Source: Pseudomonadota bacterium
Lineage (GTDB): Bacteria > Pseudomonadota > Alphaproteobacteria > Acetobacterales > Acetobacteraceae
Reading direction: 5' to 3'
Assembly (NCBI GenBank): GCA_021801255.1
Contig: JAJYYH010000025.1
Span: forward strand, 1-64,000
Length of the DNA stretch: 64,000 nt
This document shows positions 1 to 64,000 of the stretch, piece by piece. A model generated the notes under the pieces. It was given only the letters and a program-made list of their open reading frames with translations. It was not told the DNA's origin and did no database searches. Position 1 is the stretch's first letter, and every line of letters begins with the position of its first letter. The translations under genes were made by a program, and so were the position numbers.

Positions 1-2
1 GC

Positions 3-587
3 AAGAGCACGACGATGAAGGCGCTGGCGGGCATCCTGACGCCGCGGCGGGGCGCGATGACCTTGGCCGGCCAAGCCGTGACCGGGGCGCGTCCCTATCA
101 GCTGGCCCGTCTCGGCCTTGCCTATGTCCCGGAAGATCGGCAGGTTTTCCCCCAGCACAGCGTCGCGGACAACCTGCTCATCGCGCTCAAGCAAGGGCCG
201 CGCGGCGAGGAGGATTGGAACCTGCCGCGCATCTGGAAAACCTTTCCCCTACTCCTGCCACTGCGCCACCGCCCGGCGGGGCGGCTCTCGGGCGGCGAAC
301 AGCAGATGCTCGCCATCGCGCGAGCCTTGATGGGCAACCCGCGCGTGCTGCTGCTCGATGAGCCGAGCGAGGGGCTCGCGCCGCTCGTCGTGGCCAGCAT
401 CGCGACCTTGCTGCGCGACCTCCGTGCCGAAGGCACCACCATCCTCCTTGCCGAGCAGAACATGCATTTCTGTCTCGGCATTGCCAGCGACGTCGTGGTG
501 ATCGACAAGGGCCGGATCGTGCATCGCTGCGATATCGCGGGCCTCCGCGCCAACGACGAAATCCGGCGCCGCTATCTGGCATTTTAG
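3..587 (+). CDS. livF: LivF-type branched-chain amino acid/amide ABC transporter ATPase (5' partial)
   Basis: The gene runs off the left edge: the reading frame is open from base 3, and its first residues (K-S-T-T) are the end of a Walker A loop. It therefore starts about 40 codons upstream of the window, and the internal ATG at 15 is not the start. The 194 visible residues include the ABC signature LSGGEQQMLAIARAL, Walker B with LLLDEPSEGLAP, and the switch histidine region (ILLAEQNMHF, where the usual H is N). The length and the PEDRQVFPQHSVADNL segment fit LivF of the HAAT family. This cytoplasmic ATPase energises uptake of amino acids or carboxylates. The rest of its transporter lies outside the window. 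Confidence 0.9.
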   Translation, partial: KSTTMKALAGILTPRRGAMTLAGQAVTGARPYQLARLGLAYVPEDRQVFPQHSVADNLLIALKQGPRGEEDWNLPRIWKTFPLLLPLRHRPAGRLSGGEQQMLAIARALMGNPRVLLLDEPSEGLAPLVVASIATLLRDLRAEGTTILLAEQNMHFCLGIASDVVVIDKGRIVHRCDIAGLRANDEIRRRYLAF

Positions 588-608
588 CCAAGCTGGCGTG
601 CCGTAGAA

Positions 609-1580
609 TCAGAACGGGAAGCGCACGGAAAAAATCCAGGCATGGGTGTAGGTCGGCGTCAGCGGGTCGTATTCGGCGTGCGGCGAGACGGCGAACTGGT
701 AGCCGAAACCCGCGGTCATCCGGATGCGCTCGTAGAGCTGAAAGCGACCGAACAGAATGCCGGGGAACAAGAACAGCTCGTTCTTGCCACCGCGCTCGCC
801 GCTCAGGAAATCGATGTCGGTGAGGCTGAATTCCGGCCAGAAATACTGCAGAAAATGATACTGGAAGGTGACGTTGGTAGCAACTTCGGCACCGATGGTC
901 GCGAGATGATCGGTCGGGTAGGGCGTGCCAACGGTTGCCTGAACGTCGAAATCACCCCAGCCCACGCCGCCCGCGACGGTGGGCGTGAAGACATAGGCGT
1001 TCTCGGTATAGCGCGGGATGCCGATCGGCGCCTGGCCGGAGAAAAACACCGTCAGGATATAATTGCCGTTCTGTTCATTGGCCGAGAGCAGGCGCTGCTT
1101 GAACAGGAATACCGGCCAGTCGGCGAAACCCGCGGCGTCATGGCGGATATTGCCGGTGGTGACATAAGGGGGGAAACCGAGGATCAGCTCCTCGGTTTCG
1201 GTCGGGATCAGTTCCAACCCCTTGCCGGCATCATAATTGTCGATATTCGCCCCGTTCGGAGCGTGCTCCCAATACTGGTCCCAGCGGACTTCTTCTTCGA
1301 GGCGCGGGGTGATGGTGATGATCGGCGTCATCCAGTGCGGCTGCTCGGCTTGCGCGCGATCGACCCGCTCGAACCAATGGGAAAAATAATCGGACACACT
1401 GTCATAGCCGGGATCATAGGCGAGATTGACAGCCGGCGTCGGGCCGGGCGCGGTTGTCAGATCGCCGCTTTCGGCGAGCAGCGCCGCGATATCCTCGTTT
1501 TCCGCGAAGGCATGACGCGCGGAAAAAATCACGCAAAATGCCAAGCCGGCCCAAAGCGGCCAGCGCCCAGGGCGCAACAT
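609..1580 (-). CDS. Secreted, probable outer-membrane beta-barrel protein of unknown function
   Basis: A protein of 323 residues. I start it at the ATG at 1580 and not at the upstream in-frame 1616, because TAAGGAGG sits nine bases before 1580. The N-terminus is a signal peptide (basic RPGRW, hydrophobic WAGLAFCVIFSA, cleavage after AFA). The mature part has alternating aromatic/polar strands, many glycines, and ends in V-R-F-P-F. A C-terminal aromatic residue is typical of barrel proteins inserted by the BAM machinery. I do not recognise a named family; resemblance to transporter-like or MetA-pathway phenol-degradation barrels is only a guess. The gene converges on livF with 21 bases between them and is divergent from the downstream small operon. 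Confidence 0.6.
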   Translation of the reverse strand: MLRPGRWPLWAGLAFCVIFSARHAFAENEDIAALLAESGDLTTAPGPTPAVNLAYDPGYDSVSDYFSHWFERVDRAQAEQPHWMTPIITITPRLEEEVRWDQYWEHAPNGANIDNYDAGKGLELIPTETEELILGFPPYVTTGNIRHDAAGFADWPVFLFKQRLLSANEQNGNYILTVFFSGQAPIGIPRYTENAYVFTPTVAGGVGWGDFDVQATVGTPYPTDHLATIGAEVATNVTFQYHFLQYFWPEFSLTDIDFLSGERGGKNELFLFPGILFGRFQLYERIRMTAGFGYQFAVSPHAEYDPLTPTYTHAWIFSVRFPF

Positions 1581-1793
1581 TTTTTGATGCCTCCTTACGA
1601 ATGTTTTGCGCGCCATTTCGGGGCGCGCTCACGGTTTCGTTATTTACAGTTGTATATAACGATGCCGCAATCCATAAATCGCGCTTTTATCGTAACGCGA
1701 GTTATTTTTTCTGCGTCCCGGCGCGCCGCCGCGGATTGACAGACAACCCCTCCCGGACCAGCCTTCCCCAACGCTCATCGGGAGGGTGCGATC

Positions 1794-2195
1794 ATGGCGG
1801 AAAGCGAAATGTTCCAGAAAGGTCTCGAAGTGCGGCGCGCCGTGCTCGGCGCCGATTACGTCGATGGCAGCATCGCCAAGGCCGATGATTTCATGATGGC
1901 CTTCCAGCGCATCACCACCGAATGGTGCTGGGGCTATGCCTGGACCCGCCCGGGTCTGGAACGCAAAACCCGCTCCATGCTCAACCTCGCCATGCTCACC
2001 GCGCTTGGCAAAACCCCCGAGATCAAGCTGCATGTCAAAGGCGCGCTCGCCAATGGCGTGAGTGTCGAGGAGATCAAGGAGATCCTGCTGCATGCCACGG
2101 TCTATTGTGGCATCCCGGCCGGGCTCGACGCCTTCAAGGCAGCCCACGAGGTGCTCGTCGCCGAGGGCGCGCTGGCGGCCAAACCCGCCGCATGA
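1794..2195 (+). CDS. Carboxymuconolactone decarboxylase (CMD) family protein
   Basis: A protein of 133 residues, the usual single-domain CMD/PcaC length. It carries the helical core RKTRSMLNLAMLTALGK, then LHVKGALANGVS, then the family signature HATVYCGIPAGLDAF near residues 101-115. True PcaC decarboxylates 4-carboxymuconolactone in the protocatechuate branch of the beta-ketoadipate pathway. No other pca gene is present here, so the substrate is unknown. The start is supported by GGGAGG eight bases upstream. Its stop codon overlaps the ATG of the next gene (ATGA), so it heads a three-gene operon with a hydroxyacid dehydrogenase and a metallohydrolase. Confidence 0.85.
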   Translation: MAESEMFQKGLEVRRAVLGADYVDGSIAKADDFMMAFQRITTEWCWGYAWTRPGLERKTRSMLNLAMLTALGKTPEIKLHVKGALANGVSVEEIKEILLHATVYCGIPAGLDAFKAAHEVLVAEGALAAKPAA

Positions 2196-3097
2196 GCGTA
2201 CCTCTCAAGCGCATCGGCTTCATCGGCATCGGCAATATGGGCTGGCCAATGGCGGCAAATTTGCTCAGAGCCGGCTTCGAGGTTCGGGTTTGTGATGCCG
2301 CCCCCGACCGCGCTGCGCGTTTCGCCCGCGAGATTGGCGGGCGCGCGGCAAGCGATGCCGCCCAGGCGGGGCGGGGCGCGGATGCCATTGTCACCATCCT
2401 GCCGACCAGCCGCCAGGTTGCCGAGGTTCTCGCCGAGATTAAGCCGATGCTCGGCGCGGGGGCGCTGGTGATCGAAATGTCCTCGGGCGTGCCACGGGTG
2501 ACGCAAAACCTCGCGGCCGAACTCGCGGCCCAAGGGGTCGGGCTGATCGATGCCCCGGTCTCGGGCGGCGTGCCGCGCGCGCGGAGCGGCGAACTCTCGA
2601 TCCTGGTCGGTGGTGCGCCAGGGGAGATCGAGCGCGCCCGTCCGGTGCTGCAAGCGATGGGCACCACCCTCCATCACTGCGGCGGCATCGGCGCCGGCCA
2701 GGCGATGAAGGCGCTCAACAACCTGGTCTCCGCCGGCGGCTTCCTGATCGGCATCGAGGCGCTGTTGATCGGGCGAAAATTCGGCCTCGATCCCGCCATG
2801 ATGATCGATGTGCTCAACGCCTCGACGGGGATGAACAATTCCACCCAGAAGAAATTCAAGCAATTCGTGCTGTCGCGCCGCTTCGATGCCGGCTTCGGGC
2901 TCGATCTCATGGTCAAGGATCTCTCAATCGCGCTCGAGATCGGGCGGGAGGCCGGGGCATCGGCGCCCTTCGCCGCGCTTTGCCGCGAGTTATGGAGCAG
3001 TGCCGCGACGCTGCTCGGCCCCGGTCAGGACCATACCGCGCTCGCCCGCTTCAGCGAACAACTCGCCGGCACAACGCTGGGGACGGAGACAGAGTAA
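2192..3097 (+). CDS. 3-hydroxyisobutyrate dehydrogenase-like NAD(P)-dependent oxidoreductase
   Basis: A protein of 301 residues of the beta-hydroxyacid dehydrogenase family. The Rossmann motif GFIGIGNMGWPMAANLL lies at residues 7-23, the substrate-binding DAPVSGGVPRARSG near 123-136, and the catalytic-lysine helix GAGQAMKALNN near 168-178. The ATG at 2192 overlaps the previous stop by four bases, which fixes the start and implies translational coupling. Family members oxidise 3-hydroxyisobutyrate, tartronate semialdehyde or 2-(hydroxymethyl)glutarate, and the sequence alone does not decide among these. The neighbouring CMD-like and MBL-fold genes suggest a short carboxylate catabolic route. 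Confidence 0.85.
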   Translation: MSVPLKRIGFIGIGNMGWPMAANLLRAGFEVRVCDAAPDRAARFAREIGGRAASDAAQAGRGADAIVTILPTSRQVAEVLAEIKPMLGAGALVIEMSSGVPRVTQNLAAELAAQGVGLIDAPVSGGVPRARSGELSILVGGAPGEIERARPVLQAMGTTLHHCGGIGAGQAMKALNNLVSAGGFLIGIEALLIGRKFGLDPAMMIDVLNASTGMNNSTQKKFKQFVLSRRFDAGFGLDLMVKDLSIALEIGREAGASAPFAALCRELWSSAATLLGPGQDHTALARFSEQLAGTTLGTETE

Positions 3098-3098
3098 A

Positions 3099-3893
3099 AT
3101 GTGGGAAATTTTCGCGCTCCGCTATGCGACCCAGGAGCAGCGCGCGGCGCGCGATAATTTCCTCCGTCCCCCCGATCCGCACGACGCGCCCATGCCGATG
3201 GATTATTTTGTCTGGGTATTGCGCGACAAGCAGCGCGCGATCGTCGTCGATACCGGCTTCACTCCCGAGATGTGCGCAGCACGCGGGCGCACCATGATCC
3301 GCCCGCTGCCCGAGGCGCTCGCCGCTCTCGGCGTCGATCCGGCGCGGGTGGAAGATGTCGTGATCACCCATCTGCACTACGATCACGCCGGCAATCTCGG
3401 CCTTTTCCCGAAAGCGCGGTTTCACCTCCAGGAACGCGAAATGGCGTTCGCGACCGGCGCCAATATGTGTTTCGCCTGTCTGCGCTACGCCTTCGAGGTC
3501 GAGGATGTCGTTGCCATGGTGCGCGCGGTCCATGCCGACCGCGTGGTGTTCCACGACGGCATGGGCGAGGTGGCGCCGGGCGTGAGCCTGCATCGGGTCG
3601 GCGGCCATACCGCGGGCTTGCAGATGGTCCGCGCCGAGACCGCGCGCGGACCGGTGGTGCTGGCGAGCGATGCGGCACACTACTATGCCAATTTCGCGCA
3701 GGAAAACCCCTTCCCGATCGTCTTCGACATGGGTGAAATGGCGCGTGCCTGGCGCACCGCGCGACGCCTGGCCGGAGGCGATGCGGCGCGCGTCGTGCCC
3801 GGCCACGATCCCCTCGTGCGGAAACGCTATCCAGCGCTGCCCGAAAGCGGCGGCGAGACCGTGGCCCTGCACCACGCGCCTCGGCCGGACTGA
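3099..3893 (+). CDS. MBL-fold metallohydrolase, N-acyl-homoserine lactonase-like family
   Basis: A protein of 264 residues. It has the metallo-beta-lactamase zinc motif H-x-H-x-D-H as VITHLHYDHAGNLGLF near residues 87-102, the later metal histidine in VGGHTAGLQ, the bridging aspartate in LASDAAHYY and the last histidine in VPGHDPL. The overall layout resembles the AttM/AiiA-like lactonase group. The ATG at 3099 lies one base after the preceding stop (TAAAATG). A lactone-ring opener would fit next to a carboxymuconolactone-decarboxylase-like protein, but quorum quenching cannot be claimed from the sequence. Third and last gene of the small operon. Confidence 0.8.
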   Translation: MWEIFALRYATQEQRAARDNFLRPPDPHDAPMPMDYFVWVLRDKQRAIVVDTGFTPEMCAARGRTMIRPLPEALAALGVDPARVEDVVITHLHYDHAGNLGLFPKARFHLQEREMAFATGANMCFACLRYAFEVEDVVAMVRAVHADRVVFHDGMGEVAPGVSLHRVGGHTAGLQMVRAETARGPVVLASDAAHYYANFAQENPFPIVFDMGEMARAWRTARRLAGGDAARVVPGHDPLVRKRYPALPESGGETVALHHAPRPD

Positions 3894-4008
3894 TCGTCTG
3901 GCGCAGCCAGAGGCGCGGCAGACGCCGCTGTCCTCGCCGTTCGATTATCGTTTCCCCTTCCGCACTTACGCGACCGGCGGCGCCTGACCGCAAGGCAACA
4001 GGGAAGAT

Positions 4009-4035
4009 TTGTTCTTTTTTGCAAAAAAAGAACCA
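4009..4035. terminator. Bidirectional intrinsic terminator between convergent genes
   Basis: GTTCTTTTTT (4011-4020) pairs with AAAAAAGAAC (4024-4033) around a very short loop. The sequence offers a U-rich tract on either strand and lies between the convergent ends of the MBL-fold gene (3893) and the ClC gene (4051). Confidence 0.7.
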
Positions 4036-4050
4036 AAAAACTTTTGCCTC

Positions 4051-5397
4051 TCAGGTGGGGCGTCGGGCCAGCGCGGTGAGAAAGCGCTCGGCGAGCGCGC
4101 CATAGAGCGGGCGGCGGCAGACGCTGCGCGAGACCGCGAAGGCGAGCATCGCGGTGGCCAAGAGCGGCACCGTCATCGTCTGGTTATCGGTCATTTCCAT
4201 GACGATCACGGCGGCGGTGATCGGCGCTTGCACGACGCCGGCGAAGTACCCGACCATGCCGAGCAGCACCATCGCCGCCGCCGGCGCGCCGGGCACGAGC
4301 GGGGCCAAAAGCTTGCCGATCCCGGCGCCGACCGCGAGCGAGGGCGCGAAAATCCCGCCGGGAATGCCGCTCAGATAGGAAACCACCGTTGCCGCGAGTT
4401 TCAGAAACGGGAACGCCCACGGCACATGCGCCGAGCCCTCGACGAGATGGCGGGCCTGGGTATAGCCGGTGCCGAAGGTGGTGCCGTCCGAGAGCCAGCC
4501 GATGCCGGCGAGCAGAAAGCCGCAGAGGGCGGCGAAGGCGAACGGGTGGTCGATCACCAGCCGGCCGGCGAGACCGGGCAAGCCGCGGCTCGCGCGCACC
4601 AGGATCGCGCTGAAGACGCCGCCGGCGAGCCCGCCGGCGAGGCTGCACACCAGCACCGCGAGCCAGGCCGGGCCGAACGCGAGGGCGACCGAGGTCACGC
4701 CGAAATAGGTGTAATTGCCGACCAGCGCCAGCGTCGTGATGCCGCCGAGAATCACCGCCGTGAGCGTCGTGCCGCTGGCGCGGGCCTCGAAGGAGCGGCT
4801 CAGCTCCTCGATCGCAAACACGATGCCGGCGAGCGGCGTGTTGAACGCGGCGGCCACCCCGGCGGCGCCGCCGGCGAGCACCAAAGCGCGGCGGAGATGC
4901 GGGCGCGGGCGGCGATCGAGCTGGCTCAGCGTGTCCATGATCGAGGCGCCGACCTGAACACAAGGCCCCTCGCGCCCGATCGAGGCGCCGGCGGCCAGGC
5001 CGAGCAGGGTCAGCAGCACCTTGCCCACCGCGATCCGCGCCGAGAGCATCGCCGAAATCGCGCGCGGGTCGTTGATGCGCAGGGCCGCGATCACCTGGGG
5101 AATGCCGCTTCCTTGGGCGCCAGGGAAAAACCGCCTTGTGAGCCAGACCGAGAGCAGGAGGCCGAGCGGTGAGAGCAGAAACGGCGCATAGGCGCCCCAT
5201 CGCGCCAGGATCGCCTGAAAGACCACCTGCGCCGCATCTGACGCTTGCGAGAAGGCGACGATGATCAGCGCGACGACGATCGCGCCAACCCAGAATTGCG
5301 CTTGCCGGAGCCAGAGTCTGGGCGCAAGCCGGGTGCGGCGAAGGCGGCGCCCGGCCGGGCGGATGATCTCGGAAGCGGCATCGTCTGCTGGGCCCAT
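4051..5397 (-). CDS. clcA: ClC-family chloride channel / H+-Cl- antiporter
   Basis: A protein of 448 residues, about ten hydrophobic helices. The ClC selectivity motifs are present: GSGIPQ, GREGPCVQVGA with the gating glutamate, and GIPGGIFAPSLAVGAGIG. The family exchanges Cl- for H+ across the inner membrane, often in acid resistance. No CBS domains follow, so it is the short bacterial type. The start at 5397 overlaps the 3' end of the upstream glycosyltransferase gene by 133 bases. No in-frame ATG lies closer to the first helix, and the basic leader before helix 1 looks genuine. Confidence 0.9.
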   Translation of the reverse strand: MGPADDAASEIIRPAGRRLRRTRLAPRLWLRQAQFWVGAIVVALIIVAFSQASDAAQVVFQAILARWGAYAPFLLSPLGLLLSVWLTRRFFPGAQGSGIPQVIAALRINDPRAISAMLSARIAVGKVLLTLLGLAAGASIGREGPCVQVGASIMDTLSQLDRRPRPHLRRALVLAGGAAGVAAAFNTPLAGIVFAIEELSRSFEARASGTTLTAVILGGITTLALVGNYTYFGVTSVALAFGPAWLAVLVCSLAGGLAGGVFSAILVRASRGLPGLAGRLVIDHPFAFAALCGFLLAGIGWLSDGTTFGTGYTQARHLVEGSAHVPWAFPFLKLAATVVSYLSGIPGGIFAPSLAVGAGIGKLLAPLVPGAPAAAMVLLGMVGYFAGVVQAPITAAVIVMEMTDNQTMTVPLLATAMLAFAVSRSVCRRPLYGALAERFLTALARRPT

Positions 5398-5948
5398 AAA
5401 TCCTCGATCGTGTCGATATCGCGGCGGCAGGGAAGGAAGGCGACGCGCCGGGCGGTGAAGTTGATCAAGGTATCGGCGAGCGCATCCGCGGTCGACCAGC
5501 GCACACGAGAAAACGCCCGCGCCGGGCGGCGCGGGCCGAGCCCGACCAGCCAGTAGCCGCCATCCAGCGCCGGGCCGAATACCGCATCCGCGCGGCCAAG
5601 CAGACGCCGCGCGGCGAGGATGTCGCCACTGCCGATCCCGGGGATATCACAGCCGACGATATAGACCCGCCGGCGGCGAAACCGCGCCAGCGCGCGCGCC
5701 ATCCGCGCCCCGAGATCGCCCGCGCCTTGGCCGATCCGCGGCAGACCGAGCCCCGGAAGCCGCGCGCGATCCGGGGTGATCACGGCGAAGGGCAGCAGGC
5801 GCCGGTCGGCGCGCAGCCGGCGGGCGAGCGAAAATAGCATGGCGCGATGAAAGCGGAGCGCGCCGCGTGCCCCGATCCCGGCCGCGAGCCGCCGCTTGAC
5901 CGTCCCGAGCCGCGGCGCGCGGGCAAAAATCAGTACCACCTCCCTCAC
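5265..5948 (-). CDS. TIGR04282-type (DUF2064) glycosyltransferase
   Basis: A protein of 227 residues with the DUF2064 nucleotidyl/glycosyltransferase-A fold. It opens with VVLIFARAPRLGTVKRRLA, then VYIVGCDIPGIG (metal/nucleotide-binding DxP) and FGPALDGGYWLVGL. I start it at GTG 5948, because that codon forms a GTGA overlap with the stop of the preceding gene. An ATG at 6005 would overlap that gene by 61 bases. The family is named for arsenosugar biosynthesis loci, but no ArsS radical SAM gene is adjacent. The C-terminus continues about 45 residues past the conserved DIDTIEDL end and runs into clcA. Confidence 0.8.
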   Translation of the reverse strand: MREVVLIFARAPRLGTVKRRLAAGIGARGALRFHRAMLFSLARRLRADRRLLPFAVITPDRARLPGLGLPRIGQGAGDLGARMARALARFRRRRVYIVGCDIPGIGSGDILAARRLLGRADAVFGPALDGGYWLVGLGPRRPARAFSRVRWSTADALADTLINFTARRVAFLPCRRDIDTIEDLWAQQTMPLPRSSARPGAAFAAPGLRPDSGSGKRNSGLARSSSR

Positions 5949-6634
5949 CCGTAAAGCCGCGCAATCAGCCACGGCGGCAGGCCCAGATGATAGAGGCCGA
6001 GACATAAAAGATTGCGCGCGCTCCGCCGCAGCCAGCCGTCGCGGCGCCAGCGTACTGCCGAGGTGATCGCGCGGGTCTCGAAGGCGACCAGGCGCGCCCG
6101 CCCGATGCGGCGGCTCAACGCGACATCCTCCATCAAGGGCAGAAGCGGCACGCCCCCGCGTTCGGCAAGAAATTCAGCCGCGACGAGCAGGCCCTGATCG
6201 CCATAAGGGAGACCGAGCACGCGGGCCCGCCAGGCGACGAGACCGGCCAGCCAGCGCGCCGCCCGCGCCTCGGAATCGAGGGTGAAGCGGAAATAGCCGG
6301 CGCGGGCATGCGCCTCGGGAGCGGTCATGAAGCGCGCGACCTCCTCGGACCAGCCGGGGGCGAGCGTGGTATCGGCATGGAGCAGCAGCAGGAATTCCGC
6401 GCGCGCGGCGCCCACGCCCGCGGCGAGCTGGCGCCCGCGCCCGCGCCCGGCGAGCCACACCCGCGCGCCTCCCGCCTCGGCAAGCGCCCGCGTAGCATCG
6501 CCACTCGCGCCATCGACGAGGATGATCGCGGCCCCGTTGGCCTCGGCTCTGAGCGCAGCCAGCGTCGCCGGCAGGTATGCCGCGGCATCGAGCGCTGGAA
6601 TGATGATGGCGAGAGAGCATGGCAGAGCGGACAA
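5945..6634 (-). CDS. TIGR04283-type family 2 glycosyltransferase
   Basis: A protein of 229 residues. It has the GT2 opening SLAIIIPALDAAAYLPATL, the sugar-nucleotide aspartate in IILVDGASGDAT and LLLLHADTTLAPGW with the DxD-like metal site. The C-terminal LLCLGLYHLGLPPWLIARLYG is typical of this family. The start codon is a TTG at 6634 with GAGGAGG seven bases upstream; no ATG lies near the conserved start. It is translationally coupled to the TIGR04282 gene, its usual partner. The pair is annotated with arsenosugar synthesis elsewhere, and the real substrate here is unknown. Confidence 0.82.
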   Translation of the reverse strand: MSALPCSLAIIIPALDAAAYLPATLAALRAEANGAAIILVDGASGDATRALAEAGGARVWLAGRGRGRQLAAGVGAARAEFLLLLHADTTLAPGWSEEVARFMTAPEAHARAGYFRFTLDSEARAARWLAGLVAWRARVLGLPYGDQGLLVAAEFLAERGGVPLLPLMEDVALSRRIGRARLVAFETRAITSAVRWRRDGWLRRSARNLLCLGLYHLGLPPWLIARLYG

Positions 6635-6682
6635 AGCAGACCTCCTCGAGGTTCAAGCGGGGCGCGTTCCCTAAACGTTAAT

Positions 6683-6703
6683 GTTCGAAATTTGTTCTTG
6701 ACA
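6683..6703 (+). promoter_or_regulatory. LexA (SOS) box GTTC-N7-GTTC abutting a TTGACA -35 element
   Basis: GTTC at 6683-6686 and GTTC at 6694-6697 are separated by exactly seven bases (GAAATTT). This is the direct-repeat SOS box known for alphaproteobacterial LexA. TTGACA follows at once (6698-6703), so bound LexA would cover the promoter of the radical SAM gene starting at 6754. The -10 is unclear: TATAAA at 6726-6731 is 22 bases away, longer than optimal. Confidence 0.7.
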
Positions 6704-6753
6704 AAAATGGTTAATATCCACAGGGTATAAAGGGAACTAATAAGGAACGTTGT

Positions 6754-7917
6754 GTGCACGTGATGGATACTCTTCGCAAGCCACGGGTGACCTCCGTGCC
6801 GGGGTCTCCCGCTGGACTCCCTCCCACGGCACTCCCGGGGCCGGCGCCGCGCGGGCGTGGGGCGACGCATAATCCGAAAATCCGCTTCGAGACGCGGCAC
6901 GCCGATCCCTTCGATGACGGCTGGGACACGCTCGCGGCCGCGGCGGAAAACCCGCCCCCGCTCGCCACCGAGCTGATCCGCGACGCCAGCCGCTCGGCGA
7001 TCAGTTGGAACGACAGCCCCGATCTCGGCTTCGATCGCGCGGTCAACCCCTATCGCGGCTGCGAGCACGGCTGCGTCTATTGCTATGCCCGTCCGAGCCA
7101 TGCCTATCTCGGGTATTCCCCGGGGCTCGATTTCGAGAGCAAACTGGTCTTCAAGCCCGACATCGTCGCTCTCCTGGAGCGTGAATTGCGCAAGCCGGGC
7201 TATGTCGCCCGCCCGATCACGCTCGGCTCCAACACCGATCCCTACCAGCCGATCGAGCGCCAGCTCAAGCTCACCAGCGGCATTCTCGAATTGCTGGAGA
7301 GGCTTGCCCATCCCGTCGCCATCGTGACCAAATCGGCCGGCGTGCTGCGCGATCTCGACCGGTTGCGCGCGATGGCGGCGCGCGGGCTGGTGCGGGTGCA
7401 TCTCTCGCTCACCACGCTCGATCCCCGGCTCGCGCGCGTCATGGAGCCGCGTGCGGCAAGCCCGGCGCGGCGGCTGGCGGCGATCGCTGAATTGTCGCGC
7501 GCCGGCATCCCGACAGGCGTGCTCGCCGCCCCGATGATCCCCGGTCTCAACGATGCCGAACTCGAACGCATTCTGGCAACCGCCGCCGCCGCCGGCGCGC
7601 GGCACGCCGGCTATGTGCTGCTCCGCCTGCCGCATGAACTGCGCGCGTTGTTCGAGGCCTGGCTGGCCACGCACTTCCCCGACCGGGCCCGCCACGTGCT
7701 CAGCCTCATTCGCGAAACCCGCGCCGGGGCGCTGAACGATGCCGAATTCCACCGCCGCTTCAGTGGCAGCGGCCCCTACGCCAGCCTGCTCGCGCAACGC
7801 TTCACCCGGGCCCTCCATAAACACGGCTTCACCACCGCCCGCGCCAGCCTCAATTGCACCCTCTTCTCGCCACCTCCAAACGCCCACCAAGCACGCCAGC
7901 TCGCGCTCGATTTTTAA
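6754..7917 (+). CDS. PA0069/Rv2578c-family radical SAM protein (SplB-like)
   Basis: A protein of 387 residues. The radical SAM cluster motif is C103-x3-C107-x2-C110 (NPYRGCEHGCVYCYARPSHAY), which binds the [4Fe-4S] cluster and SAM. It is followed by the family stretch GSNTDPYQPIERQLKLT and LSLTTLDPRLARVMEPRAAS. It resembles spore photoproduct lyase-like proteins and the PA0069 family, whose reaction is not established. The start is GTG at 6754, seven bases after AAGGAA; ATG 6763 is the alternative. A LexA box about 60 bases upstream points to DNA-damage induction. As I recall, PA0069 is in the Pseudomonas LexA regulon, which would agree. Confidence 0.88.
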   Translation: MHVMDTLRKPRVTSVPGSPAGLPPTALPGPAPRGRGATHNPKIRFETRHADPFDDGWDTLAAAAENPPPLATELIRDASRSAISWNDSPDLGFDRAVNPYRGCEHGCVYCYARPSHAYLGYSPGLDFESKLVFKPDIVALLERELRKPGYVARPITLGSNTDPYQPIERQLKLTSGILELLERLAHPVAIVTKSAGVLRDLDRLRAMAARGLVRVHLSLTTLDPRLARVMEPRAASPARRLAAIAELSRAGIPTGVLAAPMIPGLNDAELERILATAAAAGARHAGYVLLRLPHELRALFEAWLATHFPDRARHVLSLIRETRAGALNDAEFHRRFSGSGPYASLLAQRFTRALHKHGFTTARASLNCTLFSPPPNAHQARQLALDF

Positions 7918-8112
7918 GGGAAGGCCAGGGGCGCCGCCCCTGGACCCCGCCAGGGACAGAAGTCCCTGGACCCTATTTCTGAAGGCTTGCCGGGAAGGGG
8001 CGCTGACGTGCGCTGGCCACCGTCTGTGTCGCGCCCTTCCCGGCAAGCCTCCGGGATGGGGGTCTGGGGCCACTGGCCCCAGCGGGTCGAGGGCGGAGCC
8101 CTCGCCTTCCCT
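7916..8112. repeat. Two inverted copies of a GC-rich hairpin element between convergent genes
   Basis: This 195-base gap holds perfect hairpins CCAGGGGC/GCCCCTGG (7925-7943), CCAGGGAC/GTCCCTGG (7950-7969), CTGGGGCC/GGCCCCAG (8064-8082) and CGAGGGC/GCCCTCG (8088-8104). A longer inverted repeat has its left arm (AGGCTTGCCGGGAAGGG) near 7983-8000 and its right arm near 8033-8050. Left and right halves are roughly reverse complements over about 85 bases each, as if one element were duplicated head to head. It probably terminates transcription from both sides. Confidence 0.75.
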
Positions 8113-9144
8113 TCAAGCCGCGCGGCGGGTGAGCAGGCTCTCGGCGATCAGTGTTTCGGCGATCTGCACGGCGTTCAGGGCGGCGCCCTTGCGCAGGTTA
8201 TCGGCGACGCACCAGAAGGCGAGGCTGTTGGGCGCGGTCGGGTCGGCGCGCAGGCGGCTGACGAACACCGCGTCCTCGCCCTGACATTCGAGCGGCGTGA
8301 CATAGCCGCCATCCTCGCGCGTATCGACCACCTCGACGCCGGGGGCGGCGCGCAGCAGGCGCCGGGCCTCGGCCACGCTCACGGGGTTTTCGAAGGTCAC
8401 GTTCACCGCCTCGCCATGGCCGATGAACACCGGCACGCGCACGCAGGTGGCGAAAACCTGGATGTCGGGGTCAAGGATCTTGCGCGTCTCGACCGCCATT
8501 TTCCACTCTTCCTTGGTCGCGCCGTCGTCCATGAAACGGTCGATCTGGGGGATGCAGTTGAAGGCGATTTGCTTGGTGAATTGCTGCGGCGTGGTCGGGT
8601 CGCCGACAAAAACCGCGCGCGAATGGGCATAAAGCTCGTCCATCGCCTCCTTGCCCGCGCCCGAGACCGATTGATAGGTCGCGACCACCACCCGGCGGGC
8701 ATGGAAGCGCTCATGCAGCGGCTTCAGCGCCACCACCATCTGGATGGTGCTGCAATTGGGATTGGCGATGATGTTGCGCTTACGGAAATTCTTGAGGTGC
8801 TGCGGGTTGACCTCGGGCACCACCAGCGGCACGTCGGGCTCCATGCGGAACTGGCTGGTATTGTCGATCACCACGCAGCCGGCGGCGGCGGCGCGCGGCG
8901 CGTGCACCGCCGAGACCGCGGCGCCGGGGCTGAAGAGCCCGATATCCCAGCCGGAAAAGCCGAAACTTTCCAGGCTTTTGACCTGGAGCACGGCTTTTTC
9001 GCCGAACGATACCTCGCTGCCCGCCGAGCGGCCCGAGGCGACGGCGGCGACCTCGTCGATGGGAAAATCGCGCTCGGCGAGCGTCTTCAGCATCTCCCGC
9101 CCGACCGCGCCGGTGGCACCCACAACCGCGACCCTGAAGCCCAT
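8113..9144 (-). CDS. asd: Aspartate-semialdehyde dehydrogenase
   Basis: A protein of 343 residues. It reduces aspartyl phosphate to aspartate semialdehyde with NADPH for lysine, threonine, methionine and diaminopimelate synthesis. The N-terminal VAVVGATGAVGREML is the NADP-binding loop. The catalytic cysteine is C131 in IIANPNCSTIQ, and the substrate arginine/histidine region (CVRVPVFIGHGEAV) is present. AGGAG lies nine bases before ATG 9144; an upstream in-frame TTG at 9165 lies ahead of that site and is less likely. It stands alone, convergent with the radical SAM gene. Confidence 0.96.
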   Translation of the reverse strand: MGFRVAVVGATGAVGREMLKTLAERDFPIDEVAAVASGRSAGSEVSFGEKAVLQVKSLESFGFSGWDIGLFSPGAAVSAVHAPRAAAAGCVVIDNTSQFRMEPDVPLVVPEVNPQHLKNFRKRNIIANPNCSTIQMVVALKPLHERFHARRVVVATYQSVSGAGKEAMDELYAHSRAVFVGDPTTPQQFTKQIAFNCIPQIDRFMDDGATKEEWKMAVETRKILDPDIQVFATCVRVPVFIGHGEAVNVTFENPVSVAEARRLLRAAPGVEVVDTREDGGYVTPLECQGEDAVFVSRLRADPTAPNSLAFWCVADNLRKGAALNAVQIAETLIAESLLTRRAA

Positions 9145-9242
9145 GATCCCATGCTCCTGCTGCAACCGCGCTTTCGCGTGGCGGTATCGATATGCCCGGA
9201 ACGAGGCCGAGGCAACCTCCTTATCGGCAGGGGAGACCGCGC

Positions 9243-10961
9243 CTAGAGGCCGGGCGGCGGCATCGCCAGTTCGGGAACGCGGGCAAGGAGGGCCGCGTGG
9301 AGACTTTCGCGGCGCTGCCAGAGATCGCGATACCAGGCGATGCGGGGGAGGATTTGGGAGGCCAGCATGCGCGCCCGCGCCACCTCGGCGCGCGCCCGCA
9401 GGGCGAGGCTCTGGGTCATCGCCGGGTCGGCGAGCATCGCGCGCAGCTTCATTTCCAGCTCCTGCGGGTTACGAAAAATCATCCCCGTCTCGCCATCGGC
9501 GATGCTGCCGGCATAGACCGTATCGCTGGCGAGTGCCGCGACCCCCGCCGCGGCCGCCTCGATGAATTTGAGGTCGGATTTGCAGCGGTTGAATAGCGTG
9601 TCCTGGAGCGGCATGAACGAGATTTCGGCCTGCGCCAGGGCGGCGAGATAGTCGGGATAGTCGAGCATCGGGGAAAAGCTCTTGTGCGGGGTCGCCAGCG
9701 CCGCGAAGAAGCCGCGATCGTGCAAGACCTTGACCTGGAGGCGCGGGCCGGCCTCGGCGGCCACCCGGTTGAGCGCGGGGAGAAGCGCCGGCCAGTCCGC
9801 CTCGCGGTTGATCCCGGCGAAGAACAGGGTGAGCCGCGAGGGATCGGCGAAATTGACCGGCTCGCGCAACGCGCTCACCGCATTGGGAAATACCGCGACC
9901 TCGGGATTGGCGGCGCGCAGCACCTCGGCGAGCACGGGCGTCGTGGTCTGGATCGCATGCACGGCGCTGAAATTATACATCGGCCGCTGCTGCAATACCG
10001 GGATATAGTCGGGATGATCGTCGAATTCGCAGACCAGCAAATAGCCTTTTTGGATCAGCGGGCGGAGGCTCGCGAGCCCGCCCTCCCCGATCAGCGCCGG
10101 GCGATGCAGGATGACGATGCTCGGCCCCTCGGGCGCCTGGGCGGCGAGCGTGCGGAGATCGGCGAGGCCGGCGCGGATTTCGGGGTCGGTCGCGAGCCCC
10201 CGCATCGGCTCGATCACCCGCACATGGCTGACGCCGCCCACCGGCTTGAGCATGGTGGAAAATACCGTCAGACGCTCGGGCGGGCTCGGCCGCGCCCGCC
10301 AGATATACTGGAGTGGCAAAGCGCGGCGCGCGTATTCCTCGGGGGTGACGCCGAGCGCCTGGAGCGCCGGCGTGATGGCCAGGATGAAACGCTGGCCTTT
10401 TTCCGGCTCGAACACCCGCGGCGCGCTGTCGAGCGGGACGAGGCCGGCCTCGGTCAGCGCCCGGCGCAGGGTTTCCGCCGAAAACCAGCGCAGATGGGTG
10501 CGATCGAAGAGGCCGGTTTCCTCATAGGCCCAGCGTCCCTGGAGCAGGCGCGCGACGAAGCTCCAATGCTCGACATTGGGCACACAGGCGAGCAGCACGC
10601 CTTGCGGGGCGAGCAGGGCGGCATGGCGGCGGAGCAAGGCCCAGGGGTCGCGCAGATGTTCGAGCACGTCGCCGTAGATCAGGCAATCGAACGTCCCCTT
10701 GAGCGCATCGGGAAAGGAAAGGGCCTCGATATCGCCCACGAAAACCTGATCGAGCCGGGTTTTGGCACGCGCCGCGGCGCCGGCGTCGGTCTCGATGCCG
10801 ATGACCTGGGCGGCAGGATTACGTTGCTTGAACCGTGCCCCGAGCACGCCGGTGCCACAGCCGATATCGAGCACGCGGCGCGACCAGAGCGGGATACGCT
10901 CAAGGAGATCGGGATTATAGGCGTCCGGGTAGGGGTAGGGGGCCGACGCGCCGGCCGACAT
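9243..10961 (-). CDS. SAM-dependent methyltransferase fused to a glycosyltransferase
   Basis: A protein of 572 residues with two modules. Residues ~1-200 form a class I methyltransferase: VLDIGCGTGVLGARF, acidic IGIETDAGAA, and CLIYGDVLEHLRDPW. From ~225 on is a GT4-like glycosyltransferase-type domain (FSTMLKPVGGVSHVRVIEPM, LTLFFAGINREADWP, and FIEAAAAGVAALASDTVYAG, where the family's sugar-nucleotide glutamate would sit). The start codon follows the ugd stop directly with no gap, so the two are co-transcribed. Together they suggest synthesis of a uronic-acid-containing, methylated surface polysaccharide; the exact sugar is unknown. Gene fission or fusion is possible in relatives. Confidence 0.8.
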   Translation of the reverse strand: MSAGASAPYPYPDAYNPDLLERIPLWSRRVLDIGCGTGVLGARFKQRNPAAQVIGIETDAGAAARAKTRLDQVFVGDIEALSFPDALKGTFDCLIYGDVLEHLRDPWALLRRHAALLAPQGVLLACVPNVEHWSFVARLLQGRWAYEETGLFDRTHLRWFSAETLRRALTEAGLVPLDSAPRVFEPEKGQRFILAITPALQALGVTPEEYARRALPLQYIWRARPSPPERLTVFSTMLKPVGGVSHVRVIEPMRGLATDPEIRAGLADLRTLAAQAPEGPSIVILHRPALIGEGGLASLRPLIQKGYLLVCEFDDHPDYIPVLQQRPMYNFSAVHAIQTTTPVLAEVLRAANPEVAVFPNAVSALREPVNFADPSRLTLFFAGINREADWPALLPALNRVAAEAGPRLQVKVLHDRGFFAALATPHKSFSPMLDYPDYLAALAQAEISFMPLQDTLFNRCKSDLKFIEAAAAGVAALASDTVYAGSIADGETGMIFRNPQELEMKLRAMLADPAMTQSLALRARAEVARARMLASQILPRIAWYRDLWQRRESLHAALLARVPELAMPPPGL

Positions 10962-12275
10962 TCACCCGCTCCGCCGGCCGATGCCGTGATAGGCGAAGCC
11001 AGCGCCGCGCATCGCCGCGGGGTCGAAAATATTACGCAGATCGACAATTACCCGCCCGCGCATGGTCTCGGCGAGGCGCGCGGTCGCGAGGGCGCGGAAC
11101 TCGTTCCATTCGGTGATGACCACCAGCGCATCTGCCCCCTCGGCGGCCTTGAGCGCGCTCTGGCAGTATTCGACCTGTTCGGGCAAAAGCGCGCGCGCCT
11201 GTTCCATGCCCTGCGGATCGTAGGCCGCGACCCGCGCGCCGTCACCGATGAGACGCGAGACGATGGGGAGTGCCGGCGAATCGCGCATATCGTCGGTCTC
11301 GGGCTTGAAGGTGAGGCCAAGTACGGCGATGGTTTTGCCGCGCACCGAGCCGCCGCAGGCGGCGATGATGCGCGCCGCCATCCCCGCCTTGCGCGCATCG
11401 TTCACCGCGACCACGCTCTCGATCAGCCGGCTCGGCGCGCCGGCGTCCTGGGCGATGCGCATCAGGGCGAGGGTATCCTTGGGGAAGCAGGAACCGCCGA
11501 AGCCGGGGCCGGGATGGAGGAATTTGCGCCCGATGCGGCCATCGAGCCCGATGCCGCGCGCGACATCATGCACATCCGCCCCGGTTTTTTCCGCCAGATC
11601 GGCCATCTCGTTGATGAAGGCGACCTTCATGGCGAGAAAGGCGTTGGCCGCGTATTTGGTCAGCTCGGCGGTTTCGAGATTGGTAAAGACGATCGGCGTT
11701 TCGATGAGATAGAGCGGGCGATAGATCTGGCGCAGCACCTCGCGCGCGGCCTCGTCCTCGACCCCGATCACCACCCGGTCGGGGCGCATGAAATCGGCGA
11801 TCGCACTCCCCTCGCGCAAAAATTCCGGGTTCGACGCCACCGCGCAGGCGAGATCGGGGCGGACCTCGGCGAGCAATTGCGCGATGCGCCGCCCGGTGCC
11901 GACCGGCACCGTCGATTTGGTGACGATTACCGCGGGATGGGTGAGCGCGCGCGCCACCTGCTCGGCGGCGGCAAACACATAGGAGAGGTCGGCGTGGCCA
12001 TCGCCGCGCCGGCTCGGCGTGCCGACGGCGATGAACACCGCCCCGGTTTCGGCGAGGGCCGCCGGCAGATCGGCGGTGAAGGAAAGCCGCCCGGACGCGA
12101 CGTTGGCCGCGACCAGCGCCTCCAGCCCTGGCTCGTAGATCGGCATGCGCCCGGCGCGGAGTTCGGCGAGCTTGCCGGGATCGGCCTCCACCACCGCGAC
12201 CTCGACGCCGAATTCCGCGAAACAGGCGGCCGAGACCAGCCCGACATAGCCGCCACCGATCATCGTGATACGCAT
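10962..12275 (-). CDS. ugd: UDP-glucose 6-dehydrogenase
   Basis: A protein of 437 residues, the family's normal length. It oxidises UDP-glucose twice with NAD+ to UDP-glucuronate. The N-terminal MRITMIGGGYVGLVSAACF is the NAD site, AVGTPSRRGDGHADLSYV follows, and the catalytic cysteine lies in GPGFGGSCFPKDTLALM. The C-terminal nucleotide-sugar domain ends in VIVDLRNIFDP. It is the upstream partner of the methyltransferase-glycosyltransferase fusion and supplies an activated sugar acid for envelope polysaccharide. Confidence 0.95.
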   Translation of the reverse strand: MRITMIGGGYVGLVSAACFAEFGVEVAVVEADPGKLAELRAGRMPIYEPGLEALVAANVASGRLSFTADLPAALAETGAVFIAVGTPSRRGDGHADLSYVFAAAEQVARALTHPAVIVTKSTVPVGTGRRIAQLLAEVRPDLACAVASNPEFLREGSAIADFMRPDRVVIGVEDEAAREVLRQIYRPLYLIETPIVFTNLETAELTKYAANAFLAMKVAFINEMADLAEKTGADVHDVARGIGLDGRIGRKFLHPGPGFGGSCFPKDTLALMRIAQDAGAPSRLIESVVAVNDARKAGMAARIIAACGGSVRGKTIAVLGLTFKPETDDMRDSPALPIVSRLIGDGARVAAYDPQGMEQARALLPEQVEYCQSALKAAEGADALVVITEWNEFRALATARLAETMRGRVIVDLRNIFDPAAMRGAGFAYHGIGRRSG

Positions 12276-12396
12276 GCAAGCCCCTTCCGCCCTTGGTGAT
12301 CACGCCAGAGCGCTGGCTCGGCTCGCCTTGCCCGCGCGGCCGGGCGATATAGCAGGGATTTCGTCAATTTAGCGTATAGATCGTGCCGCCCTGCGA

Positions 12397-12744
12397 TCAG
12401 GCGCGCGATTGCGCGAGGATGCTTTTTTCCAGGGCTTCGGCGGCGGCGTTCCATTTCTCGACGATATTGGGGTCGGCCGGCGGATTGGTCTCGTGCAGCG
12501 AGAAGCCCTCGGGGGTGTATTCGACCAGCACCGTCACCCCGTCCTTGACCGCCATGAGATGGCCGGGATCATCCGTGGTGATGGTCCAGCCGAGCCCGGT
12601 CGCGGCGCGACGGATCTGCGCCTGGCGCGCCTCCTGGGTGCCGATCGGCGAGGCGAAGGGCTCGCCCATGATCTCATAGGGCGTCGTCACCGCACACGCG
12701 GCGAGGGTCAGAAAACCCAGCAGGAACAGCATGCGTGGCGGCAT
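12397..12744 (-). CDS. Small lipoprotein of unknown function
   Basis: A protein of 115 residues. The start is placed at ATG 12744, because AAGGAG lies eight bases upstream and the next residues form a lipoprotein signal (MLFLLGFLTLAAC, lipobox L-A-A-C near residue 16). The mature part contains PYEIMGEPFASPIGTQEAR and alternating strands but no domain I recognise. The length suggests a small periplasmic lipoprotein anchored by a lipidated cysteine. It lies downstream of the alpha/beta hydrolase gene on the same strand, with a 149-base gap. Confidence 0.65.
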   Translation of the reverse strand: MPPRMLFLLGFLTLAACAVTTPYEIMGEPFASPIGTQEARQAQIRRAATGLGWTITTDDPGHLMAVKDGVTVLVEYTPEGFSLHETNPPADPNIVEKWNAAAEALEKSILAQSRA

Positions 12745-12893
12745 CAGACACGCTCCTTCGGCGAGAGGACAAGAACCAAGACGATCCGCGCGCCAGAACC
12801 GCCGGGCGGCCAGGCTCGGCCTTTCCATAAAGCCCCGGCGCATCAACCGCAATGCTCGGAAAGCCCGCGGCGATCGGCAGGGCGATGGAAAAA

Positions 12894-13940
12894 TCACCCG
12901 CGTCGCGCGGCCAGCCAGGCCTCGGCGGCCTGGCCGGCGCCGGAGGGAAGCGGGGCGGACGGCGCGGCGATCCAGGCGAGGATATCGCCGATCGGCGCCG
13001 CGCGGGCGTGATCGCGGAGCAGCAGGTGGTAGGCGTCGGGGTAGTAGGCGAAACGGATTTGCGGATCGTGGCGGGCTTCCAGCCGGCGCCAGGCGTGCAG
13101 CATGGCGTGCGGCGGTATCAGTTCGTCCTTGCCGCCATAGAGGAAAAGCGCGGGCTGCGCGAAGTCGCGGCTGGCCGCCAGCGCCTGGTCCATCAGATCG
13201 ACCAGGCCACGCGTGGTATCGAGGCGGGTGCGGCGGATGGTGAGGGGGTCGGTGGAGAGGCGGATCAGCGCGTCGAGATTATCGCTCGCGGTGATGTGCG
13301 CGGCACTCCCAGTCAGCCGCCAGCCCGGCGCGAGAGTGGAGCTGAGCCAGAGCGTGCCGCGGATCAGGGGGTTCATCTCGGCGCGGCCCCACACCGCCGG
13401 GGCGACCAGCACATAGCCCGCGACGGGCGGCGGGTGCGGGCTGGTCGCCAGACACATCAGCACCGCGCCGCCCATGCTTTCGCCCAGCAGATAGAGCGGG
13501 GTCGCGGGATGGCGGGTTTGCACGGCCATGGCCATGGTCGCGGCATCAGCAACGAGGGCGCGGCTGCCGGGCCAGAATCCGCGCTGCGGCGCGGCGCCAA
13601 ATCCGCGCTGATCGGGGGCGTAGAGCGCGATGCCGGCGCGGTTGAAGGCCGGTGCCGCATATTCGAAGGCATCGCGGCTGTCGTTAAAGCCATGCAGCGC
13701 GAGCATGACGGCGCGTGGAACCGCCGCGCCGTCGGCGGGATAGAGGCGATAGGGCAGACGCACCCCGCCGGCCATGACGAAATGGCCCGAGACCGGCCCG
13801 GCGGGGCTCGGCCGGGAGAGGACGGGAAGCGGCCGGGCGGCGCAGGCCGCCAGAAACGCGGCGCAGGCACCGGTCAGGCCGCGCCGTCCGATGGTTCTGG
13901 CGGGCGAAGCGGTTGAAACCATGGAGCGCATCGCTATCAT
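12894..13940 (-). CDS. Alpha/beta hydrolase, monoacylglycerol-lipase-like lipoprotein
   Basis: A protein of 348 residues from ATG 13940; ATGs at 13931 or 13922 are equally possible. The N-terminus has a basic stretch and a lipobox (LTGACAAFLAAC), so it is probably membrane-anchored in the periplasm. The hydrolase core shows the oxyanion region MLALHGFNDSRDAF, the DQRGFG motif, the nucleophile elbow YLLGESMGGAVL and a C-terminal DAYHLLLRD with the catalytic histidine. These match the Hydrolase_4 / monoglyceride lipase group. The substrate is unknown. It is divergent from the zinc-finger/polA pair. Confidence 0.85.
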   Translation of the reverse strand: MIAMRSMVSTASPARTIGRRGLTGACAAFLAACAARPLPVLSRPSPAGPVSGHFVMAGGVRLPYRLYPADGAAVPRAVMLALHGFNDSRDAFEYAAPAFNRAGIALYAPDQRGFGAAPQRGFWPGSRALVADAATMAMAVQTRHPATPLYLLGESMGGAVLMCLATSPHPPPVAGYVLVAPAVWGRAEMNPLIRGTLWLSSTLAPGWRLTGSAAHITASDNLDALIRLSTDPLTIRRTRLDTTRGLVDLMDQALAASRDFAQPALFLYGGKDELIPPHAMLHAWRRLEARHDPQIRFAYYPDAYHLLLRDHARAAPIGDILAWIAAPSAPLPSGAGQAAEAWLAARRG

Positions 13941-13972
13941 CCCGCCCGCATCGCGACCAGAGAGGACGGCCC

Positions 13973-14176
13973 ATGCCCGACGGCGCCCCGACCCAAGCTC
14001 CCACCCCGACCGAGATCATCCATGTCGATCAGCGCGTCGTCGCCTGCGATGGCGGCGACGGGCCGCTCGGCCATCCCCGCGTCTATCTGCGCATCCCCGA
14101 CCGCCAGGTGATGTGCCCCTATTGCTCGCGCCTCTATGTTCTGAACGAGGGCGTGTCCCCCGCCCTCGAGCATTGA
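13973..14176 (+). CDS. Zinc-finger CHCC-type small protein
   Basis: A protein of 67 residues starting at ATG 13973 (AGAGGAC just upstream). It has the zf-CHCC arrangement: C in VVACDGG, H in GHPRVYL, and the knuckle CPYC in RQVMCPYCSRLYVL. Bacterial members are short and resemble the zinc-binding domain of the mitochondrial complex I subunit NDUFS6. They are commonly encoded singly in alphaproteobacteria. Its stop lies three bases before polA, so the two are probably co-transcribed. No function is established. Confidence 0.88.
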   Translation: MPDGAPTQAPTPTEIIHVDQRVVACDGGDGPLGHPRVYLRIPDRQVMCPYCSRLYVLNEGVSPALEH

Positions 14177-14179
14177 GGC

Positions 14180-16930
14180 ATGACCGAAGCCGCAGCCGGG
14201 ACGAGCGCGGCGACGCGGCCGCATCTCGTCCTGCCGCATCTCATCCTGATCGACGGCTCGGGCTTCATTTTTCGCGCCTTCCACGCCCTGCCGCCGATGA
14301 CCCGGCCGGACGGCACGCCGGTCAACGCCGTGCTCGGCTTCACCAACATGCTCGCGCGGTTCCTGCGCGAGCACACCGGCAGCCATCTCGCGGTAATTTT
14401 CGACGCCGGGCGACAGACCTTCCGCAATCGTCTCTATCCGCCCTACAAGGCGCAGCGCCCGGAGACGCCGTCCGAACTCGTCCCGCAATTCGCCCTGGTG
14501 CGCGAGGCCGCCGAGGCCTTCGGCGTGCCCGCCATCGAGGCCGCCGATTGGGAGGCCGATGACCTGATCGCCGCCTACGCCCGCGCCGCTACGACCGCCG
14601 GCGGCGAGGTCACCATCGTCTCCTCCGACAAGGATCTGATGCAGCTCATTGGCGGGGGAATAAAAATGCTCGACCCGATCCGCCAGAAGCCGATCGGGCC
14701 GGCCGAGGTGGTGGCAAAATTCGGCGTCGCGCCGGAAAAATTGATCGATCTCCAGGCGCTGATGGGCGACAGCGTGGACAATATTCCTGGCGTGCCGGGG
14801 ATCGGGCCGAAAACCGCGGCGCAACTGATCGACGAATACGGCTCGCTGGAGGCGGTGCTGGCGGCGGCGCCGGGGATGAAACCCTCGAAGCGCCAGGAGG
14901 CGCTGGTCGCGCATGCCGCGGCGGCGCGGCTGTCGCGCGCCCTCGTGACACTGCGTGACGATGCGCCGCTGCCGCTGCCGCTCGAGGCGTTGGCGCTGAA
15001 GCCGCCCGATACCGCGCGGCTCGCCGCCTGGCTGGCGCGCCAGGATTTTCGCAGCGTCTTGCATCGCCTCGGGCTCGAAGCGCCGGCCGCCGCGCCGGCG
15101 CCGGTTGCCGATGACGCGGCGCCGCCCTTCGGTCCTTATGCGTGCGTCACCGACACGGCGACCCTTGCCGCCTGGATCGCGGCGGCGCGGGAGGCGGGCC
15201 TGGTCGCGCTCGATACCGAAACCGACGGGCTCGATGCCCAACGCGCCCAACTGATCGGGTTTTCGCTGGCCACCGCGCCGGGGCATGCCTGCTACGTGCC
15301 GCTTCGCCATGTTGGCGAGGGTCCACGGATCACGCTTGCACACGCCCGCGCCGCGCTCGACCCATTGCTCGGCGATCCCTCGGTGCTGAAAATTTTCCAG
15401 AACGCCAAATTCGACCTCGCCATTCTCGACGGCGCCGGTTTTTCCGCCATCGCGCCGCTCGATGATACGATGCTGATCTCCTACGCCCAGGCCGCCGGCG
15501 CGCATGGCCATGGCATGGACGAACTCTCGTTGCTGCATCTTGGCCATCGCCCGATCAGCTACGACGAGGCGACGGGCACCGGGCGCACCCGCCAGGCCTT
15601 CGCCGAAGTGCCGCTCGATCGCGCCACCGCCTATGCCGCCGAGGATGCCGATGTCACGCTGCGGCTCTGGCACAAGCTCCGTCCCGCCTTGCGCGAAAAC
15701 CACGCGCTCGCGCTCTATGAGCAGGTGGATCGGCGGCTGATCAAGGTGCTGCTGGCGATGGAAACGGCGGGGGTGAAGGTCGATGCCGCCGAATTGTCGC
15801 GCATTTCCGAGGAGTTCGCCCAGCGCATGGCGGTGATGGAGCGTGACATCCATGCGCTGGTCGGCCACGCGTTCAACCTCGGCAGCCCCAAGCAGCTCGG
15901 CGCGGTGTTGTTCGATGAGATGAAACTCCCTGGCGGCAAGCGGATGAAAACCGGCGCCTGGGGAACCGATGCCGCGGTGTTGCAGACGCTCGCCGAGGAG
16001 GGCCACGAGCTGCCCGCCCGCATTCTCGAATGGCGCCAGCTCGCCAAGCTCAAATCGACCTATACGGATGCGCTGGTGACGCAGATCAATCCGCGAACCA
16101 ACCGTGTGCACACCAGCTTCGCGATGGCCGCGACCAGCACCGGGCGGCTCTCCTCGACCGATCCCAACCTGCAAAACATCCCGGTGCGCACCGAGGAAGG
16201 CGGGCGCATCCGCCGTGCTTTCATCGCCGAGGCCGGCCATGTCCTGGTCAGCGCCGATTATTCGCAGATCGAACTGCGCCTGCTCGCCCATGTCGCCGAT
16301 ATCGCGGCCCTCAAGAAAAGTTTCGCCGAGGGCGAGGATATCCACGCGCGCACCGCCTCCGAAGTGTTCGGCGTGCCGATCGCCGGAATGGATCCGCTCA
16401 CCCGCCGGCGGGCGAAAGCGATCAATTTCGGCATCATCTACGGCATCAGCGCCTTCGGCCTGGCCCGTCAGCTCGGCATCTCGCCACAGGAAGCGCGGAT
16501 TTACATCGCGGCCTATTTCGCCCGCTACCCCGAAATCCAAGCCTACATGGAACGGATGAAGGATCAGGCCCGCACCCGCGGCTACGTGCTGACGCCGTTC
16601 GGCCGGCGCTGCTACGTCCCCGGCATCGCGGAGCGCAACGCCGCGCGCCGCGCCTATGCCGAGCGCCAGGCGATCAATGCGCCACTGCAGGGGGGGGCGG
16701 CCGATATCATCAAACGCGCCATGGTGCGTCTGCCCGAGGCCCTCGCCGGAGCCGGGCTCGCGGCGCGGCTTTTATTGCAAGTTCATGATGAATTGCTGTT
16801 CGAGGCGCCACGGCACGAGGGCGAGGCCACCGCCCGGCTGGCGCGCGACGTGATGCAGGAAGCGGCCTCGCTCAGCGTGCCGCTGGTGGTCGAGACCGGG
16901 ATCGGAGAAAACTGGGCCGCGGCGCATTGA
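14180..16930 (+). CDS. polA: DNA polymerase I
   Basis: A protein of 916 residues with all three activities visible. Residues ~10-300 are the 5'-nuclease (LILIDGSGFIFRAFHAL, DWEADDLIAAYA, GDSVDNIPGVPGIGPKTA). Residues ~315-510 are a 3'-5' proofreading exonuclease with intact acidic residues (ALDTETDGLD, FQNAKFDLAILD). The polymerase domain follows, with SADYSQIELRLLAHV (motif A), RRRAKAINFGIIYG (motif B) and LLQVHDELLFEAP (motif C). It fills gaps in repair and removes Okazaki primers. Unlike some bacterial PolI, the exonuclease looks active. Confidence 0.98.
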   Translation: MTEAAAGTSAATRPHLVLPHLILIDGSGFIFRAFHALPPMTRPDGTPVNAVLGFTNMLARFLREHTGSHLAVIFDAGRQTFRNRLYPPYKAQRPETPSELVPQFALVREAAEAFGVPAIEAADWEADDLIAAYARAATTAGGEVTIVSSDKDLMQLIGGGIKMLDPIRQKPIGPAEVVAKFGVAPEKLIDLQALMGDSVDNIPGVPGIGPKTAAQLIDEYGSLEAVLAAAPGMKPSKRQEALVAHAAAARLSRALVTLRDDAPLPLPLEALALKPPDTARLAAWLARQDFRSVLHRLGLEAPAAAPAPVADDAAPPFGPYACVTDTATLAAWIAAAREAGLVALDTETDGLDAQRAQLIGFSLATAPGHACYVPLRHVGEGPRITLAHARAALDPLLGDPSVLKIFQNAKFDLAILDGAGFSAIAPLDDTMLISYAQAAGAHGHGMDELSLLHLGHRPISYDEATGTGRTRQAFAEVPLDRATAYAAEDADVTLRLWHKLRPALRENHALALYEQVDRRLIKVLLAMETAGVKVDAAELSRISEEFAQRMAVMERDIHALVGHAFNLGSPKQLGAVLFDEMKLPGGKRMKTGAWGTDAAVLQTLAEEGHELPARILEWRQLAKLKSTYTDALVTQINPRTNRVHTSFAMAATSTGRLSSTDPNLQNIPVRTEEGGRIRRAFIAEAGHVLVSADYSQIELRLLAHVADIAALKKSFAEGEDIHARTASEVFGVPIAGMDPLTRRRAKAINFGIIYGISAFGLARQLGISPQEARIYIAAYFARYPEIQAYMERMKDQARTRGYVLTPFGRRCYVPGIAERNAARRAYAERQAINAPLQGGAADIIKRAMVRLPEALAGAGLAARLLLQVHDELLFEAPRHEGEATARLARDVMQEAASLSVPLVVETGIGENWAAAH

Positions 16931-16993
16931 GCCCCAGGGGATGAGCCCCAGCGGATGAAGCCCGGGCGGTGAGCCCCGGGTGGCATGCGCCGC

Positions 16994-17689
16994 TCACGCC
17001 CGTTCATCGGGCAAAATCATATAGTTTGTTTTGCCCTCGTAGCGCTGAAACGCATCCACCCGGCGATAGCGGGCGCTCGCGCACCAGGCCGCGAAAGTCG
17101 GAGCATTGTGGTCATCGACCTCGATGAAAATCGCCGGGCGCCACAGCGCGATGGTCTGGGCCAGCCCCGCCAGCACCGCCATTTCACCGCCCTCGACATC
17201 GATTTTCAGGAAATCGACCCGGCGATGAGCCAGCACCTCGTCGCCGGCGATGCCGCGTACGCGTCCCGCGGGATCGGGCTCTACCATGGTGAGGCCGAGA
17301 TTGTTGGGGTCGGGCTGCACCAACTTTGCCATGCCCGCCCCGGCGGCAAGCGCGAAACCGAGGCAAGAAGTGTCGCATTTCGCCAAAGCGTTAAGGAGGA
17401 TGTTGACCTGCAAAATCTCGATCGCGATCGGATTGACCTCGAAAGTGATAATGCGCTGGGGATTGCAGAATTTCTCGATGAAAATCGTGTGGTTGCCGAT
17501 GTTCGTGCCAATATCGATAAAAACACCACCTTCATGGAAATGCCGCGAGATGATGGCCAGTTCCTCACGTTCATAAAAAATGCCTTGTAAATGATGCGAC
17601 TGGATATAATCCTGCGAATTATGCACAAAAAACCGGATATCGCGATCCTGGATGCGGGTTGCCACAATGGTTCCTGAGAGTGTTCTCAT
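16994..17689 (-). CDS. FkbM-family methyltransferase
   Basis: A protein of 231 residues. The SAM-binding motif FIDIGTNIGNHTIFI follows an N-terminal cap; ITFEVNPIAIEIL supplies the acidic loop. The family signature VDFLKIDVEGGEMAVLAGL is near residue 160, and the C-terminal stretch (YMILPDE) is typical. FkbM proteins O-methylate sugars or small molecules, often in polysaccharide or secondary-metabolite loci. No such locus is adjacent here. It is convergent with polA. The 217 bases upstream are relatively AT-rich. Confidence 0.85.
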   Translation of the reverse strand: MRTLSGTIVATRIQDRDIRFFVHNSQDYIQSHHLQGIFYEREELAIISRHFHEGGVFIDIGTNIGNHTIFIEKFCNPQRIITFEVNPIAIEILQVNILLNALAKCDTSCLGFALAAGAGMAKLVQPDPNNLGLTMVEPDPAGRVRGIAGDEVLAHRRVDFLKIDVEGGEMAVLAGLAQTIALWRPAIFIEVDDHNAPTFAAWCASARYRRVDAFQRYEGKTNYMILPDERA

Positions 17690-17906
17690 CGGAGCCTTCC
17701 GTGGTTGGGAATTGCTTATCCTAGGTCATGCGGCGACGCGCGTTTATCGCGACGCGTCGTATCTGGGGGGCAGCCGCGCGCGCCAACATGCGTTTGTATG
17801 ATGTGGTATACCCTGTAAATGAAATTTTGCAAGGTTCTTGATCTCACAAGGGCCTGCGGAGACTATCTCGCAGCAAAATAGGGTCGGGGCCGCGTCCGGG
17901 TTTTTA

Positions 17907-18977
17907 TTAGCGGGATTTTTCCGCTCTCGGTTCGAGCCGTTGCGCGAACTGCCAGGCGCGCTCGGCGATTTCCTTGAAGATGTGGCCGCGCTCGAAGGCC
18001 CGCGCGTCGGCCGCGTTGCCATCCAGCGCCCGGCGATAGACGCCGGCGGCGATGGCGGCGAGCCGGAACATCGCGAAGACGATCATGAATTCGAGTTCCG
18101 GGCCGGCCGCGCGCCCGCTGCGTTCGCTGTAGCGCGCGACATAGGCGGCCTCGGCGGGAATGCCGAGCGCCACCATTTCCGCCTCCGCCGCCCCGCCCGC
18201 GGCTTCCGGCAGGCGATAGGTGAGCAGATTATAGGCGAGATCGGCGAGCGGATGGCCGATGGTTGCGAGTTCCCAATCGAGCACCGCGACGACGCGCGGC
18301 TCGGTCGGATGAAATAACAAATTGCCGAGCCTGAAATCGCCATGCACGATAGCGGCTTCCTCGTTGTCGGGGAGATGCGCGGGAAGCCAGCGTATCAGCG
18401 CTTCCATGGCCGGCACGTCCTCGGTGCGGGAAGCCTGGTATTGCTGCGACCAGCGCGCGGTCTGGCGCGCCACATAGCCCTCCGGCCGTCCGAAATCGCC
18501 AAGACCCAAGGCGCGATAGTCGAGCCCGTGAAGGAGCGCAAGCACGCGGTTCATGTCGTCATACATCGCCGCCCGTTCCGCGGGGGCGATGCCGGGCAGT
18601 GCGCGATCGGCGAAAACCCGACCGCGCACGTAGTCCATGACGTAAAACATCTGCCCGATCACCGCCGGATCGGTGCACAGAAGATGCACCGTCGGCACCG
18701 GCACCGCGCTGCCGGCGAGCGCCTTCAGCACGCGGAATTCGCGATCGACGGCGTGCGCCGAGGGCAACAATTTTCCCGGCGGCTTCTTGCGCAGCACATA
18801 GTCGCGTGCCCCGGCACGAAGGTGAAAAGTCGGGTTGGATTGGCCACCCTGGAATTGCCGCACCACCATCGGCCCGGCAAAGTCCGGGAGGGTTTCGGCG
18901 AGGTAGCGCGCCAACGCCGCTTCGTCGAAACGGTGATTGGGTAGAACCGGAACGAGCTCGGGAACTCCCTCCGTCAT
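17907..18977 (-). CDS. ACAD10/11-type phosphotransferase (4-hydroxyacyl-CoA kinase-like)
   Basis: A protein of 356 residues with the aminoglycoside-phosphotransferase/choline-kinase fold. The nucleotide lysine is in [19 protein letters not shown], the catalytic loop is [15 protein letters not shown], and the metal aspartate is in [20 protein letters not shown]. These segments closely recall the N-terminal kinase half of human ACAD10/11 and bacterial LvaA, which phosphorylates 4-hydroxyacyl-CoAs. It is the last gene of a tight trio (six bases after the SDR stop) with an SDR and an ACAD11-like dehydrogenase, the same partners as in levulinate-type catabolism. Confidence 0.88.
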
Positions 18978-18983
18978 GGTGGT

Positions 18984-19772
18984 TCAGCCGGCCGCCTGTA
19001 TCAGCGAGCCGATGGTGACGCCGCCATCAATCACGATGGTCTGGCCGGTGGTGAAGCTGCCCGAGGGCGCCGCGAGAAACACCGCCGCGCCCGCGACTTC
19101 GTCGGGCTCGCCGATGCGCAGCAGCGGCGTATCGCGCGAGCGCTTCTCGCCGATCTCGGGGTTTTCCCAGAGCGCGCGGGCGAAATCGGTGCGGATCAGG
19201 CCCGGCGCCAGGCAATTGGCGCGGATATTCTTCGGCCCCCATTCGACGGCGATGTTGCGCACGAGCTGCATATCGGCGGCTTTGGAGAGGCCATAGACGG
19301 CCAAAAGCGGTGTGCCGCGGAGGCCCGCGATAGAGGAGACGACGATGATCGCGCCGCCGCCGCGCGCCGCCATGCCGGGCAGCGCCATGTTGCAGAGCCA
19401 GAAATTGCTCCGCACATTGGCCCCCATGATGCGGTCATAGGCGTCATCGGGGATCCCGGCCGAGGGGCCGAAATAGGGGTTGACCGCGGCATTGCACACC
19501 AGAATGTCGATGCCGCCCCAATGCGCGGTGGTTTTTTCCACCAGCGCCTGAAGCTGCTCCTTATGGCCGATATGACAGGGGATCACGATCGCCTCGCCTC
19601 CGGCCTTGGTGATCGCCTCCGCGACCGGGGCGCAGGCTTCCGGCTTGCGGCTCGAGATCACCACCTTGGCGCCGTGCGCCGCCATCGCTTCCGCGATGGC
19701 GCGGCCGATACCGCGGCTGGAGCCGGTGATGACGGCGACCTTGCCCGAGAGATCGAAGAGGTTCTTGCTCAT
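18984..19772 (-). CDS. Short-chain dehydrogenase/reductase
   Basis: A protein of 262 residues, a classical SDR. The cofactor motif [19 protein letters not shown] suits NAD(P), then [10 protein letters not shown] and the catalytic serine in [10 protein letters not shown]. The Y-x3-K pair is in [16 protein letters not shown], and the C-terminal half carries [14 protein letters not shown]. It resembles the LvaD/DHRS4-like group. Its ATG overlaps the stop of the acyl-CoA dehydrogenase gene by four bases, so the two are translationally coupled. It probably processes the hydroxy/oxo intermediate in the same pathway. Confidence 0.9.
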
Positions 19773-20995
19773 GAGTTAGGCCGCGCCGGGCGGTATTTGG
19801 CGAGTTCGAGACGGCCAAGCTGGAAGCGGTGCACCTCGTCCGGCCCATCGACGATGCGCATGGTGCGCGCCGTCGCGTACATGCGCGCGATGCCGAAATC
19901 GCTGGTGACGCCGCCACCACCATGCGCCTGCAACGCCCAGTCGATCACCTGGCACGCCATGTTCGGCACCCCCACCTTGATCGCCGCGATCTCGCGCCGC
20001 GCTTCCTTGTTGCCGACCTTGTCCATCTTCCATGCCGCGTGCAGCACTTGCAGGCGCGACTGGTCGATCATGATGCGCGCATTGGCGATGCGCTCGATGA
20101 TCACCCCTTGTTCGGCGAGCGGCCGGCCGAACGCGACGCGCTCGGTGACGCGCTTGCACATTTTCTCCAGCGCCCGCTCGGCGAGCCCGATCGTGCGCAT
20201 GCAGTGATGGATGCGCCCCGGCCCGAGCCGGCCTTGCGCGATCTCGAAGCCGCGGCCCTCGCCGAGCAAAATATTCGAGGCCGGCACATGGACATTCTCG
20301 AACACGATCTCGCCATGGCCGTGCGGCGCGTCGTCATAGCCGAACACCGGCAGCATGCGCTTGATGGTGACGCCCGGTGTGCCGCGCGGCACCAGGATCA
20401 TCGATTGCTGGCGGTATTTGTCCGGATTGTGCGGGTCGCTCTTGCCCATGACGATGAATACCGCGCAGCGCGGATCGCCGGCGCCGGACGACCACCATTT
20501 GCGTCCATTGATGATATATTCGTCGCCCTTGCGTTCGATCCGGGTCTGGATATTGGTCGCGTCCGAGGATGCCACCTCGGGCTCGGTCATCGAGAAGCAG
20601 GAGCGGATTTTTCCCTCAAGCAGCGGCTCGAGCCAGCGCTTCTTGTGCTCCTCGCTGCCATAGCGCTCGATGGTTTCCATGTTGCCGGTATCGGGCGCCG
20701 AACAGTTGAACACCTCCGAGCACCATTGCACGCGACCCATGATCTCGGCGAGCGGGGCATATTCGAGATTGGTCAGGCCGGCACCGTAGGCGGAATGGGG
20801 CAGAAACAGGTTCCAGAGGCCGGCCTTGTGGGCCGTGGGTTTCAATGCTTCGATGATCGGCACCGGCTGCCAGCGATCGGCGGCCTGCTCGACCTGGGCC
20901 TGATAGGTTGCCTCATTGGGATAGATATGCTCGTCCATGAAGGCGAGCAGACGCTCACGCAAGGCATTGACCTTGTCAGAATAAGCGAAATCCAC
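19769..20995 (-). CDS. ACAD11-like acyl-CoA dehydrogenase
   Basis: A protein of 408 residues. It carries the acyl-CoA dehydrogenase FAD segment [18 protein letters not shown], then [32 protein letters not shown] and the C-terminal [16 protein letters not shown]. These are the motifs of the ACAD11/LvaC branch, not of medium-chain enzymes. The start is a GTG at 20995 with AGGA seven bases upstream. With the SDR and kinase downstream it forms the module that turns 4-hydroxyacyl-CoA into an enoyl-CoA through a phosphorylated intermediate in known systems. FAD-dependent, cytoplasmic. Confidence 0.92.
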
Positions 20996-21102
20996 GGTTT
21001 TTTCCTCCCCCGCTCTGGTCGGTATCGATGCCCCAGCCTAGGCAGGGCGCGCGCCGAGGCAAGAGGAAAAATGGCGACCCCCGGCGCGGCAGGCCAGATC
21101 GG

Positions 21103-22305
21103 CTAATGCGCCGCGTGCACCACCTCCGGAATGCGTTCGGCGGGCGGGGTGTTGCGGCTGCGCCCGGTACGCACGATGCCGTCGATTACCGTCATGCCGA
21201 TGCCGGGGAGATCGCCCAGTCGCACGCTCTCCAGCAAATCCTTGCCGGAACTGTGCTGGGCGCGGTCCATCAGTACGAAATCGGCCGCCCGGCCGACCTC
21301 AATCAGGCCGCCATCGAGGGCGCGCAGCCGGGCCGTGTTGCCGGTCGCGAAACAGAACGCGATCTCGGCCGGGACGTCGCCGAAGCTCGCGAGAAACGCA
21401 ATCAGGCGCAGGATGCCGAGCGGCTGCACGCCGGAGCCGGCGGGACTGTCGGTGCCGAGAATGACGCGCGCGAGCTGGCCGAGTTCGTTTGCGAAGCGGA
21501 GCGCGCTGAGGGCGGCGAGTTCATTGCCGTTATGGACGATCTCGATGCCGCGCAGGCAGTCCTCGCAGAGACAACGGATCTGCCTGGGGGGCAGCGCCGT
21601 ATGCCCGCCATTGATGTGGCCGATGATGTCGGCATCGGCCTCGAGCACGGTATCGGCATCGATATAGCCCGAGCCCGGCACGCTCGGCCCGCCGGTGTGG
21701 ATGGTGCTCTGGATGCCGTATTTGCGCGCCCACGCCACCATTTCCTTGGCCTCGTAGCCGGCTTTCACAGTGCCGAGGCCGACCTCGCCGAGCAGTTTTA
21801 CGCCAGCCGCGGCGAGTTCGGCGAAATCGCTCTCGACCATGCCACGCTCGAGCACCGGTGCGCCGGCCCGGACCTTGACCCCGAGCGGACGAAAATTGGC
21901 GAAAGCGCGCTCGGCGGTGATCGCCAGCGCCTTGACGCCGACGATGTCGCGCGGCCGGCCGGGGAGATGCACCTCGCCGGCCGAGATCATCGTCGTGACG
22001 CCGCCATGGAGAAAACTCTCGATCCAGCCGAGCTGGTTCTGGCGCGGCGTCCAGTCGCCGAACACCGGGTGAACATGGCTGTCGATCAGGCCGGGGGCGA
22101 GCGTCGTTCCTTGCGCGTCGATCACCACGCGCGCGGCCTCGATATCGCAATCCTTCTCGCGCCCGAACGCGCTGATGCGCCCGGCTTCGGCAACCACGGT
22201 GTCGGCATCGAGGATCGGGGCTTCGAGCGCCCCCGAGAGCATCAGGCCGATATTGCGGATGACCAGTTTGCCGGTCTGGGTTTCCGGCCCGGTGGCGAGT
22301 GCCAT
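21103..22305 (-). CDS. Enamidase-like amidohydrolase
   Basis: A protein of 400 residues of the metal-dependent amidohydrolase superfamily. It has the metal site GLIDSHVHP, then LHGGVTTMISAGE with LPGRP, KLLGEVGLGTVK, HTGGPSVPGSG, HINGGHTALP, LGTDSPAGSGVQPLGILR and the C-terminal SRNTPPAERIPE. This combination strongly recalls the Eubacterium barkeri nicotinate-fermentation enamidase, which hydrolyses 1,4,5,6-tetrahydro-6-oxonicotinate to 2-formylglutarate. A different cyclic enamide or lactam substrate is possible. Downstream of the giant flavoprotein on the same strand, with a hairpin between. Confidence 0.8.
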   Translation of the reverse strand: MALATGPETQTGKLVIRNIGLMLSGALEAPILDADTVVAEAGRISAFGREKDCDIEAARVVIDAQGTTLAPGLIDSHVHPVFGDWTPRQNQLGWIESFLHGGVTTMISAGEVHLPGRPRDIVGVKALAITAERAFANFRPLGVKVRAGAPVLERGMVESDFAELAAAGVKLLGEVGLGTVKAGYEAKEMVAWARKYGIQSTIHTGGPSVPGSGYIDADTVLEADADIIGHINGGHTALPPRQIRCLCEDCLRGIEIVHNGNELAALSALRFANELGQLARVILGTDSPAGSGVQPLGILRLIAFLASFGDVPAEIAFCFATGNTARLRALDGGLIEVGRAADFVLMDRAQHSSGKDLLESVRLGDLPGIGMTVIDGIVRTGRSRNTPPAERIPEVVHAAH

Positions 22306-22334
22306 GGTGCGTATCCTTCCTCAAGAGTTCAGGC

Positions 22335-22380
22335 GAGGGGCGCTGCCCCTCGACCCGGTTGGGAGCAGCGCCCCCCAACC
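22335..22380. repeat. GC-rich double hairpin between flavoprotein and enamidase genes
   Basis: GAGGGGC/GCCCCTC (22335-22351, loop GCT) is followed by GGTTGGG/CCCAACC (22357-22380). It is related in sequence to the hairpins at 7925 and 43683, so it looks like the same dispersed intergenic family. It could attenuate transcription between the two genes. Confidence 0.65.
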
Positions 22381-22384
22381 CACG

Positions 22385-25300
22385 TCACGAGGCCACTGGC
22401 CGCATCTTCAATTGCCGCAGCGCGCGGTCGATCCATTGCGCGGTGAGTTTTTCCTGCAGGCTGTTTTGGCGCAAGCGCTCGGCGAGCGCTGGGAAATCCA
22501 CCCGATCCAGCCCCTGATCCTGGTTGAAGCAGGAGAACACCACGCTCCGCGCCCCCGTCACGGGGTCGATCTGCGGCTGGAGACACTGCGCGCAGACTTC
22601 CTTCATCATGCACTGCATCGGCGAATTGATCGAGCCGATGGCGCTGTGGCCGGGCGTCAAGAGCGGCGCCAGAACGCCATGCCGCGCCATGCCCACCGCC
22701 TGCATCATGCGATCCGAGCCGATGACGACGAGGTGTTCGCACGCGGCGAGCGGCACCGCCTGGGCGCCGAGCCGGCCCTCGCCATAGGCGGCCATGGCGG
22801 CGACGATATTGCCGACAAAACTCCGATCCTGTGGCCGGGTCGGGGTGAAGCCGGGCGCCTCGTCGCAACACCAGACGATGACATCGGCGGCGCGTTCGAT
22901 CTCCTCGATCTTGTAACGGTCGATCATCTTCTTGTAGCCGGCAAAATAGAGTACGCGCGTGCCCCGCGCGCGCAAGGCGGCGCCGATGCTGAACAGGACG
23001 GCATTGCCAAGCCCGCCGCCGATCAGCGCGACGGTGCTCCCCGCCGGCAACTCGGTCGGCGTTCCGGTCGGCCCCATGAGCACCACGCGCTCGCCCGGCG
23101 CCAGCGTCGCGCAGAGATCGGAACTCCCCCCCATTTCGAGCGCGATCACCGCGACCAGGCCGCGCGCCGGGTCGGTCCAGGCGCCGGTCATGGCGAGCCC
23201 CTCCATCGCGAGCAGGGTCTCGCCGATCCCCGGCTCCTCGAGGCGCGGGGCCAGGCGCTCGTAATTCTGCAGGCGGAAAAACTGGCCGGGGCGGAAGGCG
23301 CGTGCCGCCGCCGGAGCGTGCAGCACCACCTCGACGATGGTCGGCGTGAGGCGATTGACGGCATGCACGCTGACGACCAGCGCCTCCCGACTGCGCGCGA
23401 TCACCTCGGCAGCACCCGGCGATGCCGGTGGGCGGGCGGCGAGGATGCGCGAGATCACCGGATAGCCGCGCCGGGCGCTGCCCATCGCCTTGACGACGTT
23501 GCCGAAGAAACTCGGATGGAGATCGCCCACGAAGCTGATGAAGCGGCCATCGGCGGCGCGGTGCATCAGCACCTCGGCGCGCGCGGGCTTGGCGAGGCCG
23601 CGCACCGGCGAGACCGGGGCGCCATCCTCGTCGATCGCCTGGAAGTAGCGGCCATCGAGGGCGATGCGATGGTCTTCGCGGGCGAGCACGGTGTTGGGCT
23701 GCGTGCCGGCGGCGACGAGAATGGCGCGCGCCGGCAGCACCACCTCGCTGCCATCGCCGTGTCGGCAGCGCAGCGCCGCGGCATGGCCGAAGTGATCGAC
23801 CTCAACCGCGGCCGGCGTCAGCCCCTCGGCGAAACGCACGCCCTCCTCGAGCGCTTTCGCGACCTCCTCGTGATTGAGGGTATAGGAGGGCGCGTCGATC
23901 AGCCGGCGGCGATAGGCGATGGTGGCGCCACCCCAGGACTCCAGCAGCGGCGCGAAATGCGGCGCCCGGCCGGACGCCGCCGCCGCCTCGCGCTCGGCGC
24001 GAATGGCATCGGCATGGGCGAGGAATTCGGCGGCGATCTCGCGTTCCTCCGCCGACCAGGTGGCGCGCACCGCGTCCATACCGCGCTCGGCGATCAGGGT
24101 TTCATAGCGGCGGGCGAATTTCTCCACCTGGCGGACATAATAGGCGAGGCTCTCGGTCGCGGTATCGATCGCGGTGAGGCCGCCGCCGATCACCACCACC
24201 GGGAGACGGATTTGCAGATTGGCGATCGAGGAAAATTTCGCTGCCCCCGTCAATTGCAGCGCCATCAGGAAATCGGACGCCTGGCGCACCCCGCGCGCGA
24301 GCCCGTTCGGCACGTCGAGCACCGTCGGCCGCCCCGCCCCCATGGCGAGCGCGATATGATCGAACCCCATCGCCCAGGCGTCATCGATGGAAAGCGTGGC
24401 ACCCCCCCCGAAACGCACGCCGCCGAACATCGCGAACCCTGCCCGCCGCTCGAGCAGGAGGCGGACCAGCTTGAGATAGTTCTTGTTCCAGCGCACGGTG
24501 ATGCCGTATTCGGCGACGCCGCCGAACCCCGCCATCACCCGGTCGTCGAGATTTTCGAACAAGGTTTCGGCGTCACGGATTGGCGCATGGGGATCGAAGC
24601 CGAGCGGCTCGATCTTGAGCCCATCGATCGCGACCACGCTATGGCCGTCATTGAGCAGATGATGGGCGAGGGTGAACCCGGCCGGGCCGAGCCCGACCAC
24701 CAGCACCGCCCGCCCGCTCTCGGCGCGCGGCAGCGGGCGGCGGATATCGAGCGGGTTCCAGCGCGTCAGCAGCGCGTAGATCTCGACCCCCCAGGGCAGC
24801 GCCAGGATATCGCGGAGGATGGAGGTTTCGGCCTGGGGAATATCGACCGGATCCTGCCTCTGATAGATGCAGGCCTTCATGCAGTCATTGCAGATGCGAT
24901 GCCCGGTCGCCGCCATCATCGGATTGTCGATGGCGATGATGGCGAAGGCGCCGATCGCCGCGCCCTCGGCGCGGAGGGTGTGCATTTCGCTGATTTTTTC
25001 TTCAAGCGGACAGCCGGCGAGGGTGACCCCGAAGGGGGATTTCTGGAATTCGCCGCTTTTACGGTCGCGCAGGCCCTTCGAGCAGGAATCCTTGCCCTGA
25101 TTGTGGCACCAGATGCAGTAATTCACCTGATCGAGCGCCTGTTGGTCGTTCATCCCGGGATCGGTGAGCGCGAAGCCATCGCGCGCGCGCCAATCATGCG
25201 CGGGGAGACGCAGCATGGTGACGCCGTCGCGGAGAATGGTTTCGACGGGAACGAGACGGGCGGGATCGGGTTTGTGCGGCACCTTGAAAAGCGTGCCATC

Positions 25301-25855
25301 GCGGTGCCGCGCTTGGCCGGCGTCACTCAGCACCGCCCAGGCGGCATAGCGGCGCGCGAGATCGAGCCCGGCTTCGTCGCCGGCGGCCTCGAAAGCGGCA
25401 ACGGCGGCGGCAAAGCCCGCCTCGGTCAGCGGCGCGCCGAATTTCGCCTCAAGCGCGGCGCGCAGGGCGTCGCCGTCGAACTCCGCCGCCTCGGGATGCT
25501 GGCGGACCGCCTGGCGCTGGACGAAAAGCCGCTTGCAGGCGTGGATCGGATCGAGTGCCTGGGTGCGGCGGGTGATCTGATCGGTCTCGGCCTCGATCCC
25601 GAACAGGGTCGCGACGAAATGGTCGAGATGGCGGCCGAGCGCGATCACCAACTCGCTCTCGTCCTTGGCCGCGATCGTCTCCGGGGCGGCGCGGGCGGCG
25701 AGCAGGCGGGTGGCGAGCGCCGGATCTGCGGCATTGAGGGCGGCGAGAAACGCCTGATCGAGCCGGATCAGCCCGTCCCGCGCGGCCAGGGCGGCGAAAT
25801 CAAGGCCAAAGCCGAGGGTCGGCTCGGTTTCGAGCGTCGGGGGGAGAGTGTCCAT
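22385..25855 (-). CDS. Giant Fe-S flavoprotein: GltD-like plus PyrK/ferredoxin-reductase-like fusion
   Basis: A protein of 1156 residues. Residues ~1-230 are a helical region I do not recognise. Cysteine clusters follow: NYCIWCHNQGKDSCSKG near 247-258, then AGCPLEEKI, and CNDCMKACIYQ near 322-330. This resembles the Fe-S entry domain of GltD/DPD-type enzymes. VLVVGLGPAGFTLAHHLL (~385) and VVVIGGGLTAIDTATES (~555) bind FAD and NAD(P). From ~830 a ferredoxin-reductase-like module has FRPGQFFRLQNYERL and VALIGGGLGNAVL. It ends with PyrK-like cysteines MQCMMKEVCAQC (~1080) and a further cysteine. It could channel electrons between NAD(P)H and an unknown acceptor. It begins three bases after marR. 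Confidence 0.85.
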   Translation of the reverse strand: MDTLPPTLETEPTLGFGLDFAALAARDGLIRLDQAFLAALNAADPALATRLLAARAAPETIAAKDESELVIALGRHLDHFVATLFGIEAETDQITRRTQALDPIHACKRLFVQRQAVRQHPEAAEFDGDALRAALEAKFGAPLTEAGFAAAVAAFEAAGDEAGLDLARRYAAWAVLSDAGQARHRDGTLFKVPHKPDPARLVPVETILRDGVTMLRLPAHDWRARDGFALTDPGMNDQQALDQVNYCIWCHNQGKDSCSKGLRDRKSGEFQKSPFGVTLAGCPLEEKISEMHTLRAEGAAIGAFAIIAIDNPMMAATGHRICNDCMKACIYQRQDPVDIPQAETSILRDILALPWGVEIYALLTRWNPLDIRRPLPRAESGRAVLVVGLGPAGFTLAHHLLNDGHSVVAIDGLKIEPLGFDPHAPIRDAETLFENLDDRVMAGFGGVAEYGITVRWNKNYLKLVRLLLERRAGFAMFGGVRFGGGATLSIDDAWAMGFDHIALAMGAGRPTVLDVPNGLARGVRQASDFLMALQLTGAAKFSSIANLQIRLPVVVIGGGLTAIDTATESLAYYVRQVEKFARRYETLIAERGMDAVRATWSAEEREIAAEFLAHADAIRAEREAAAASGRAPHFAPLLESWGGATIAYRRRLIDAPSYTLNHEEVAKALEEGVRFAEGLTPAAVEVDHFGHAAALRCRHGDGSEVVLPARAILVAAGTQPNTVLAREDHRIALDGRYFQAIDEDGAPVSPVRGLAKPARAEVLMHRAADGRFISFVGDLHPSFFGNVVKAMGSARRGYPVISRILAARPPASPGAAEVIARSREALVVSVHAVNRLTPTIVEVVLHAPAAARAFRPGQFFRLQNYERLAPRLEEPGIGETLLAMEGLAMTGAWTDPARGLVAVIALEMGGSSDLCATLAPGERVVLMGPTGTPTELPAGSTVALIGGGLGNAVLFSIGAALRARGTRVLYFAGYKKMIDRYKIEEIERAADVIVWCCDEAPGFTPTRPQDRSFVGNIVAAMAAYGEGRLGAQAVPLAACEHLVVIGSDRMMQAVGMARHGVLAPLLTPGHSAIGSINSPMQCMMKEVCAQCLQPQIDPVTGARSVVFSCFNQDQGLDRVDFPALAERLRQNSLQEKLTAQWIDRALRQLKMRPVAS

Positions 25856-25858
25856 GGG

Positions 25859-26338
25859 TCAAACCAGTTTCCGCAGCAGGGCGAGAAAAAGCGCGCGCTC
25901 CGCCGGGGCCAGCGGGGCCAGCGTCGCCTCGGTGATGCGCCTTGCGCATGCCACGGCTTGGCCCGCCAGTTCAAGCCCCGTGGCGGTGGCGCGGAGCACA
26001 TGGGTGCGTCGGTCGGCGGGATCGGCGTCGCGGCGAATGAGATCGCGGGCGAGCAGGCGGCGCACGACACCCTGGATCGTCGCCGGGTCCATGGCGGTGA
26101 AGCGGCCGAGCAGGTTCTGCGTGACGGCGCCCCGCTCGACGATCTTGATCAGCGCGGTGAACTGGGTGGGCGTGAGATCGCGCGCGCCCATCAAATCCTG
26201 GAATAGTGCGACATGGCGCTGATGGGCGCGGCGCAGCAGGAACCCCACCTGCGCCTCCACCACATAATCCCCGAGGTCATTCCCAAGCGGGGCGATCGTC
26301 TCCGCCCGGGCCCTGGGAGACACTGCCTGCCTCGCCAC
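25859..26338 (-). CDS. MarR-family transcriptional regulator
   Basis: A protein of 159 residues with the winged-helix pattern of MarR: LTPTQFTALIKIVERGAVTQNLLGR, then helix MDPATIQGVVRRLLARDLI and the wing DPADRRTHVLRATATG. The start is GTG at 26338 with GGGAGAG about seven bases upstream. It is the first gene of the block whose next member is the giant flavoprotein (three-base gap). An inverted repeat at 26383-26404 lies just upstream and could be its operator. MarR proteins usually repress until an aromatic or other carboxylate ligand binds. Confidence 0.9.
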   Translation of the reverse strand: MARQAVSPRARAETIAPLGNDLGDYVVEAQVGFLLRRAHQRHVALFQDLMGARDLTPTQFTALIKIVERGAVTQNLLGRFTAMDPATIQGVVRRLLARDLIRRDADPADRRTHVLRATATGLELAGQAVACARRITEATLAPLAPAERALFLALLRKLV

Positions 26339-26382
26339 GCCACTCTCCCGCGCTTGCCGCCCCCATGGGGAAGGCGCCCTAG

Positions 26383-26404
26383 GATCATTTGTGTACTAAT
26401 GATC
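26383..26404. promoter_or_regulatory. Candidate MarR operator (inverted repeat)
   Basis: GATCATT (26383-26389) and AATGATC (26398-26404) form a perfect seven-base dyad around an eight-base spacer. The dyad is about 45 bases upstream of the marR start and is AT-rich in a GC-rich setting. Size and position fit an autoregulatory MarR site; binding is inferred. Confidence 0.5.
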
Positions 26405-26441
26405 TTGGAGGGCGCCCGTCGTCAAGCGCGGCGGCTTCAAC

Positions 26442-26618
26442 TCAGCCCTGCATTGCCTCGACCTCGTCGGCCTCGGCATCCGGCGCGCGTGGCGCCTCGG
26501 GGCGCGGGGGGCTGAGCTGGTGCGCCGGGGTTACCGGCGCGTCGTCACGGGCTTCCGGCGTGGCGTCGCCGAGCAAGCCCTGGGCGAGGGCGAGGCGGCG
26601 AAAATGGACGCTAAACAT
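26442..26618 (-). CDS. Small hypothetical protein (58 aa)
   Basis: A protein of 58 residues starting at ATG 26618, preceded by a strong ribosome-binding site (GGAGGAA, five bases upstream). The upstream in-frame codon at 26651 would put that site inside the gene, so the shorter form is preferred. The N-terminus MFSVHFRRLALAQGLLGD is amphipathic and basic; the C-terminal half is rich in P, A, E and D and probably disordered. No family is recognised. It lies between eno and the divergent side of marR. Confidence 0.45.
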   Translation of the reverse strand: MFSVHFRRLALAQGLLGDATPEARDDAPVTPAHQLSPPRPEAPRAPDAEADEVEAMQG

Positions 26619-26753
26619 CGGGTTCCTCCATCGCGCTTCGGGAACCGCCATTGAAGCCCGACAAAGGTAACTGAGTGGTCTCCGCCTGGTGTTTTTTTCG
26701 TCATGTCATTTTGGTCATTTTCCCCGCGGCGCGCCGGCCGGGAGCGCCGGGGC

Positions 26754-28596
<1,843 letters not shown>

Positions 28597-28720
28597 CCCG
28601 GTTGTCCCCCCGCCATTACGATCCCTTTCCTCGGTATGTGAAAATGGCGTATCCTTGCCTGATGGGCCGTTCATGCGGCGCAGGAATACGCCATTGCAGT
28701 CAAGAGAAGGTTTTGAAACC

Positions 28721-29320
28721 ATGGATTTCGTTGCCAATGAACGTCTAGCGCTCTTCATCGACGGCGCCAATCTCTACTCCGCCTCGCGCAATCTCGGCTT
28801 CGATGTCGATTACCGCAGCCTGCTGGAATTTTTCCGCGCCCGCGCGCAGCTGATCCGCGCCTATTACTATTCGGCGCTGCTCGAGACCGAGGAATATTCG
28901 CCGCTCAAACCGCTCACCGACTGGCTCGCCTATAACGGCTACACGCTGGTCACCAAGCCGGCCAAGGAATTCACCGACGCCTCCGGGCGGCGGCGGGTCA
29001 AGGGCAATATGGATATCGAGCTGGCGATCGACATGCTCGAACTCAGCCCCCGGCTTGATCACGCGGTCTTGTTCAGCGGCGACGCCGATTTCCGCCGCCT
29101 GGTGGAGGCCGTGCAGCGCCGCGGCGTGCGGGTGTCGGTGGTCTCCTCGATCCGCACCAGCCCGCCGATGGTGGCCGACGAGTTGCGCCGTCAGGCCGAC
29201 CAGTTCATCGAGCTGGCCGAGATCGCCCCCGAGTTCACCCGCCGCCAGACCGAGCCGCGCGCGCGCTTCACGCCGCGCCCCGGTGGACTCGACCCTTCTC
29301 TCGGCCACGATGAAATCTAA
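28721..29320 (+). CDS. NYN domain (LabA/DUF88) putative ribonuclease
   Basis: A protein of 199 residues. The PIN-like NYN fold shows the first catalytic aspartate in LALFIDGANLYSASR, then RRRVKGNMDIELAIDML, and LFSGDADFRRLVEAVQRRG with the later acidic residues. The C-terminus, RPGGLDPSLGHDEI, is common in alphaproteobacterial members. NYN proteins are thought to be metal-dependent RNases, but few are characterised. The 124 bases separating it from folK hold the divergent promoters. Its end overlaps the following uracil-DNA glycosylase frame by 11 bases if that gene starts at 29310. Confidence 0.9.
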   Translation: MDFVANERLALFIDGANLYSASRNLGFDVDYRSLLEFFRARAQLIRAYYYSALLETEEYSPLKPLTDWLAYNGYTLVTKPAKEFTDASGRRRVKGNMDIELAIDMLELSPRLDHAVLFSGDADFRRLVEAVQRRGVRVSVVSSIRTSPPMVADELRRQADQFIELAEIAPEFTRRQTEPRARFTPRPGGLDPSLGHDEI

Positions 29321-30011
29321 AATTAAAATGGAGCGCCACGAATCGGACATGTCTCTTGTATCCGCGTCCCTGGCGAGCGAGCCGGGGGCGGATTGTCCGC
29401 TCTGTCCGCGCCTGGTGAGCTACCGCGCCGCCAACCGCCAAGCCTATCCCGCGTGGTTCAACGCCCCGGTTCCGGGGTTTGGCGCGCGCGATGCCCGACT
29501 GCTGGTGGTCGGGCTGGCGCCTGGGTTGAAAGGCGCCAACCGCACCGGCCGGCCGTTCACCGGCGATTTCGCCGGCACGCTGCTCTATGAAACCCTGCTC
29601 CGCTTCGGCTTTGCCGAGGGCAGCTATGAGGCGCGGGCCGATGACGGGCTCGCCTTGCGCGATTGCCGCATCGTCAATGCCGTGCGTTGCGCGCCGCCCG
29701 CCAACCTGCCGCAGCCCGGCGAGATCAATACCTGCAACCGCTTTCTCATGGCGACGTTGCAGGAAATGGCGCGGCTGGAGGCGGTGCTGGCGCTCGGCGT
29801 CGTCGCCCATGGCGCGGTGCTCAAGGCCTGCGGCATTCCGCCCGCCCGCTTCCGCTTCCGCCACGGCGCCACCTACCAGCTCCCCGACGGATTGCTGCTC
29901 GCCGACAGCTACCACGTCTCGCGCTACAATACCGCGACGGGGCGACTGAACGGGGCGATGTTCGCCGCCGTGGTGGAAGACATCGCGGCCCGGCTCACGC
30001 CGCGCGGCTAG
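29310..30011 (+). CDS. Uracil-DNA glycosylase, family 5 (UdgB)-like
   Basis: A protein of 233 residues from ATG 29310; ATGs at 29328 and 29349 remain possible and none has a good ribosome-binding site. The Fe-S cysteines begin at CPLCPRLVSYR. The uracil-binding motif is LLVVGLAPGLKGANRTGRPFTGDFAG, with more cysteines in IVNAVRCAPPANLPQPGEINTC. The C-terminal ADSYHVSRYNTATGRL holds the H-x-S loop. Family 5 enzymes excise uracil and other deaminated bases. The A-P-G motif instead of the catalytic D/N of families 1-4 supports this branch. Confidence 0.9.
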   Translation: MKSKIKMERHESDMSLVSASLASEPGADCPLCPRLVSYRAANRQAYPAWFNAPVPGFGARDARLLVVGLAPGLKGANRTGRPFTGDFAGTLLYETLLRFGFAEGSYEARADDGLALRDCRIVNAVRCAPPANLPQPGEINTCNRFLMATLQEMARLEAVLALGVVAHGAVLKACGIPPARFRFRHGATYQLPDGLLLADSYHVSRYNTATGRLNGAMFAAVVEDIAARLTPRG

Positions 30012-30017
30012 CGGCGA

Positions 30018-30971
30018 TCAGGCGCAAAGCCGCTGGCGCGCGGCGGCGTATTCGCGCTTGAGGCGGGCGATCAGCGCTGCTGCCGGAACCACGTCGCGCA
30101 CCGCGCCGATCCCCTGGCCGGAGCCCCAGATATCCTTCCATGGTTTCTTCCGATCGCTGGAAAAACTCATCTTCGAGGGGTCGGATTGCGGCAGGTTATC
30201 GGGGTCCAATCCGGCATTGACGATGCTGGCGCGGAGATAATTGCCATGCACGCCAGTGAAAAGATTGGTATAGACGATGTCATCGGCGCTGCCCGCAACG
30301 ATCGCTTCCTTGTAGGCTGCCGTGGCGTTGGCTTCCGCCGTCGCGATGAAGGCCGAGCCGATATAGGCGAGATCGGCGCCCGCGGCACGCGCCGCGAGCA
30401 CCCCGTCCCCGGTCGCGATCGCGCCTGAAAGCGCCAGCGGGCCAGCGAACCAGGCGCGGATTTCCTGCACCAGGGCAAACGGCGAGATGCGCCCGGCATG
30501 CCCACCGGCACCGGCGGCGACCGCGATCAGGCCATCGGCGCCCTTCTCGATCGCCTTGCGGGCAAAGCCGTTATTGATCACGTCGTGCAGAACGAGACCG
30601 CCATAGGCATGGATGGCCGCGTTGACCTCGGCGCGCGCCCCGAGCGAGGTGATCACCACCGGCACGCGATGACGCACGCAGAGCGCCAGATCCTGCTCAA
30701 GCCGGTCGTTGGAGCGATGCACGATCAGATTGACCGCGAAGGGCGCCGATGGCGCTTCGGGATGCACCGCGTCATGGGCGTCGAGGGCGGCGCGGATGCG
30801 CGTGAGCCACTCGCCCAGCATCTCCACAGGGCGGGCATTGAGCGAGGGAAACGCCCCGATGACGCCGGCGGTGCACTGCGCGATCACCAGATCGGGATTG
30901 GAGACGATGAACAGCGGCGCGCCAATGGCCGGCAACGCCAGCCGCTCGGCGATGGCCGAGGGGAGGGTCAT
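30018..30971 (-). CDS. Nitronate monooxygenase-family FMN protein
   Basis: A protein of 317 residues with a TIM barrel of the NMO/2-nitropropane dioxygenase type: PLFIVSNPDLVIAQCTAGVIGAFP, VITSLGARAEV, GADGLIAVAAGAGGHAG (the FMN/H loop), LSGAIATGDGVLAARAAGADLAYIGSAFIATAEA, and C-terminal DPSKMSFSSDRKKPWKDIWGSGQG. Members oxidise nitronates or act as enoyl reductase-like proteins, so the substrate is open. It is divergent from the liv-pim block, with 277 bases between that I could not resolve into a clear promoter. Confidence 0.88.
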   Translation of the reverse strand: MTLPSAIAERLALPAIGAPLFIVSNPDLVIAQCTAGVIGAFPSLNARPVEMLGEWLTRIRAALDAHDAVHPEAPSAPFAVNLIVHRSNDRLEQDLALCVRHRVPVVITSLGARAEVNAAIHAYGGLVLHDVINNGFARKAIEKGADGLIAVAAGAGGHAGRISPFALVQEIRAWFAGPLALSGAIATGDGVLAARAAGADLAYIGSAFIATAEANATAAYKEAIVAGSADDIVYTNLFTGVHGNYLRASIVNAGLDPDNLPQSDPSKMSFSSDRKKPWKDIWGSGQGIGAVRDVVPAAALIARLKREYAAARQRLCA

Positions 30972-31248
30972 CAGCCGATATTCCCCGGCATCCCGGCGGC
31001 TGGGCAGAATTCTTCCTTCACGTTAACTTCCTTCCCTAAAGGTTATCCCCTGTTCATTGACACGACTTCGCGGCCGATGCCAGTCTCTTTTCTACAAGGG
31101 ATCGCCTGGCGCGTTCAAGCAACCCGGCGCGCCGCGGTCGAGGCGGTGAAACGGCGGGGCAATCCGCCGACAAAATGATCGGGTTGTGCAGGCGCCTGGG
31201 GCCAGGGCCCGAAGATCGGGGATGGGTCAGGCACGAGGGGAGGCGTCG
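30972..31248. other. 277-base divergent intergenic region
   Basis: This gap separates the nitronate monooxygenase gene from livK. It contains a TTGACA at 31057-31062 with no convincing -10 at the proper distance, and AT-rich pieces near 31020-31050. I see no gene or structured RNA. It probably carries the promoter and any operator of the liv-pim operon. Confidence 0.4.
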
Positions 31249-32514
31249 ATGCCGAAAATAGCCGCTCATTTGCGTGGCCGCTCCTGGCTTGTTGTGAAAT
31301 TTCTCGCCGCGCCGGTGTTCGCCGGTCTGCTGTTTGCTGCCACTCACGCCGCGGCCGCGGAGGTCGTGCAGATCGCCTATATTGATCCGTTGAGCGGCCC
31401 CTTCGCCTCCACCGGGCAATTGGGCGAGGAGCATTTGCGTTTCGCAATCGACCGGGTGAACGCCGCCGAGGCGGCGGGCCCCGGGCGGCGTTTCGAACTG
31501 GTGGCGATGGACAACGAGGTGAACCCGGAAAAATCGCTCACCCTGCTGCGCAAGGCGATCGATGGCGGCATCCACTACATCACCCAGGGCAATGGCTCCT
31601 CGGTCGCCTTCGCGCTGTCGGACGCGGTAGCGAAGAACAACCGTCGCGATCCCACGCATGCCGTCGTCTATCTCAACTACGCCGCCGTCGATCCCGGCCT
31701 GACGAATGGCAAGTGCAACTGGTGGCATTTCCGCTTCGACGCCGATAGCGACATGAAGATGAAGGCCCTGGCGAGCTATCTGGTTGGGCGCGCCGATATC
31801 CATAAGGTCTATATCTTCAACCCGGATTATTCCTTCGGCCAGTCGGTGGAAAAAGCCGCGATCGCGATGATCGGCAACCAGCGTCCCGATCTCACGATCG
31901 TCGGCGCCGAGCGCGTGCCGCTCGGCAAAGTTACCGATTTCACGCCCTACATCGCCAAGATGCGCGCCGTCGGCGCGGATGCCGTCGTCACCGGCAATTG
32001 GGGCGCCGATCTCACCCTTCTGGTCAAGGCCGCCGCCGATACCGGCTTTAACGCCACCTTCTTCACCTATTATCTCGGCGCGCGGGAAACCGTTCAGGCG
32101 GTGGGCATGGCGGGCAAGGGCGATGCCCAGATCAGCGAGTGGCACGAGAATGTCGATGCTCCGGCGATCGACAAGATGGCTGCCGCATTCAACGCCAAAT
32201 ATCACGAGAATTTCTACTACTGGCGCGTCGTCGATATGATCGACACGCTCGCCGCGGCGATGAAGGAGGCCGGCAGCACCGATCCCCTGAAGGTCAGCCG
32301 GGTGCTCTCGGGGATGAAATTCTCAACCCCGCTCGGGGCGGAAGAAATCCGCGCCGACAACCATCAATTGCTGCAACCGATGTATATCTCGGTGCTCGCC
32401 CCCGACATGCCGCACATGTTTCCCGGCGTTCCCCTCGGCTTCAAGACCATCAAGCGATTCGACGCCGAGGCGACGCGGCTGCCGACCACCTGTAGCCTGA
32501 AGGCGCCGGACTGA
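31249..32514 (+). CDS. Periplasmic solute-binding protein of a Liv/HAAT ABC transporter
   Basis: A protein of 421 residues from ATG 31249 (GAGGGGAGG upstream). The signal peptide is FLAAPVFAGLLFAATHAAAA, then the type I periplasmic fold: VQIAYIDPLSGPFASTGQLGEEH, VAMDNEVNPEKSLTLLRKAI, YIFNPDYSFGQSVEKA, ADAVVTGNWGADLTLLVKAA. It delivers ligand to the LivHM permease pair. The ligand is unknown; its location before pimFABCD-like genes suggests a dicarboxylate or related organic acid instead of an amino acid. First gene of the liv run. Confidence 0.93.
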   Translation: MPKIAAHLRGRSWLVVKFLAAPVFAGLLFAATHAAAAEVVQIAYIDPLSGPFASTGQLGEEHLRFAIDRVNAAEAAGPGRRFELVAMDNEVNPEKSLTLLRKAIDGGIHYITQGNGSSVAFALSDAVAKNNRRDPTHAVVYLNYAAVDPGLTNGKCNWWHFRFDADSDMKMKALASYLVGRADIHKVYIFNPDYSFGQSVEKAAIAMIGNQRPDLTIVGAERVPLGKVTDFTPYIAKMRAVGADAVVTGNWGADLTLLVKAAADTGFNATFFTYYLGARETVQAVGMAGKGDAQISEWHENVDAPAIDKMAAAFNAKYHENFYYWRVVDMIDTLAAAMKEAGSTDPLKVSRVLSGMKFSTPLGAEEIRADNHQLLQPMYISVLAPDMPHMFPGVPLGFKTIKRFDAEATRLPTTCSLKAPD

Positions 32515-32536
32515 GCGCGGCACCAGGGCCGACGCC

Positions 32537-33475
32537 ATGGAAGGCCTGCTGCTGGTTCTGCTCAACGGGCTGGTCTATGGGCTGTTGCTGTTCATGCTCT
32601 CGAGCGGCCTCACGCTGATCGTCGGCATGATGGGCGTGCTCAATTTCGCGCATGCGAGTTTTTACATGCTCGGCGCCTATTTTGCTTACACGATCAGCGT
32701 CGGCCTCGGCTTCTGGCCAGCGCTGATCATCGCCCCGCTGCTCGTGGGCGGCCTCGGCGCGCTGGTCGAGCGCTACGGCCTCCGCGCCGTGCATCGGCAT
32801 GGCAAGCTCGCCGAATTGCTGTTCACCGTCGGTCTCGCCTTCGTCATCGGCGAGATCGTGCCGCTGATCTGGGGGCGGCCGGCGGTGCCCTACCGCGTCC
32901 CGGCGGTGCTCGATTTCCCCGCCTTCGCCCTTGGCGGGATCAACTATCAGGCCTACCGGCTGTTCATGATGGGCGTTTCGGTGGCGATCTTCGCCGGTCT
33001 CTATGCCGCGCTGGCGCGCACCCGTCTCGGCCTCGTCATTCGCGCGGCACTGACGCATCCCGAGATGGTCGGCATGCTCGGCCATAACGTGCCGCGCGTG
33101 TTTACGCTGGTGTTCGGCGCCGGCTGCGCGCTCGCCGGTCTCGCCGGGGTCATCGGCGGCAATGTCTTCACCACCTCGCCGGGCATGGCGGAGGCGCTCG
33201 GCGCCATCGTCTTCGCCGTCGTCATCATGGGCGGACTCGGCTCCATTCCCGGCGCCTTGTTGGCCTCGCTCGCCATCGGCTTTATTCAAACCGCCTCCGT
33301 GACACTGGACACGCCGCTCGGCGTCCTGCTGGGCCGGCTCGGCATGGCGGTCGATCCGCATGGCGCCCTGGCGGAAATCACCATCGCGCGCGCCGCCCCC
33401 GCCGTGCCCTACCTTCTCCTGGTGCTGGTTCTGGTCGTGCATCCGCGCGGCCTGATGGGCGCGCGCGCCGATTAA
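32537..33475 (+). CDS. livH: Liv-type ABC transporter permease (LivH)
   Basis: A protein of 312 residues, mostly transmembrane helices. The typical LivH start (LLVLLNGLVYGLLLFMLSSGLTLIVGMMGVLNFAHASFYMLGAY) gives way to the ATPase-coupling loop RTRLGLVIRAALTHPEMVGMLGHN and ends with PRGLMGARA. It is one half of the inner-membrane pore with LivM, which starts two bases later. The pair would import the ligand presented by the upstream binding protein. Confidence 0.94.
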   Translation: MEGLLLVLLNGLVYGLLLFMLSSGLTLIVGMMGVLNFAHASFYMLGAYFAYTISVGLGFWPALIIAPLLVGGLGALVERYGLRAVHRHGKLAELLFTVGLAFVIGEIVPLIWGRPAVPYRVPAVLDFPAFALGGINYQAYRLFMMGVSVAIFAGLYAALARTRLGLVIRAALTHPEMVGMLGHNVPRVFTLVFGAGCALAGLAGVIGGNVFTTSPGMAEALGAIVFAVVIMGGLGSIPGALLASLAIGFIQTASVTLDTPLGVLLGRLGMAVDPHGALAEITIARAAPAVPYLLLVLVLVVHPRGLMGARAD

Positions 33476-33476
33476 A

Positions 33477-34775
33477 ATGGCGGACCAAGCCGCGCCTCAG
33501 ACCGCTCTGCTCGCTGGCGTGCCAGGGCGCTCGCGCGCCTGGATGATCTGGCTCGCCGCCACCGCGGCGCTCGCCCTCGTCGCGCCGCATCTGCTGGCCA
33601 GCGGCTTCGGTATTTCGCTGCTCAACCGCATGGCGATCGCGATCGTCTTCGCGCTCTCCTTCAACATGCTGCTCGGGCAGGGCGGCATGCTCGATTTCGG
33701 CCACGCGGTGTTTTTCGGCCTCGGTGGATTTGCCACGATGCATCTGCTGAAACTCGCCGATGCCGGAATTTTTCTCCCCGTGCCGCTGTTGCCGCTGGCC
33801 GGTGCGCTGGGGGGCCTCGTTTCGGCCGTGCCGGCGGGATGGGTCGCGACCCGCCGCGAAGGCACCTCGTTTGCCATGGTGACACTCGGGATCGCCGAAT
33901 TGGCGGTCGCCTTCGTCGTCATGCTGCCGCAATGGTTTGGCGGCGAGGAGGGCGTCTCCGGCGACCGCTCGGCGGAGCCCGCGCTGTTCGGCTTCGATTT
34001 CGGCGCCGCCTTGCAGATCTATTATGTCATCGCCGCCTGGGCGCTGCTCGCGGCAGTGCTGATGTGGGCGATCACGCGCACCCCGCTCGGCCGGCTCACC
34101 AACGCGGTGCGCGACAATCCATTGCGGGTCGATTTTCTCGGCTACGATCCGGCCCGCATCCGTTTTCTGTGCTTCGCTCTGGCCGGTCTCTTTGCCGGGG
34201 TTGCCGGCGGCATGCAGGCGCTCAATGACGAAATCGTCACGGTCAGCAATATCGGCTCGGCGGCGTCGGGTGCGGTGCTGCTGATGACCTATATCGGCGG
34301 CGTCGGCACTTTTTGGGGGCCGGTGCTGGGCGCGATCGTCGTCACCTTGCTGCAGATGGCGCTCGGCACCCTCACCGATGCATGGCAGCTCTATTCCGGC
34401 CTGCTGTTCGTGTTCATGGTGCTGTGGGCGCCGGGCGGCTTGTCGGGGATTATCCTGAGCCACGCACCGCTCCTGCGCGCAGGCCTCGGCCATCGCCTGT
34501 TGGCACGCTATCTCGCCGTCGTGCCGGCGGCTCTGCTGACACTTGCCGGCCTCATTGGTCTGGCCGAGATGGCCTATCGGCTTCAGGCGGTGCGGAGCGG
34601 CGGGGCACCGGGGCGGCTCTTCGGCTTTGCCGTGATGCCGACCGATCCGGTGGCGTGGGTGGCGCCGACGCTGTTGCTGCTGGGGGGGCTTCTCGCGCTC
34701 CGCAGCCTCGCGCCCCGGGCACGGGCGGCTTGGCAGGAGGCGCACACGCTTCTCGCGCGCGGGACGCCGAGATGA
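33477..34775 (+). CDS. livM: Liv-type ABC transporter permease (LivM) with C-terminal extension
   Basis: A protein of 432 residues, longer than many LivM. The core has ALSFNMLLGQGGMLDFGHAVFFGLGG, the coupling loop RTPLGRLTNAVRDNPLRVDFLGYDP and GGVGTFWGPVLGA, and ends the usual family length around residue 340. After it come two more hydrophobic segments (AVVPAALLTLAGLIGLAEMA, then APTLLLLGGLLAL) and a charged tail, probably extra helices. The first base of the LivG start lies inside its stop (ATGA overlap), so LivM and LivG are translationally coupled. Confidence 0.93.
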   Translation: MADQAAPQTALLAGVPGRSRAWMIWLAATAALALVAPHLLASGFGISLLNRMAIAIVFALSFNMLLGQGGMLDFGHAVFFGLGGFATMHLLKLADAGIFLPVPLLPLAGALGGLVSAVPAGWVATRREGTSFAMVTLGIAELAVAFVVMLPQWFGGEEGVSGDRSAEPALFGFDFGAALQIYYVIAAWALLAAVLMWAITRTPLGRLTNAVRDNPLRVDFLGYDPARIRFLCFALAGLFAGVAGGMQALNDEIVTVSNIGSAASGAVLLMTYIGGVGTFWGPVLGAIVVTLLQMALGTLTDAWQLYSGLLFVFMVLWAPGGLSGIILSHAPLLRAGLGHRLLARYLAVVPAALLTLAGLIGLAEMAYRLQAVRSGGAPGRLFGFAVMPTDPVAWVAPTLLLLGGLLALRSLAPRARAAWQEAHTLLARGTPR

Positions 34776-35536
34776 CCGAAAACACCGCGCTGGCGCTCGA
34801 GGATCTCCATAAAAGCTTTGGTGCGACCGCCATCATTCGCGGCGTCTCGCTCGACATCAGGGCGGGATCCTGCCACGCCATCATCGGCCCGAACGGGGCT
34901 GGCAAATCGACGCTTTTTCATCTCATCACCGGCCGCCTGAAGCTCGATCGCGGCCGCATTCGCCTCGCGGGCCACGACATTACCGGGCTTTCGCCGCATC
35001 GCGTCTTCCGTCACGGCCTGGCGCGCAGTTTTCAGGTCACGAGCCTTTTCCCAAGGCTTTCAGTGTTCGAGAATCTGCGCGTCGCGGCGATGTGGCAGGC
35101 GCGCTGCGGCCACGCCTATTGGCGCTCGGTTGCGGGCTATCCCGGTCTGCACGGCCGCGTCCTGGACATGCTCGAAAATCTCCATCTCACCCCGCGCCGC
35201 AACGTGCCCGCCGCCGCCCTCGCCTATGCCGAACAACGAACATTGGAAATCGGCCTGGCGCTGATCGGGGGGGCGCACACCATACTGCTCGACGAGCCAA
35301 CCGCCGGCATGAGCCGCGCCGAGACCGAGCGCGCGGTCGCTCTCCTGCGCCGCCTCGCTGGCGGGCGAACCCTGGTGCTGATCGAGCATGATCTCTCGGT
35401 GGTCTTCGATCTCGCCGATACCATCAGCGTTCTCGCCGAAGGCCAGGTGATCGCGAGCGGCTCGCCGCAAACCGTGCGCGGCGATGCCGCGGTGCGCGCG
35501 GCCTATCTCGGCACCGCCGCCGAGGACCTCGCGTGA
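34772..35536 (+). CDS. livG: Liv-type ABC transporter ATPase (LivG)
   Basis: A protein of 254 residues from ATG 34772, overlapping the livM stop by four bases. It has a normal Walker A (IIGPNGAGKSTLFHLITG), the LivG-typical GLARSFQVTSLFPRLSVFENL, and Walker B with TILLDEPTAGMSRAET. The C signature is degenerate (LAYAEQRTLEIGLAL), as is usual for this subfamily. It is the ATPase partner of LivF, which starts at a GTG overlapping its stop. Cytoplasmic, bound to the LivHM pore. Confidence 0.94.
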   Translation: MTENTALALEDLHKSFGATAIIRGVSLDIRAGSCHAIIGPNGAGKSTLFHLITGRLKLDRGRIRLAGHDITGLSPHRVFRHGLARSFQVTSLFPRLSVFENLRVAAMWQARCGHAYWRSVAGYPGLHGRVLDMLENLHLTPRRNVPAAALAYAEQRTLEIGLALIGGAHTILLDEPTAGMSRAETERAVALLRRLAGGRTLVLIEHDLSVVFDLADTISVLAEGQVIASGSPQTVRGDAAVRAAYLGTAAEDLA

Positions 35537-36234
35537 TGCTCCGCGTGCGCGGGCTCGACGCCTGGTACGGCAAGAGCCAAGTGCTGCGCGGCGTCGATCT
35601 CGAGATCGCCGCGGGCGAGATCGTGGCGCTCCTCGGGCGCAACGGCGCCGGGCGCTCAACCACGCTGAAAGCGATCATGGGCGCGATCACCCGCGCCGGA
35701 TCGATTATGTTCGACGGCGAGGAGATCAGCGCGCTGGCGCCGCATGAAGTGGCCTGGCGCGGGCTCGGCTACGTGCCCGAGGATCGCGCGATCTTTCCTG
35801 GCCTGAGCGTCGAGGAAAATCTCGTCCTCGGTGAAAAAGCCGACAGGCACGGGGAAAAACGCTTTCGCTTGGCCGACGCCTACGCACTGTTTCCGCGCCT
35901 CGCGGAGCGCGCGAAGGCACCTGCCGATGCGCTTTCGGGCGGCGAGCAGCAGATGCTCACCATCTGCCGCACCTTGCTCGGCAATCCGCGCTTGCTCATG
36001 GTGGACGAGCCCACCGAGGGGTTGGCGCCCATGATGGTGGAGCGCATCCAGAAACTTCTCGCGAGAGTTGCGGAGCTTGGCGTGACAATTCTGCTCGTCG
36101 AGCAAAAGCTGACGATCGCCTTGAAATTGGCCCGCCGCCTCTACGTCATGGGTCATGGCAGCGTGGTCTTCGAGGGCACGCCCGCGGCGTTTGCCAGCAA
36201 TGCAAAAATCCGCCAGGAATGGCTGGAAGTGTGA
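35533..36234 (+). CDS. livF: Liv-type ABC transporter ATPase (LivF) with Walker A lysine replaced by arginine
   Basis: A protein of 233 residues starting at GTG 35533 (GTGA overlap with livG) or ATG 35536. The P-loop reads LLGRNGAGRSTTLKAIMG: the invariant lysine is an arginine (codon CGC at 35653-35655). All other motifs are intact: signature LSGGEQQMLTICRTL and Walker B LLMVDEPTEGLAP. The arginine may weaken ATP hydrolysis, so that LivG carries most of it; I have a vague memory of similar P-loops in other LivF proteins. Last gene of the transporter, 29 bases before the beta-oxidation genes. Confidence 0.93.
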   Translation: MMLRVRGLDAWYGKSQVLRGVDLEIAAGEIVALLGRNGAGRSTTLKAIMGAITRAGSIMFDGEEISALAPHEVAWRGLGYVPEDRAIFPGLSVEENLVLGEKADRHGEKRFRLADAYALFPRLAERAKAPADALSGGEQQMLTICRTLLGNPRLLMVDEPTEGLAPMMVERIQKLLARVAELGVTILLVEQKLTIALKLARRLYVMGHGSVVFEGTPAAFASNAKIRQEWLEV

Positions 36235-36263
36235 CACAAGAGAGGCCAGGGGAGAGAGCGCTC

Positions 36264-38378
<2,115 letters not shown>

Positions 38379-38423
38379 GCGGCGCGCTGGGAAGGGTGGG
38401 CTGAGAAGGGAGGGTAGACGGCG

Positions 38424-40100
38424 ATGAGCGGACAACGTCGGCATCCGTGGGAAGCGATCTACCCTCCCGGTCTCGACTGGAGGACGGAGATCGCCACCGG
38501 CACGCTGACCGACATGCTCGATGAAGCGGTCGCCGCTTATGGCGACCGGCCGGCGTTCGAATTCAACGATCGGCGCATGAGTTTCGCGGAATTCGGCGCC
38601 GCCGTTGCGCGCGCCGCCGCCGGCCTTGCCCGCTTGGGCGCCGGGCCCGGGCGCTCGGTTGCGCTTTATCTCGCCAATCTTCCTTATCATCCGATCGCGT
38701 TTTTCGCGGTGCTCCGCACCGGCGCCCGTGTCGTCCATCTCTCGCCACTCGATCCGCCGCGCGCGCTCCGATATAAGATGGAGGATAGCGAGTCTCGCAT
38801 TCTGATCACCGCCAATCTCGCGGGCCTCATGGGGCCGGCCGAAACGCTGCTGCGGGAGGGGATCGCCAAACATCTCGTGGTCGGCGCCGCCGATGCCTGG
38901 GGGAAGCTGCCGGCCGCGCTTTCGCCCCTGCCAGCGGGCGCAATCGATTTCGCAAGCCTCGGCGAAGCGCCGGCACCGCCGGCATGGCCGCGCCTCACGC
39001 CAGATGACGTCGCGGTTCTGCAATATACCGGCGGCACCACGGGGTTGCCGCGGGCGGCGATGCTGACCCATGGCAATCTTACCGGCGCGGTCGCGATCTA
39101 TAACGCCTGGCTTGCCGGCACCGGGCGAGGGTCACAACCGGACGACAAGATCATCGGCGTGCTCCCCTATTTTCATATCTATGCGCTGACCAACGTGCTT
39201 TTGCTCGGCATCAGGAATGGCGTCGAGCAGCTCTTGCGGCCACGCTTTGATGTCGAGACCACGCTCCGCGACATCAGCGAGAAGCGGGCGACCAATTTTC
39301 CTGGCGTGCCGACAATGTGGATCGCGCTCGCCAATCACCCCAATCTCGGACAATGCGATCTATCGTCGCTACGTTCGATCGGCTCCGGCGGCGCGCCGCT
39401 GCCGCAAGACGTCGCCGAGCGGCTGGAGCAGCTCACCGGCCATCGTCTCGGCGGCGGCTGGGGGATGACGGAAACCTCGCCCGCCGGCACCTCGCTGCTG
39501 CCCGGCCAGGCCTATCGCGCCGGGCTGATCGGCGTGCCGCTGCCCGGGATCGAGATGGATATCGCCGCTCTCGACGACCCTCACTGTGTCCTTGCGCCCG
39601 GCGAGCACGGCGAGATCCGCATCAAGGGGCCGAACGTCACCAAATCCTATTGGAAACGCCCGGAAGAAACCCAAAGCGCCTTCGCCGATGGCTGGTTCCT
39701 CACCGGCGATATCGGCTACATGGACGAGACGGGGCAATTCTATCTCGTCGACCGCAAGAAGGACATGATCATCTCTGGCGGTTTCAACGTCTATCCGACG
39801 ATGATCGAAAACGCGATCTATGAGCACCCTTCGGTTGCCGAGGTCATCGTGATCGGCGTGCCCGATGCCTATCGCGGCCAGGCGGCAAAAGCCTTCATCA
39901 CCTTGCGCGAAGGCGCGGCGCCTTTCGCGCTCGAGGAATTGCGCACGTTTCTCGCCGACAAGCTCGGGCGCCACGAACTGCCGACGGCGCTCGAATTTCG
40001 CGACGCCCTACCGCGCACCCCGGTCGGCAAGCTTTCCAAACGTGACTTGATCGAGCAGGAAACCAACAAGCGACCAGCCGACGCCACCGCGTCGCGCTGA
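38424..40100 (+). CDS. pimA: Acyl-CoA synthetase (PimA-like, AMP-forming)
   Basis: A protein of 558 residues, ANL superfamily. The P-loop is VLQYTGGTTGLPRAAMLTHGN, then GGAPLPQDVAERLEQ, GGWGMTETSP, and the hinge WFLTGDIGYMDETGQFYLVDRKKDMIISGG. The catalytic lysine is near the C-terminus in TPVGKLSKRDL. It activates a carboxylate with ATP and CoA. By gene order it is PimA, the pimeloyl/dicarboxyl-CoA ligase. Motifs alone would also allow a medium- or long-chain FadD. Confidence 0.9.
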   Translation: MSGQRRHPWEAIYPPGLDWRTEIATGTLTDMLDEAVAAYGDRPAFEFNDRRMSFAEFGAAVARAAAGLARLGAGPGRSVALYLANLPYHPIAFFAVLRTGARVVHLSPLDPPRALRYKMEDSESRILITANLAGLMGPAETLLREGIAKHLVVGAADAWGKLPAALSPLPAGAIDFASLGEAPAPPAWPRLTPDDVAVLQYTGGTTGLPRAAMLTHGNLTGAVAIYNAWLAGTGRGSQPDDKIIGVLPYFHIYALTNVLLLGIRNGVEQLLRPRFDVETTLRDISEKRATNFPGVPTMWIALANHPNLGQCDLSSLRSIGSGGAPLPQDVAERLEQLTGHRLGGGWGMTETSPAGTSLLPGQAYRAGLIGVPLPGIEMDIAALDDPHCVLAPGEHGEIRIKGPNVTKSYWKRPEETQSAFADGWFLTGDIGYMDETGQFYLVDRKKDMIISGGFNVYPTMIENAIYEHPSVAEVIVIGVPDAYRGQAAKAFITLREGAAPFALEELRTFLADKLGRHELPTALEFRDALPRTPVGKLSKRDLIEQETNKRPADATASR

Positions 40101-40121
40101 GTGAGAGGAGCGAAAATACCC

Positions 40122-41303
40122 ATGGTCGAAGCCGTCATCGTCGCCACCGCTCGTACGCCCATCGGCAAAGCCGGGCGCGGCGCCTTCAATCTCACCCATG
40201 GCGCCGATCTCGGCGGCCATGTCATCCGCCATGCCGTCAGCCGCGCCGGGATCGATCCCGCCGAGGTCGAGGAGGTGGTGCTCGGTTGCGCCCAGCCGGA
40301 AGGGGCGACCGGCGGCAACATCGCCCGCCAGGCGGCGTTGCGCGCTGGCTTGCCGGTCAGCACCTCGGCGATGACGGTCAATCGCTTCTGCTCGTCGGGC
40401 CTTCAGGCGATCGCCATCGCCGCGCAGCGGGTGATCCTGGATGGCGTGCCCGTGGCGGTCGCCGGCGGACTCGAATCGATCAGCCTGGTGCAGGATCACG
40501 CCAATCGCCACCACGCCCGCAGCGAATGGCTCGAGGCGCACAAGCCGGAAATCTATCTGCCGATGATCGAGACCGCCGATATCGTGGCCGCCCGCTACAA
40601 AATCTCGCGCGAGGCGCAGGACGAATACGCGCTGCAGAGCCAGCAGCGCATCGCCGCGGCGCAGGCGGCGGGAAGGCTCGATGCCGAGATCGTGGCGATG
40701 AGTACGGTCAAAGCCGTGGTCAACAAGGAGACCGGCGAGATCACCCATCACCCCGTCACTCTGGAGCGCGACGAGTGCAACCGCGCTGACACGACACTTG
40801 AGGGGCTCGCCAAGCTCAAGCCGGTGCGCGGGCCGGAGCATTTCATCACCGCCGGCAATGCGAGCCAGCTTTCCGACGGCGCCAGCGCCTGCGTGGTGAT
40901 GTCCGACCGCGAAGCGGCGCGGCGCGGCCTCTCGCCCCTTGGCGTTTTCCGTGGCCTGGCGATCGCCGGCTGCGAGCCCGATGAAATGGGCATCGGCCCG
41001 GTTTTCGCCGTGCCGCGCCTGCTCGAACGCCAGGGTCTCAAGCTCGAGGATATCGATCTCTGGGAACTGAACGAAGCCTTTGCCTCGCAGGTGCTCTATT
41101 GCCGCGATCGGCTCGGCATTCCGAACGATCGGCTCAATGTCGACGGCGGCTCGATTGCCATCGGCCATCCCTATGGCATGAGCGGCGCGCGCATGACCGG
41201 CCATGCCTTGATCGAGGGCAAACGCCGCGGCGCCAAGCGTGCCGTGATCACGATGTGTATTGGCGGCGGCATGGGTGCCGCCGGCCTGTTCGAAATCCTC
41301 TGA
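40122..41303 (+). CDS. pimB: Acyl-CoA thiolase (PimB-like)
   Basis: A protein of 393 residues from ATG 40122; the frame also opens at GTG 40101. The acyl-enzyme cysteine is C90 in [16 protein letters not shown]. The other catalytic residues are in the NEAFA loop, [11 protein letters not shown], and the proton-donor cysteine in [13 protein letters not shown]. It cleaves 3-ketoacyl-CoA to acetyl-CoA and a shortened acyl-CoA. In position it matches PimB of the dicarboxylate operon. Twenty-one bases separate it from the ligase gene. Confidence 0.94.
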
Positions 41304-41314
41304 GGCAAAAAGTC

Positions 41315-42514
41315 ATGGATCTCGCATTCACCAAGGAAGAAATCGCCTTTCGTGACGAGATGCGCCACATCTTCCGCAATGAAATCCCGGAGACCATCCG
41401 CCGCAAGGCAACCGAGGGGCGGCATCTCTCGCGGGAAGAAATCGTCACCAGCCAACGCATTCTGAATGCGCGCGGGCTTGCCGTGCCGCATTGGCCGAGC
41501 GAATGGGGCGGGCGGGATTGGAGCCCGGTGCAGCTCTATTTCTATCAGGACGAGATGCAGCAAGCGAATGTGCCGCCACCGCTGCCCTTCAATGTCAGCA
41601 TGGTCGGTCCGGTCATCGCGAGCTTCGGCAATGAGCGGCAGAAGCGCGCGTTTCTTCCCCGGATCGCCAATATCGATATTTGGTTTTGCCAGGGATTTTC
41701 CGAACCCGGCTCGGGCTCCGATCTCGCCAGCCTCCGCACCAGCGCCAAACGTGCAGGTGACTTCTATATCGTCAACGGTCAGAAAACCTGGACCACGCTG
41801 GCGCAATACGCCGACTGGATCTTCTGCCTCGTGCGCACGGATGCGAGTGCGAAACAGCAGGAAGGCATTTCCTTCCTGCTCATCGACATGAAGACCCCCG
41901 GCATCACCGTACGCCCGATCCAGACCATCGATGGCGGGCATGAGGTCAACGAGGTTTTTCTCGATGACGTCAAGGTGCCGGTCGAAAATCTCGTCGGCGA
42001 AGAAAACAAGGGCTGGGACTACGCCAAATTCCTGCTCGGCAACGAACGTACCGGCATCGCCCGCGTCGGCACTTCCAAGGAGCGCATCCGCCGCATCAAG
42101 GAATTGGCGGCACTCGAGCGCGCGGGCGAGCAGCGGGTGATCGACAATCCGCGGTTTCGCGAAAAGCTTGCCGCTGTCGAGGTTGAATTGAAGGCGTTGG
42201 AATTGACACAGTTGCGGGTTGTCGCCAATGAGCGCCGGGGCGCGCGCGGCAAGCCCGATCCCGCCTCCTCGATCCTCAAGATCAAGGGCTCGGAAATCCA
42301 GCAGGCGACGACGGAATTGCTGATGGACGTGGTCGGGCCCTATGCCATGCCCTATCAGCCGCAATTCGAGGAAGGCTGGAACGAGCCGCCGATCGGCCCC
42401 GATTATGCCGCCCCCGCCGCGCCGACCTACTTCAACTGGCGCAAGATCTCGATCTATGGTGGCTCGAACGAGATCCAGCGCAACATCATCGCCAAGGCCA
42501 TTCTCGGCCTCTGA
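41315..42514 (+). CDS. pimC: Acyl-CoA dehydrogenase, large subunit (PimC-like)
   Basis: A protein of 399 residues from ATG 41315, eleven bases after pimB. It opens MDLAFTKEEIAFRDEMR, has the FAD-binding CQGFSEPGSGSDLASLRT, NGQKTWTTLAQYADWIFCL, IQTIDGGHEVNEVFLDDVKVP and KGWDYAKFLLGNERTGIARVG, and ends with KISIYGGSNEIQRNIIAKAI. These stretches agree with PimC as I remember it. PimC and PimD are reported as the two subunits of one pimeloyl-CoA dehydrogenase. Confidence 0.92.
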   Translation: MDLAFTKEEIAFRDEMRHIFRNEIPETIRRKATEGRHLSREEIVTSQRILNARGLAVPHWPSEWGGRDWSPVQLYFYQDEMQQANVPPPLPFNVSMVGPVIASFGNERQKRAFLPRIANIDIWFCQGFSEPGSGSDLASLRTSAKRAGDFYIVNGQKTWTTLAQYADWIFCLVRTDASAKQQEGISFLLIDMKTPGITVRPIQTIDGGHEVNEVFLDDVKVPVENLVGEENKGWDYAKFLLGNERTGIARVGTSKERIRRIKELAALERAGEQRVIDNPRFREKLAAVEVELKALELTQLRVVANERRGARGKPDPASSILKIKGSEIQQATTELLMDVVGPYAMPYQPQFEEGWNEPPIGPDYAAPAAPTYFNWRKISIYGGSNEIQRNIIAKAILGL

Positions 42515-42522
42515 GGGGAAAC

Positions 42523-43662
42523 ATGGATTTCGATCTTAGCGAGGAACAGTCGCTACTCAAGGACAGCGTCGAGAAACTCATCGCCCAGCATTACGATTTC
42601 GAGCAGCGGAAGAAATATCTGCAAACTCCGGAGGGCTATGCCCCCGATCTCTGGGCGCGGTATGCCGAAATGGGGCTTCTCGGCCTGCCCTTCGCCGAGG
42701 CGGAAGGCGGGTTCAGCGGTGGCGCGGTCGAGACCATGATCGTCATGGAGGCGTTCGGGCGCGGCCTGGTGCTCGAACCCTATTTCGCGACCGTGGTGCT
42801 CGCCGGCGGCCTCTTGCGCCATGCCGCGAGCGCGGCGCAACGCGCCGCTCTCATTCCCGCGATCGCGGCCGGCGAGCTGCGCTTGGCCTTTGCCCAGAGC
42901 GAGCGTCAAGCGCGCTATGATCTTAGCGATATCGCAACGACGGCGACAAGGGAGGGCACCCGCTGGAACCTCAGCGGCGAGAAGAGCCTTGTTCTACACG
43001 GCGATTCCGCCGATCGACTGATTGTCAGCGCGCGCGTTTCGGGGGCGCGGCGCGATCACGATGGCATCGGCCTCTTTCTCGTCGATGCCGCCTCCCCAGG
43101 CGTTTCCCGCCGTGGCTATGCCTTGCAGGACGGCACGCGCGCGGCGGAAATCACCTTGGCCGGCGCCGCCGGCGAGCCGCTTGGCGCGCCGGATCGCGGG
43201 TTCTCCGCGATCGAACGCGTCGTCGATGAGGCGATCGCGGCGCTGGCGGCCGAGGCGATCGGGGTGATGGCGGTCATGCACGAGACGACGCTCGACTATC
43301 TCAAGACCCGCAAGCAGTTCGGTCGCCCGATCGGTCAGTTCCAGGTGTTGCAGCACCGCGCCGTCGATATGTTCGTCGCCATCGAACAAGCGCGCAGCAT
43401 GGCTTTTTTCGCCACCATGATGGCGGGCGAGGCCGATGCTGAAGAACGGCGCCGCGCCATGGCGGCGGTGAAAGTGCAGATCGGCCGCTCCGGGCGCAGG
43501 GTCGGACAGGAAGCAATCCAGCTCCACGGCGGCATCGGCATGACCATGGAATACAAGGTCGGGCACTATTTCAAGCGCATGACCATGATCGAGACGCTGT
43601 TCGGCGATGCCGATCATCATCTGGGCAATCTCGCGGCGCTCGGAGGGCTGATTGCGGTTTGA
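42523..43662 (+). CDS. pimD: Acyl-CoA dehydrogenase, small subunit (PimD-like)
   Basis: A protein of 379 residues, eight bases after pimC. It begins MDFDLSEEQSLLKDSVEKLI, then ETMIVMEAFGRGLVLEPYFATVVL, RKQFGRPIGQFQVLQHRAVDM and the C-terminal VGQEAIQLHGGIGMTMEYKVGHYFKR, a typical ACAD tail. It looks like the catalytically weaker partner of PimC. It ends the liv-pim block; a terminator-like hairpin follows 20 bases later. No PimE-like gene is visible next to it. Confidence 0.92.
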   Translation: MDFDLSEEQSLLKDSVEKLIAQHYDFEQRKKYLQTPEGYAPDLWARYAEMGLLGLPFAEAEGGFSGGAVETMIVMEAFGRGLVLEPYFATVVLAGGLLRHAASAAQRAALIPAIAAGELRLAFAQSERQARYDLSDIATTATREGTRWNLSGEKSLVLHGDSADRLIVSARVSGARRDHDGIGLFLVDAASPGVSRRGYALQDGTRAAEITLAGAAGEPLGAPDRGFSAIERVVDEAIAALAAEAIGVMAVMHETTLDYLKTRKQFGRPIGQFQVLQHRAVDMFVAIEQARSMAFFATMMAGEADAEERRRAMAAVKVQIGRSGRRVGQEAIQLHGGIGMTMEYKVGHYFKRMTMIETLFGDADHHLGNLAALGGLIAV

Positions 43663-43814
43663 TCGTCTCCCTCCGCTTCAGGCCAGGGGTGGGACCCCTG
43701 GTCTTCAAGCGCTCCCGGATGCAAAAAACGCCTGATACACCCTTCACCCGATTGCCTTCTGGGATCGGATTTTCTCTCTTGAGACGAGCCCCGGATCGGT
43801 GCTACAAGCTATGG
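43663..43814. terminator. Intergenic end of the liv-pim block with hairpin
   Basis: The perfect stem CCAGGGGT/ACCCCTGG at 43683-43701 lies 20 bases after the pimD stop. It is of the same GC-rich hairpin type as at 7925 and 22335. No long T tract follows, so it is a candidate terminator or repeat only. The remaining bases up to the ~106-bp repeat at 43815 show nothing I recognise. Confidence 0.5.
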
Positions 43815-43920
43815 GTTGAGAGTTTGAAAAAAATGCTCGCTTGTGCGGAAATCGACAGAAAAAAACCCAATGTTTCCAGAGGGCATTCTTGTTCAAGGTC
43901 GTTGATTTGCGGTTTCTGAC
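43815..43920 (+). repeat. Dispersed ~106-bp intergenic repeat, copy A
   Basis: Copy A of a family of four (others at 46005, 51676, 55020). Shared features in this orientation: GAGAGTTTGAAAAA at the left, AAATCGA with an A-rich middle, AGAGGGCATTCTT and GTTCAAGGTCGTTGATTT at the right. It is the most divergent copy. The HNH gene starts three bases after it. Confidence 0.8.
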
Positions 43921-43922
43921 CG

Positions 43923-44354
43923 ATGCCGATCCGCCGTGAGCTGCGTCCGCTCTATCCGCCGCACTGGAAGGAACTCAGCCGGCGGGTGCGCTTTGACCGC
44001 GCCGGCGGCGTGTGCGAACGCTGCGGCCGACCGCATGGCGGCCTGATCCGCTGCCTGCCGGACGGGCGCTGGTTTGACCCGAGGCGGCAGACTTGGCGCG
44101 ATCGCCGGGGCCGGCCCGTCCCGACGCCGAACCTGCTGGCGCTGATCCCGCTCCGCATCACCCGTGTCGTGCTCGCCGCGGCGCATCTCGACCACGACCC
44201 GACCAACAACCGACTGCGCAATCTGAAAAGCCTCTGCCAGCGCTGCCACATGCTCCACGACCGGCCCCACCACCTCGCGCAGCGGCGGATCACCTATCGC
44301 AGCCGCTATGCCGCCGGGGATCTCTTTCTCGGGCTCTACGCGCGGCACTTCTGA
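43923..44354 (+). CDS. HNH-endonuclease-like small protein
   Basis: A protein of 143 residues. Zinc knuckles CERCGRPHG (near residue 31) and CQRCHMLHD frame the HNH-like core AAHLDHDPTNNRLRNLKSLC, which has the catalytic-type histidine and asparagine. It resembles small HNH proteins common in proteobacteria, function unproven. The start is the ATG at 43923, with no ribosome-binding site, immediately after repeat A. It converges with the ATP-grasp gene, with 26 bases between. Confidence 0.8.
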   Translation: MPIRRELRPLYPPHWKELSRRVRFDRAGGVCERCGRPHGGLIRCLPDGRWFDPRRQTWRDRRGRPVPTPNLLALIPLRITRVVLAAAHLDHDPTNNRLRNLKSLCQRCHMLHDRPHHLAQRRITYRSRYAAGDLFLGLYARHF

Positions 44355-44380
44355 TGCCGCCTCGGCGCGCGCTTTTCGGC

Positions 44381-45376
44381 TCAAACGCGGAGATGATAGG
44401 GCTGGCGGGGCAGGGGTATATCGGGCCACGTCTCGCCCTGGCAGACAGACAGCACCCATGCGGCGGGATTGGCCTTGAGGCTCGCCGCCAATTCCGCATA
44501 AGAAGTGGTCAGGCGCGGATTAACCTCGAGCACCAAAGGACCGTCGGCGCCATCGACGAGATCGACACCGACATAGCCCGCGAGACCGGGAATGGCGGCC
44601 GCGATCCCTTGAGCGATGGGCTCGTAACGGGCGCGATATCTCTCCATGCCACCGACAATCCAGCTATGACAATGGAATTGGCCGTGAGCGAGAGCGACCA
44701 GTTGCTGGTTGCAGCTTAGCACCCTTGCTTCCCCTTCCCGGCACAGCAGGCAAAGGCTGGCCGCGGCTCCCGTGACATAGGGTTGCACCACGAACCGGAC
44801 GGGGCTTGCCTGGTTTCGGAGAAAATCGGCGGGCGTATCGGGCGGGGCGATCAGGAAACAATCCTCTGCCCCGGCGCCGTCATCCGGCTTGATCACCAAC
44901 TCCCCTGACGCGGACGGGATCATTCCCGCCTGCCAGTCCATGAGCCGCCGGGTCGGGACGACGGGAATTGCGTGCGCGCTGAGGTGCAGGGCGGTCGCGA
45001 ACTTGCTGGCGCAAAGTCCGACCGCCGCCGGTGTCGAGCCGATCAGCCGACGATGCGCCGCCAGCACCATGGCGGAGAGACGCTCAAGCAGGCCGTTGGT
45101 TTCCGGGGCGATCGGCCAAACCATATCGGCCGCCGCGATCATTCCTGCCCAGACCGGCCAGGGATCTTGCGCGGCGGCAATGGGCACCACCCGCGCTGGT
45201 AGGTCCGCGGCAGCGAGGCGCGCGTCACGACTGATGACGATATCGAGACCGTCGAGCCTGGCGAGGTGTCCGAGAAGGCCGCGCAGCATGACATCGCCTT
45301 CCCGGCGGAGGCCATCGGGCAGCGCGGTCGCCGAGAAACCACCCCCGGTGACGTACTCGCAAACGAAAATCCGCAT
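44381..45376 (-). CDS. ATP-grasp ligase, MfnD/tyramine-glutamate ligase-like
   Basis: A protein of 331 residues from ATG 45376 (AGGGGGAGG upstream). The N-terminal MRIFVCEYVTGGGFSATALP and the middle LVIKPDDGAGAEDCFLI are characteristic, and the metal end PLVLEVNPRLTTSYAELA completes the ATP-grasp fold. As I recall, similar enzymes sit in tetrahydromethanopterin/methanofuran clusters of methylotrophs (orf17, homologous to archaeal MfnD). None of those partner genes is visible nearby, so it is either an orphan of that pathway or another amide-forming ligase. Confidence 0.75.
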   Translation of the reverse strand: MRIFVCEYVTGGGFSATALPDGLRREGDVMLRGLLGHLARLDGLDIVISRDARLAAADLPARVVPIAAAQDPWPVWAGMIAAADMVWPIAPETNGLLERLSAMVLAAHRRLIGSTPAAVGLCASKFATALHLSAHAIPVVPTRRLMDWQAGMIPSASGELVIKPDDGAGAEDCFLIAPPDTPADFLRNQASPVRFVVQPYVTGAAASLCLLCREGEARVLSCNQQLVALAHGQFHCHSWIVGGMERYRARYEPIAQGIAAAIPGLAGYVGVDLVDGADGPLVLEVNPRLTTSYAELAASLKANPAAWVLSVCQGETWPDIPLPRQPYHLRV

Positions 45377-45582
45377 GCCCGATACCCTCCCCCTGCCGGA
45401 TCGGTGCCGCGACCGGTTGGGCACCGCGATCCGCGCCGCCATCCCCACGGACGTGCGGGCACCGCCAACCTACGGCCCCGGAACGGCCCGGGGAACAGCG
45501 CGGGGCGATGGTCTGGTCGGCGGTCGAGGCGAGGGTGATCACGCGGCCATCGCCACGTCCGTAGGGCTATTGCGCATGGCCT

Positions 45583-45993
45583 TCAATGCGTCGCGGCTTC
45601 CTTTGCTTGTTCCCAAAGGGCGCGATAGTCATAGGTCGGATAAAACTCCGTGAAATAGCCGCCCCAGGCAGCGCTTTCGACAGCGACATTGACGGCCCGC
45701 AACCGCTCGGGTGGAAACCGCAAAATCACCACCTGCCCGATCCCCATCATCACATACCAGCCGACGATCTCGACGCCGGGCGGAGGAAATTTCTTGAACC
45801 AGCCGGTCTCCTTGAGATGGGCGTTGATCTCATCGAGGGTTTTCTCCTCGTTATGGCGGAGGAAGATCGTCAGCATGATCTGCCCTTGTGCCGGAGAGGC
45901 CTCCGGCTCGGCAGCGCGCGCGCCCTTCGCGGCATAGGCGGCGAAAGGCAGAGCCGCCAACAGGCGGGCGAGGGTGCGACGGCGGGGCTTCAT
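45583..45993 (-). CDS. Secreted hypothetical protein (possible Tat signal)
   Basis: A protein of 136 residues. The N-terminus MKPRRRTLARLLAALPFAAY resembles a twin-arginine or Sec signal ending near ARA-AEP. The mature domain is small and mixed alpha/beta: IMLTIFLRHNEEKTLDEINAHL, then VEIVGWYVMMGIGQVVILRFP, and ends with YDYRALWEQAKEA. I do not recognise a family. Repeat copy B begins 12 bases upstream of the start, so its promoter may lie in or beyond the repeat. It is transcribed toward the ATP-grasp gene, 206 bases away. Confidence 0.6.
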   Translation of the reverse strand: MKPRRRTLARLLAALPFAAYAAKGARAAEPEASPAQGQIMLTIFLRHNEEKTLDEINAHLKETGWFKKFPPPGVEIVGWYVMMGIGQVVILRFPPERLRAVNVAVESAAWGGYFTEFYPTYDYRALWEQAKEAATH

Positions 45994-46004
45994 GCGGCGT
46001 TCTC

Positions 46005-46112
46005 CTCAGAGCCTGAAAATCAATCGAACTTGAAAAAGACTGCCCTCTGAAACATTGATTTTTTCCGGTCGATTCTGGGGCGCGAGGGCATTCTTTTTCA
46101 AACTCTCAGGCG
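46005..46112 (-). repeat. Dispersed ~106-bp intergenic repeat, copy B
   Basis: Copy B in the opposite orientation. Reverse-complemented it reads CCTGAGAGTTTGAAAAAG at one end, GGAAAAAATCAATG in the middle, and AGTTCGATTGATTTTCAGG with CTCTGAG at the other. It closely matches copies C and D. It lies in the 270-base gap between the secreted hypothetical gene and the dienelactone hydrolase gene; the rest of that gap (46113-46263) shows nothing I recognise. Confidence 0.85.
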
Positions 46113-46263
46113 AAAAAAAACCGGTCACCGGCCATCGCGCTGGCGTGATCAACATGGCCGGAGCGCGCTCGTTGGCCGAGACCAAGGGCGGCATATGGCG
46201 GCCAGTGCCCGGAAATGCCTCGCCGCCGGTTAATCCACCGTCCTCGGTCGCGGCGATCGGATG

Positions 46264-46929
46264 CTAGGTCAGATGCTCCGCGAAAAAGGCGAGGCTGCGA
46301 TGCAAGGCGATTTCGTTCGCGCGCGGATTGAAGCTCGGCCGTTCCTCGCAGCCAAAGCCGTGTTCCGCGCCGTCATAGACATAAACCGGGATTTCGGGGT
46401 GACGCTGGCGAATAGCCGCGACATCGGCCAGCGGAATGCTCTTGTCCTCGGCGCCGAAATGCAGCTGGACCGGGCAGTTCGGCCGCGTGTCCTGCGCCGC
46501 CCTGATGCCGCCGCCATACCAGCCGATGGCTGCCTTGAACGCTTTGCTCCGTGTCGCGCCGAGCCAGGCGATCGTCCCGCCCCAGCAATAGCCGATGATA
46601 CCGGTCGGCCGCGGCGCCAGCTTGGCCGCCGCGGCCTCGATATCGCGCAGCACCGCGGCCTCTTCGATCGGCTCGCGCAGCTTGAGCCCGCGCGCGATGT
46701 CCGCCGCGGTGTAGCCGAGTTCGACGCCGCGCTCGACGCGGTCGAACAACGCCGGCGCGATGACCTGATAGCCATAGCCGGCCAGTTCGTCGCAAACCCG
46801 CCGTATGTGCCGGTTCACCCCGAAAATTTCCTGTGCCACGACGATCCCGCGCAGCGCGTGCGGATCGCCCGTCAGATAGGCCTGGAATATGTGTCCACAG
46901 GACGCCGTGAGATCGATCATTTCGCCCAT
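46264..46929 (-). CDS. Dienelactone hydrolase family protein
   Basis: A protein of 221 residues from ATG 46929 (AAGGGG nine bases upstream). The alpha/beta-hydrolase nucleophile is cysteine in GIIGYCWGGTIAW, with the aspartate in FGAEDKSIPLADV and the histidine in DGAEHGFGCEERP, the C-D-H triad of the DLH family. It hydrolyses dienelactone or a related ester. No chlorocatechol genes lie nearby, so it is probably a general carboxyesterase-type paralogue. It follows the O-methyltransferase gene by 51 bases on the same strand. Confidence 0.92.
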   Translation of the reverse strand: MGEMIDLTASCGHIFQAYLTGDPHALRGIVVAQEIFGVNRHIRRVCDELAGYGYQVIAPALFDRVERGVELGYTAADIARGLKLREPIEEAAVLRDIEAAAAKLAPRPTGIIGYCWGGTIAWLGATRSKAFKAAIGWYGGGIRAAQDTRPNCPVQLHFGAEDKSIPLADVAAIRQRHPEIPVYVYDGAEHGFGCEERPSFNPRANEIALHRSLAFFAEHLT

Positions 46930-46980
46930 TATGCATTCCCCTTGGTGTGTTTTGCCGGGTATCGCCGATCGCAAGGAGCA

Positions 46981-48012
46981 TCACGCTTTCGTCGCGATGA
47001 CCGCCGGGGCCGGCATGCCACCTTGTTCGCCAATATCGGCTGTCGCTACCGTGGCGAAGCCCGCCTCGGCGAGCCAGCTCCGGTATTGCGAGAGCGTGAA
47101 AGTATCGCCATTTTCGGTGTTAACAAGCATGTTGAGGGCAAACAGCAGCGGCGGCGGCGGCCCAGTGCGTTCTTCGTTGGGAAAGAAATCGAGGATAGCG
47201 AGCCGCCCGCCAGTATCGAGGGCGGCGGCAAGGCGCCGGAAAAGGCGGCGCGAGGACGCCTCACCCTCGGAATGGACGATATTGCCGAGCACGACGAGAT
47301 CGAAGCAGGCGGTGCCGAAATCAACCCTGTCGAGATCGCCCGCAAGATAAGTGAAACGCTCGCCGAGCCCGTGCTGGGCCACGAAACGCGCGGTTTCCTT
47401 GAGCACCCCGGGGAAGTCATGGGCTGTGACATGGGCCGTTGTGTCCGCTTCGGCGAGCGCGATGCTCCACACCGCCGAGCCGGCGCCGACATCGAGAATG
47501 CGAAGCCCGCGATGGCGCGTTCCCACGCCAAGAGCGGCGGCGAGGCGGCGGGCGGGCTCACGGTTGACGACGTGCAGGCTGCGGATGAGGATCGGGAAGA
47601 ACGCCTCGGCGTGTTCCTGGCGCTCCACCATGACGCTTGGCCGGCCCGTGCGCACCGCTTCTGGCAAGCCCCCCCAGGCATTCCAGAGATCATCGGATTG
47701 CATCAGCGCGCCGACATAATCAGGGCTTTCGCGCACGAGATAGGCGCGCGTGCCAGGCGGCAGCAGATAGCGCGCCTTCTCTTTGCCGAGCAGGCCAAGA
47801 GCCACCAGGGCATCGAGCAGCATGCGCGTTCCACGCAGGCTCGCGCCCGCCGCCCCGGCGAGCGCCTCAGCCGTTTCGTGGCCCGCCGCGAGATGGCCGA
47901 AAAGGTCGATCTGCAAAGCCGCGCTCAGCACCCGCGAGGCGGCCATCGCCATGTGCATCTGGAGCAACCCCTGCGGGGTAACAGAGAAGCCTGTGGGGAT
48001 TTCGGTTTTCAT
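46981..48012 (-). CDS. SAM-dependent O-methyltransferase (methyltransf_2 type)
   Basis: A protein of 343 residues. Residues ~10-100 form the winged dimerisation domain (LSAALQIDLFGHLAAGHETAEALA). The Rossmann part has ILDVGAGSAVWSIALAEAD, DFDLVVLGNIVHSEG-like motif, and a C-terminal ending typical of acetylserotonin/hydroxyneurosporene-type O-methyltransferases. The substrate is unknown; members in Acetobacteraceae methylate phenolics or tailor secondary metabolites. Its start faces the 509-base non-coding stretch to the right. Confidence 0.85.
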   Translation of the reverse strand: MKTEIPTGFSVTPQGLLQMHMAMAASRVLSAALQIDLFGHLAAGHETAEALAGAAGASLRGTRMLLDALVALGLLGKEKARYLLPPGTRAYLVRESPDYVGALMQSDDLWNAWGGLPEAVRTGRPSVMVERQEHAEAFFPILIRSLHVVNREPARRLAAALGVGTRHRGLRILDVGAGSAVWSIALAEADTTAHVTAHDFPGVLKETARFVAQHGLGERFTYLAGDLDRVDFGTACFDLVVLGNIVHSEGEASSRRLFRRLAAALDTGGRLAILDFFPNEERTGPPPPLLFALNMLVNTENGDTFTLSQYRSWLAEAGFATVATADIGEQGGMPAPAVIATKA

Positions 48013-48521
48013 CGTCGGTCTCCTCTCGGCTCGGCCGATTGCCCAGGGCGGCGGGGTTTACCCGGCGTCCCTTCAGCCAGATGGAATGGCGGCGGCTTTG
48101 GCCATCCCGGTTCGGTGAACCATTGCAGCCCTCCTGCTGGAATGGCGCGATCGGACTAGAATGGCGCGATCGGGCGCGGCGGTCCAGGATAGGGTGCGGG
48201 ACGCAGCCGCGCGAACGCCTCGACGGTCTGCCAAGCGAAATTTCTCTCCTCGCCGCATGACCCGTGGCCAGCCATATCTAGCCAAATTTTCACCCCTTTG
48301 CGGACCCCGCGGGCATCGCGGATGATCCGCCCGCTCCCTCGCGCATGCGCCGGCAACTTTGACCTATGCCCGGCTTGACCTGTGCCCGGCTTGACGTAGG
48401 CCGGCCGAAGACCGGCCGGCTGCTTCTCCGGCCGCGTTACCCGGTGATGGGCAGGATAAATTCTCCAAGCCCTAACCACCGCTTAACCCTGCGGGCGCAG
48501 AGCAGGCGTGAGGAGGGCATC
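48013..48521. other. 509-base non-coding region
   Basis: It lies between the divergent O-methyltransferase and transglycosylase genes and holds no credible gene. A 16-base tandem repeat (TATGCCCGGCTTGACC then TGTGCCCGGCTTGACG) occupies 48365-48396. Next is the hairpin GCCGGCC/GGCCGGC (48400-48420). CTAA-N7-TTAAC at 48472-48487 resembles a CtrA-type site with one mismatch, 35 bases before the transglycosylase start. Confidence 0.5.
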
Positions 48522-49232
48522 ATGGGCGCCGCCGGAGTTATCGCTGGTCTCATCGCCGCTGTCGCGCTCGCCGCCGCGCTGCCCGCCGCGGCGGCGGCGG
48601 ATTGCGAGGCGGCGGCGGTGGCGGCCGAGCGAGAATTTTTCCTGCCGCCAGGCCTTCTCGCCGCCATCGGTCTCAGCGAGAGCGGCCGGCCCGACCCGCG
48701 CGACGGCCGCCTCCATCCCTGGCCCTGGACCATCGATGTCGCGGGCAGTGGACGGTTTTTTGCCTCGGCCGAGGCGGCGATCGCGGCAACCGAGGCGGCG
48801 CTCGACACGGGCGCCCGGACGATCGATGTCGGCTGTTTCCAGATCGATCTTTTCTACCACCCCGCCGCTTTTTCCACCCTCGCGGAAGCGTTTGACGCCC
48901 GTGCCAATGCCAGCGCTGCCGGGCGGTTTCTCACCGAACTCCATGCCCGGGCCGGCGATTGGGGCCGCGCGCTGGAACTTTATCACTCGGCCACGCCGGC
49001 GCGCGGCGAACCCTATCGGTGGCGGGTGACGGCGGATTGGCTGGCGATGCCCCGAACCCTCGGGCGCGGCGTGGCGGACCCGCTCATGCCGCGTTTCGCC
49101 CCGGCGCTCGGCCAAGTGCGGGTGATCACGCCCGACCGCCCGGCTGAGGTCAGCGGCTTCGGGCGCCAGGGCGGGTTGCCGCGCGTCATTACGCCGCTGA
49201 GCCCGATGCCGATCAGCCCTGGGGCGCCCTGA
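48522..49232 (+). CDS. Lytic-transglycosylase (SLT-like) periplasmic protein
   Basis: A protein of 236 residues from ATG 48522 (GAGGAGGG upstream). The signal peptide is [18 protein letters not shown]. The lysozyme-like domain starts with [19 protein letters not shown], where the glutamate in LSESG is the catalytic acid. It continues [17 protein letters not shown] and [14 protein letters not shown]. It would cut peptidoglycan in the periplasm, for envelope assembly or secretion. The tail ([12 protein letters not shown]) is disordered. It converges on the TIGR02300 gene with 19 bases between. Confidence 0.85.
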
Positions 49233-49251
49233 GCCTGTCAGTCTGCGCCCT

Positions 49252-49578
49252 TCAGTGCTCGGTATCGTCGCTGTCGGGCTCGACCTCGATATCGGCGTCG
49301 ATCGCATCGGCGTCGTCTTCGAGATCGGCGGTGTCCTCAAGGACATCGGCGTCCTCGGCGACCTCGATATCGAGATCGCCGTCCTCGATCGCCGGCGAGA
49401 CGACCTTTTTCGGCCGCTTGTCCTCGACCGGCGCCGCCGGCAGGCGTCGCAGCCGCGGCTGTTCCGCCGGCTGCTCGGCGCCGCATTTCGGACAGATCGC
49501 CGGCTGCTTCATCAAATCATAGAAGCGCGCGCCGCACTGCACGCAGACACGCTTGGTGCCAAGCTCGGGCTTCACCAT
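49252..49578 (-). CDS. TIGR02300 family protein
   Basis: A protein of 108 residues from ATG 49578 (GAGG seven bases upstream). The N-terminal [22 protein letters not shown] and CPKCGAEQP give a four-cysteine zinc ribbon; the family is also called FYDLN acid. The second half is acidic and repetitive ([20 protein letters not shown]), probably disordered. It is typical of alphaproteobacteria and sits, as usual, divergently beside aroA, with 117 bases between. Confidence 0.9.
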
Positions 49579-49695
49579 CAGAACGCCTCGCAAGATCGCA
49601 AACCGGGGGCGCCCCATGCCATCCCCTCGCGCCCCTGTCAAACCCCGAAATGGCATGCTATCGCCGCGCCCGGAGCGGGCGGCGGGTGTGGCGTG

Positions 49696-51048
49696 ATGGA
49701 GGGATGCGTGGAGGCGATGATTTCGCGGCCCCTGACGGCCGGCCTCAAGGGCGAGGCGATGGTGCCGGGTGACAAATCGATCAGCCATCGGGCGCTGATG
49801 CTGGGCGCCCTAGCGGTGGGCGAGACCGGCATCACCGGCCTGCTTGAAGGCGAGGACGTGCTTGCGACCGCAGGCGCGATGCGGGCGCTGGGCGCCGAGA
49901 TCGAGCGCGAGGCGCCGGGGCGCTGGCGGGTTGCCGGGTGCGGCGTGGGGGCGCTCCGCGAGCCCGAGAACGTGCTCGATATGGGCAATTCCGGCACCGC
50001 GGCGCGGCTGCTCACCGGCATCCTCGCGAGTCATCCGCTCTTTGCAGTGATCACCGGCGATGCCAGCCTCCGGCGCCGGCCGATGCGCCGGGTGATGGCA
50101 CCGCTCGCCGCCTGCGGCGCCCGTTTCAGCGCCCGCGCCGGCGATCTCCTGCCGCTCGCCATCGAGGGCGCGCGGGCGGCGCTGCCACTTAATTACCGCC
50201 TGCCGGTGGCCTCGGCGCAGGTGAAATCGGCGGTGCTGCTGGCCGGCCTCAACGCGCGCGGCGTCACTTTTGTCGAGGAGCCGGTGGCGACCCGCGATCA
50301 TACCGAAAACCTGCTGCGCCATTTCGGCGCCGCGCTCGAGGTGGAGGACACGGGCGCCGGCCGGGTCATCCGCCTCGCCGGCTTGCCCGAACTGCGCGCT
50401 GCCGATATCACGGTGCCCGCCGATCCCTCTTCGGCGGCGTTTCCGCTGGTCGCGGCGCTGTTGGTGGCGGGCTCGCGGTTGGTGCTGCGCCATGTCGGGC
50501 TGAACCCGCTGCGCACCGGGCTCTTCACCACGCTTGCGGAGATGGGGGCCGGGCTCGCCGTCGAGAACAGCCGGATCGCGGGGGGCGAGCCGGTCGGTGA
50601 TCTGGTGGTGACGCCGGCGGCGCTCCGGGGCGTCGATGTGCCGTCCGAGCGGGCACCGCGCATGATCGACGAATACCCCATCCTCGCCGTCGCCGCCGCC
50701 TGCGCACGGGGCGTGACGCGGCTCCGCGGGCTCGGCGAGCTGCGCGTGAAGGAAAGCGACCGGCTGGCGGCAACGGCCGCCCTGCTCCAGGCCAACGGGG
50801 TAGCCGTCGCGATCGCCGGGGATGACCTGATCATCACCGGCATGGGGGGGCCGCCACCGGGTGGGGGGGTGGTCGCAACCGCCATGGACCACCGCATCGC
50901 GATGAGCGCGCTGGTGCTCGGCATGGCGACGCGGGCGCCAGTCGTGGTGGACGACGCCAGCTTCATCGAGACCAGCTTTCCCGGCTTCGTCGCGCTGATG
51001 AACGGCTGCGGCGCGGCGATCGCGCCGTTGCCGGCTGATGCGGCGTGA
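49696..51048 (+). CDS. aroA: 3-phosphoshikimate 1-carboxyvinyltransferase (EPSP synthase)
   Basis: A protein of 450 residues from ATG 49696; ATG 49717 is an equal candidate because the ribosome-binding sites are ambiguous. It joins phosphoenolpyruvate to shikimate-3-phosphate. Motifs: [68 protein letters not shown], and [12 protein letters not shown]. The alanine in GNSGTAAR marks the class II-type P-loop region, but I would not infer glyphosate tolerance from reading alone. Its stop overlaps the cmk start (GTGA). Confidence 0.97.
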
Positions 51049-51680
51049 AACCGCCGGTCATCGCCATCGACGGGCCGGCGGCGGCGGGCAAGGGGACGCT
51101 CGCGCGCCGTCTCGCCGCCGCCCTCGATCTGCCCTATCTCGACACCGGCCTCCTCTATCGCGCGGTCGGACGGCGGGTGCTCGATGGCGGGGGCGATCCG
51201 GCGGATGGCGCGGCGGCAGCGGCGGCAGCGGCAGCACTCACGCCGGCCGAGCTGACGCGGCGCGATTTGCGCGGGCCCGAGGTCGACCGGGCGGCGAGCC
51301 TGGTGGCCGCGCAGCCATTGGTGCGGGCGCGGCTCTTGGATTTTCAGCGCGGTTTCGCCACCGAGCGGGGCGCGGTGCTGGATGGGCGGGATATCGGCAC
51401 GGTGGTATTCCCCGCCGCCGCGGTGAAGCTTTTCGTCACCGCGAGCCTCGCCGCGCGGGCTGAGCGGCGCTGGCGCGAGCGGCGGGCGGGGGGGACGGCG
51501 CCCACACTCTCAGCGGTCGAGGCCGAAATGGCGGCGCGCGATGCGCTCGATGCCGCGCGCGCCGTCTCGCCCTTGCGCCCGGCCCCGGATGCGGTGCTGC
51601 TCGATACCACGACGCTTGATCCCGATGCCGCCTTCGCCCAGGCCCTCGCCGCGGTGCGGGCGCGCCTCGACGCGCCCTGA
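51045..51680 (+). CDS. cmk: Cytidylate kinase
   Basis: A protein of 211 residues starting at GTG 51045, which overlaps the aroA stop. The P-loop [15 protein letters not shown] is at residues 10-24. [18 protein letters not shown] and [17 protein letters not shown] bind CMP, and [18 protein letters not shown] is the lid. It phosphorylates CMP and dCMP. Its TGA stop forms part of the left end of repeat copy C. Gene order aroA-cmk-rpsA is conserved in alphaproteobacteria. Confidence 0.96.
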
Positions 51681-51783
51681 GAGTTTGAAAAAATGCCTCC
51701 TCGCGCCCCGGCACCGATCGGAAAAATCAACGTTTTCAGAGGGCGGCCTTTTTCGAGTTCGGTTGATTTTCGGACGCTGGGAG
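51676..51783 (+). repeat. Dispersed ~106-bp intergenic repeat, copy C
   Basis: It begins CCTGAGAGTTTGAAAAA, where TGA is the cmk stop codon, and ends in GAGTTCGGTTGATTTTCGG. The dyads are AGAGGGCGGCCTTTTTC against GAAAAAATGCCTCCTC, and GGAAAAATCAA against TTGATTTTC. It separates cmk from the rpsA promoter. Confidence 0.85.
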
Positions 51784-51799
51784 ACGACCGATGTTTTGC

Positions 51800-51827
51800 T
51801 TGACTTGGGGGCGGCAAGGCGTATGAA
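51800..51827 (+). promoter_or_regulatory. Probable rpsA promoter
   Basis: TTGACT (51800-51805) and TATGAA (51822-51827) are separated by 16 bases, close to the housekeeping sigma consensus. It lies just after repeat C and about 115 bases before the rpsA start, so rpsA has its own promoter and need not depend on aroA-cmk read-through. Confidence 0.6.
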
Positions 51828-51941
51828 AACGCCGCTGCGCGTGGCGGGGTAACCCTTGCCGCGGCGTGGCTGCTGGCACCACTCATCATCAACCGGCCCG
51901 CCTCGCGGGCAAGACGTTTCCGCCGCGCGGAGGCGCATATC

Positions 51942-53720
51942 ATGGCCCGGGCGGCCGCACGCCGCTCTTCGCCGCACAAGGACGCACCCATTCCGATGGC
52001 TTCCACTGCCACTGCCACCCTCCCCGCCGGCGGCGAGGATTTTGCAGCACTGCTCGATCAGACGCTCGGCCGCGACGCCGCTTTCGAAGGCTCGGTCATC
52101 AGCGGTCGCGTGCTGCGCCTGACCGATGAATACGCGGTCGTCGATGTCGGGCTCAAAAGCGAGGGAAGGGTGCCGCTCAAGGAATTCGCTCCCCCAGGCA
52201 TGAAACCCGAGATCCAGCCGGGCGACACGATCGATTTGTTCGTCGAGCGCTACGAGGATCGCGACGGCTCGATCGTGCTGTCGCGCGAGAAGGCGCGGCG
52301 CGAGGAATCCTGGACCAATATCGAAAAAGCCTTTGCCGCCAATCAGCGCGTCACGGGCACCATTTATGGCCGTGTCAAAGGCGGCTTCACCGTCGATCTC
52401 GGCGGCGCCGTCGCGTTCCTGCCCGGCAGTCAGGTCGATATCCGCCCGGTGCGTGACGTGACCCCGCTGATGGGAACGCCGCAGCCCTTCCAGATTCTGA
52501 AAATGGACCGCGCCCGCGGCAATATCGTCGTCTCGCGCCGCGCCGTGCTCGAGGAGACCCGCGCCGAGCAGCGGACCGAGCTGATCCAGGGCCTCAAGGA
52601 AGGCATGATCATCGACGGCGTGGTGAAAAACATCACCGATTACGGCGCCTTCGTCGATCTCGGCGGCGTCGATGGCCTGCTCCATGTCACCGACATCGCC
52701 TGGCGGCGCATCAACCACCCCGCCGAGGCGCTGCAGATCGGCCAGCCGGTGCGCGTGCAGGTGATCCGCTTCAACCCCGAGACCCAGCGCATCAGCCTCG
52801 GCATGAAGCAGCTCGAGGCCGACCCCTGGGAGGGGGTCGCGGCGAAATACCCGCCGGGGGCGAAATTCACCGGCCGGGTCACCAACATCACCGATTACGG
52901 CGCCTTCGTCGAACTCGAACCCGGGGTCGAGGGGTTGGTGCATGTCTCGGAAATGTCGTGGACCAAGAAGAGCGTCCATCCCGGCAAGATCGTCGCCACC
53001 AGCCAGGAAGTCGAGGTCATGGTGCTCGACGTCGATGCCGGCAAGCGGCGCATCTCGCTCGGCTTGAAGCAGGTCCAGGGCAACCCCTGGGAGGTCTTCC
53101 TCGAACAGCACCCGATCGGTTCGACAGTCGAGGGCGAGGTGCGCAACATCACCGAGTTCGGCCTCTTCATCGGCCTCACCGCTGATCTCGACGGCATGGT
53201 GCATATGTCCGACATCTCCTGGGACGAGCCGGGCGAGGTCGCGATCACCAAATACAACAAGGGTGACATGGTACGCGCCAAGGTGCTCGATGTCGATGTC
53301 GAGAAGGAGCGCATCAGCCTTGGCATCAAGCAGTTGCAGGACGATCCGGCGGCGGATGTCCTCAATCGCGTCCATAAGGGTGATATCGTCACCTGTGTCG
53401 TGACGGCAGTGCAGTCGAACGGCATCGAGGTCAAGGTCGATGAGGTGCTGACCGGCTTCATCCGCCGCGCCGAACTTGCCCGCGACAAGGGGGATCAGCG
53501 CCCGGAGCGCTTCGCGGTCGGGGAAAAGCTCGACGCCAAGGTGACCGCCATCGACCGCGCCGCGCGCAAGCTCAGCCTCACCGTCAAGGGCAAGGAGGTC
53601 GATGAGGAGAAGCAGGCGATGGCGGAATTTGGCTCGTCTGATTCGGGCGCCTCGCTTGGCGACATCCTCGGGGCGGCGATCCGCCGGCGCAATCAGCAGG
53701 CGCAGCAGGAGAATAGCTGA
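51942..53720 (+). CDS. rpsA: 30S ribosomal protein S1
   Basis: A protein of 592 residues from ATG 51942 (GGAGG eight bases upstream). The homology-defined start is ATG 51996, but its ribosome-binding site is 13 bases away. The extra 18 N-terminal residues (MARAAARRSSPHKDAPIP) are basic. Six S1 OB-fold repeats follow; examples are DEYAVVDVGLKSEGRVPLKEF, VKNITDYGAFVDLGGVDGLLHVTD and VTNITDYGAFVELEPGVEGLVHVSEMSW. S1 binds mRNA on the small subunit to start translation. The tail (IRRRNQQAQQENS) is normal. Confidence 0.97.
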   Translation: MARAAARRSSPHKDAPIPMASTATATLPAGGEDFAALLDQTLGRDAAFEGSVISGRVLRLTDEYAVVDVGLKSEGRVPLKEFAPPGMKPEIQPGDTIDLFVERYEDRDGSIVLSREKARREESWTNIEKAFAANQRVTGTIYGRVKGGFTVDLGGAVAFLPGSQVDIRPVRDVTPLMGTPQPFQILKMDRARGNIVVSRRAVLEETRAEQRTELIQGLKEGMIIDGVVKNITDYGAFVDLGGVDGLLHVTDIAWRRINHPAEALQIGQPVRVQVIRFNPETQRISLGMKQLEADPWEGVAAKYPPGAKFTGRVTNITDYGAFVELEPGVEGLVHVSEMSWTKKSVHPGKIVATSQEVEVMVLDVDAGKRRISLGLKQVQGNPWEVFLEQHPIGSTVEGEVRNITEFGLFIGLTADLDGMVHMSDISWDEPGEVAITKYNKGDMVRAKVLDVDVEKERISLGIKQLQDDPAADVLNRVHKGDIVTCVVTAVQSNGIEVKVDEVLTGFIRRAELARDKGDQRPERFAVGEKLDAKVTAIDRAARKLSLTVKGKEVDEEKQAMAEFGSSDSGASLGDILGAAIRRRNQQAQQENS

Positions 53721-53746
53721 CCCAGGGCAGGCCGGGGAGTGGGGCG

Positions 53747-54673
53747 ATGAGTCTGGAGACCGATCTCCTCCTCGACCGGCGGCGCCTCAAGCGCCGCCTG
53801 GCGTTTTGGCGGATCCTTGCCGTGCTCGCCATTTGCGCCGGGCTCGCTGTCGCCCTGCCGCTCGGCGGTCTGCCGGGGATCGCCGCCCCGCATGTCGTGC
53901 GGCTCTCGGTGAACGGCATCATCACCGAAGACCGCACGCTGACCCGCGCGGTGCGCGGGCTCGCCGATCGGGCCGATGTCAAGGCGCTCGAGGTGGTCAT
54001 CGACAGCCCCGGCGGCTCGGTTTCGGGCGGCGAGGCGCTGCATGACGCGATCGCGGCGGTTGCGCACAAGAAGCCGGTGGTGGTGGTGATGGGGGGGGTG
54101 GCGGCGTCGGCGGGCTACATGATCGCGGTGCCGGCGGCGCGGATTTTCTGCAGCCCGGCGACGCTCACCGGCTCGATCGGGGTGCTGATGGAGACCGGCG
54201 AGATTTCGGGGCTGCTCGAAAAACTCGGCATCAGCGCCGAGACGCTGGTCTCCGGCCCGCTCAAGGATCAGCCGAGCCTCACCAGGCCGCTCTCACCCGC
54301 CGGGCACGAAGTGCTGCAAGCTCTAGTCATGGACCTCTACGACCAGTTCGTCGGCATGGTTGCCGCGGGCCGACACATGGACCCCGCGCAGGTCCGCGCG
54401 CTTGCTGATGGCCGCGCCTTTACCGGGCGTCAGGCGCTGCCGCTTGGCCTCGTCGATGAGCTGGGAGGGGAAGCGGAAGCGCGCGCCTGGCTCGCCACGA
54501 CGCGGGGGGTGGCGGAAAGCCTGCCGGTGGTCGATCTCGAGACCCGCAGCCTTGCCGAGCGCCTGCTTACGAGCCGCCTCGGGCCGGGTTTGACACTCTC
54601 GCTGAAAAGCTTGTTTTCCCAAAGCGTTACGCTTGACGGCGCCTGGGCACTCTGGCAGCCTTTCCGGGACTGA
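53747..54673 (+). CDS. sppA: Signal peptide peptidase SppA
   Basis: A protein of 308 residues. A single N-terminal membrane helix (ILAVLAICAGLAVALPLGG) anchors it with the protease in the periplasm. Residues ~50-260 are a peptidase S49 domain: LEVVIDSPGGSVSGGEALHDAI, the catalytic serine S121 in GVAASAGYMIAVPA, and the lysine K173 in SGPLKDQPSLTRPLSP. It degrades leftover signal peptides. It is the short single-domain type. It sits between rpsA and ihfB as in many alphaproteobacteria. Confidence 0.94.
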   Translation: MSLETDLLLDRRRLKRRLAFWRILAVLAICAGLAVALPLGGLPGIAAPHVVRLSVNGIITEDRTLTRAVRGLADRADVKALEVVIDSPGGSVSGGEALHDAIAAVAHKKPVVVVMGGVAASAGYMIAVPAARIFCSPATLTGSIGVLMETGEISGLLEKLGISAETLVSGPLKDQPSLTRPLSPAGHEVLQALVMDLYDQFVGMVAAGRHMDPAQVRALADGRAFTGRQALPLGLVDELGGEAEARAWLATTRGVAESLPVVDLETRSLAERLLTSRLGPGLTLSLKSLFSQSVTLDGAWALWQPFRD

Positions 54674-54727
54674 GCGGGCGTGAGCGCCCGTCAGAGGGGG
54701 CTCGCGGATGAAGCGAGGGCGTCAGGC

Positions 54728-55024
54728 ATGACCAAATCCGAACTAATCGCCGAGCTGGCGGCGGCCAATCCGCATTTTCTCGCAGGCGACGTCGAGAAAA
54801 TCGTCAATACCATCTTCGACGAAATCGCCGCGGCGCTTGCCGCCGGGGCGCGGGTCGAGCTGCGCGGCTTCGGCGCCTTCACGGTGAAGCACCGCCACGC
54901 CCGCACCGGGCGCAACCCGCGCACCGGGGCGGCGGTGGCAGTGGATGCCAAGGCGGTGCCGTTCTTCAAGGCTGGCAAGGAACTGCGCGAGCGGGTCAAT
55001 CAAGGCCAGGCTCCCGCGGCCTGA
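54728..55024 (+). CDS. ihfB: Integration host factor beta subunit
   Basis: A protein of 98 residues from ATG 54728. The HU/IHF fold is evident: [32 protein letters not shown], the beta-arm entry [25 protein letters not shown] and [19 protein letters not shown] bends DNA at specific sites in replication, transcription and recombination. Its TGA stop lies inside the left end of repeat copy D, just as cmk ends inside copy C. HU is the alternative, but the [15 protein letters not shown] pattern and the gene order favour IhfB. Confidence 0.95.
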
Positions 55025-55126
55025 GAGGTTGAAAAATAATGCCCGCGCACTCGGAAATCGATCGAAGAAAATCAATATTTTCAAGAGCATGCTTTTTCAA
55101 GTTCGATTGATTTTCAGGCTCTGAGG
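55020..55126 (+). repeat. Dispersed ~106-bp intergenic repeat, copy D
   Basis: It begins CCTGAGAGGTTGAAAAAT, overlapping the ihfB stop, and ends AGTTCGATTGATTTTCAGG followed by CTCTGAG. The right end runs into the GGGGGG that serves as ribosome-binding site for lapA at 55136. It is nearly identical to copy B across the right half. Confidence 0.85.
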
Positions 55127-55135
55127 GGGGCATCG

Positions 55136-55471
55136 ATGCGTCTGGTTCTGTTGCTGCCGGTGCTGGTGCTGATCGTGCTGTTCGTGGTCTCCAACACCGC
55201 TCCGGTGCGTCTTGGCCTGTGGCCAACCGGCTGGACACTGGAGGCGCCGCTGGCGCTTGCGGTGCTTGCCGGCATGGCGATCGCATTCCTGCTCGGCGCC
55301 TTGTTCGTCTGGCTGCCGGCGCTCGGCGCGCGGCGGCGGGCGCGGCGGGCGGAGGCGAAAATCATCGCGCTCGACGCCGAACTGGCGGCACTCAAAAGCC
55401 GGCTCGCCGAAACCGCGCTCCACCCGGCTTCGCCCCCTCCGTCCCCGCCGAGCCTGCCCCCTCCCGGCTAA
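55136..55471 (+). CDS. lapA: LapA-domain (DUF1049) membrane protein
   Basis: A protein of 111 residues. Two transmembrane helices, LVLLLPVLVLIVLFVVSNTAPV and LALAVLAGMAIAFLLGALFVWL, are followed by a cytoplasmic coiled coil (RRRARRAEAKIIALDAELAALKSRLAE) and a proline-rich tail. This is the lipopolysaccharide-assembly LapA/YciS architecture. In E. coli the homologue works with LapB in LPS control; its role in alphaproteobacteria is not established. It lies between ihfB and trpF, a conserved arrangement. Confidence 0.85.
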   Translation: MRLVLLLPVLVLIVLFVVSNTAPVRLGLWPTGWTLEAPLALAVLAGMAIAFLLGALFVWLPALGARRRARRAEAKIIALDAELAALKSRLAETALHPASPPPSPPSLPPPG

Positions 55472-55476
55472 ATCCG

Positions 55477-56118
55477 ATGCGGGTCAAGATCTGCGGCATC
55501 AACAGCGAGGCGGCGTTCGATGCCGCCGTCGCCGCGGGCGCGGACTGGATTGGCCTGGTGTTTTTCCCGCCCTCGCCACGCGCCATCACGCCCAGGCGGG
55601 CGGCTTCACTTTCGGCTCGCCAGAAGGGCGGGCCGGGCCGGGTCGGCCTGTTTGTCGCCCCGCGCGCCGAGGAGATCGAGGCCGCGCTCGCCGCCCTGCC
55701 CCTCGATGTCCTGCAAATCCACGACACGGCGGAAGCCGCGGCACGCTGGCGGGCGCGCTTTGGCCTGCCGGTCTGGCGTGCCGTCGGGATCACGGCGGCG
55801 GCGGATTTGCCGTCCACCGCCGACGGCGCCGATGCCCTGCTCCTCGACGCCAGCCCGCCACGTGGCGCGACTCGCCCGGGTGGCAATGCGCGGCCCTTCG
55901 ATTGGACCCTGTTGCGCGGCTGGCACCCGCCCGCGCCTTGGCTGCTTGCCGGTGGCCTGACCCCGGAGACTGTCGCCGCCGCCATTGCCGCGACTGGCGC
56001 GACGGCGGTCGATGTCTCCTCCGGCGTCGAGCGCGCACCCGGCGAAAAGGATCCGGCGCGTATCAGGGCCTTCATCGCGGCCGCACGGGGATTGCCATCA
56101 TCAATGGGTTTGCTATAA
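55477..56118 (+). CDS. trpF: Phosphoribosylanthranilate isomerase
   Basis: A protein of 213 residues from ATG 55477 (five bases after lapA). It opens MRVKICGINSEAAFDAAV with the catalytic cysteine in KICGI, then GADWIGLVFFPPSPRAI, VGLFVAPRAEEI, LQIHDTAEAAARW and the phosphate-binding WLLAGGLTPE with VDVSSGVERAPGEKD. It isomerises PRA to CdRP in tryptophan synthesis. In relatives trpB and trpA usually follow; here an XRE gene and a hydrogenase-like operon follow instead, with a promoter inside its 3' end. Confidence 0.95.
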   Translation: MRVKICGINSEAAFDAAVAAGADWIGLVFFPPSPRAITPRRAASLSARQKGGPGRVGLFVAPRAEEIEAALAALPLDVLQIHDTAEAAARWRARFGLPVWRAVGITAAADLPSTADGADALLLDASPPRGATRPGGNARPFDWTLLRGWHPPAPWLLAGGLTPETVAAAIAATGATAVDVSSGVERAPGEKDPARIRAFIAAARGLPSSMGLL

Positions 56119-56119
56119 G
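56092..56119 (+). promoter_or_regulatory. Probable promoter of the XRE-hyf operon
   Basis: TTGCCA (56092-56097), a 16-base spacer and TATAAG (56114-56119), with TG just before the -10 (TGCTATAAG). It lies at the 3' end of trpF, about 40 bases before the XRE start, in an AT-rich stretch that also holds two GTGAT repeats (candidate operator). Confidence 0.6.
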
Positions 56120-56156
56120 ATGTGATAGATGAAGTAGCTTAAGTGATGTTTAAAAC

Positions 56157-56423
56157 ATGATTACCTCTGGGCAAATGCGGGCGGCGCGGGCCTTGCTTCA
56201 GATCGATCAACGCCAGCTCGCGGAGATTTCCGGCCTCTCGCTGCCGACCATCCAACGCATGGAGGCGAGCGAGGGGGTGATCCGCGGCACCATCGAATCA
56301 CTCTCCAAGCTGATCAACGCGCTCAACGCCGCCGGGGTCGATCTCATCGGCGAGGGTGAGGTGTGCCCGCCGGGCGGGCGCGGCGTGCGACTGCGCCTGC
56401 CCGAAGCAGGGCCGGTGACCTGA
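56157..56423 (+). CDS. XRE-family helix-turn-helix regulator
   Basis: A protein of 88 residues. The helix-turn-helix is QMRAARALLQIDQRQLAEIS followed by GLSLPTIQRMEASEGVIRGT, and the C-terminal part is LINALNAAGVDLIGEGE with a GGRGVRLRLPE ending common to this small family. It may control its own operon and the hyf genes; hyfB begins two bases after its stop. Ligand and targets are unknown. Confidence 0.85.
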   Translation: MITSGQMRAARALLQIDQRQLAEISGLSLPTIQRMEASEGVIRGTIESLSKLINALNAAGVDLIGEGEVCPPGGRGVRLRLPEAGPVT

Positions 56424-56424
56424 G

Positions 56425-58437
56425 ATGACCCCGGCGCTGCTCGCGATCCTGGCGTTGTGTGCAACCGGGATGCTCGGTGTGATCTGGGCGCGGCTTCCGG
56501 CGGGGCGGTGGGGGGTCTATAGCGCGAGCCTCGGTCTTTCCGTCGTGCTCATGCTCGTTGGGATCGGCGCGCTCGCCGCCCCTCCCTCAGGCCTCACTCT
56601 GCCGCTCGGCGTGCCCTGGATCGGGGTGCATCTCAGGCTTGACGCGCTTGCCGGGTTTTTCCTCGTGGTGGTTAATCTCGGGGCGGGCGGGGCCAGTCTC
56701 TACGCCCTCGGCTATGGCCAGCACGAGAAAATGCCGGAGCGGGTGCTACCGTTTTTCCCGGTTTTCCTCGCCGGCATGAACCTTGTCGTCCTCGCCGATG
56801 ACGCCTTCACCTTTCTTTTCGCCTGGGAGCTGATGTCGGTCTCCTCCTTCGCGCTGGTGATCGCGCATCATCGCGAGAGCGGGACGATGCTGGCGGGCTA
56901 CGTCTATCTGATCATGGCGAGCCTCTCGGCGCTGCTGCTGCTGCTGGCTTTTGCCCTGCTCGCCGGGCCGGCGGGAGACTATGCCTTCGCCTTGATGCGC
57001 GCCCGCGCCGTGACCCCAGGGATGGCGGGCGCGGTGCTGCTGCTCGCCCTCCTCGGCGCCGGGGCCAAGGCCGGGTTGATCCCGCTCCATGCCTGGCTGC
57101 CGCTCGCCCACCCGGCGGCGCCGAGCCATGTTTCGGCGCTGATGAGCGGGGTGATGACCAAGGTCGCGGTCTATGGCTTCATCCGCATCGTTTTTGATCT
57201 TCTGGACGGCAAGCTCACCGGCCCGCCGGCCTGGTGGGGGGCCGTCGGCGTCTTGGCGTTGGGCGGCGTCACCGCTGTCGGGGGCATTCTCTATGCGCTC
57301 ATGGAGAGCGATCTAAAGCGGCTGCTCGCCTACAGCACGGTGGAAAATATCGGCATCATCTTCATCGGTCTCGGTCTCGCGATGGCGTTCCGCGCCACGA
57401 ATTTCCCGGCCGGCGCGGCACTCGCGCTGACCGCGGCGCTGTTTCATGTCTTCAACCACGCGGTGATGAAATCGCTGCTGTTCTTCGGCGCCGGCGCCGT
57501 CATCACCGCGACCGGCGCGCGTGACATGGAGCAGTTGGGTGGGCTGATCCACCGCCTGCCGCAGACCAGCTTCGCCTTCCTGATTGGCGCGGCGGCGATT
57601 TCGGCGCTGCCGCCGCTCAATGGTTTTGTTTCCGAGTGGCTGACTTTTCAGGCGATCCTGTTGCGCCCCGATATGCCGCAATGGGGGCTCAAGATCATGA
57701 TCCCGACCGACGGCGCGCTGCTGGCGCTGGCCGCGGCGCTGGCTGCCTCCTGCTTCGTCAAGGCGTTCGGCATTACCTTCCTCGGGCGGCCGCGCAGCGC
57801 GCTGGCCGCCGCGGCGCATGAGGTTGACCGCTTCTCGCGCGCCGCCATGCTCGGCTTTGCCGCGCTCGCCGTGCTCGCCGGCGTGCTGCCGGGGGTGCTG
57901 ATCGATACGCTTGCCCCGGTGGTGAGCGCCGTTCTGGGCGCGCGGCTGCCGGTGCAGATTACCGTACCCTGGCTCTCGATCATTCCGGTCGCGGCGTCGC
58001 GCAGCTCCTATAACGGGTTGCTGATTTTTACCTTTCTCACCTCGGCGACCCTGCTTACGGTTTTTGTCATCCATCGTTTCGCGGCGCGCACGCTGCGCCG
58101 CGCCCCCGCCTGGGATTGCGGCTTTCCCGATGCCAGCCCCGCCACGCAATATAGCGGGGCGAGCCTTTCCGAGCCGCTGCGCCGCGTCTTTGGCACCACC
58201 TTATTCCAGGCTCGCACGGTGGTGACGTTGCCCCCGCCCGGCGACACCGGGCCAGCGCGCATCGTGAAATCGCGTCGTGATCCGATCTGGGATTTTCTCT
58301 ACGCGCCGGTCGGCCAGGCGGTGGGCCGCATGGCGGATGTCATGAACCATCTGCAATTTCTTACCATCCGCCGCTATCTCGCCTTCGTCTTCATCGCCCT
58401 CATCACCCTGCTGCTGGCGTTGGCGCTCTGGCAATGA
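56425..58437 (+). CDS. hyfB: Hydrogenase-4-like antiporter subunit HyfB
   Basis: A protein of 670 residues with about 14-16 hydrophobic helices and an extended C-terminus. Antiporter/NuoL-N motifs: FAWELMSVSSFALVIAHHRE with the key glutamate and GAGAKAGLIPLHAWLPLAHP with the lysine. ALMSGVMTKVAVYGFIRI and the lysine-containing DLKRLLAYSTVENIG complete the proton path. It should couple electron flow to ion translocation in the inner membrane. It is the first structural gene of the six-gene run B-C-E-F-G-I. Confidence 0.93.
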   Translation: MTPALLAILALCATGMLGVIWARLPAGRWGVYSASLGLSVVLMLVGIGALAAPPSGLTLPLGVPWIGVHLRLDALAGFFLVVVNLGAGGASLYALGYGQHEKMPERVLPFFPVFLAGMNLVVLADDAFTFLFAWELMSVSSFALVIAHHRESGTMLAGYVYLIMASLSALLLLLAFALLAGPAGDYAFALMRARAVTPGMAGAVLLLALLGAGAKAGLIPLHAWLPLAHPAAPSHVSALMSGVMTKVAVYGFIRIVFDLLDGKLTGPPAWWGAVGVLALGGVTAVGGILYALMESDLKRLLAYSTVENIGIIFIGLGLAMAFRATNFPAGAALALTAALFHVFNHAVMKSLLFFGAGAVITATGARDMEQLGGLIHRLPQTSFAFLIGAAAISALPPLNGFVSEWLTFQAILLRPDMPQWGLKIMIPTDGALLALAAALAASCFVKAFGITFLGRPRSALAAAAHEVDRFSRAAMLGFAALAVLAGVLPGVLIDTLAPVVSAVLGARLPVQITVPWLSIIPVAASRSSYNGLLIFTFLTSATLLTVFVIHRFAARTLRRAPAWDCGFPDASPATQYSGASLSEPLRRVFGTTLFQARTVVTLPPPGDTGPARIVKSRRDPIWDFLYAPVGQAVGRMADVMNHLQFLTIRRYLAFVFIALITLLLALALWQ

Positions 58438-58462
58438 ACGGGCGGGCAATGAGCGGGGCGGC

Positions 58463-59428
58463 GTGAGCGCTCTGCACTTCCTGCCGCCGCTTCTGCTACA
58501 GGGCGCGCAAATGGCGCTGGTGCTGCTCGCGGCACCCCTGCTCACCGGATGGGTGCGCAAGGTGAAGGCGCGGCTGTTGCGCCGGCGCGGCCCGCCCTTG
58601 CTGCAACCCTATCGCGATCTTTTGCGCCTTTTTGGCAAGGAAGCGGTGATCGCCGAGAACGCCTCGTGGCTGTTTCGCACCGCGCCCTATCTGATCTTCG
58701 CCTTCACCTGGGTGGCGGCGGCCCTGGTGCCGAGTTTCGCCACCGGGCTGATGTTTTCCTGGACCGGCGATCTCATCGCCATCATAGCCCTTCTGGGCGC
58801 GGCGCGCTTTCTGCTGGCGCTCGCCGGGCTCGATATCGGCACCGGCTTTGGCGGTATCGGCGCCTCGCGCGAGGTGATGATCGCCGCGCTCGCCGAGCCG
58901 GCGATGCTGATGATCGTCGTGACGCTGGCGTTGATCGCGGGCGCGACGCAGCTTTCCACCATCGCCACCTTTATGCTCTCGGGGGTGCAGGGATTACGGG
59001 TCTCGCTCGCCCTGGCGCTGGTCGCCTTCGTTATCGTGGCGCTGGCGGAGAACGCGCGCATTCCGGTCGATAATCCCGCGACCCATCTCGAACTGACCAT
59101 GGTGCATGAGGCGATGGTGCTGGAATATTCCGCGCGCCATCTCGCGATGATCGAACTCGCCGCGGCGCTCAAGCTGCTGCTCACCTGCTCGCTGCTGATC
59201 TGCATCTTTTTTCCCTTCGGCATGGCGAACGCCGGGGATGCCGCGCGCGGCTATGCCCTCGGGCTGCTCGCCTATGGCGGCAAGCTGGCGCTGGTCGGGG
59301 CAATCCTCGCCGTGTTCGAGACCGCGATCGCCAAAATGCGGGTGTTTCGTGTCCCTGGCCTGTTGGGTGCGGCGCTGATGTTGAGCCTGCTCGGGTTATT
59401 GCTGCTCTATATCTCGCGGGGCTTCTGA
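58463..59428 (+). CDS. hyfC: Hydrogenase-4-like NuoH-type subunit HyfC
   Basis: A protein of 321 residues, about eight transmembrane helices. The NuoH/HycD signature QPYRDLLRLFGKEAVI is near the N-terminus, and the quinone-module loop ENARIPVDNPATHLELTMVHEAMVLEYS carries conserved acidic residues. It forms the membrane anchor that contacts the peripheral Fe-S/large-subunit arm. Its stop overlaps the start of hyfE (TGATG). Confidence 0.93.
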   Translation: MSALHFLPPLLLQGAQMALVLLAAPLLTGWVRKVKARLLRRRGPPLLQPYRDLLRLFGKEAVIAENASWLFRTAPYLIFAFTWVAAALVPSFATGLMFSWTGDLIAIIALLGAARFLLALAGLDIGTGFGGIGASREVMIAALAEPAMLMIVVTLALIAGATQLSTIATFMLSGVQGLRVSLALALVAFVIVALAENARIPVDNPATHLELTMVHEAMVLEYSARHLAMIELAAALKLLLTCSLLICIFFPFGMANAGDAARGYALGLLAYGGKLALVGAILAVFETAIAKMRVFRVPGLLGAALMLSLLGLLLLYISRGF

Positions 59429-60090
59429 TGAACCCTCTCTCCTACGATGTCGCCAAGCTGCTGGCGGGGTTGCTGGTGCTGGCAAGCTTTCTCATGCTCT
59501 ATCAGGTTCGCCTTTCGGCGCTGCTCAACATGCTTGGCGTGCATGCCTTCATCCTGGCGCTGGCCGTCGCCTGGCAGGCGACGATCCAGCACGCGCCCGA
59601 GCTTTACATCACTGCGCTGATCACCCTGGTTTTCAAGGCGTTGCTGATCCCGGCGGCCCTGCAGCGCATCGTCACGCGTCTCGGCCTGCATCGCGAGATC
59701 GAGGCCATCACCGGGATCGGGTTGAGCATGCTGGCCGGCATCGCGCTCGTCGCGCTCTCGCTCGAGGTGATGCTGCCGGTGACCGCGCATATCGACCCGG
59801 TGACCCGCGAGGATATCGCCTTGGCCCTTTCCGTCGTGCTGATCGGCCTTTTGATGATGGTGACGCGGCGCAACGCGGTGAGCCAGGTGGCGGCGTTCCT
59901 GTCGCTGGAAAACGGCATCGATCTTGCCGCCGCGGGCGCCGAGGGCATGCCCCTGGTGGTCGAGATCAGCGTTGCCTTCTCGGCCCTGATGGCCTTCCTG
60001 GTCATCGGCATTTTTCTCTTTCGCATCCGCGAGCGGTTCGACACCGTCGATATCCGCGCGCTCGACGAGTTTCGTGGAGATCGCCGGTGA
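59428..60090 (+). CDS. hyfE: Hydrogenase-4-like membrane subunit HyfE
   Basis: A protein of 220 residues with six or seven helices, NuoK-like in its second half. Visible stretches: LLVLASFLMLYQVRLSALLNMLGVHAF, LALSVVLIGLLMMVTRRNAVSQV, and FLSLENGIDLAAAGAEGMPLVVEI, which is characteristic of HyfE. It is a short membrane component of the proton path. It overlaps hyfC at its start and hyfF at its end (GTGA), so the operon is tightly coupled. Confidence 0.9.
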   Translation: MNPLSYDVAKLLAGLLVLASFLMLYQVRLSALLNMLGVHAFILALAVAWQATIQHAPELYITALITLVFKALLIPAALQRIVTRLGLHREIEAITGIGLSMLAGIALVALSLEVMLPVTAHIDPVTREDIALALSVVLIGLLMMVTRRNAVSQVAAFLSLENGIDLAAAGAEGMPLVVEISVAFSALMAFLVIGIFLFRIRERFDTVDIRALDEFRGDRR

Positions 60091-61520
60091 TCGCGCTCTG
60101 GGGTGTGCTCGGCGCGCCGTTGCTGGGTGCGGCGGTGCTGGCGATGATCTCCGCCTATCGGCTCTCGGCGCGGCTCAACGTGGTGGTGAGCGGCGTCGCT
60201 TTCGCCGCGGCGCTTGAGCTTTTCGTCCGCCGGCCGGCGCCGGGCCTGTTCCTGATGGTCGATGATCTCAACGTGGTGTTCGTCGTGCTCTCCAGTTTCG
60301 TCGGCTTCACCACCAGCCTGTTCAGCGCGAGCTATATCAACCACGAGCTGGAAACCGGCCGCCTCACCCCGGCCTATCTGCGCTTCTATCACGCGATGTA
60401 CCAGGTGATGATGTTCGGCATGAACCTCGCCCTGGTGTCGAACAATATTGGCCTGATGTGGGTGGCGGTGGAGCTCGCCACGCTGGCCACCGTGATGATG
60501 GTCGGCGTCTATCGCACGCATGAGGCGCTGGAGGCGGCGTGGAAATATTTCATTCTCGCCAGCGTCGGCATTGCCCTCGCCCTCTTCGGCACCATCCTCG
60601 TCTATCTCGCCGCCCATCCGGTGATCGGTACCGGATTGCAGAGCATGGCCTGGACGGTGCTGCACGCGCATGCCAGCGGCTTCGATCCCGCGCTCCTCGA
60701 TATCGCTTTCGTTTTTCTCCTGCTCGGCTATGGGACAAAAATCGGCTTGGCGCCGATGCACGCCTGGCTGCCCGACGCCCACGCGGAAGGGCCGACGCCG
60801 ATCTCGGCGGTGCTGTCGGGGCTGTTGCTCAATGTCGCGCTCTATGCGCTGCTGCGCTTCAAGATGCTGCTCGCCGCCTGTCCCGGCGGCATCGCGCCCG
60901 GGCCACTTCTGGTAACGCTTGGCCTGATCTCTCTGCTTTTCGCGAGTGTCATGCTCTATCGACGCCGCGATATCAAGCGCATGTTCGCCTATTCCTCGAT
61001 CGAGCACATGGGCATCATCGTTTTCGCCTTCGGCATGGCCGGCCCGCTCGGTAATTTCGCCGGGCTGTTGCAGATGGCGATGCACAGCCTGACCAAATCG
61101 GCGATTTTTTTCACCGTCGGCCATGTCGCGCAGGTCAAGGGCACGCAGCGCCTGGCCGAGATGGGCGGCCTCACCGAGAGCCATCCCCTGCTCGGCTGGA
61201 GCCTGCTCGCCGGGGTCGCGGCGATCGTCGGGCTGCCGCCTTTTGGCATTTTTACCAGCGAGTTTTTGCTGCTGAGTTCGACCTTCGCGCGCGCACCGGC
61301 GCTTGCCGTGCTGCTCGGCGGCGGCCTGCTGCTGGCGCTCGGCGCGCTGCTATGGCGCGCCTCGGGGCTGGCGTTCGGTATGGTGCGCGGGCCGATCGGT
61401 CCGGTGCATGCCTCGTTCGTGCCGATCTTCGCCCATCTCGCGCTGGTGCTGGTCGCCGGGGTCTATCTGCCGGGGCCGATGGTGGCGTGGTTTCAGCATG
61501 TCGCGGGACTGCTCGGATGA
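60087..61520 (+). CDS. hyfF: Hydrogenase-4-like antiporter subunit HyfF
   Basis: A protein of 477 residues from GTG 60087. A second NuoL/M/N-type subunit: WVAVELATLATVMMVGVYRT with the glutamate and GYGTKIGLAPMHAWLPDAHAEGPTP. AVLSGLLLNVALYAL and YRRRDIKRMFAYSSIEHMG supply the key lysines. It pumps ions together with HyfB. It shares four bases with hyfG (ATGA). Confidence 0.93.
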   Translation: MIALWGVLGAPLLGAAVLAMISAYRLSARLNVVVSGVAFAAALELFVRRPAPGLFLMVDDLNVVFVVLSSFVGFTTSLFSASYINHELETGRLTPAYLRFYHAMYQVMMFGMNLALVSNNIGLMWVAVELATLATVMMVGVYRTHEALEAAWKYFILASVGIALALFGTILVYLAAHPVIGTGLQSMAWTVLHAHASGFDPALLDIAFVFLLLGYGTKIGLAPMHAWLPDAHAEGPTPISAVLSGLLLNVALYALLRFKMLLAACPGGIAPGPLLVTLGLISLLFASVMLYRRRDIKRMFAYSSIEHMGIIVFAFGMAGPLGNFAGLLQMAMHSLTKSAIFFTVGHVAQVKGTQRLAEMGGLTESHPLLGWSLLAGVAAIVGLPPFGIFTSEFLLLSSTFARAPALAVLLGGGLLLALGALLWRASGLAFGMVRGPIGPVHASFVPIFAHLALVLVAGVYLPGPMVAWFQHVAGLLG

Positions 61521-62893
61521 GTGCGTGGGAAGCGGCCGGGGCGCGGCTGGCGGCGGGTGAGGCGAGCCTCGTGAGCCTGTGGGCGGAGCCGGGTGCAGTG
61601 CATCTCGCGCTGTTCGAGAAGGGTGAACTTGGCCATCTCGCCCATGACTGCCCAACCGGGCGGTTTCCCTCGCTGGCGCGCGTGCATCCGCCGGCGCTCC
61701 GGCTTGAGCGCGCGGCGCAGGATCTTTGCGGCTTTATCGCCGAAGGCCTGCCCGACCCGCGCCCCTGGCTGATTCATGGCGCGGCCGCGACGCCCTATCG
61801 GTTTCTCCCCGTGGAGGGCGAGAACTTGCACGAGATTGCCGTCGGCCCGGTGCATGCCGGCATTATCGAGCCCGGGCATTTCCGCTTTACCTGCGATGGC
61901 GAGACGGTGGTGCGCGTCGAGGAGCGGCTGGGCTATGTGCATCGCGGGGTGGAAACGTTGATGGCGGGGGCGGCGCTGCCGCTGGCGGCGCAGCGCGCCG
62001 GGCGGATGAGCGGGGACAGCACGGTGGCCTACGCGCTCGCCTTCGCGCTGGCGGCGGAGCAAGCCAGTGGCACGGCCCCGCCGGCACGCGCCGTCTGGCT
62101 GCGCGCACTGATGGCGGAAATCGAGCGGCTGGCCAATCATCTCGGCGATGTCGGGGCGATCTGCAATGACGCCGCCTTCGCCCTCATGCACGCCCATTGC
62201 GCGATTTTGCGCGAGCGCGTGCTGCGCGCGAGCGCCGCCTGTTTCGGCCATCGGCTAATGATGGATGGCGTGGTGCCGGGCGGCGTGGCGCGCGATCTTT
62301 CGCCCGCGGGAGTGGCGCTGCTTGCCGGGCTGGCGCATGAGATCCGCGCCGCGTTCGCCCCGCTGGCGCGGCTCTATGACATGACCGCCTCGCTCCAGGA
62401 TCGCACCGTCGGCACCGGCATCCTGCACCCCGATCTCGCCCGCCAGTTCGCCGCCGGCGGCTATGTCGGGCGCGCCTCGGGGCGTGATTTCGACGCCCGC
62501 CGCACACCCGGCTATCCACCCTATGAGCAGCTTGCTTTTACCGTGCCGGTGCTGCGCGAGGGCGATGTCAATGCGCGCATCATGATCCGCATCCGCGAGA
62601 TCGGCGAAACCCTGGGGCTGATCGAGCAGATCCTGGCACGGCTTCCAGAAGGGCCGATCTGCGCCGCCTGGCGGCAGACGCGCGGCGAGGGGATGGCCCT
62701 GGTCGAGGGGTTTCGCGGCGATGTCTTCGTCTGGCTCCGGCTAGAGGGGGAAACGGTTGCGCGTTGCCATCTGCGCGATCCCTCCTGGTTCCAGTGGCCG
62801 CTGCTGGAAGCGGCGATCAAGGGCAACATCATCGCTGACTTTCCCCTCTGCAATAAATCCTTCAACTGCGCCTATGCCGGGCATGATCGGTAG
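61517..62893 (+). CDS. hyfG: Hydrogenase-4-like large subunit HyfG lacking Ni-Fe cysteines
   Basis: A protein of 458 residues: a NuoC-like N-terminal ~110 residues fused to a NuoD/hydrogenase-large-subunit domain. Where [NiFe] enzymes carry R-x-C-G-x-C, this one has R163-M-S165-G-D-S168, so both L1 cysteines are serines. The C-terminus ends CNKSFNCAYAGHDR, with cysteines five residues apart instead of the L2 CxxC. It therefore probably has no Ni-Fe centre and resembles the Ehr (energy-converting hydrogenase-related) class and complex I NuoD. Quinone or another acceptor may take the place of protons. Confidence 0.88.
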   Translation: MSAWEAAGARLAAGEASLVSLWAEPGAVHLALFEKGELGHLAHDCPTGRFPSLARVHPPALRLERAAQDLCGFIAEGLPDPRPWLIHGAAATPYRFLPVEGENLHEIAVGPVHAGIIEPGHFRFTCDGETVVRVEERLGYVHRGVETLMAGAALPLAAQRAGRMSGDSTVAYALAFALAAEQASGTAPPARAVWLRALMAEIERLANHLGDVGAICNDAAFALMHAHCAILRERVLRASAACFGHRLMMDGVVPGGVARDLSPAGVALLAGLAHEIRAAFAPLARLYDMTASLQDRTVGTGILHPDLARQFAAGGYVGRASGRDFDARRTPGYPPYEQLAFTVPVLREGDVNARIMIRIREIGETLGLIEQILARLPEGPICAAWRQTRGEGMALVEGFRGDVFVWLRLEGETVARCHLRDPSWFQWPLLEAAIKGNIIADFPLCNKSFNCAYAGHDR

Positions 62894-62902
62894 AGGTTCA
62901 CG

Positions 62903-63415
62903 ATGCGCAAGACGCTTTTGCAGGATTTGTTCGCCCGCTCCCTCACCGAGCCACTCACGCGCCCCGACTCCCAAGCGGTCGAACTCGCACGCGCACTCGA
63001 TGCCGCGGCGCAGCGCCAGCTTGGCCGCAGCCTCTCCATCCGGGCGCTCGATGCTGGCTCGTGCAATGGCTGCGAGCTGGAAATGCACGCCCTGAGCAAT
63101 GCATTCTACGATCTTGAGCGGTTTGGCCTGCGCTTCGTCGCCTCGCCCCGCCACGCCGATGTGCTGATGGTGACCGGGATCGTGACGCGGGCGATGCGGG
63201 TGGCGCTGGAACGCACCGATCAGGCGATACCGCGTCCCCGCTGGGTGGTCGCGGTCGGCGCCTGCGCCCGTGATGGCGGACTGTTCGCGGCGAGCCCGCA
63301 AGGAATGGGCGGAGTGGGTGCGGTGCTGCCGGTCGATCTCTATATCGCCGGCTGCCCGCCGAGCCCGGTCGATCTGCTGGCCGGGCTGCTCGCCTTGCTT
63401 CAACAGAAAACATAA
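62903..63415 (+). CDS. hyfI: NuoB/HyfI-type small Fe-S subunit
   Basis: A protein of 170 residues. The N2-type [4Fe-4S] ligands are complete: C54 and C57 in DAGSCNGCELEM, C121 in AVGACARDGG, and C151 in IAGCPPSPVDLLAGLL. It would pass electrons to the HyfG pocket. Nine bases separate it from hyfG. No HyfA/HyfH ferredoxin, formate dehydrogenase or hyp maturation gene follows; a terminator comes next. Confidence 0.92.
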   Translation: MRKTLLQDLFARSLTEPLTRPDSQAVELARALDAAAQRQLGRSLSIRALDAGSCNGCELEMHALSNAFYDLERFGLRFVASPRHADVLMVTGIVTRAMRVALERTDQAIPRPRWVVAVGACARDGGLFAASPQGMGGVGAVLPVDLYIAGCPPSPVDLLAGLLALLQQKT

Positions 63416-63447
63416 AAAAAGAGCCAGGGGCGCGGCCCTGGCCTTTT
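63412..63447. terminator. Bidirectional intrinsic terminator after hyfI
   Basis: GCCAGGG (63423-63429) pairs with CCCTGGC (63436-63442) and is followed by CTTTT on the plus strand. A run of seven As precedes it, giving a T tract for the minus strand. It lies between the convergent hyfI and yqgE genes. Confidence 0.8.
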
Positions 63448-63487
63448 CGATTTCGCGTGCCGCCGGCCAGCCAACCCGCCGGGCTTT

Positions 63488-64000
63488 CTACCCGTGACCG
63501 GCGTTATCGGAGAGCAGCAGCGGGTCGATGCGGAGCTTGGCCAACGCGCGACGCCATTTCGTCTCGTGATCGGCATCGAACACCAGCGCCTCGTCGGCCG
63601 GGGCGGAGAGCCAGGTGTTCTTCTGGAACTCGGCGTCAAGCTGCCCCGGCCCCCAGCCGACATAGCCCAGCGCGAGCAAGCCGCGGCGCGGCCCGGCGCC
63701 ATTGGCGATCGCCTTGAGGATGTCGAGGCTGGCGGTGAGCGCCAGACTGTCATCCACCCGCAGGCTGCCCTCATCGATCCAGTCGGCGGTATGCAGGACG
63801 AAGCCGCGGGCGTGGTCCACCGGGCCGCCGGCGCAGAGCCGGATGCGCCGCGCCGGCGGCAATGGCGCGATATCGAGCTGACGCAGCAGGTCCTCGAAAC
63901 TCGGCTGTTCGAGCGGTCGGTTGACCATGATGCCCATGGCGCCCTCGGGGGTGTGGGCGCAAAGATAGATCACGCCGCGCACGAAATGCGGGTCATCGAG
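63488..64000 (-). CDS. YqgE/AlgH family protein (5' partial)
   Basis: The frame is open to the right edge (LDDPHFVRGVIYLCAHTPEG), so the N-terminal part, normally starting about 20 residues earlier, is outside the window. The 170 visible residues include EGAMGIMVNRPLE, LCAGGPVDHARGFVLH, ILKAIANGAGPRRGLLALGYVGWGPGQLDAEFQKNTWL, the usual core of UPF0301/YqgE. The E. coli-type homologues affect alginate or other regulation, but no biochemical role is settled. Confidence 0.93.
   Translation of the reverse strand, partial: LDDPHFVRGVIYLCAHTPEGAMGIMVNRPLEQPSFEDLLRQLDIAPLPPARRIRLCAGGPVDHARGFVLHTADWIDEGSLRVDDSLALTASLDILKAIANGAGPRRGLLALGYVGWGPGQLDAEFQKNTWLSAPADEALVFDADHETKWRRALAKLRIDPLLLSDNAGHG

Follow-up and report, generated by a model that had tools for sequence, protein, structure and literature searches.

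A Hyq-type, hydrogenase-4-like operon of an Acetobacteraceae bacterium probably encodes an Ehr-like complex without a [NiFe] centre

The large subunits of group 4 [NiFe] hydrogenases are recognised by RxCGxC at the L1 site and DPCxxC at L2. Several of their relatives depart from this pattern. Ehr complexes, described from Sulfobacillus, Geobacter, Nitrospira and Margulisbacteria, have a group-4-like large subunit without NiFe motifs and membrane subunits resembling NuoH, NuoL, HyfB and HyfE (PMC4378227, PMC6349859, PMC10284858, PMC7894505). The MBS sulfane reductase of Pyrococcus furiosus, derived from a hydrogenase and devoid of a NiFe site, has its proximal cluster facing the cavity and is a precedent for a NiFe-less relative using this cluster; it keeps two of the four Ni cysteines, and the cluster has one non-cysteine iron (PMC7684303). 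In Azorhizobium caulinodans, the Hyq complex (hyqRBCEFGI) was called an "endo-hydrogenase" by its authors, on genetic grounds (PMC2650096, PMC2930871, PMC3357923). Sprecher et al. 2012 already remarked on missing cysteines in HyqG, and presented three HyqG cysteines as completely conserved (PMC3357923).

Three genetics papers report H2 uptake and evolution in vivo that depend on this operon (PMC2650096, PMC3357923, PMC2930871). In diazotrophic cultures, hyq deletion raised H2 release from 12 to 175, and from 16 to 540 in a hup deletion; in the hup background it lowered microaerobic H2 evolution from 61,000 to 14,000 pmol per 10^9 cells per min, and 56,600 was still measured in a nifK hup strain (PMC3357923, Table 2; the strain table of that paper contains no nifK hup hyq strain). 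In nodules, the hyq deletion alone made no change (0.30 to 0.36), and combined with the hup deletion it moved H2 from 0.32 to 27 (PMC2930871). The same paper states, without numbers, that strains deleted for whole hup/hyp operons recycle H2, as does Rhodocista centenaria, which lacks hup/hyp. Furthermore, the operon needs NifA, and its deletion slows diazotrophic growth by about 21%, a deficit that remains when 20% H2 is supplied (PMC2650096); nodule acetylene reduction, which depends on nitrogenase, was 25 versus 31 in the hyq deletion comparison (PMC2930871). In the available text of the 2012 paper the word "nickel" is absent, and a cell-free assay "is not at hand" (PMC3357923).

Here, we analysed a complete operon of the same kind, XRE-hyfBCEFGI, at 56157-63415 (+) of the window, by which we mean the whole 64,000-nucleotide stretch under study. 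It comprises an XRE-type helix-turn-helix regulator orthologous to hyqR (56157..56423, +; Pfam HTH_3), the antiporter-like membrane subunit HyfB/HyqB (56425..58437, +; NF005086, hydrogenase 4 subunit B, 826.9 bits for a cut-off of 667), the NuoH-like membrane anchor HyfC/HyqC (58463..59428, +; Pfam NADHdh), the membrane subunit HyfE/HyqE (59428..60090, +; NF008556, 85.4 bits, under the cut-off of 136), a second antiporter-like subunit HyfF/HyqF (60087..61520, +; NF005043, hydrogenase 4 subunit F, 814.4 bits, cut-off 533), the large subunit HyfG/HyqG (61517..62893, +) and the small subunit HyfI/HyqI (62903..63415, +; Pfam Oxidored_q6). A. caulinodans has the same seven genes in the same order, likewise without hyfA, hyfD and hyfH. 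Its HyqG is 60% identical to the window HyfG, with RVSGDS at L1 and the same kind of C-terminus, and its HyqC loop is identical over PVDNPATHLELTMVHEAMVLEYS. By sequence, we therefore assign the window operon to the Hyq family as the published hyqRBCEFGI; the operon, the Hyq name and the missing HyqG cysteines are thus already in print.

The first-pass annotation had placed a hydrogenase-4-like large subunit at 61517-62893 with both L1 cysteines replaced by serine and no CxxC at L2, and the sequence comparisons uphold each of these points. The frame is open over 458 aa and of the HycE/HyfG type, and it encodes a NuoC-NuoD fusion lacking every Ni ligand. In translation, the L1 codons (62003..62020, +) read R163-M-S165-G-D-S168 and align with RVCGIC of E. 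coli HycE and HyfG. The former L2 site and the C-terminus (P443 to R458; 62843..62890, +) end in PLCNKSFNCAYAGHDR before the stop, against PLIIGSLDPCYSCTDR in the same region of HycE/HyfG; five residues separate C445 from C451, and A452 and G455 occupy the positions of the L2 Ni ligands. The annotation had named other cysteines at L1 or L2 as one finding that would speak against it. The alignments hold no replacing pair, which rules out cysteines moved to new pairs at these sites, and no Hyq row carries both the L1 and the L2 cysteine pairs.

R-x-S-G-D is present in 80 of the 81 rows of the HyfG alignment (the remaining row has RTCGDS), a partly circular count, as RxSGD[STA]TVA[YH], one of two patterns in the family scan, contained the L1 motif. 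S-G-D is nonetheless kept in 17 of the 18 rows matched solely by the other pattern, and the two counts rule out a sequencing error or a pseudogene. Rows from motif-free searches include a few variants (RVAGDS, RVSADS, RSCGDS, RLSADA); the rows of two further alignments (A1 and A2) were hand-picked. The three published cysteines of A. caulinodans HyqG, C258, C491 and C497, correspond to window C216, C445 and C451, found in 80/81, 80/81 and 76/81 rows. All three are absent in 7 of 54 Hyq rows (L025, L125, L126, L130, L132, L135 and L136), which retain E118 and D167; these cysteines therefore do not define the family.

The predicted HyfG fold is nearest to E. coli HycE (7z0s_E, Z 43.6, rmsd 2.1, 454 residues aligned), also a close sequence match (phmmer E 9.7e-47), making E. 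coli formate hydrogenlyase Hyd-3/Hyd-4 (HycE, HyfG) the best match in both respects. Since the cavity loop (in parts of 111-139) and the C-terminus (454-458) are poorly modelled, no ligand geometry was taken from the model. In the alignments, Glu118, His121, Asp167 and Arg400 are conserved, E118 and R400 aligning with HycE E193 and R478, and the canopy Asp529 of HycE is Asn450 in the window protein. The core of respiratory complex I (NuoB, NuoC, NuoD, NuoH) shares the fold of Hyq, and all four Ni cysteines are absent in both. However, the quinone-headgroup residues H38 and Y87 of Nqo4 are replaced by I117 and G166 in the window HyfG, so that classical quinone chemistry is not supported.

Closed HyfG frames stop one residue past D457 in 81/81 rows, while HycE, whose C-terminal tail is cleaved off at residue 537 when Ni is inserted, runs 32 residues further; the tail missing in these 81 rows is present in HycE, E. 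coli HyfG and six further CxxC rows. We dropped its absence as proof of a lack of Ni, since L030 and A. caulinodans HupV have intact L1 and L2 sites, yet are likewise tail-less. The judgement against Ni is unaffected, because it is based on the ligands and on HypD.

As the annotation had claimed, the small subunit keeps all four Fe-S cysteines: HyfI has one N2-type [4Fe-4S] site (C54-x2-C57, C121, C151), invariant in 77/77 rows. The first two are spaced CxxC as in hydrogenases, whereas complex I has adjacent ones (PMC7684303). The further claim that the membrane subunits keep their proton-path lysines and glutamates holds for HyfB and HyfF but fails for HyfC. Indeed, HyfB retains E135, K215, K246 and E404 (K246 is N in 9 of the 75 family rows with a residue there), and HyfF retains E129, K218 and E392, its N249 being the same as in E. 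coli HyfF. In HyfC, the ND1 loop is PVDNPATHLELTM, against PFD[VL]AEAEQEL in E. coli HyfC/HycD, with A206 and H208 where HycD has E199 and E201. Over 72 rows, N204, P205, T207, H208, L209 and E210 are identical in 71, the 72nd having X; position 206 is Ala in 59 and Ser, Thr or Val in 12. Relative to E. coli Hyd-3/Hyd-4, the window complex differs by this loop, Asn450, and the lack of Ni ligands, 32-residue tail and HyfA/HyfH.

To place the operon in its family, we kept 80 loci from a scan in which at least 570 of 586 listed stretches were confirmed (one locus may hold two stretches). Among these, 54 have at least 7 kb before and at least 2 kb after hyfG. All 54 contain hyfB, C, E, F, G and I, HyfE included though the window copy scores below the NF008556 cut-off; none has a HyfA-like match, and one has a HyfH-like match, about 10 kb from hyfG. 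Clustering of frames over the 80 loci and the window, with crude frame picking that could miss short genes, yielded nothing beyond the operon itself and its regulator that we judged to be a recurrent adjoining partner gene. Among the neighbourhood groups, the transporter-like cluster 8 spans 13 loci and cluster 11 spans 7; several others are antisense.

The regulator, which shares 64% identity with its A. caulinodans counterpart across 80 residues, was found by tblastn in 34 of the 54 loci. A candidate operator, ATGTTTAAAACAT (56146..56158, no strand assigned), overlaps the first two bases of its start codon. Its motif TGTTT-N(1-3)-AAACA, chosen after seeing two leaders, occurs six times on the + strand in 1,483,022 bases of family loci, all six within regulator leaders (43 sequences of about 150 nt); it is absent from 37 of these 43. 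Unlike A. caulinodans, whose hyq needs NifA, the window genome has neither nifH nor a TGT-N10-ACA NifA site in the 400 nt upstream of the regulator. TGT-N(9-11)-ACA is also absent from the 600 nt upstream of A. caulinodans hyqR, despite the published NifA box, and NifA-type sites show a mild excess in the family (7 of 66 loci, 10.6%, versus 4.25% of 400 random 900-mers).

Hyq-type kin are widespread: the matches listed include Rhizobium, Bradyrhizobium, Mesorhizobium, Azospirillum, Rhodopseudomonas, Acetobacteraceae and some beta- and gammaproteobacterial genomes. Plasmid records (246 including more distant relatives, 108 covering at least 80% of the query) label HyqG as hydrogenase large subunit, NADH-quinone oxidoreductase subunit C or HypE. 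In a tree from which L030 was left out, the window HyfG and A. caulinodans HyqG fall within one supported 24-row clade. HypD is needed for the Fe(CN)2CO group of [NiFe] centres. Among 60 relatives, where carriers were defined by a match above 280 bits, HypD over the cut-off was not found in 16 of 22 carriers, all 16 genomes being at least 90% complete; one of them (G023) has a sub-cut-off HypD fragment and another (G011) the L1 variant RLSADA. A phylum-wide sample of 46 carriers gave no such match in 27, which brings the total without one to 43 of the 68 other carriers examined. This phylum sample is drawn from 57 matched genomes other than our own; the other 11, with scores of 127-164 bits, were set aside (five with CxxC; G211, G230 and G269 in the same score band; the degenerate G097; G348; and G189, a contig-edge fragment). 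In the window genome, HypD is encoded next to a different NiFe hydrogenase. The only HypD of A. caulinodans (G368) lies less than 16 kb from its Hup-type NiFe genes; apart from these, HyqG is the sole PF00374 match in that genome, which gave no FeFe hydrogenase match. nifH over the cut-off was found in none of the 60 relatives, nor in the window genome, and in 9 of the 46 phylum carriers (plus one partial match), hence 9 of 68 overall. The published link of Hyq to nitrogen fixation is thus not seen in the window genome or in most carriers.

What this study adds is the loss of the three Hyq cysteines in 7/54 rows, the canopy Asn, the two replaced HyfC glutamates, the absent quinone His and Tyr, and the counts for HypD (missing in 43/68) and nifH (9/68). 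Together they make a [NiFe] centre in Hyq very unlikely as judged from sequence, and HyfG would be unable to hold one in the known way. With a probability of roughly 0.6, we propose that Hyq is a proton-translocating oxidoreductase of Ehr-like type that has a single [4Fe-4S] cluster and no [NiFe] centre, forming a mainly alphaproteobacterial family. The window operon combines a group-4-related large subunit lacking both NiFe motifs with antiporter-like membrane subunits, and the likeness to Ehr complexes suggested by the annotation is supported by published descriptions (PMC6349859, PMC4378227, PMC10284858), on which the comparison is based. Like MBS, Hyq has no NiFe site, but it keeps none of the four Ni cysteines and has a full four-cysteine cluster motif.

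The loss of all four Ni ligands across the family, HypD missing in 16/22 and 27/46 carriers, the six-gene module of all 54 loci, the invariant HyfI cysteines, the kept antiporter Glu and Lys and the predicted HycE-like fold all favour this proposal. The six subunits would form the core of a formate-hydrogenlyase- or complex I-like machine, with HyfG-HyfI facing the cytoplasm, HyfC as their anchor and HyfB, HyfE and HyfF as the ion-translocating arm. No [NiFe] centre would be built in HyfG; electrons would pass via the single HyfI cluster between a soluble redox partner, which may dock directly as the operon has no HyfA- or HyfH-type input subunit, and a substrate in the altered HyfG-HyfC cavity. 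The likeliest substrate would be a membrane quinone or some other small oxidant. The redox step would drive, or be driven by, proton movement through HyfC-HyfB-HyfF. I117 and G166 stand against the quinone part, and the lack of a recurrent adjoining partner gene counts against the proposal.

The main difficulty comes from A. caulinodans, where hyq deletion alters H2 release and evolution (PMC3357923, PMC2930871), and H2 recycling stated to occur without hup/hyp (PMC2930871) is difficult to reconcile with a Hyq complex that does not act on H2. The annotation's expectation that the complex should not make H2 is not borne out as written, since genetic work on the orthologue links the operon to H2 uptake and evolution in vivo; of the evidence that it had named against itself, operon-dependent H2 exists in vivo for the orthologue, but nickel content does not. 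Either these published effects arise indirectly, or Hyq acts on H2 with no [NiFe] centre; we take them as indirect or as a special case. An entirely indirect effect, in which Hyq feeds or drains electrons (for example from quinol to ferredoxin by proton-motive force) and so changes the H2 made or used by nitrogenase and other enzymes, agrees with the growth deficit persisting under H2 (PMC2650096) and the acetylene reduction values (PMC2930871), and with an operon that is NifA-dependent in A. caulinodans (PMC2650096), yet common in genomes without nifH. We consider it rather unlikely as a full account. For each N2 reduced, nitrogenase releases at least one H2, so that near-zero H2 release by hup hyq+ cells needs some H2 sink. 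The nifK hup strain, moreover, still evolves much H2 (PMC3357923). HupUV as a hidden partner is weakened by the full hup/hyp deletions said to keep recycling (PMC2930871).

That Hyq is itself a true hydrogenase working without [NiFe], either through the HyfI cluster or at a novel site within the HyfG cavity, seems quite unlikely to us, even though uptake and evolution require hyq and are stated to persist without hup/hyp (PMC3357923, PMC2930871). The hydrogenase complement of A. caulinodans speaks for it, with its one HypD near the Hup genes, no further PF00374 match than HyqG and no FeFe hydrogenase match, as do conserved His121, Arg400, Asp167 and Glu118, the counterpart of HycE Glu193, proposed to act in proton exchange (PMC9474812). 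The H2 role nevertheless comes from in vivo genetics, a cell-free assay not being at hand (PMC3357923), and HyfC has replacements at two of three HycD glutamates that, when mutated together, left E. coli with 99% less H2 (PMC9474812). nifH is also not over the cut-off in most carriers. To our knowledge, every known hydrogenase metal site uses cysteine, and the 7/54 rows lack all three proposed ones. These same rows, keeping E118 and D167, together with HypD missing from most carriers, already disfavour a Cys-ligated metal site rebuilt with C216, C445 and C451, which we hold to be extremely improbable despite their presence in most of the 81 rows. A redox-inert complex acting as a proton/cation antiporter or scaffold only would fit the kept HyfB/HyfF residues and the lost Ni ligands; it is highly improbable, because selection would not be expected to keep the HyfI cluster cysteines in 77/77 rows of such a complex.

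Our preferred reading, a NiFe-less oxidoreductase, leaves a paradox: Hyq is credited in print with recycling nitrogenase H2, yet its Ni ligands are gone and most examined carriers lack HypD. Gene content, the loss of the ligands, the kept cluster and antiporter residues and the changed cavity residues are read from sequence, while assembly, proton pumping and direction are inferred. Either the H2 role reported so far has a different explanation, with consequences for our picture of H2 loss in legume nodules, or a new chemical type of hydrogenase exists. The boldest form of the latter, decidedly unlikely in our view, would make Hyq a fourth kind of hydrogenase: proton-pumping and quinone-linked, taking up and evolving H2 without a [NiFe], [FeFe] or Hmd-type centre and without an invariant cysteine in its catalytic subunit, via a Glu118/His121/Asp167/Arg400 pocket and the HyfI cluster. 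As a complex I relative with neither nickel nor quinone ligands, Hyq may in any case help to trace the evolution of complex I.

The complete operon opens with an XRE-type regulator gene (56157-56423), followed in order by hyfB, hyfC, hyfE, hyfF, hyfG and hyfI, and ends at 63415. HyfB and HyfF score above the hydrogenase-4 subunit cut-offs of NCBIfam. HyfG (61517-62893; 458 residues), a NuoC-NuoD fusion according to Pfam, stayed below the NCBIfam cut-off for every family matched. Both by sequence and by predicted fold, its nearest solved relative is HycE of E. coli Hyd-3. Indeed, the HyfG model (pLDDT 88, pTM 0.90) aligns with 7z0s_E (HycE, chain range 37-537) over 454 residues with a Z of 43.6 and an rmsd of 2.1. 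In plasmid records, and in L006, the same protein is labelled nickel-dependent hydrogenase large subunit, NADH-quinone oxidoreductase subunit C or hydrogenase expression protein HypE. The gene after hyfI in the window is AlgH-like and on the opposite strand; in two Rhizobium plasmids (L004 and L006) a DUF4365 protein is found 3′ of the operon.

We confirmed, by rechecking the sequence, the first-pass annotation that neither cysteine pair holding Ni-Fe in [NiFe] hydrogenases is kept in HyfG, L1 being RMSGDS and the L2 CxxC being absent. When the window and 80 named loci are aligned, 80 of 81 HyfG rows have R-x-S-G-D and the remaining one RTCGDS; this count is partly preselected, since the loci were found with two patterns, one of which includes the L1 motif itself. 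Among rows retrieved solely via the other pattern, 17 of 18 have S-G-D. A few L1 variants (RVAGDS, RVSADS, RSCGDS and RLSADA) appear in rows from further searches that made no use of the motif. S165 and D167 are invariant across 40 rows picked for diversity. The canopy aspartate D529 of HycE (PMC9474812) corresponds to N450, an Asn shared by at least 97% of rows, and E118 (HycE E193) and R400 (HycE R478) are retained. In all 81 rows HyfG ends one residue past D457, HycE and HyfG of E. coli running 32 residues further; this missing tail is weak evidence on the Ni site, because L030 and A. caulinodans HupV, which have both cysteine pairs, are also tail-less. Judged by its missing ligands, the window complex is not a [NiFe] hydrogenase.

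The A. caulinodans hyqRBCEFGI operon, of the same family, has been described in PMC2650096, PMC3357923 and PMC2930871. We pinned its locus by a published primer matching 1 of 391 genomes of one family; the surrounding 14 kb also contain three more primer stretches and a 10-base piece of a fourth, the latter occurring twice. HyqG is 60% identical to the window HyfG, with RVSGDS at L1 and HDL at the C-terminus. The core of our finding, the missing Ni ligands, was already published in 2012, because PMC3357923 noted that HyqG of eight genera is without both CxxC motifs and judged a NiFe site to be uncertain if not unlikely. No experimental Hyq work later than these three papers was found among the literature matches listed. 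PMC3357923 also called three HyqG cysteines completely conserved; they are among its cysteines 258, 270, 355, 491 and 497 (numbered to 504 residues) and correspond to window C216, C445 and C451, which 80, 80 and 76 of the 81 aligned rows keep, respectively. All three are missing in 7 of 54 Hyq rows (L025, L125, L126, L130, L132, L135 and L136), which rules them out as a family-wide catalytic site.

Among the 586 stretches listed in the named-genome scan, at least 570 were confirmed, and 80 loci were kept. The B, C, E, F, G, I module is complete in all 54 loci with sufficient flank, where no HyfA-like gene was matched and a HyfH-like match appeared once, ~10 kb away. HypD exceeds the cut-off in 6 of 22 carriers (genomes with a HyfG match) among 60 relatives. 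From 299 genomes of the wider phylum, 46 carriers were taken, and 19 of them have HypD over the cut-off; therefore 43 of 68 carriers do not. The window genome has HypD and HypF on another contig (L123 ~1679-9139, C67), separate from the Hyq operon, and we attribute them to the adjoining sulfhydrogenase-like NiFe enzyme (RICGIC, DPCISC; best model below its cut-off). As for nifH, none of the 60 relatives has it over the cut-off, and the window genome's best match reaches 26.7 bits; of the 46 phylum carriers, 9 have it over the cut-off and one more has a partial match. The published link of Hyq to nitrogen fixation fails on a wider sample; this and the three-cysteine loss are among what we add to the printed record.

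In the membrane arm, every row with a residue at the position keeps HyfB E135, K215 and E404, and 66 of 75 rows keep K246; HyfF retains E129, K218 and E392. The ND1 loop of HyfC reads PVDNPATHLELTM where E. coli HyfC, HycD and NuoH have the AEAEQEL motif, with N204, P205, T207, H208, L209 and E210 identical in 71 of 72 rows. Joint mutation of three HycD glutamates lowered E. coli H2 production by 99% (PMC9474812); at these positions HyfC keeps E210 and has H208 and A206, the latter being Ala in 59 rows and Ser, Thr or Val in 12. The HyfI cysteines (CxxC and two more, in 77 of 77 rows) have a hydrogenase-like spacing, whereas complex I has adjacent cysteines (PMC7684303).

In a 71-row tree, all Hyq rows stand apart from NuoD and from rows of the HycE/HyfG type (support 99/98), and paralogues with more degraded sites are nested within Hyq on long branches, their exact position being unsure. 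Elsewhere in the window genome (L122 ~6116-10645; contig C56 ~36115-40645) lies a second operon, smaller than the first, with HyfB-, HyfC-, HyfG- and HyfI-like genes and no convincing HyfE or HyfF (tblastn, E up to 1). Its HyfG-like protein has RLAAEA at L1, and the five other genomes of the genus that were searched have copies of this type, 35-41% identical to the window protein. The Hyq copy of one genome of the genus groups with a Candidimonas MAG and not with the window copy (L011, L050), which suggests gene transfer.

The regulator start carries ATGTTTAAAACAT (56146-56158). The motif TGTTT-N(1-3)-AAACA, selected after the fact, occurs 6 times on the + strand in 1.48 Mb of family loci, always in regulator leaders, that of A. 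caulinodans included, and this palindrome is a possible XRE operator. The Hyq paper places a canonical NifA box and a sigma-54 site 5′ of A. caulinodans hyqR. We found no TGT-N(9-11)-ACA in the 600 nt upstream of this gene, and the sole one-mismatch TGT-N10-ACA overlaps the palindrome.

Could Hyq nonetheless handle H2? In vivo, hyq deletion led to more H2 released at 20 µM O2 and less H2 evolved below 1 µM O2 (PMC3357923 Table 2). In nodules, it left H2 unchanged by itself, H2 release of the hup hyq double mutant being 27 vs 0.32, and H2 recycling was stated, with no figures, to be intact after deletion of the whole hup/hyp operon (PMC2930871). A. caulinodans has a single HypD, with Hup-type NiFe genes within ~16 kb, and this HypD probably lies within the deleted operon; no FeFe hydrogenase was matched in its genome. 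The words nickel and HypD are absent from the text of PMC3357923. At face value, these in vivo results would mean H2 turnover without [NiFe]. That Hyq is a chemically new kind of hydrogenase, as this genetics from one laboratory might imply, seems to us improbable.

Altogether, the window complex is best explained as a Hyq-family oxidoreductase, Ehr-like and NiFe-less, which would couple electron transfer to proton movement. Electrons would pass via one [4Fe-4S] cluster, and the mode of working would be like that of the complex I/FHL core.
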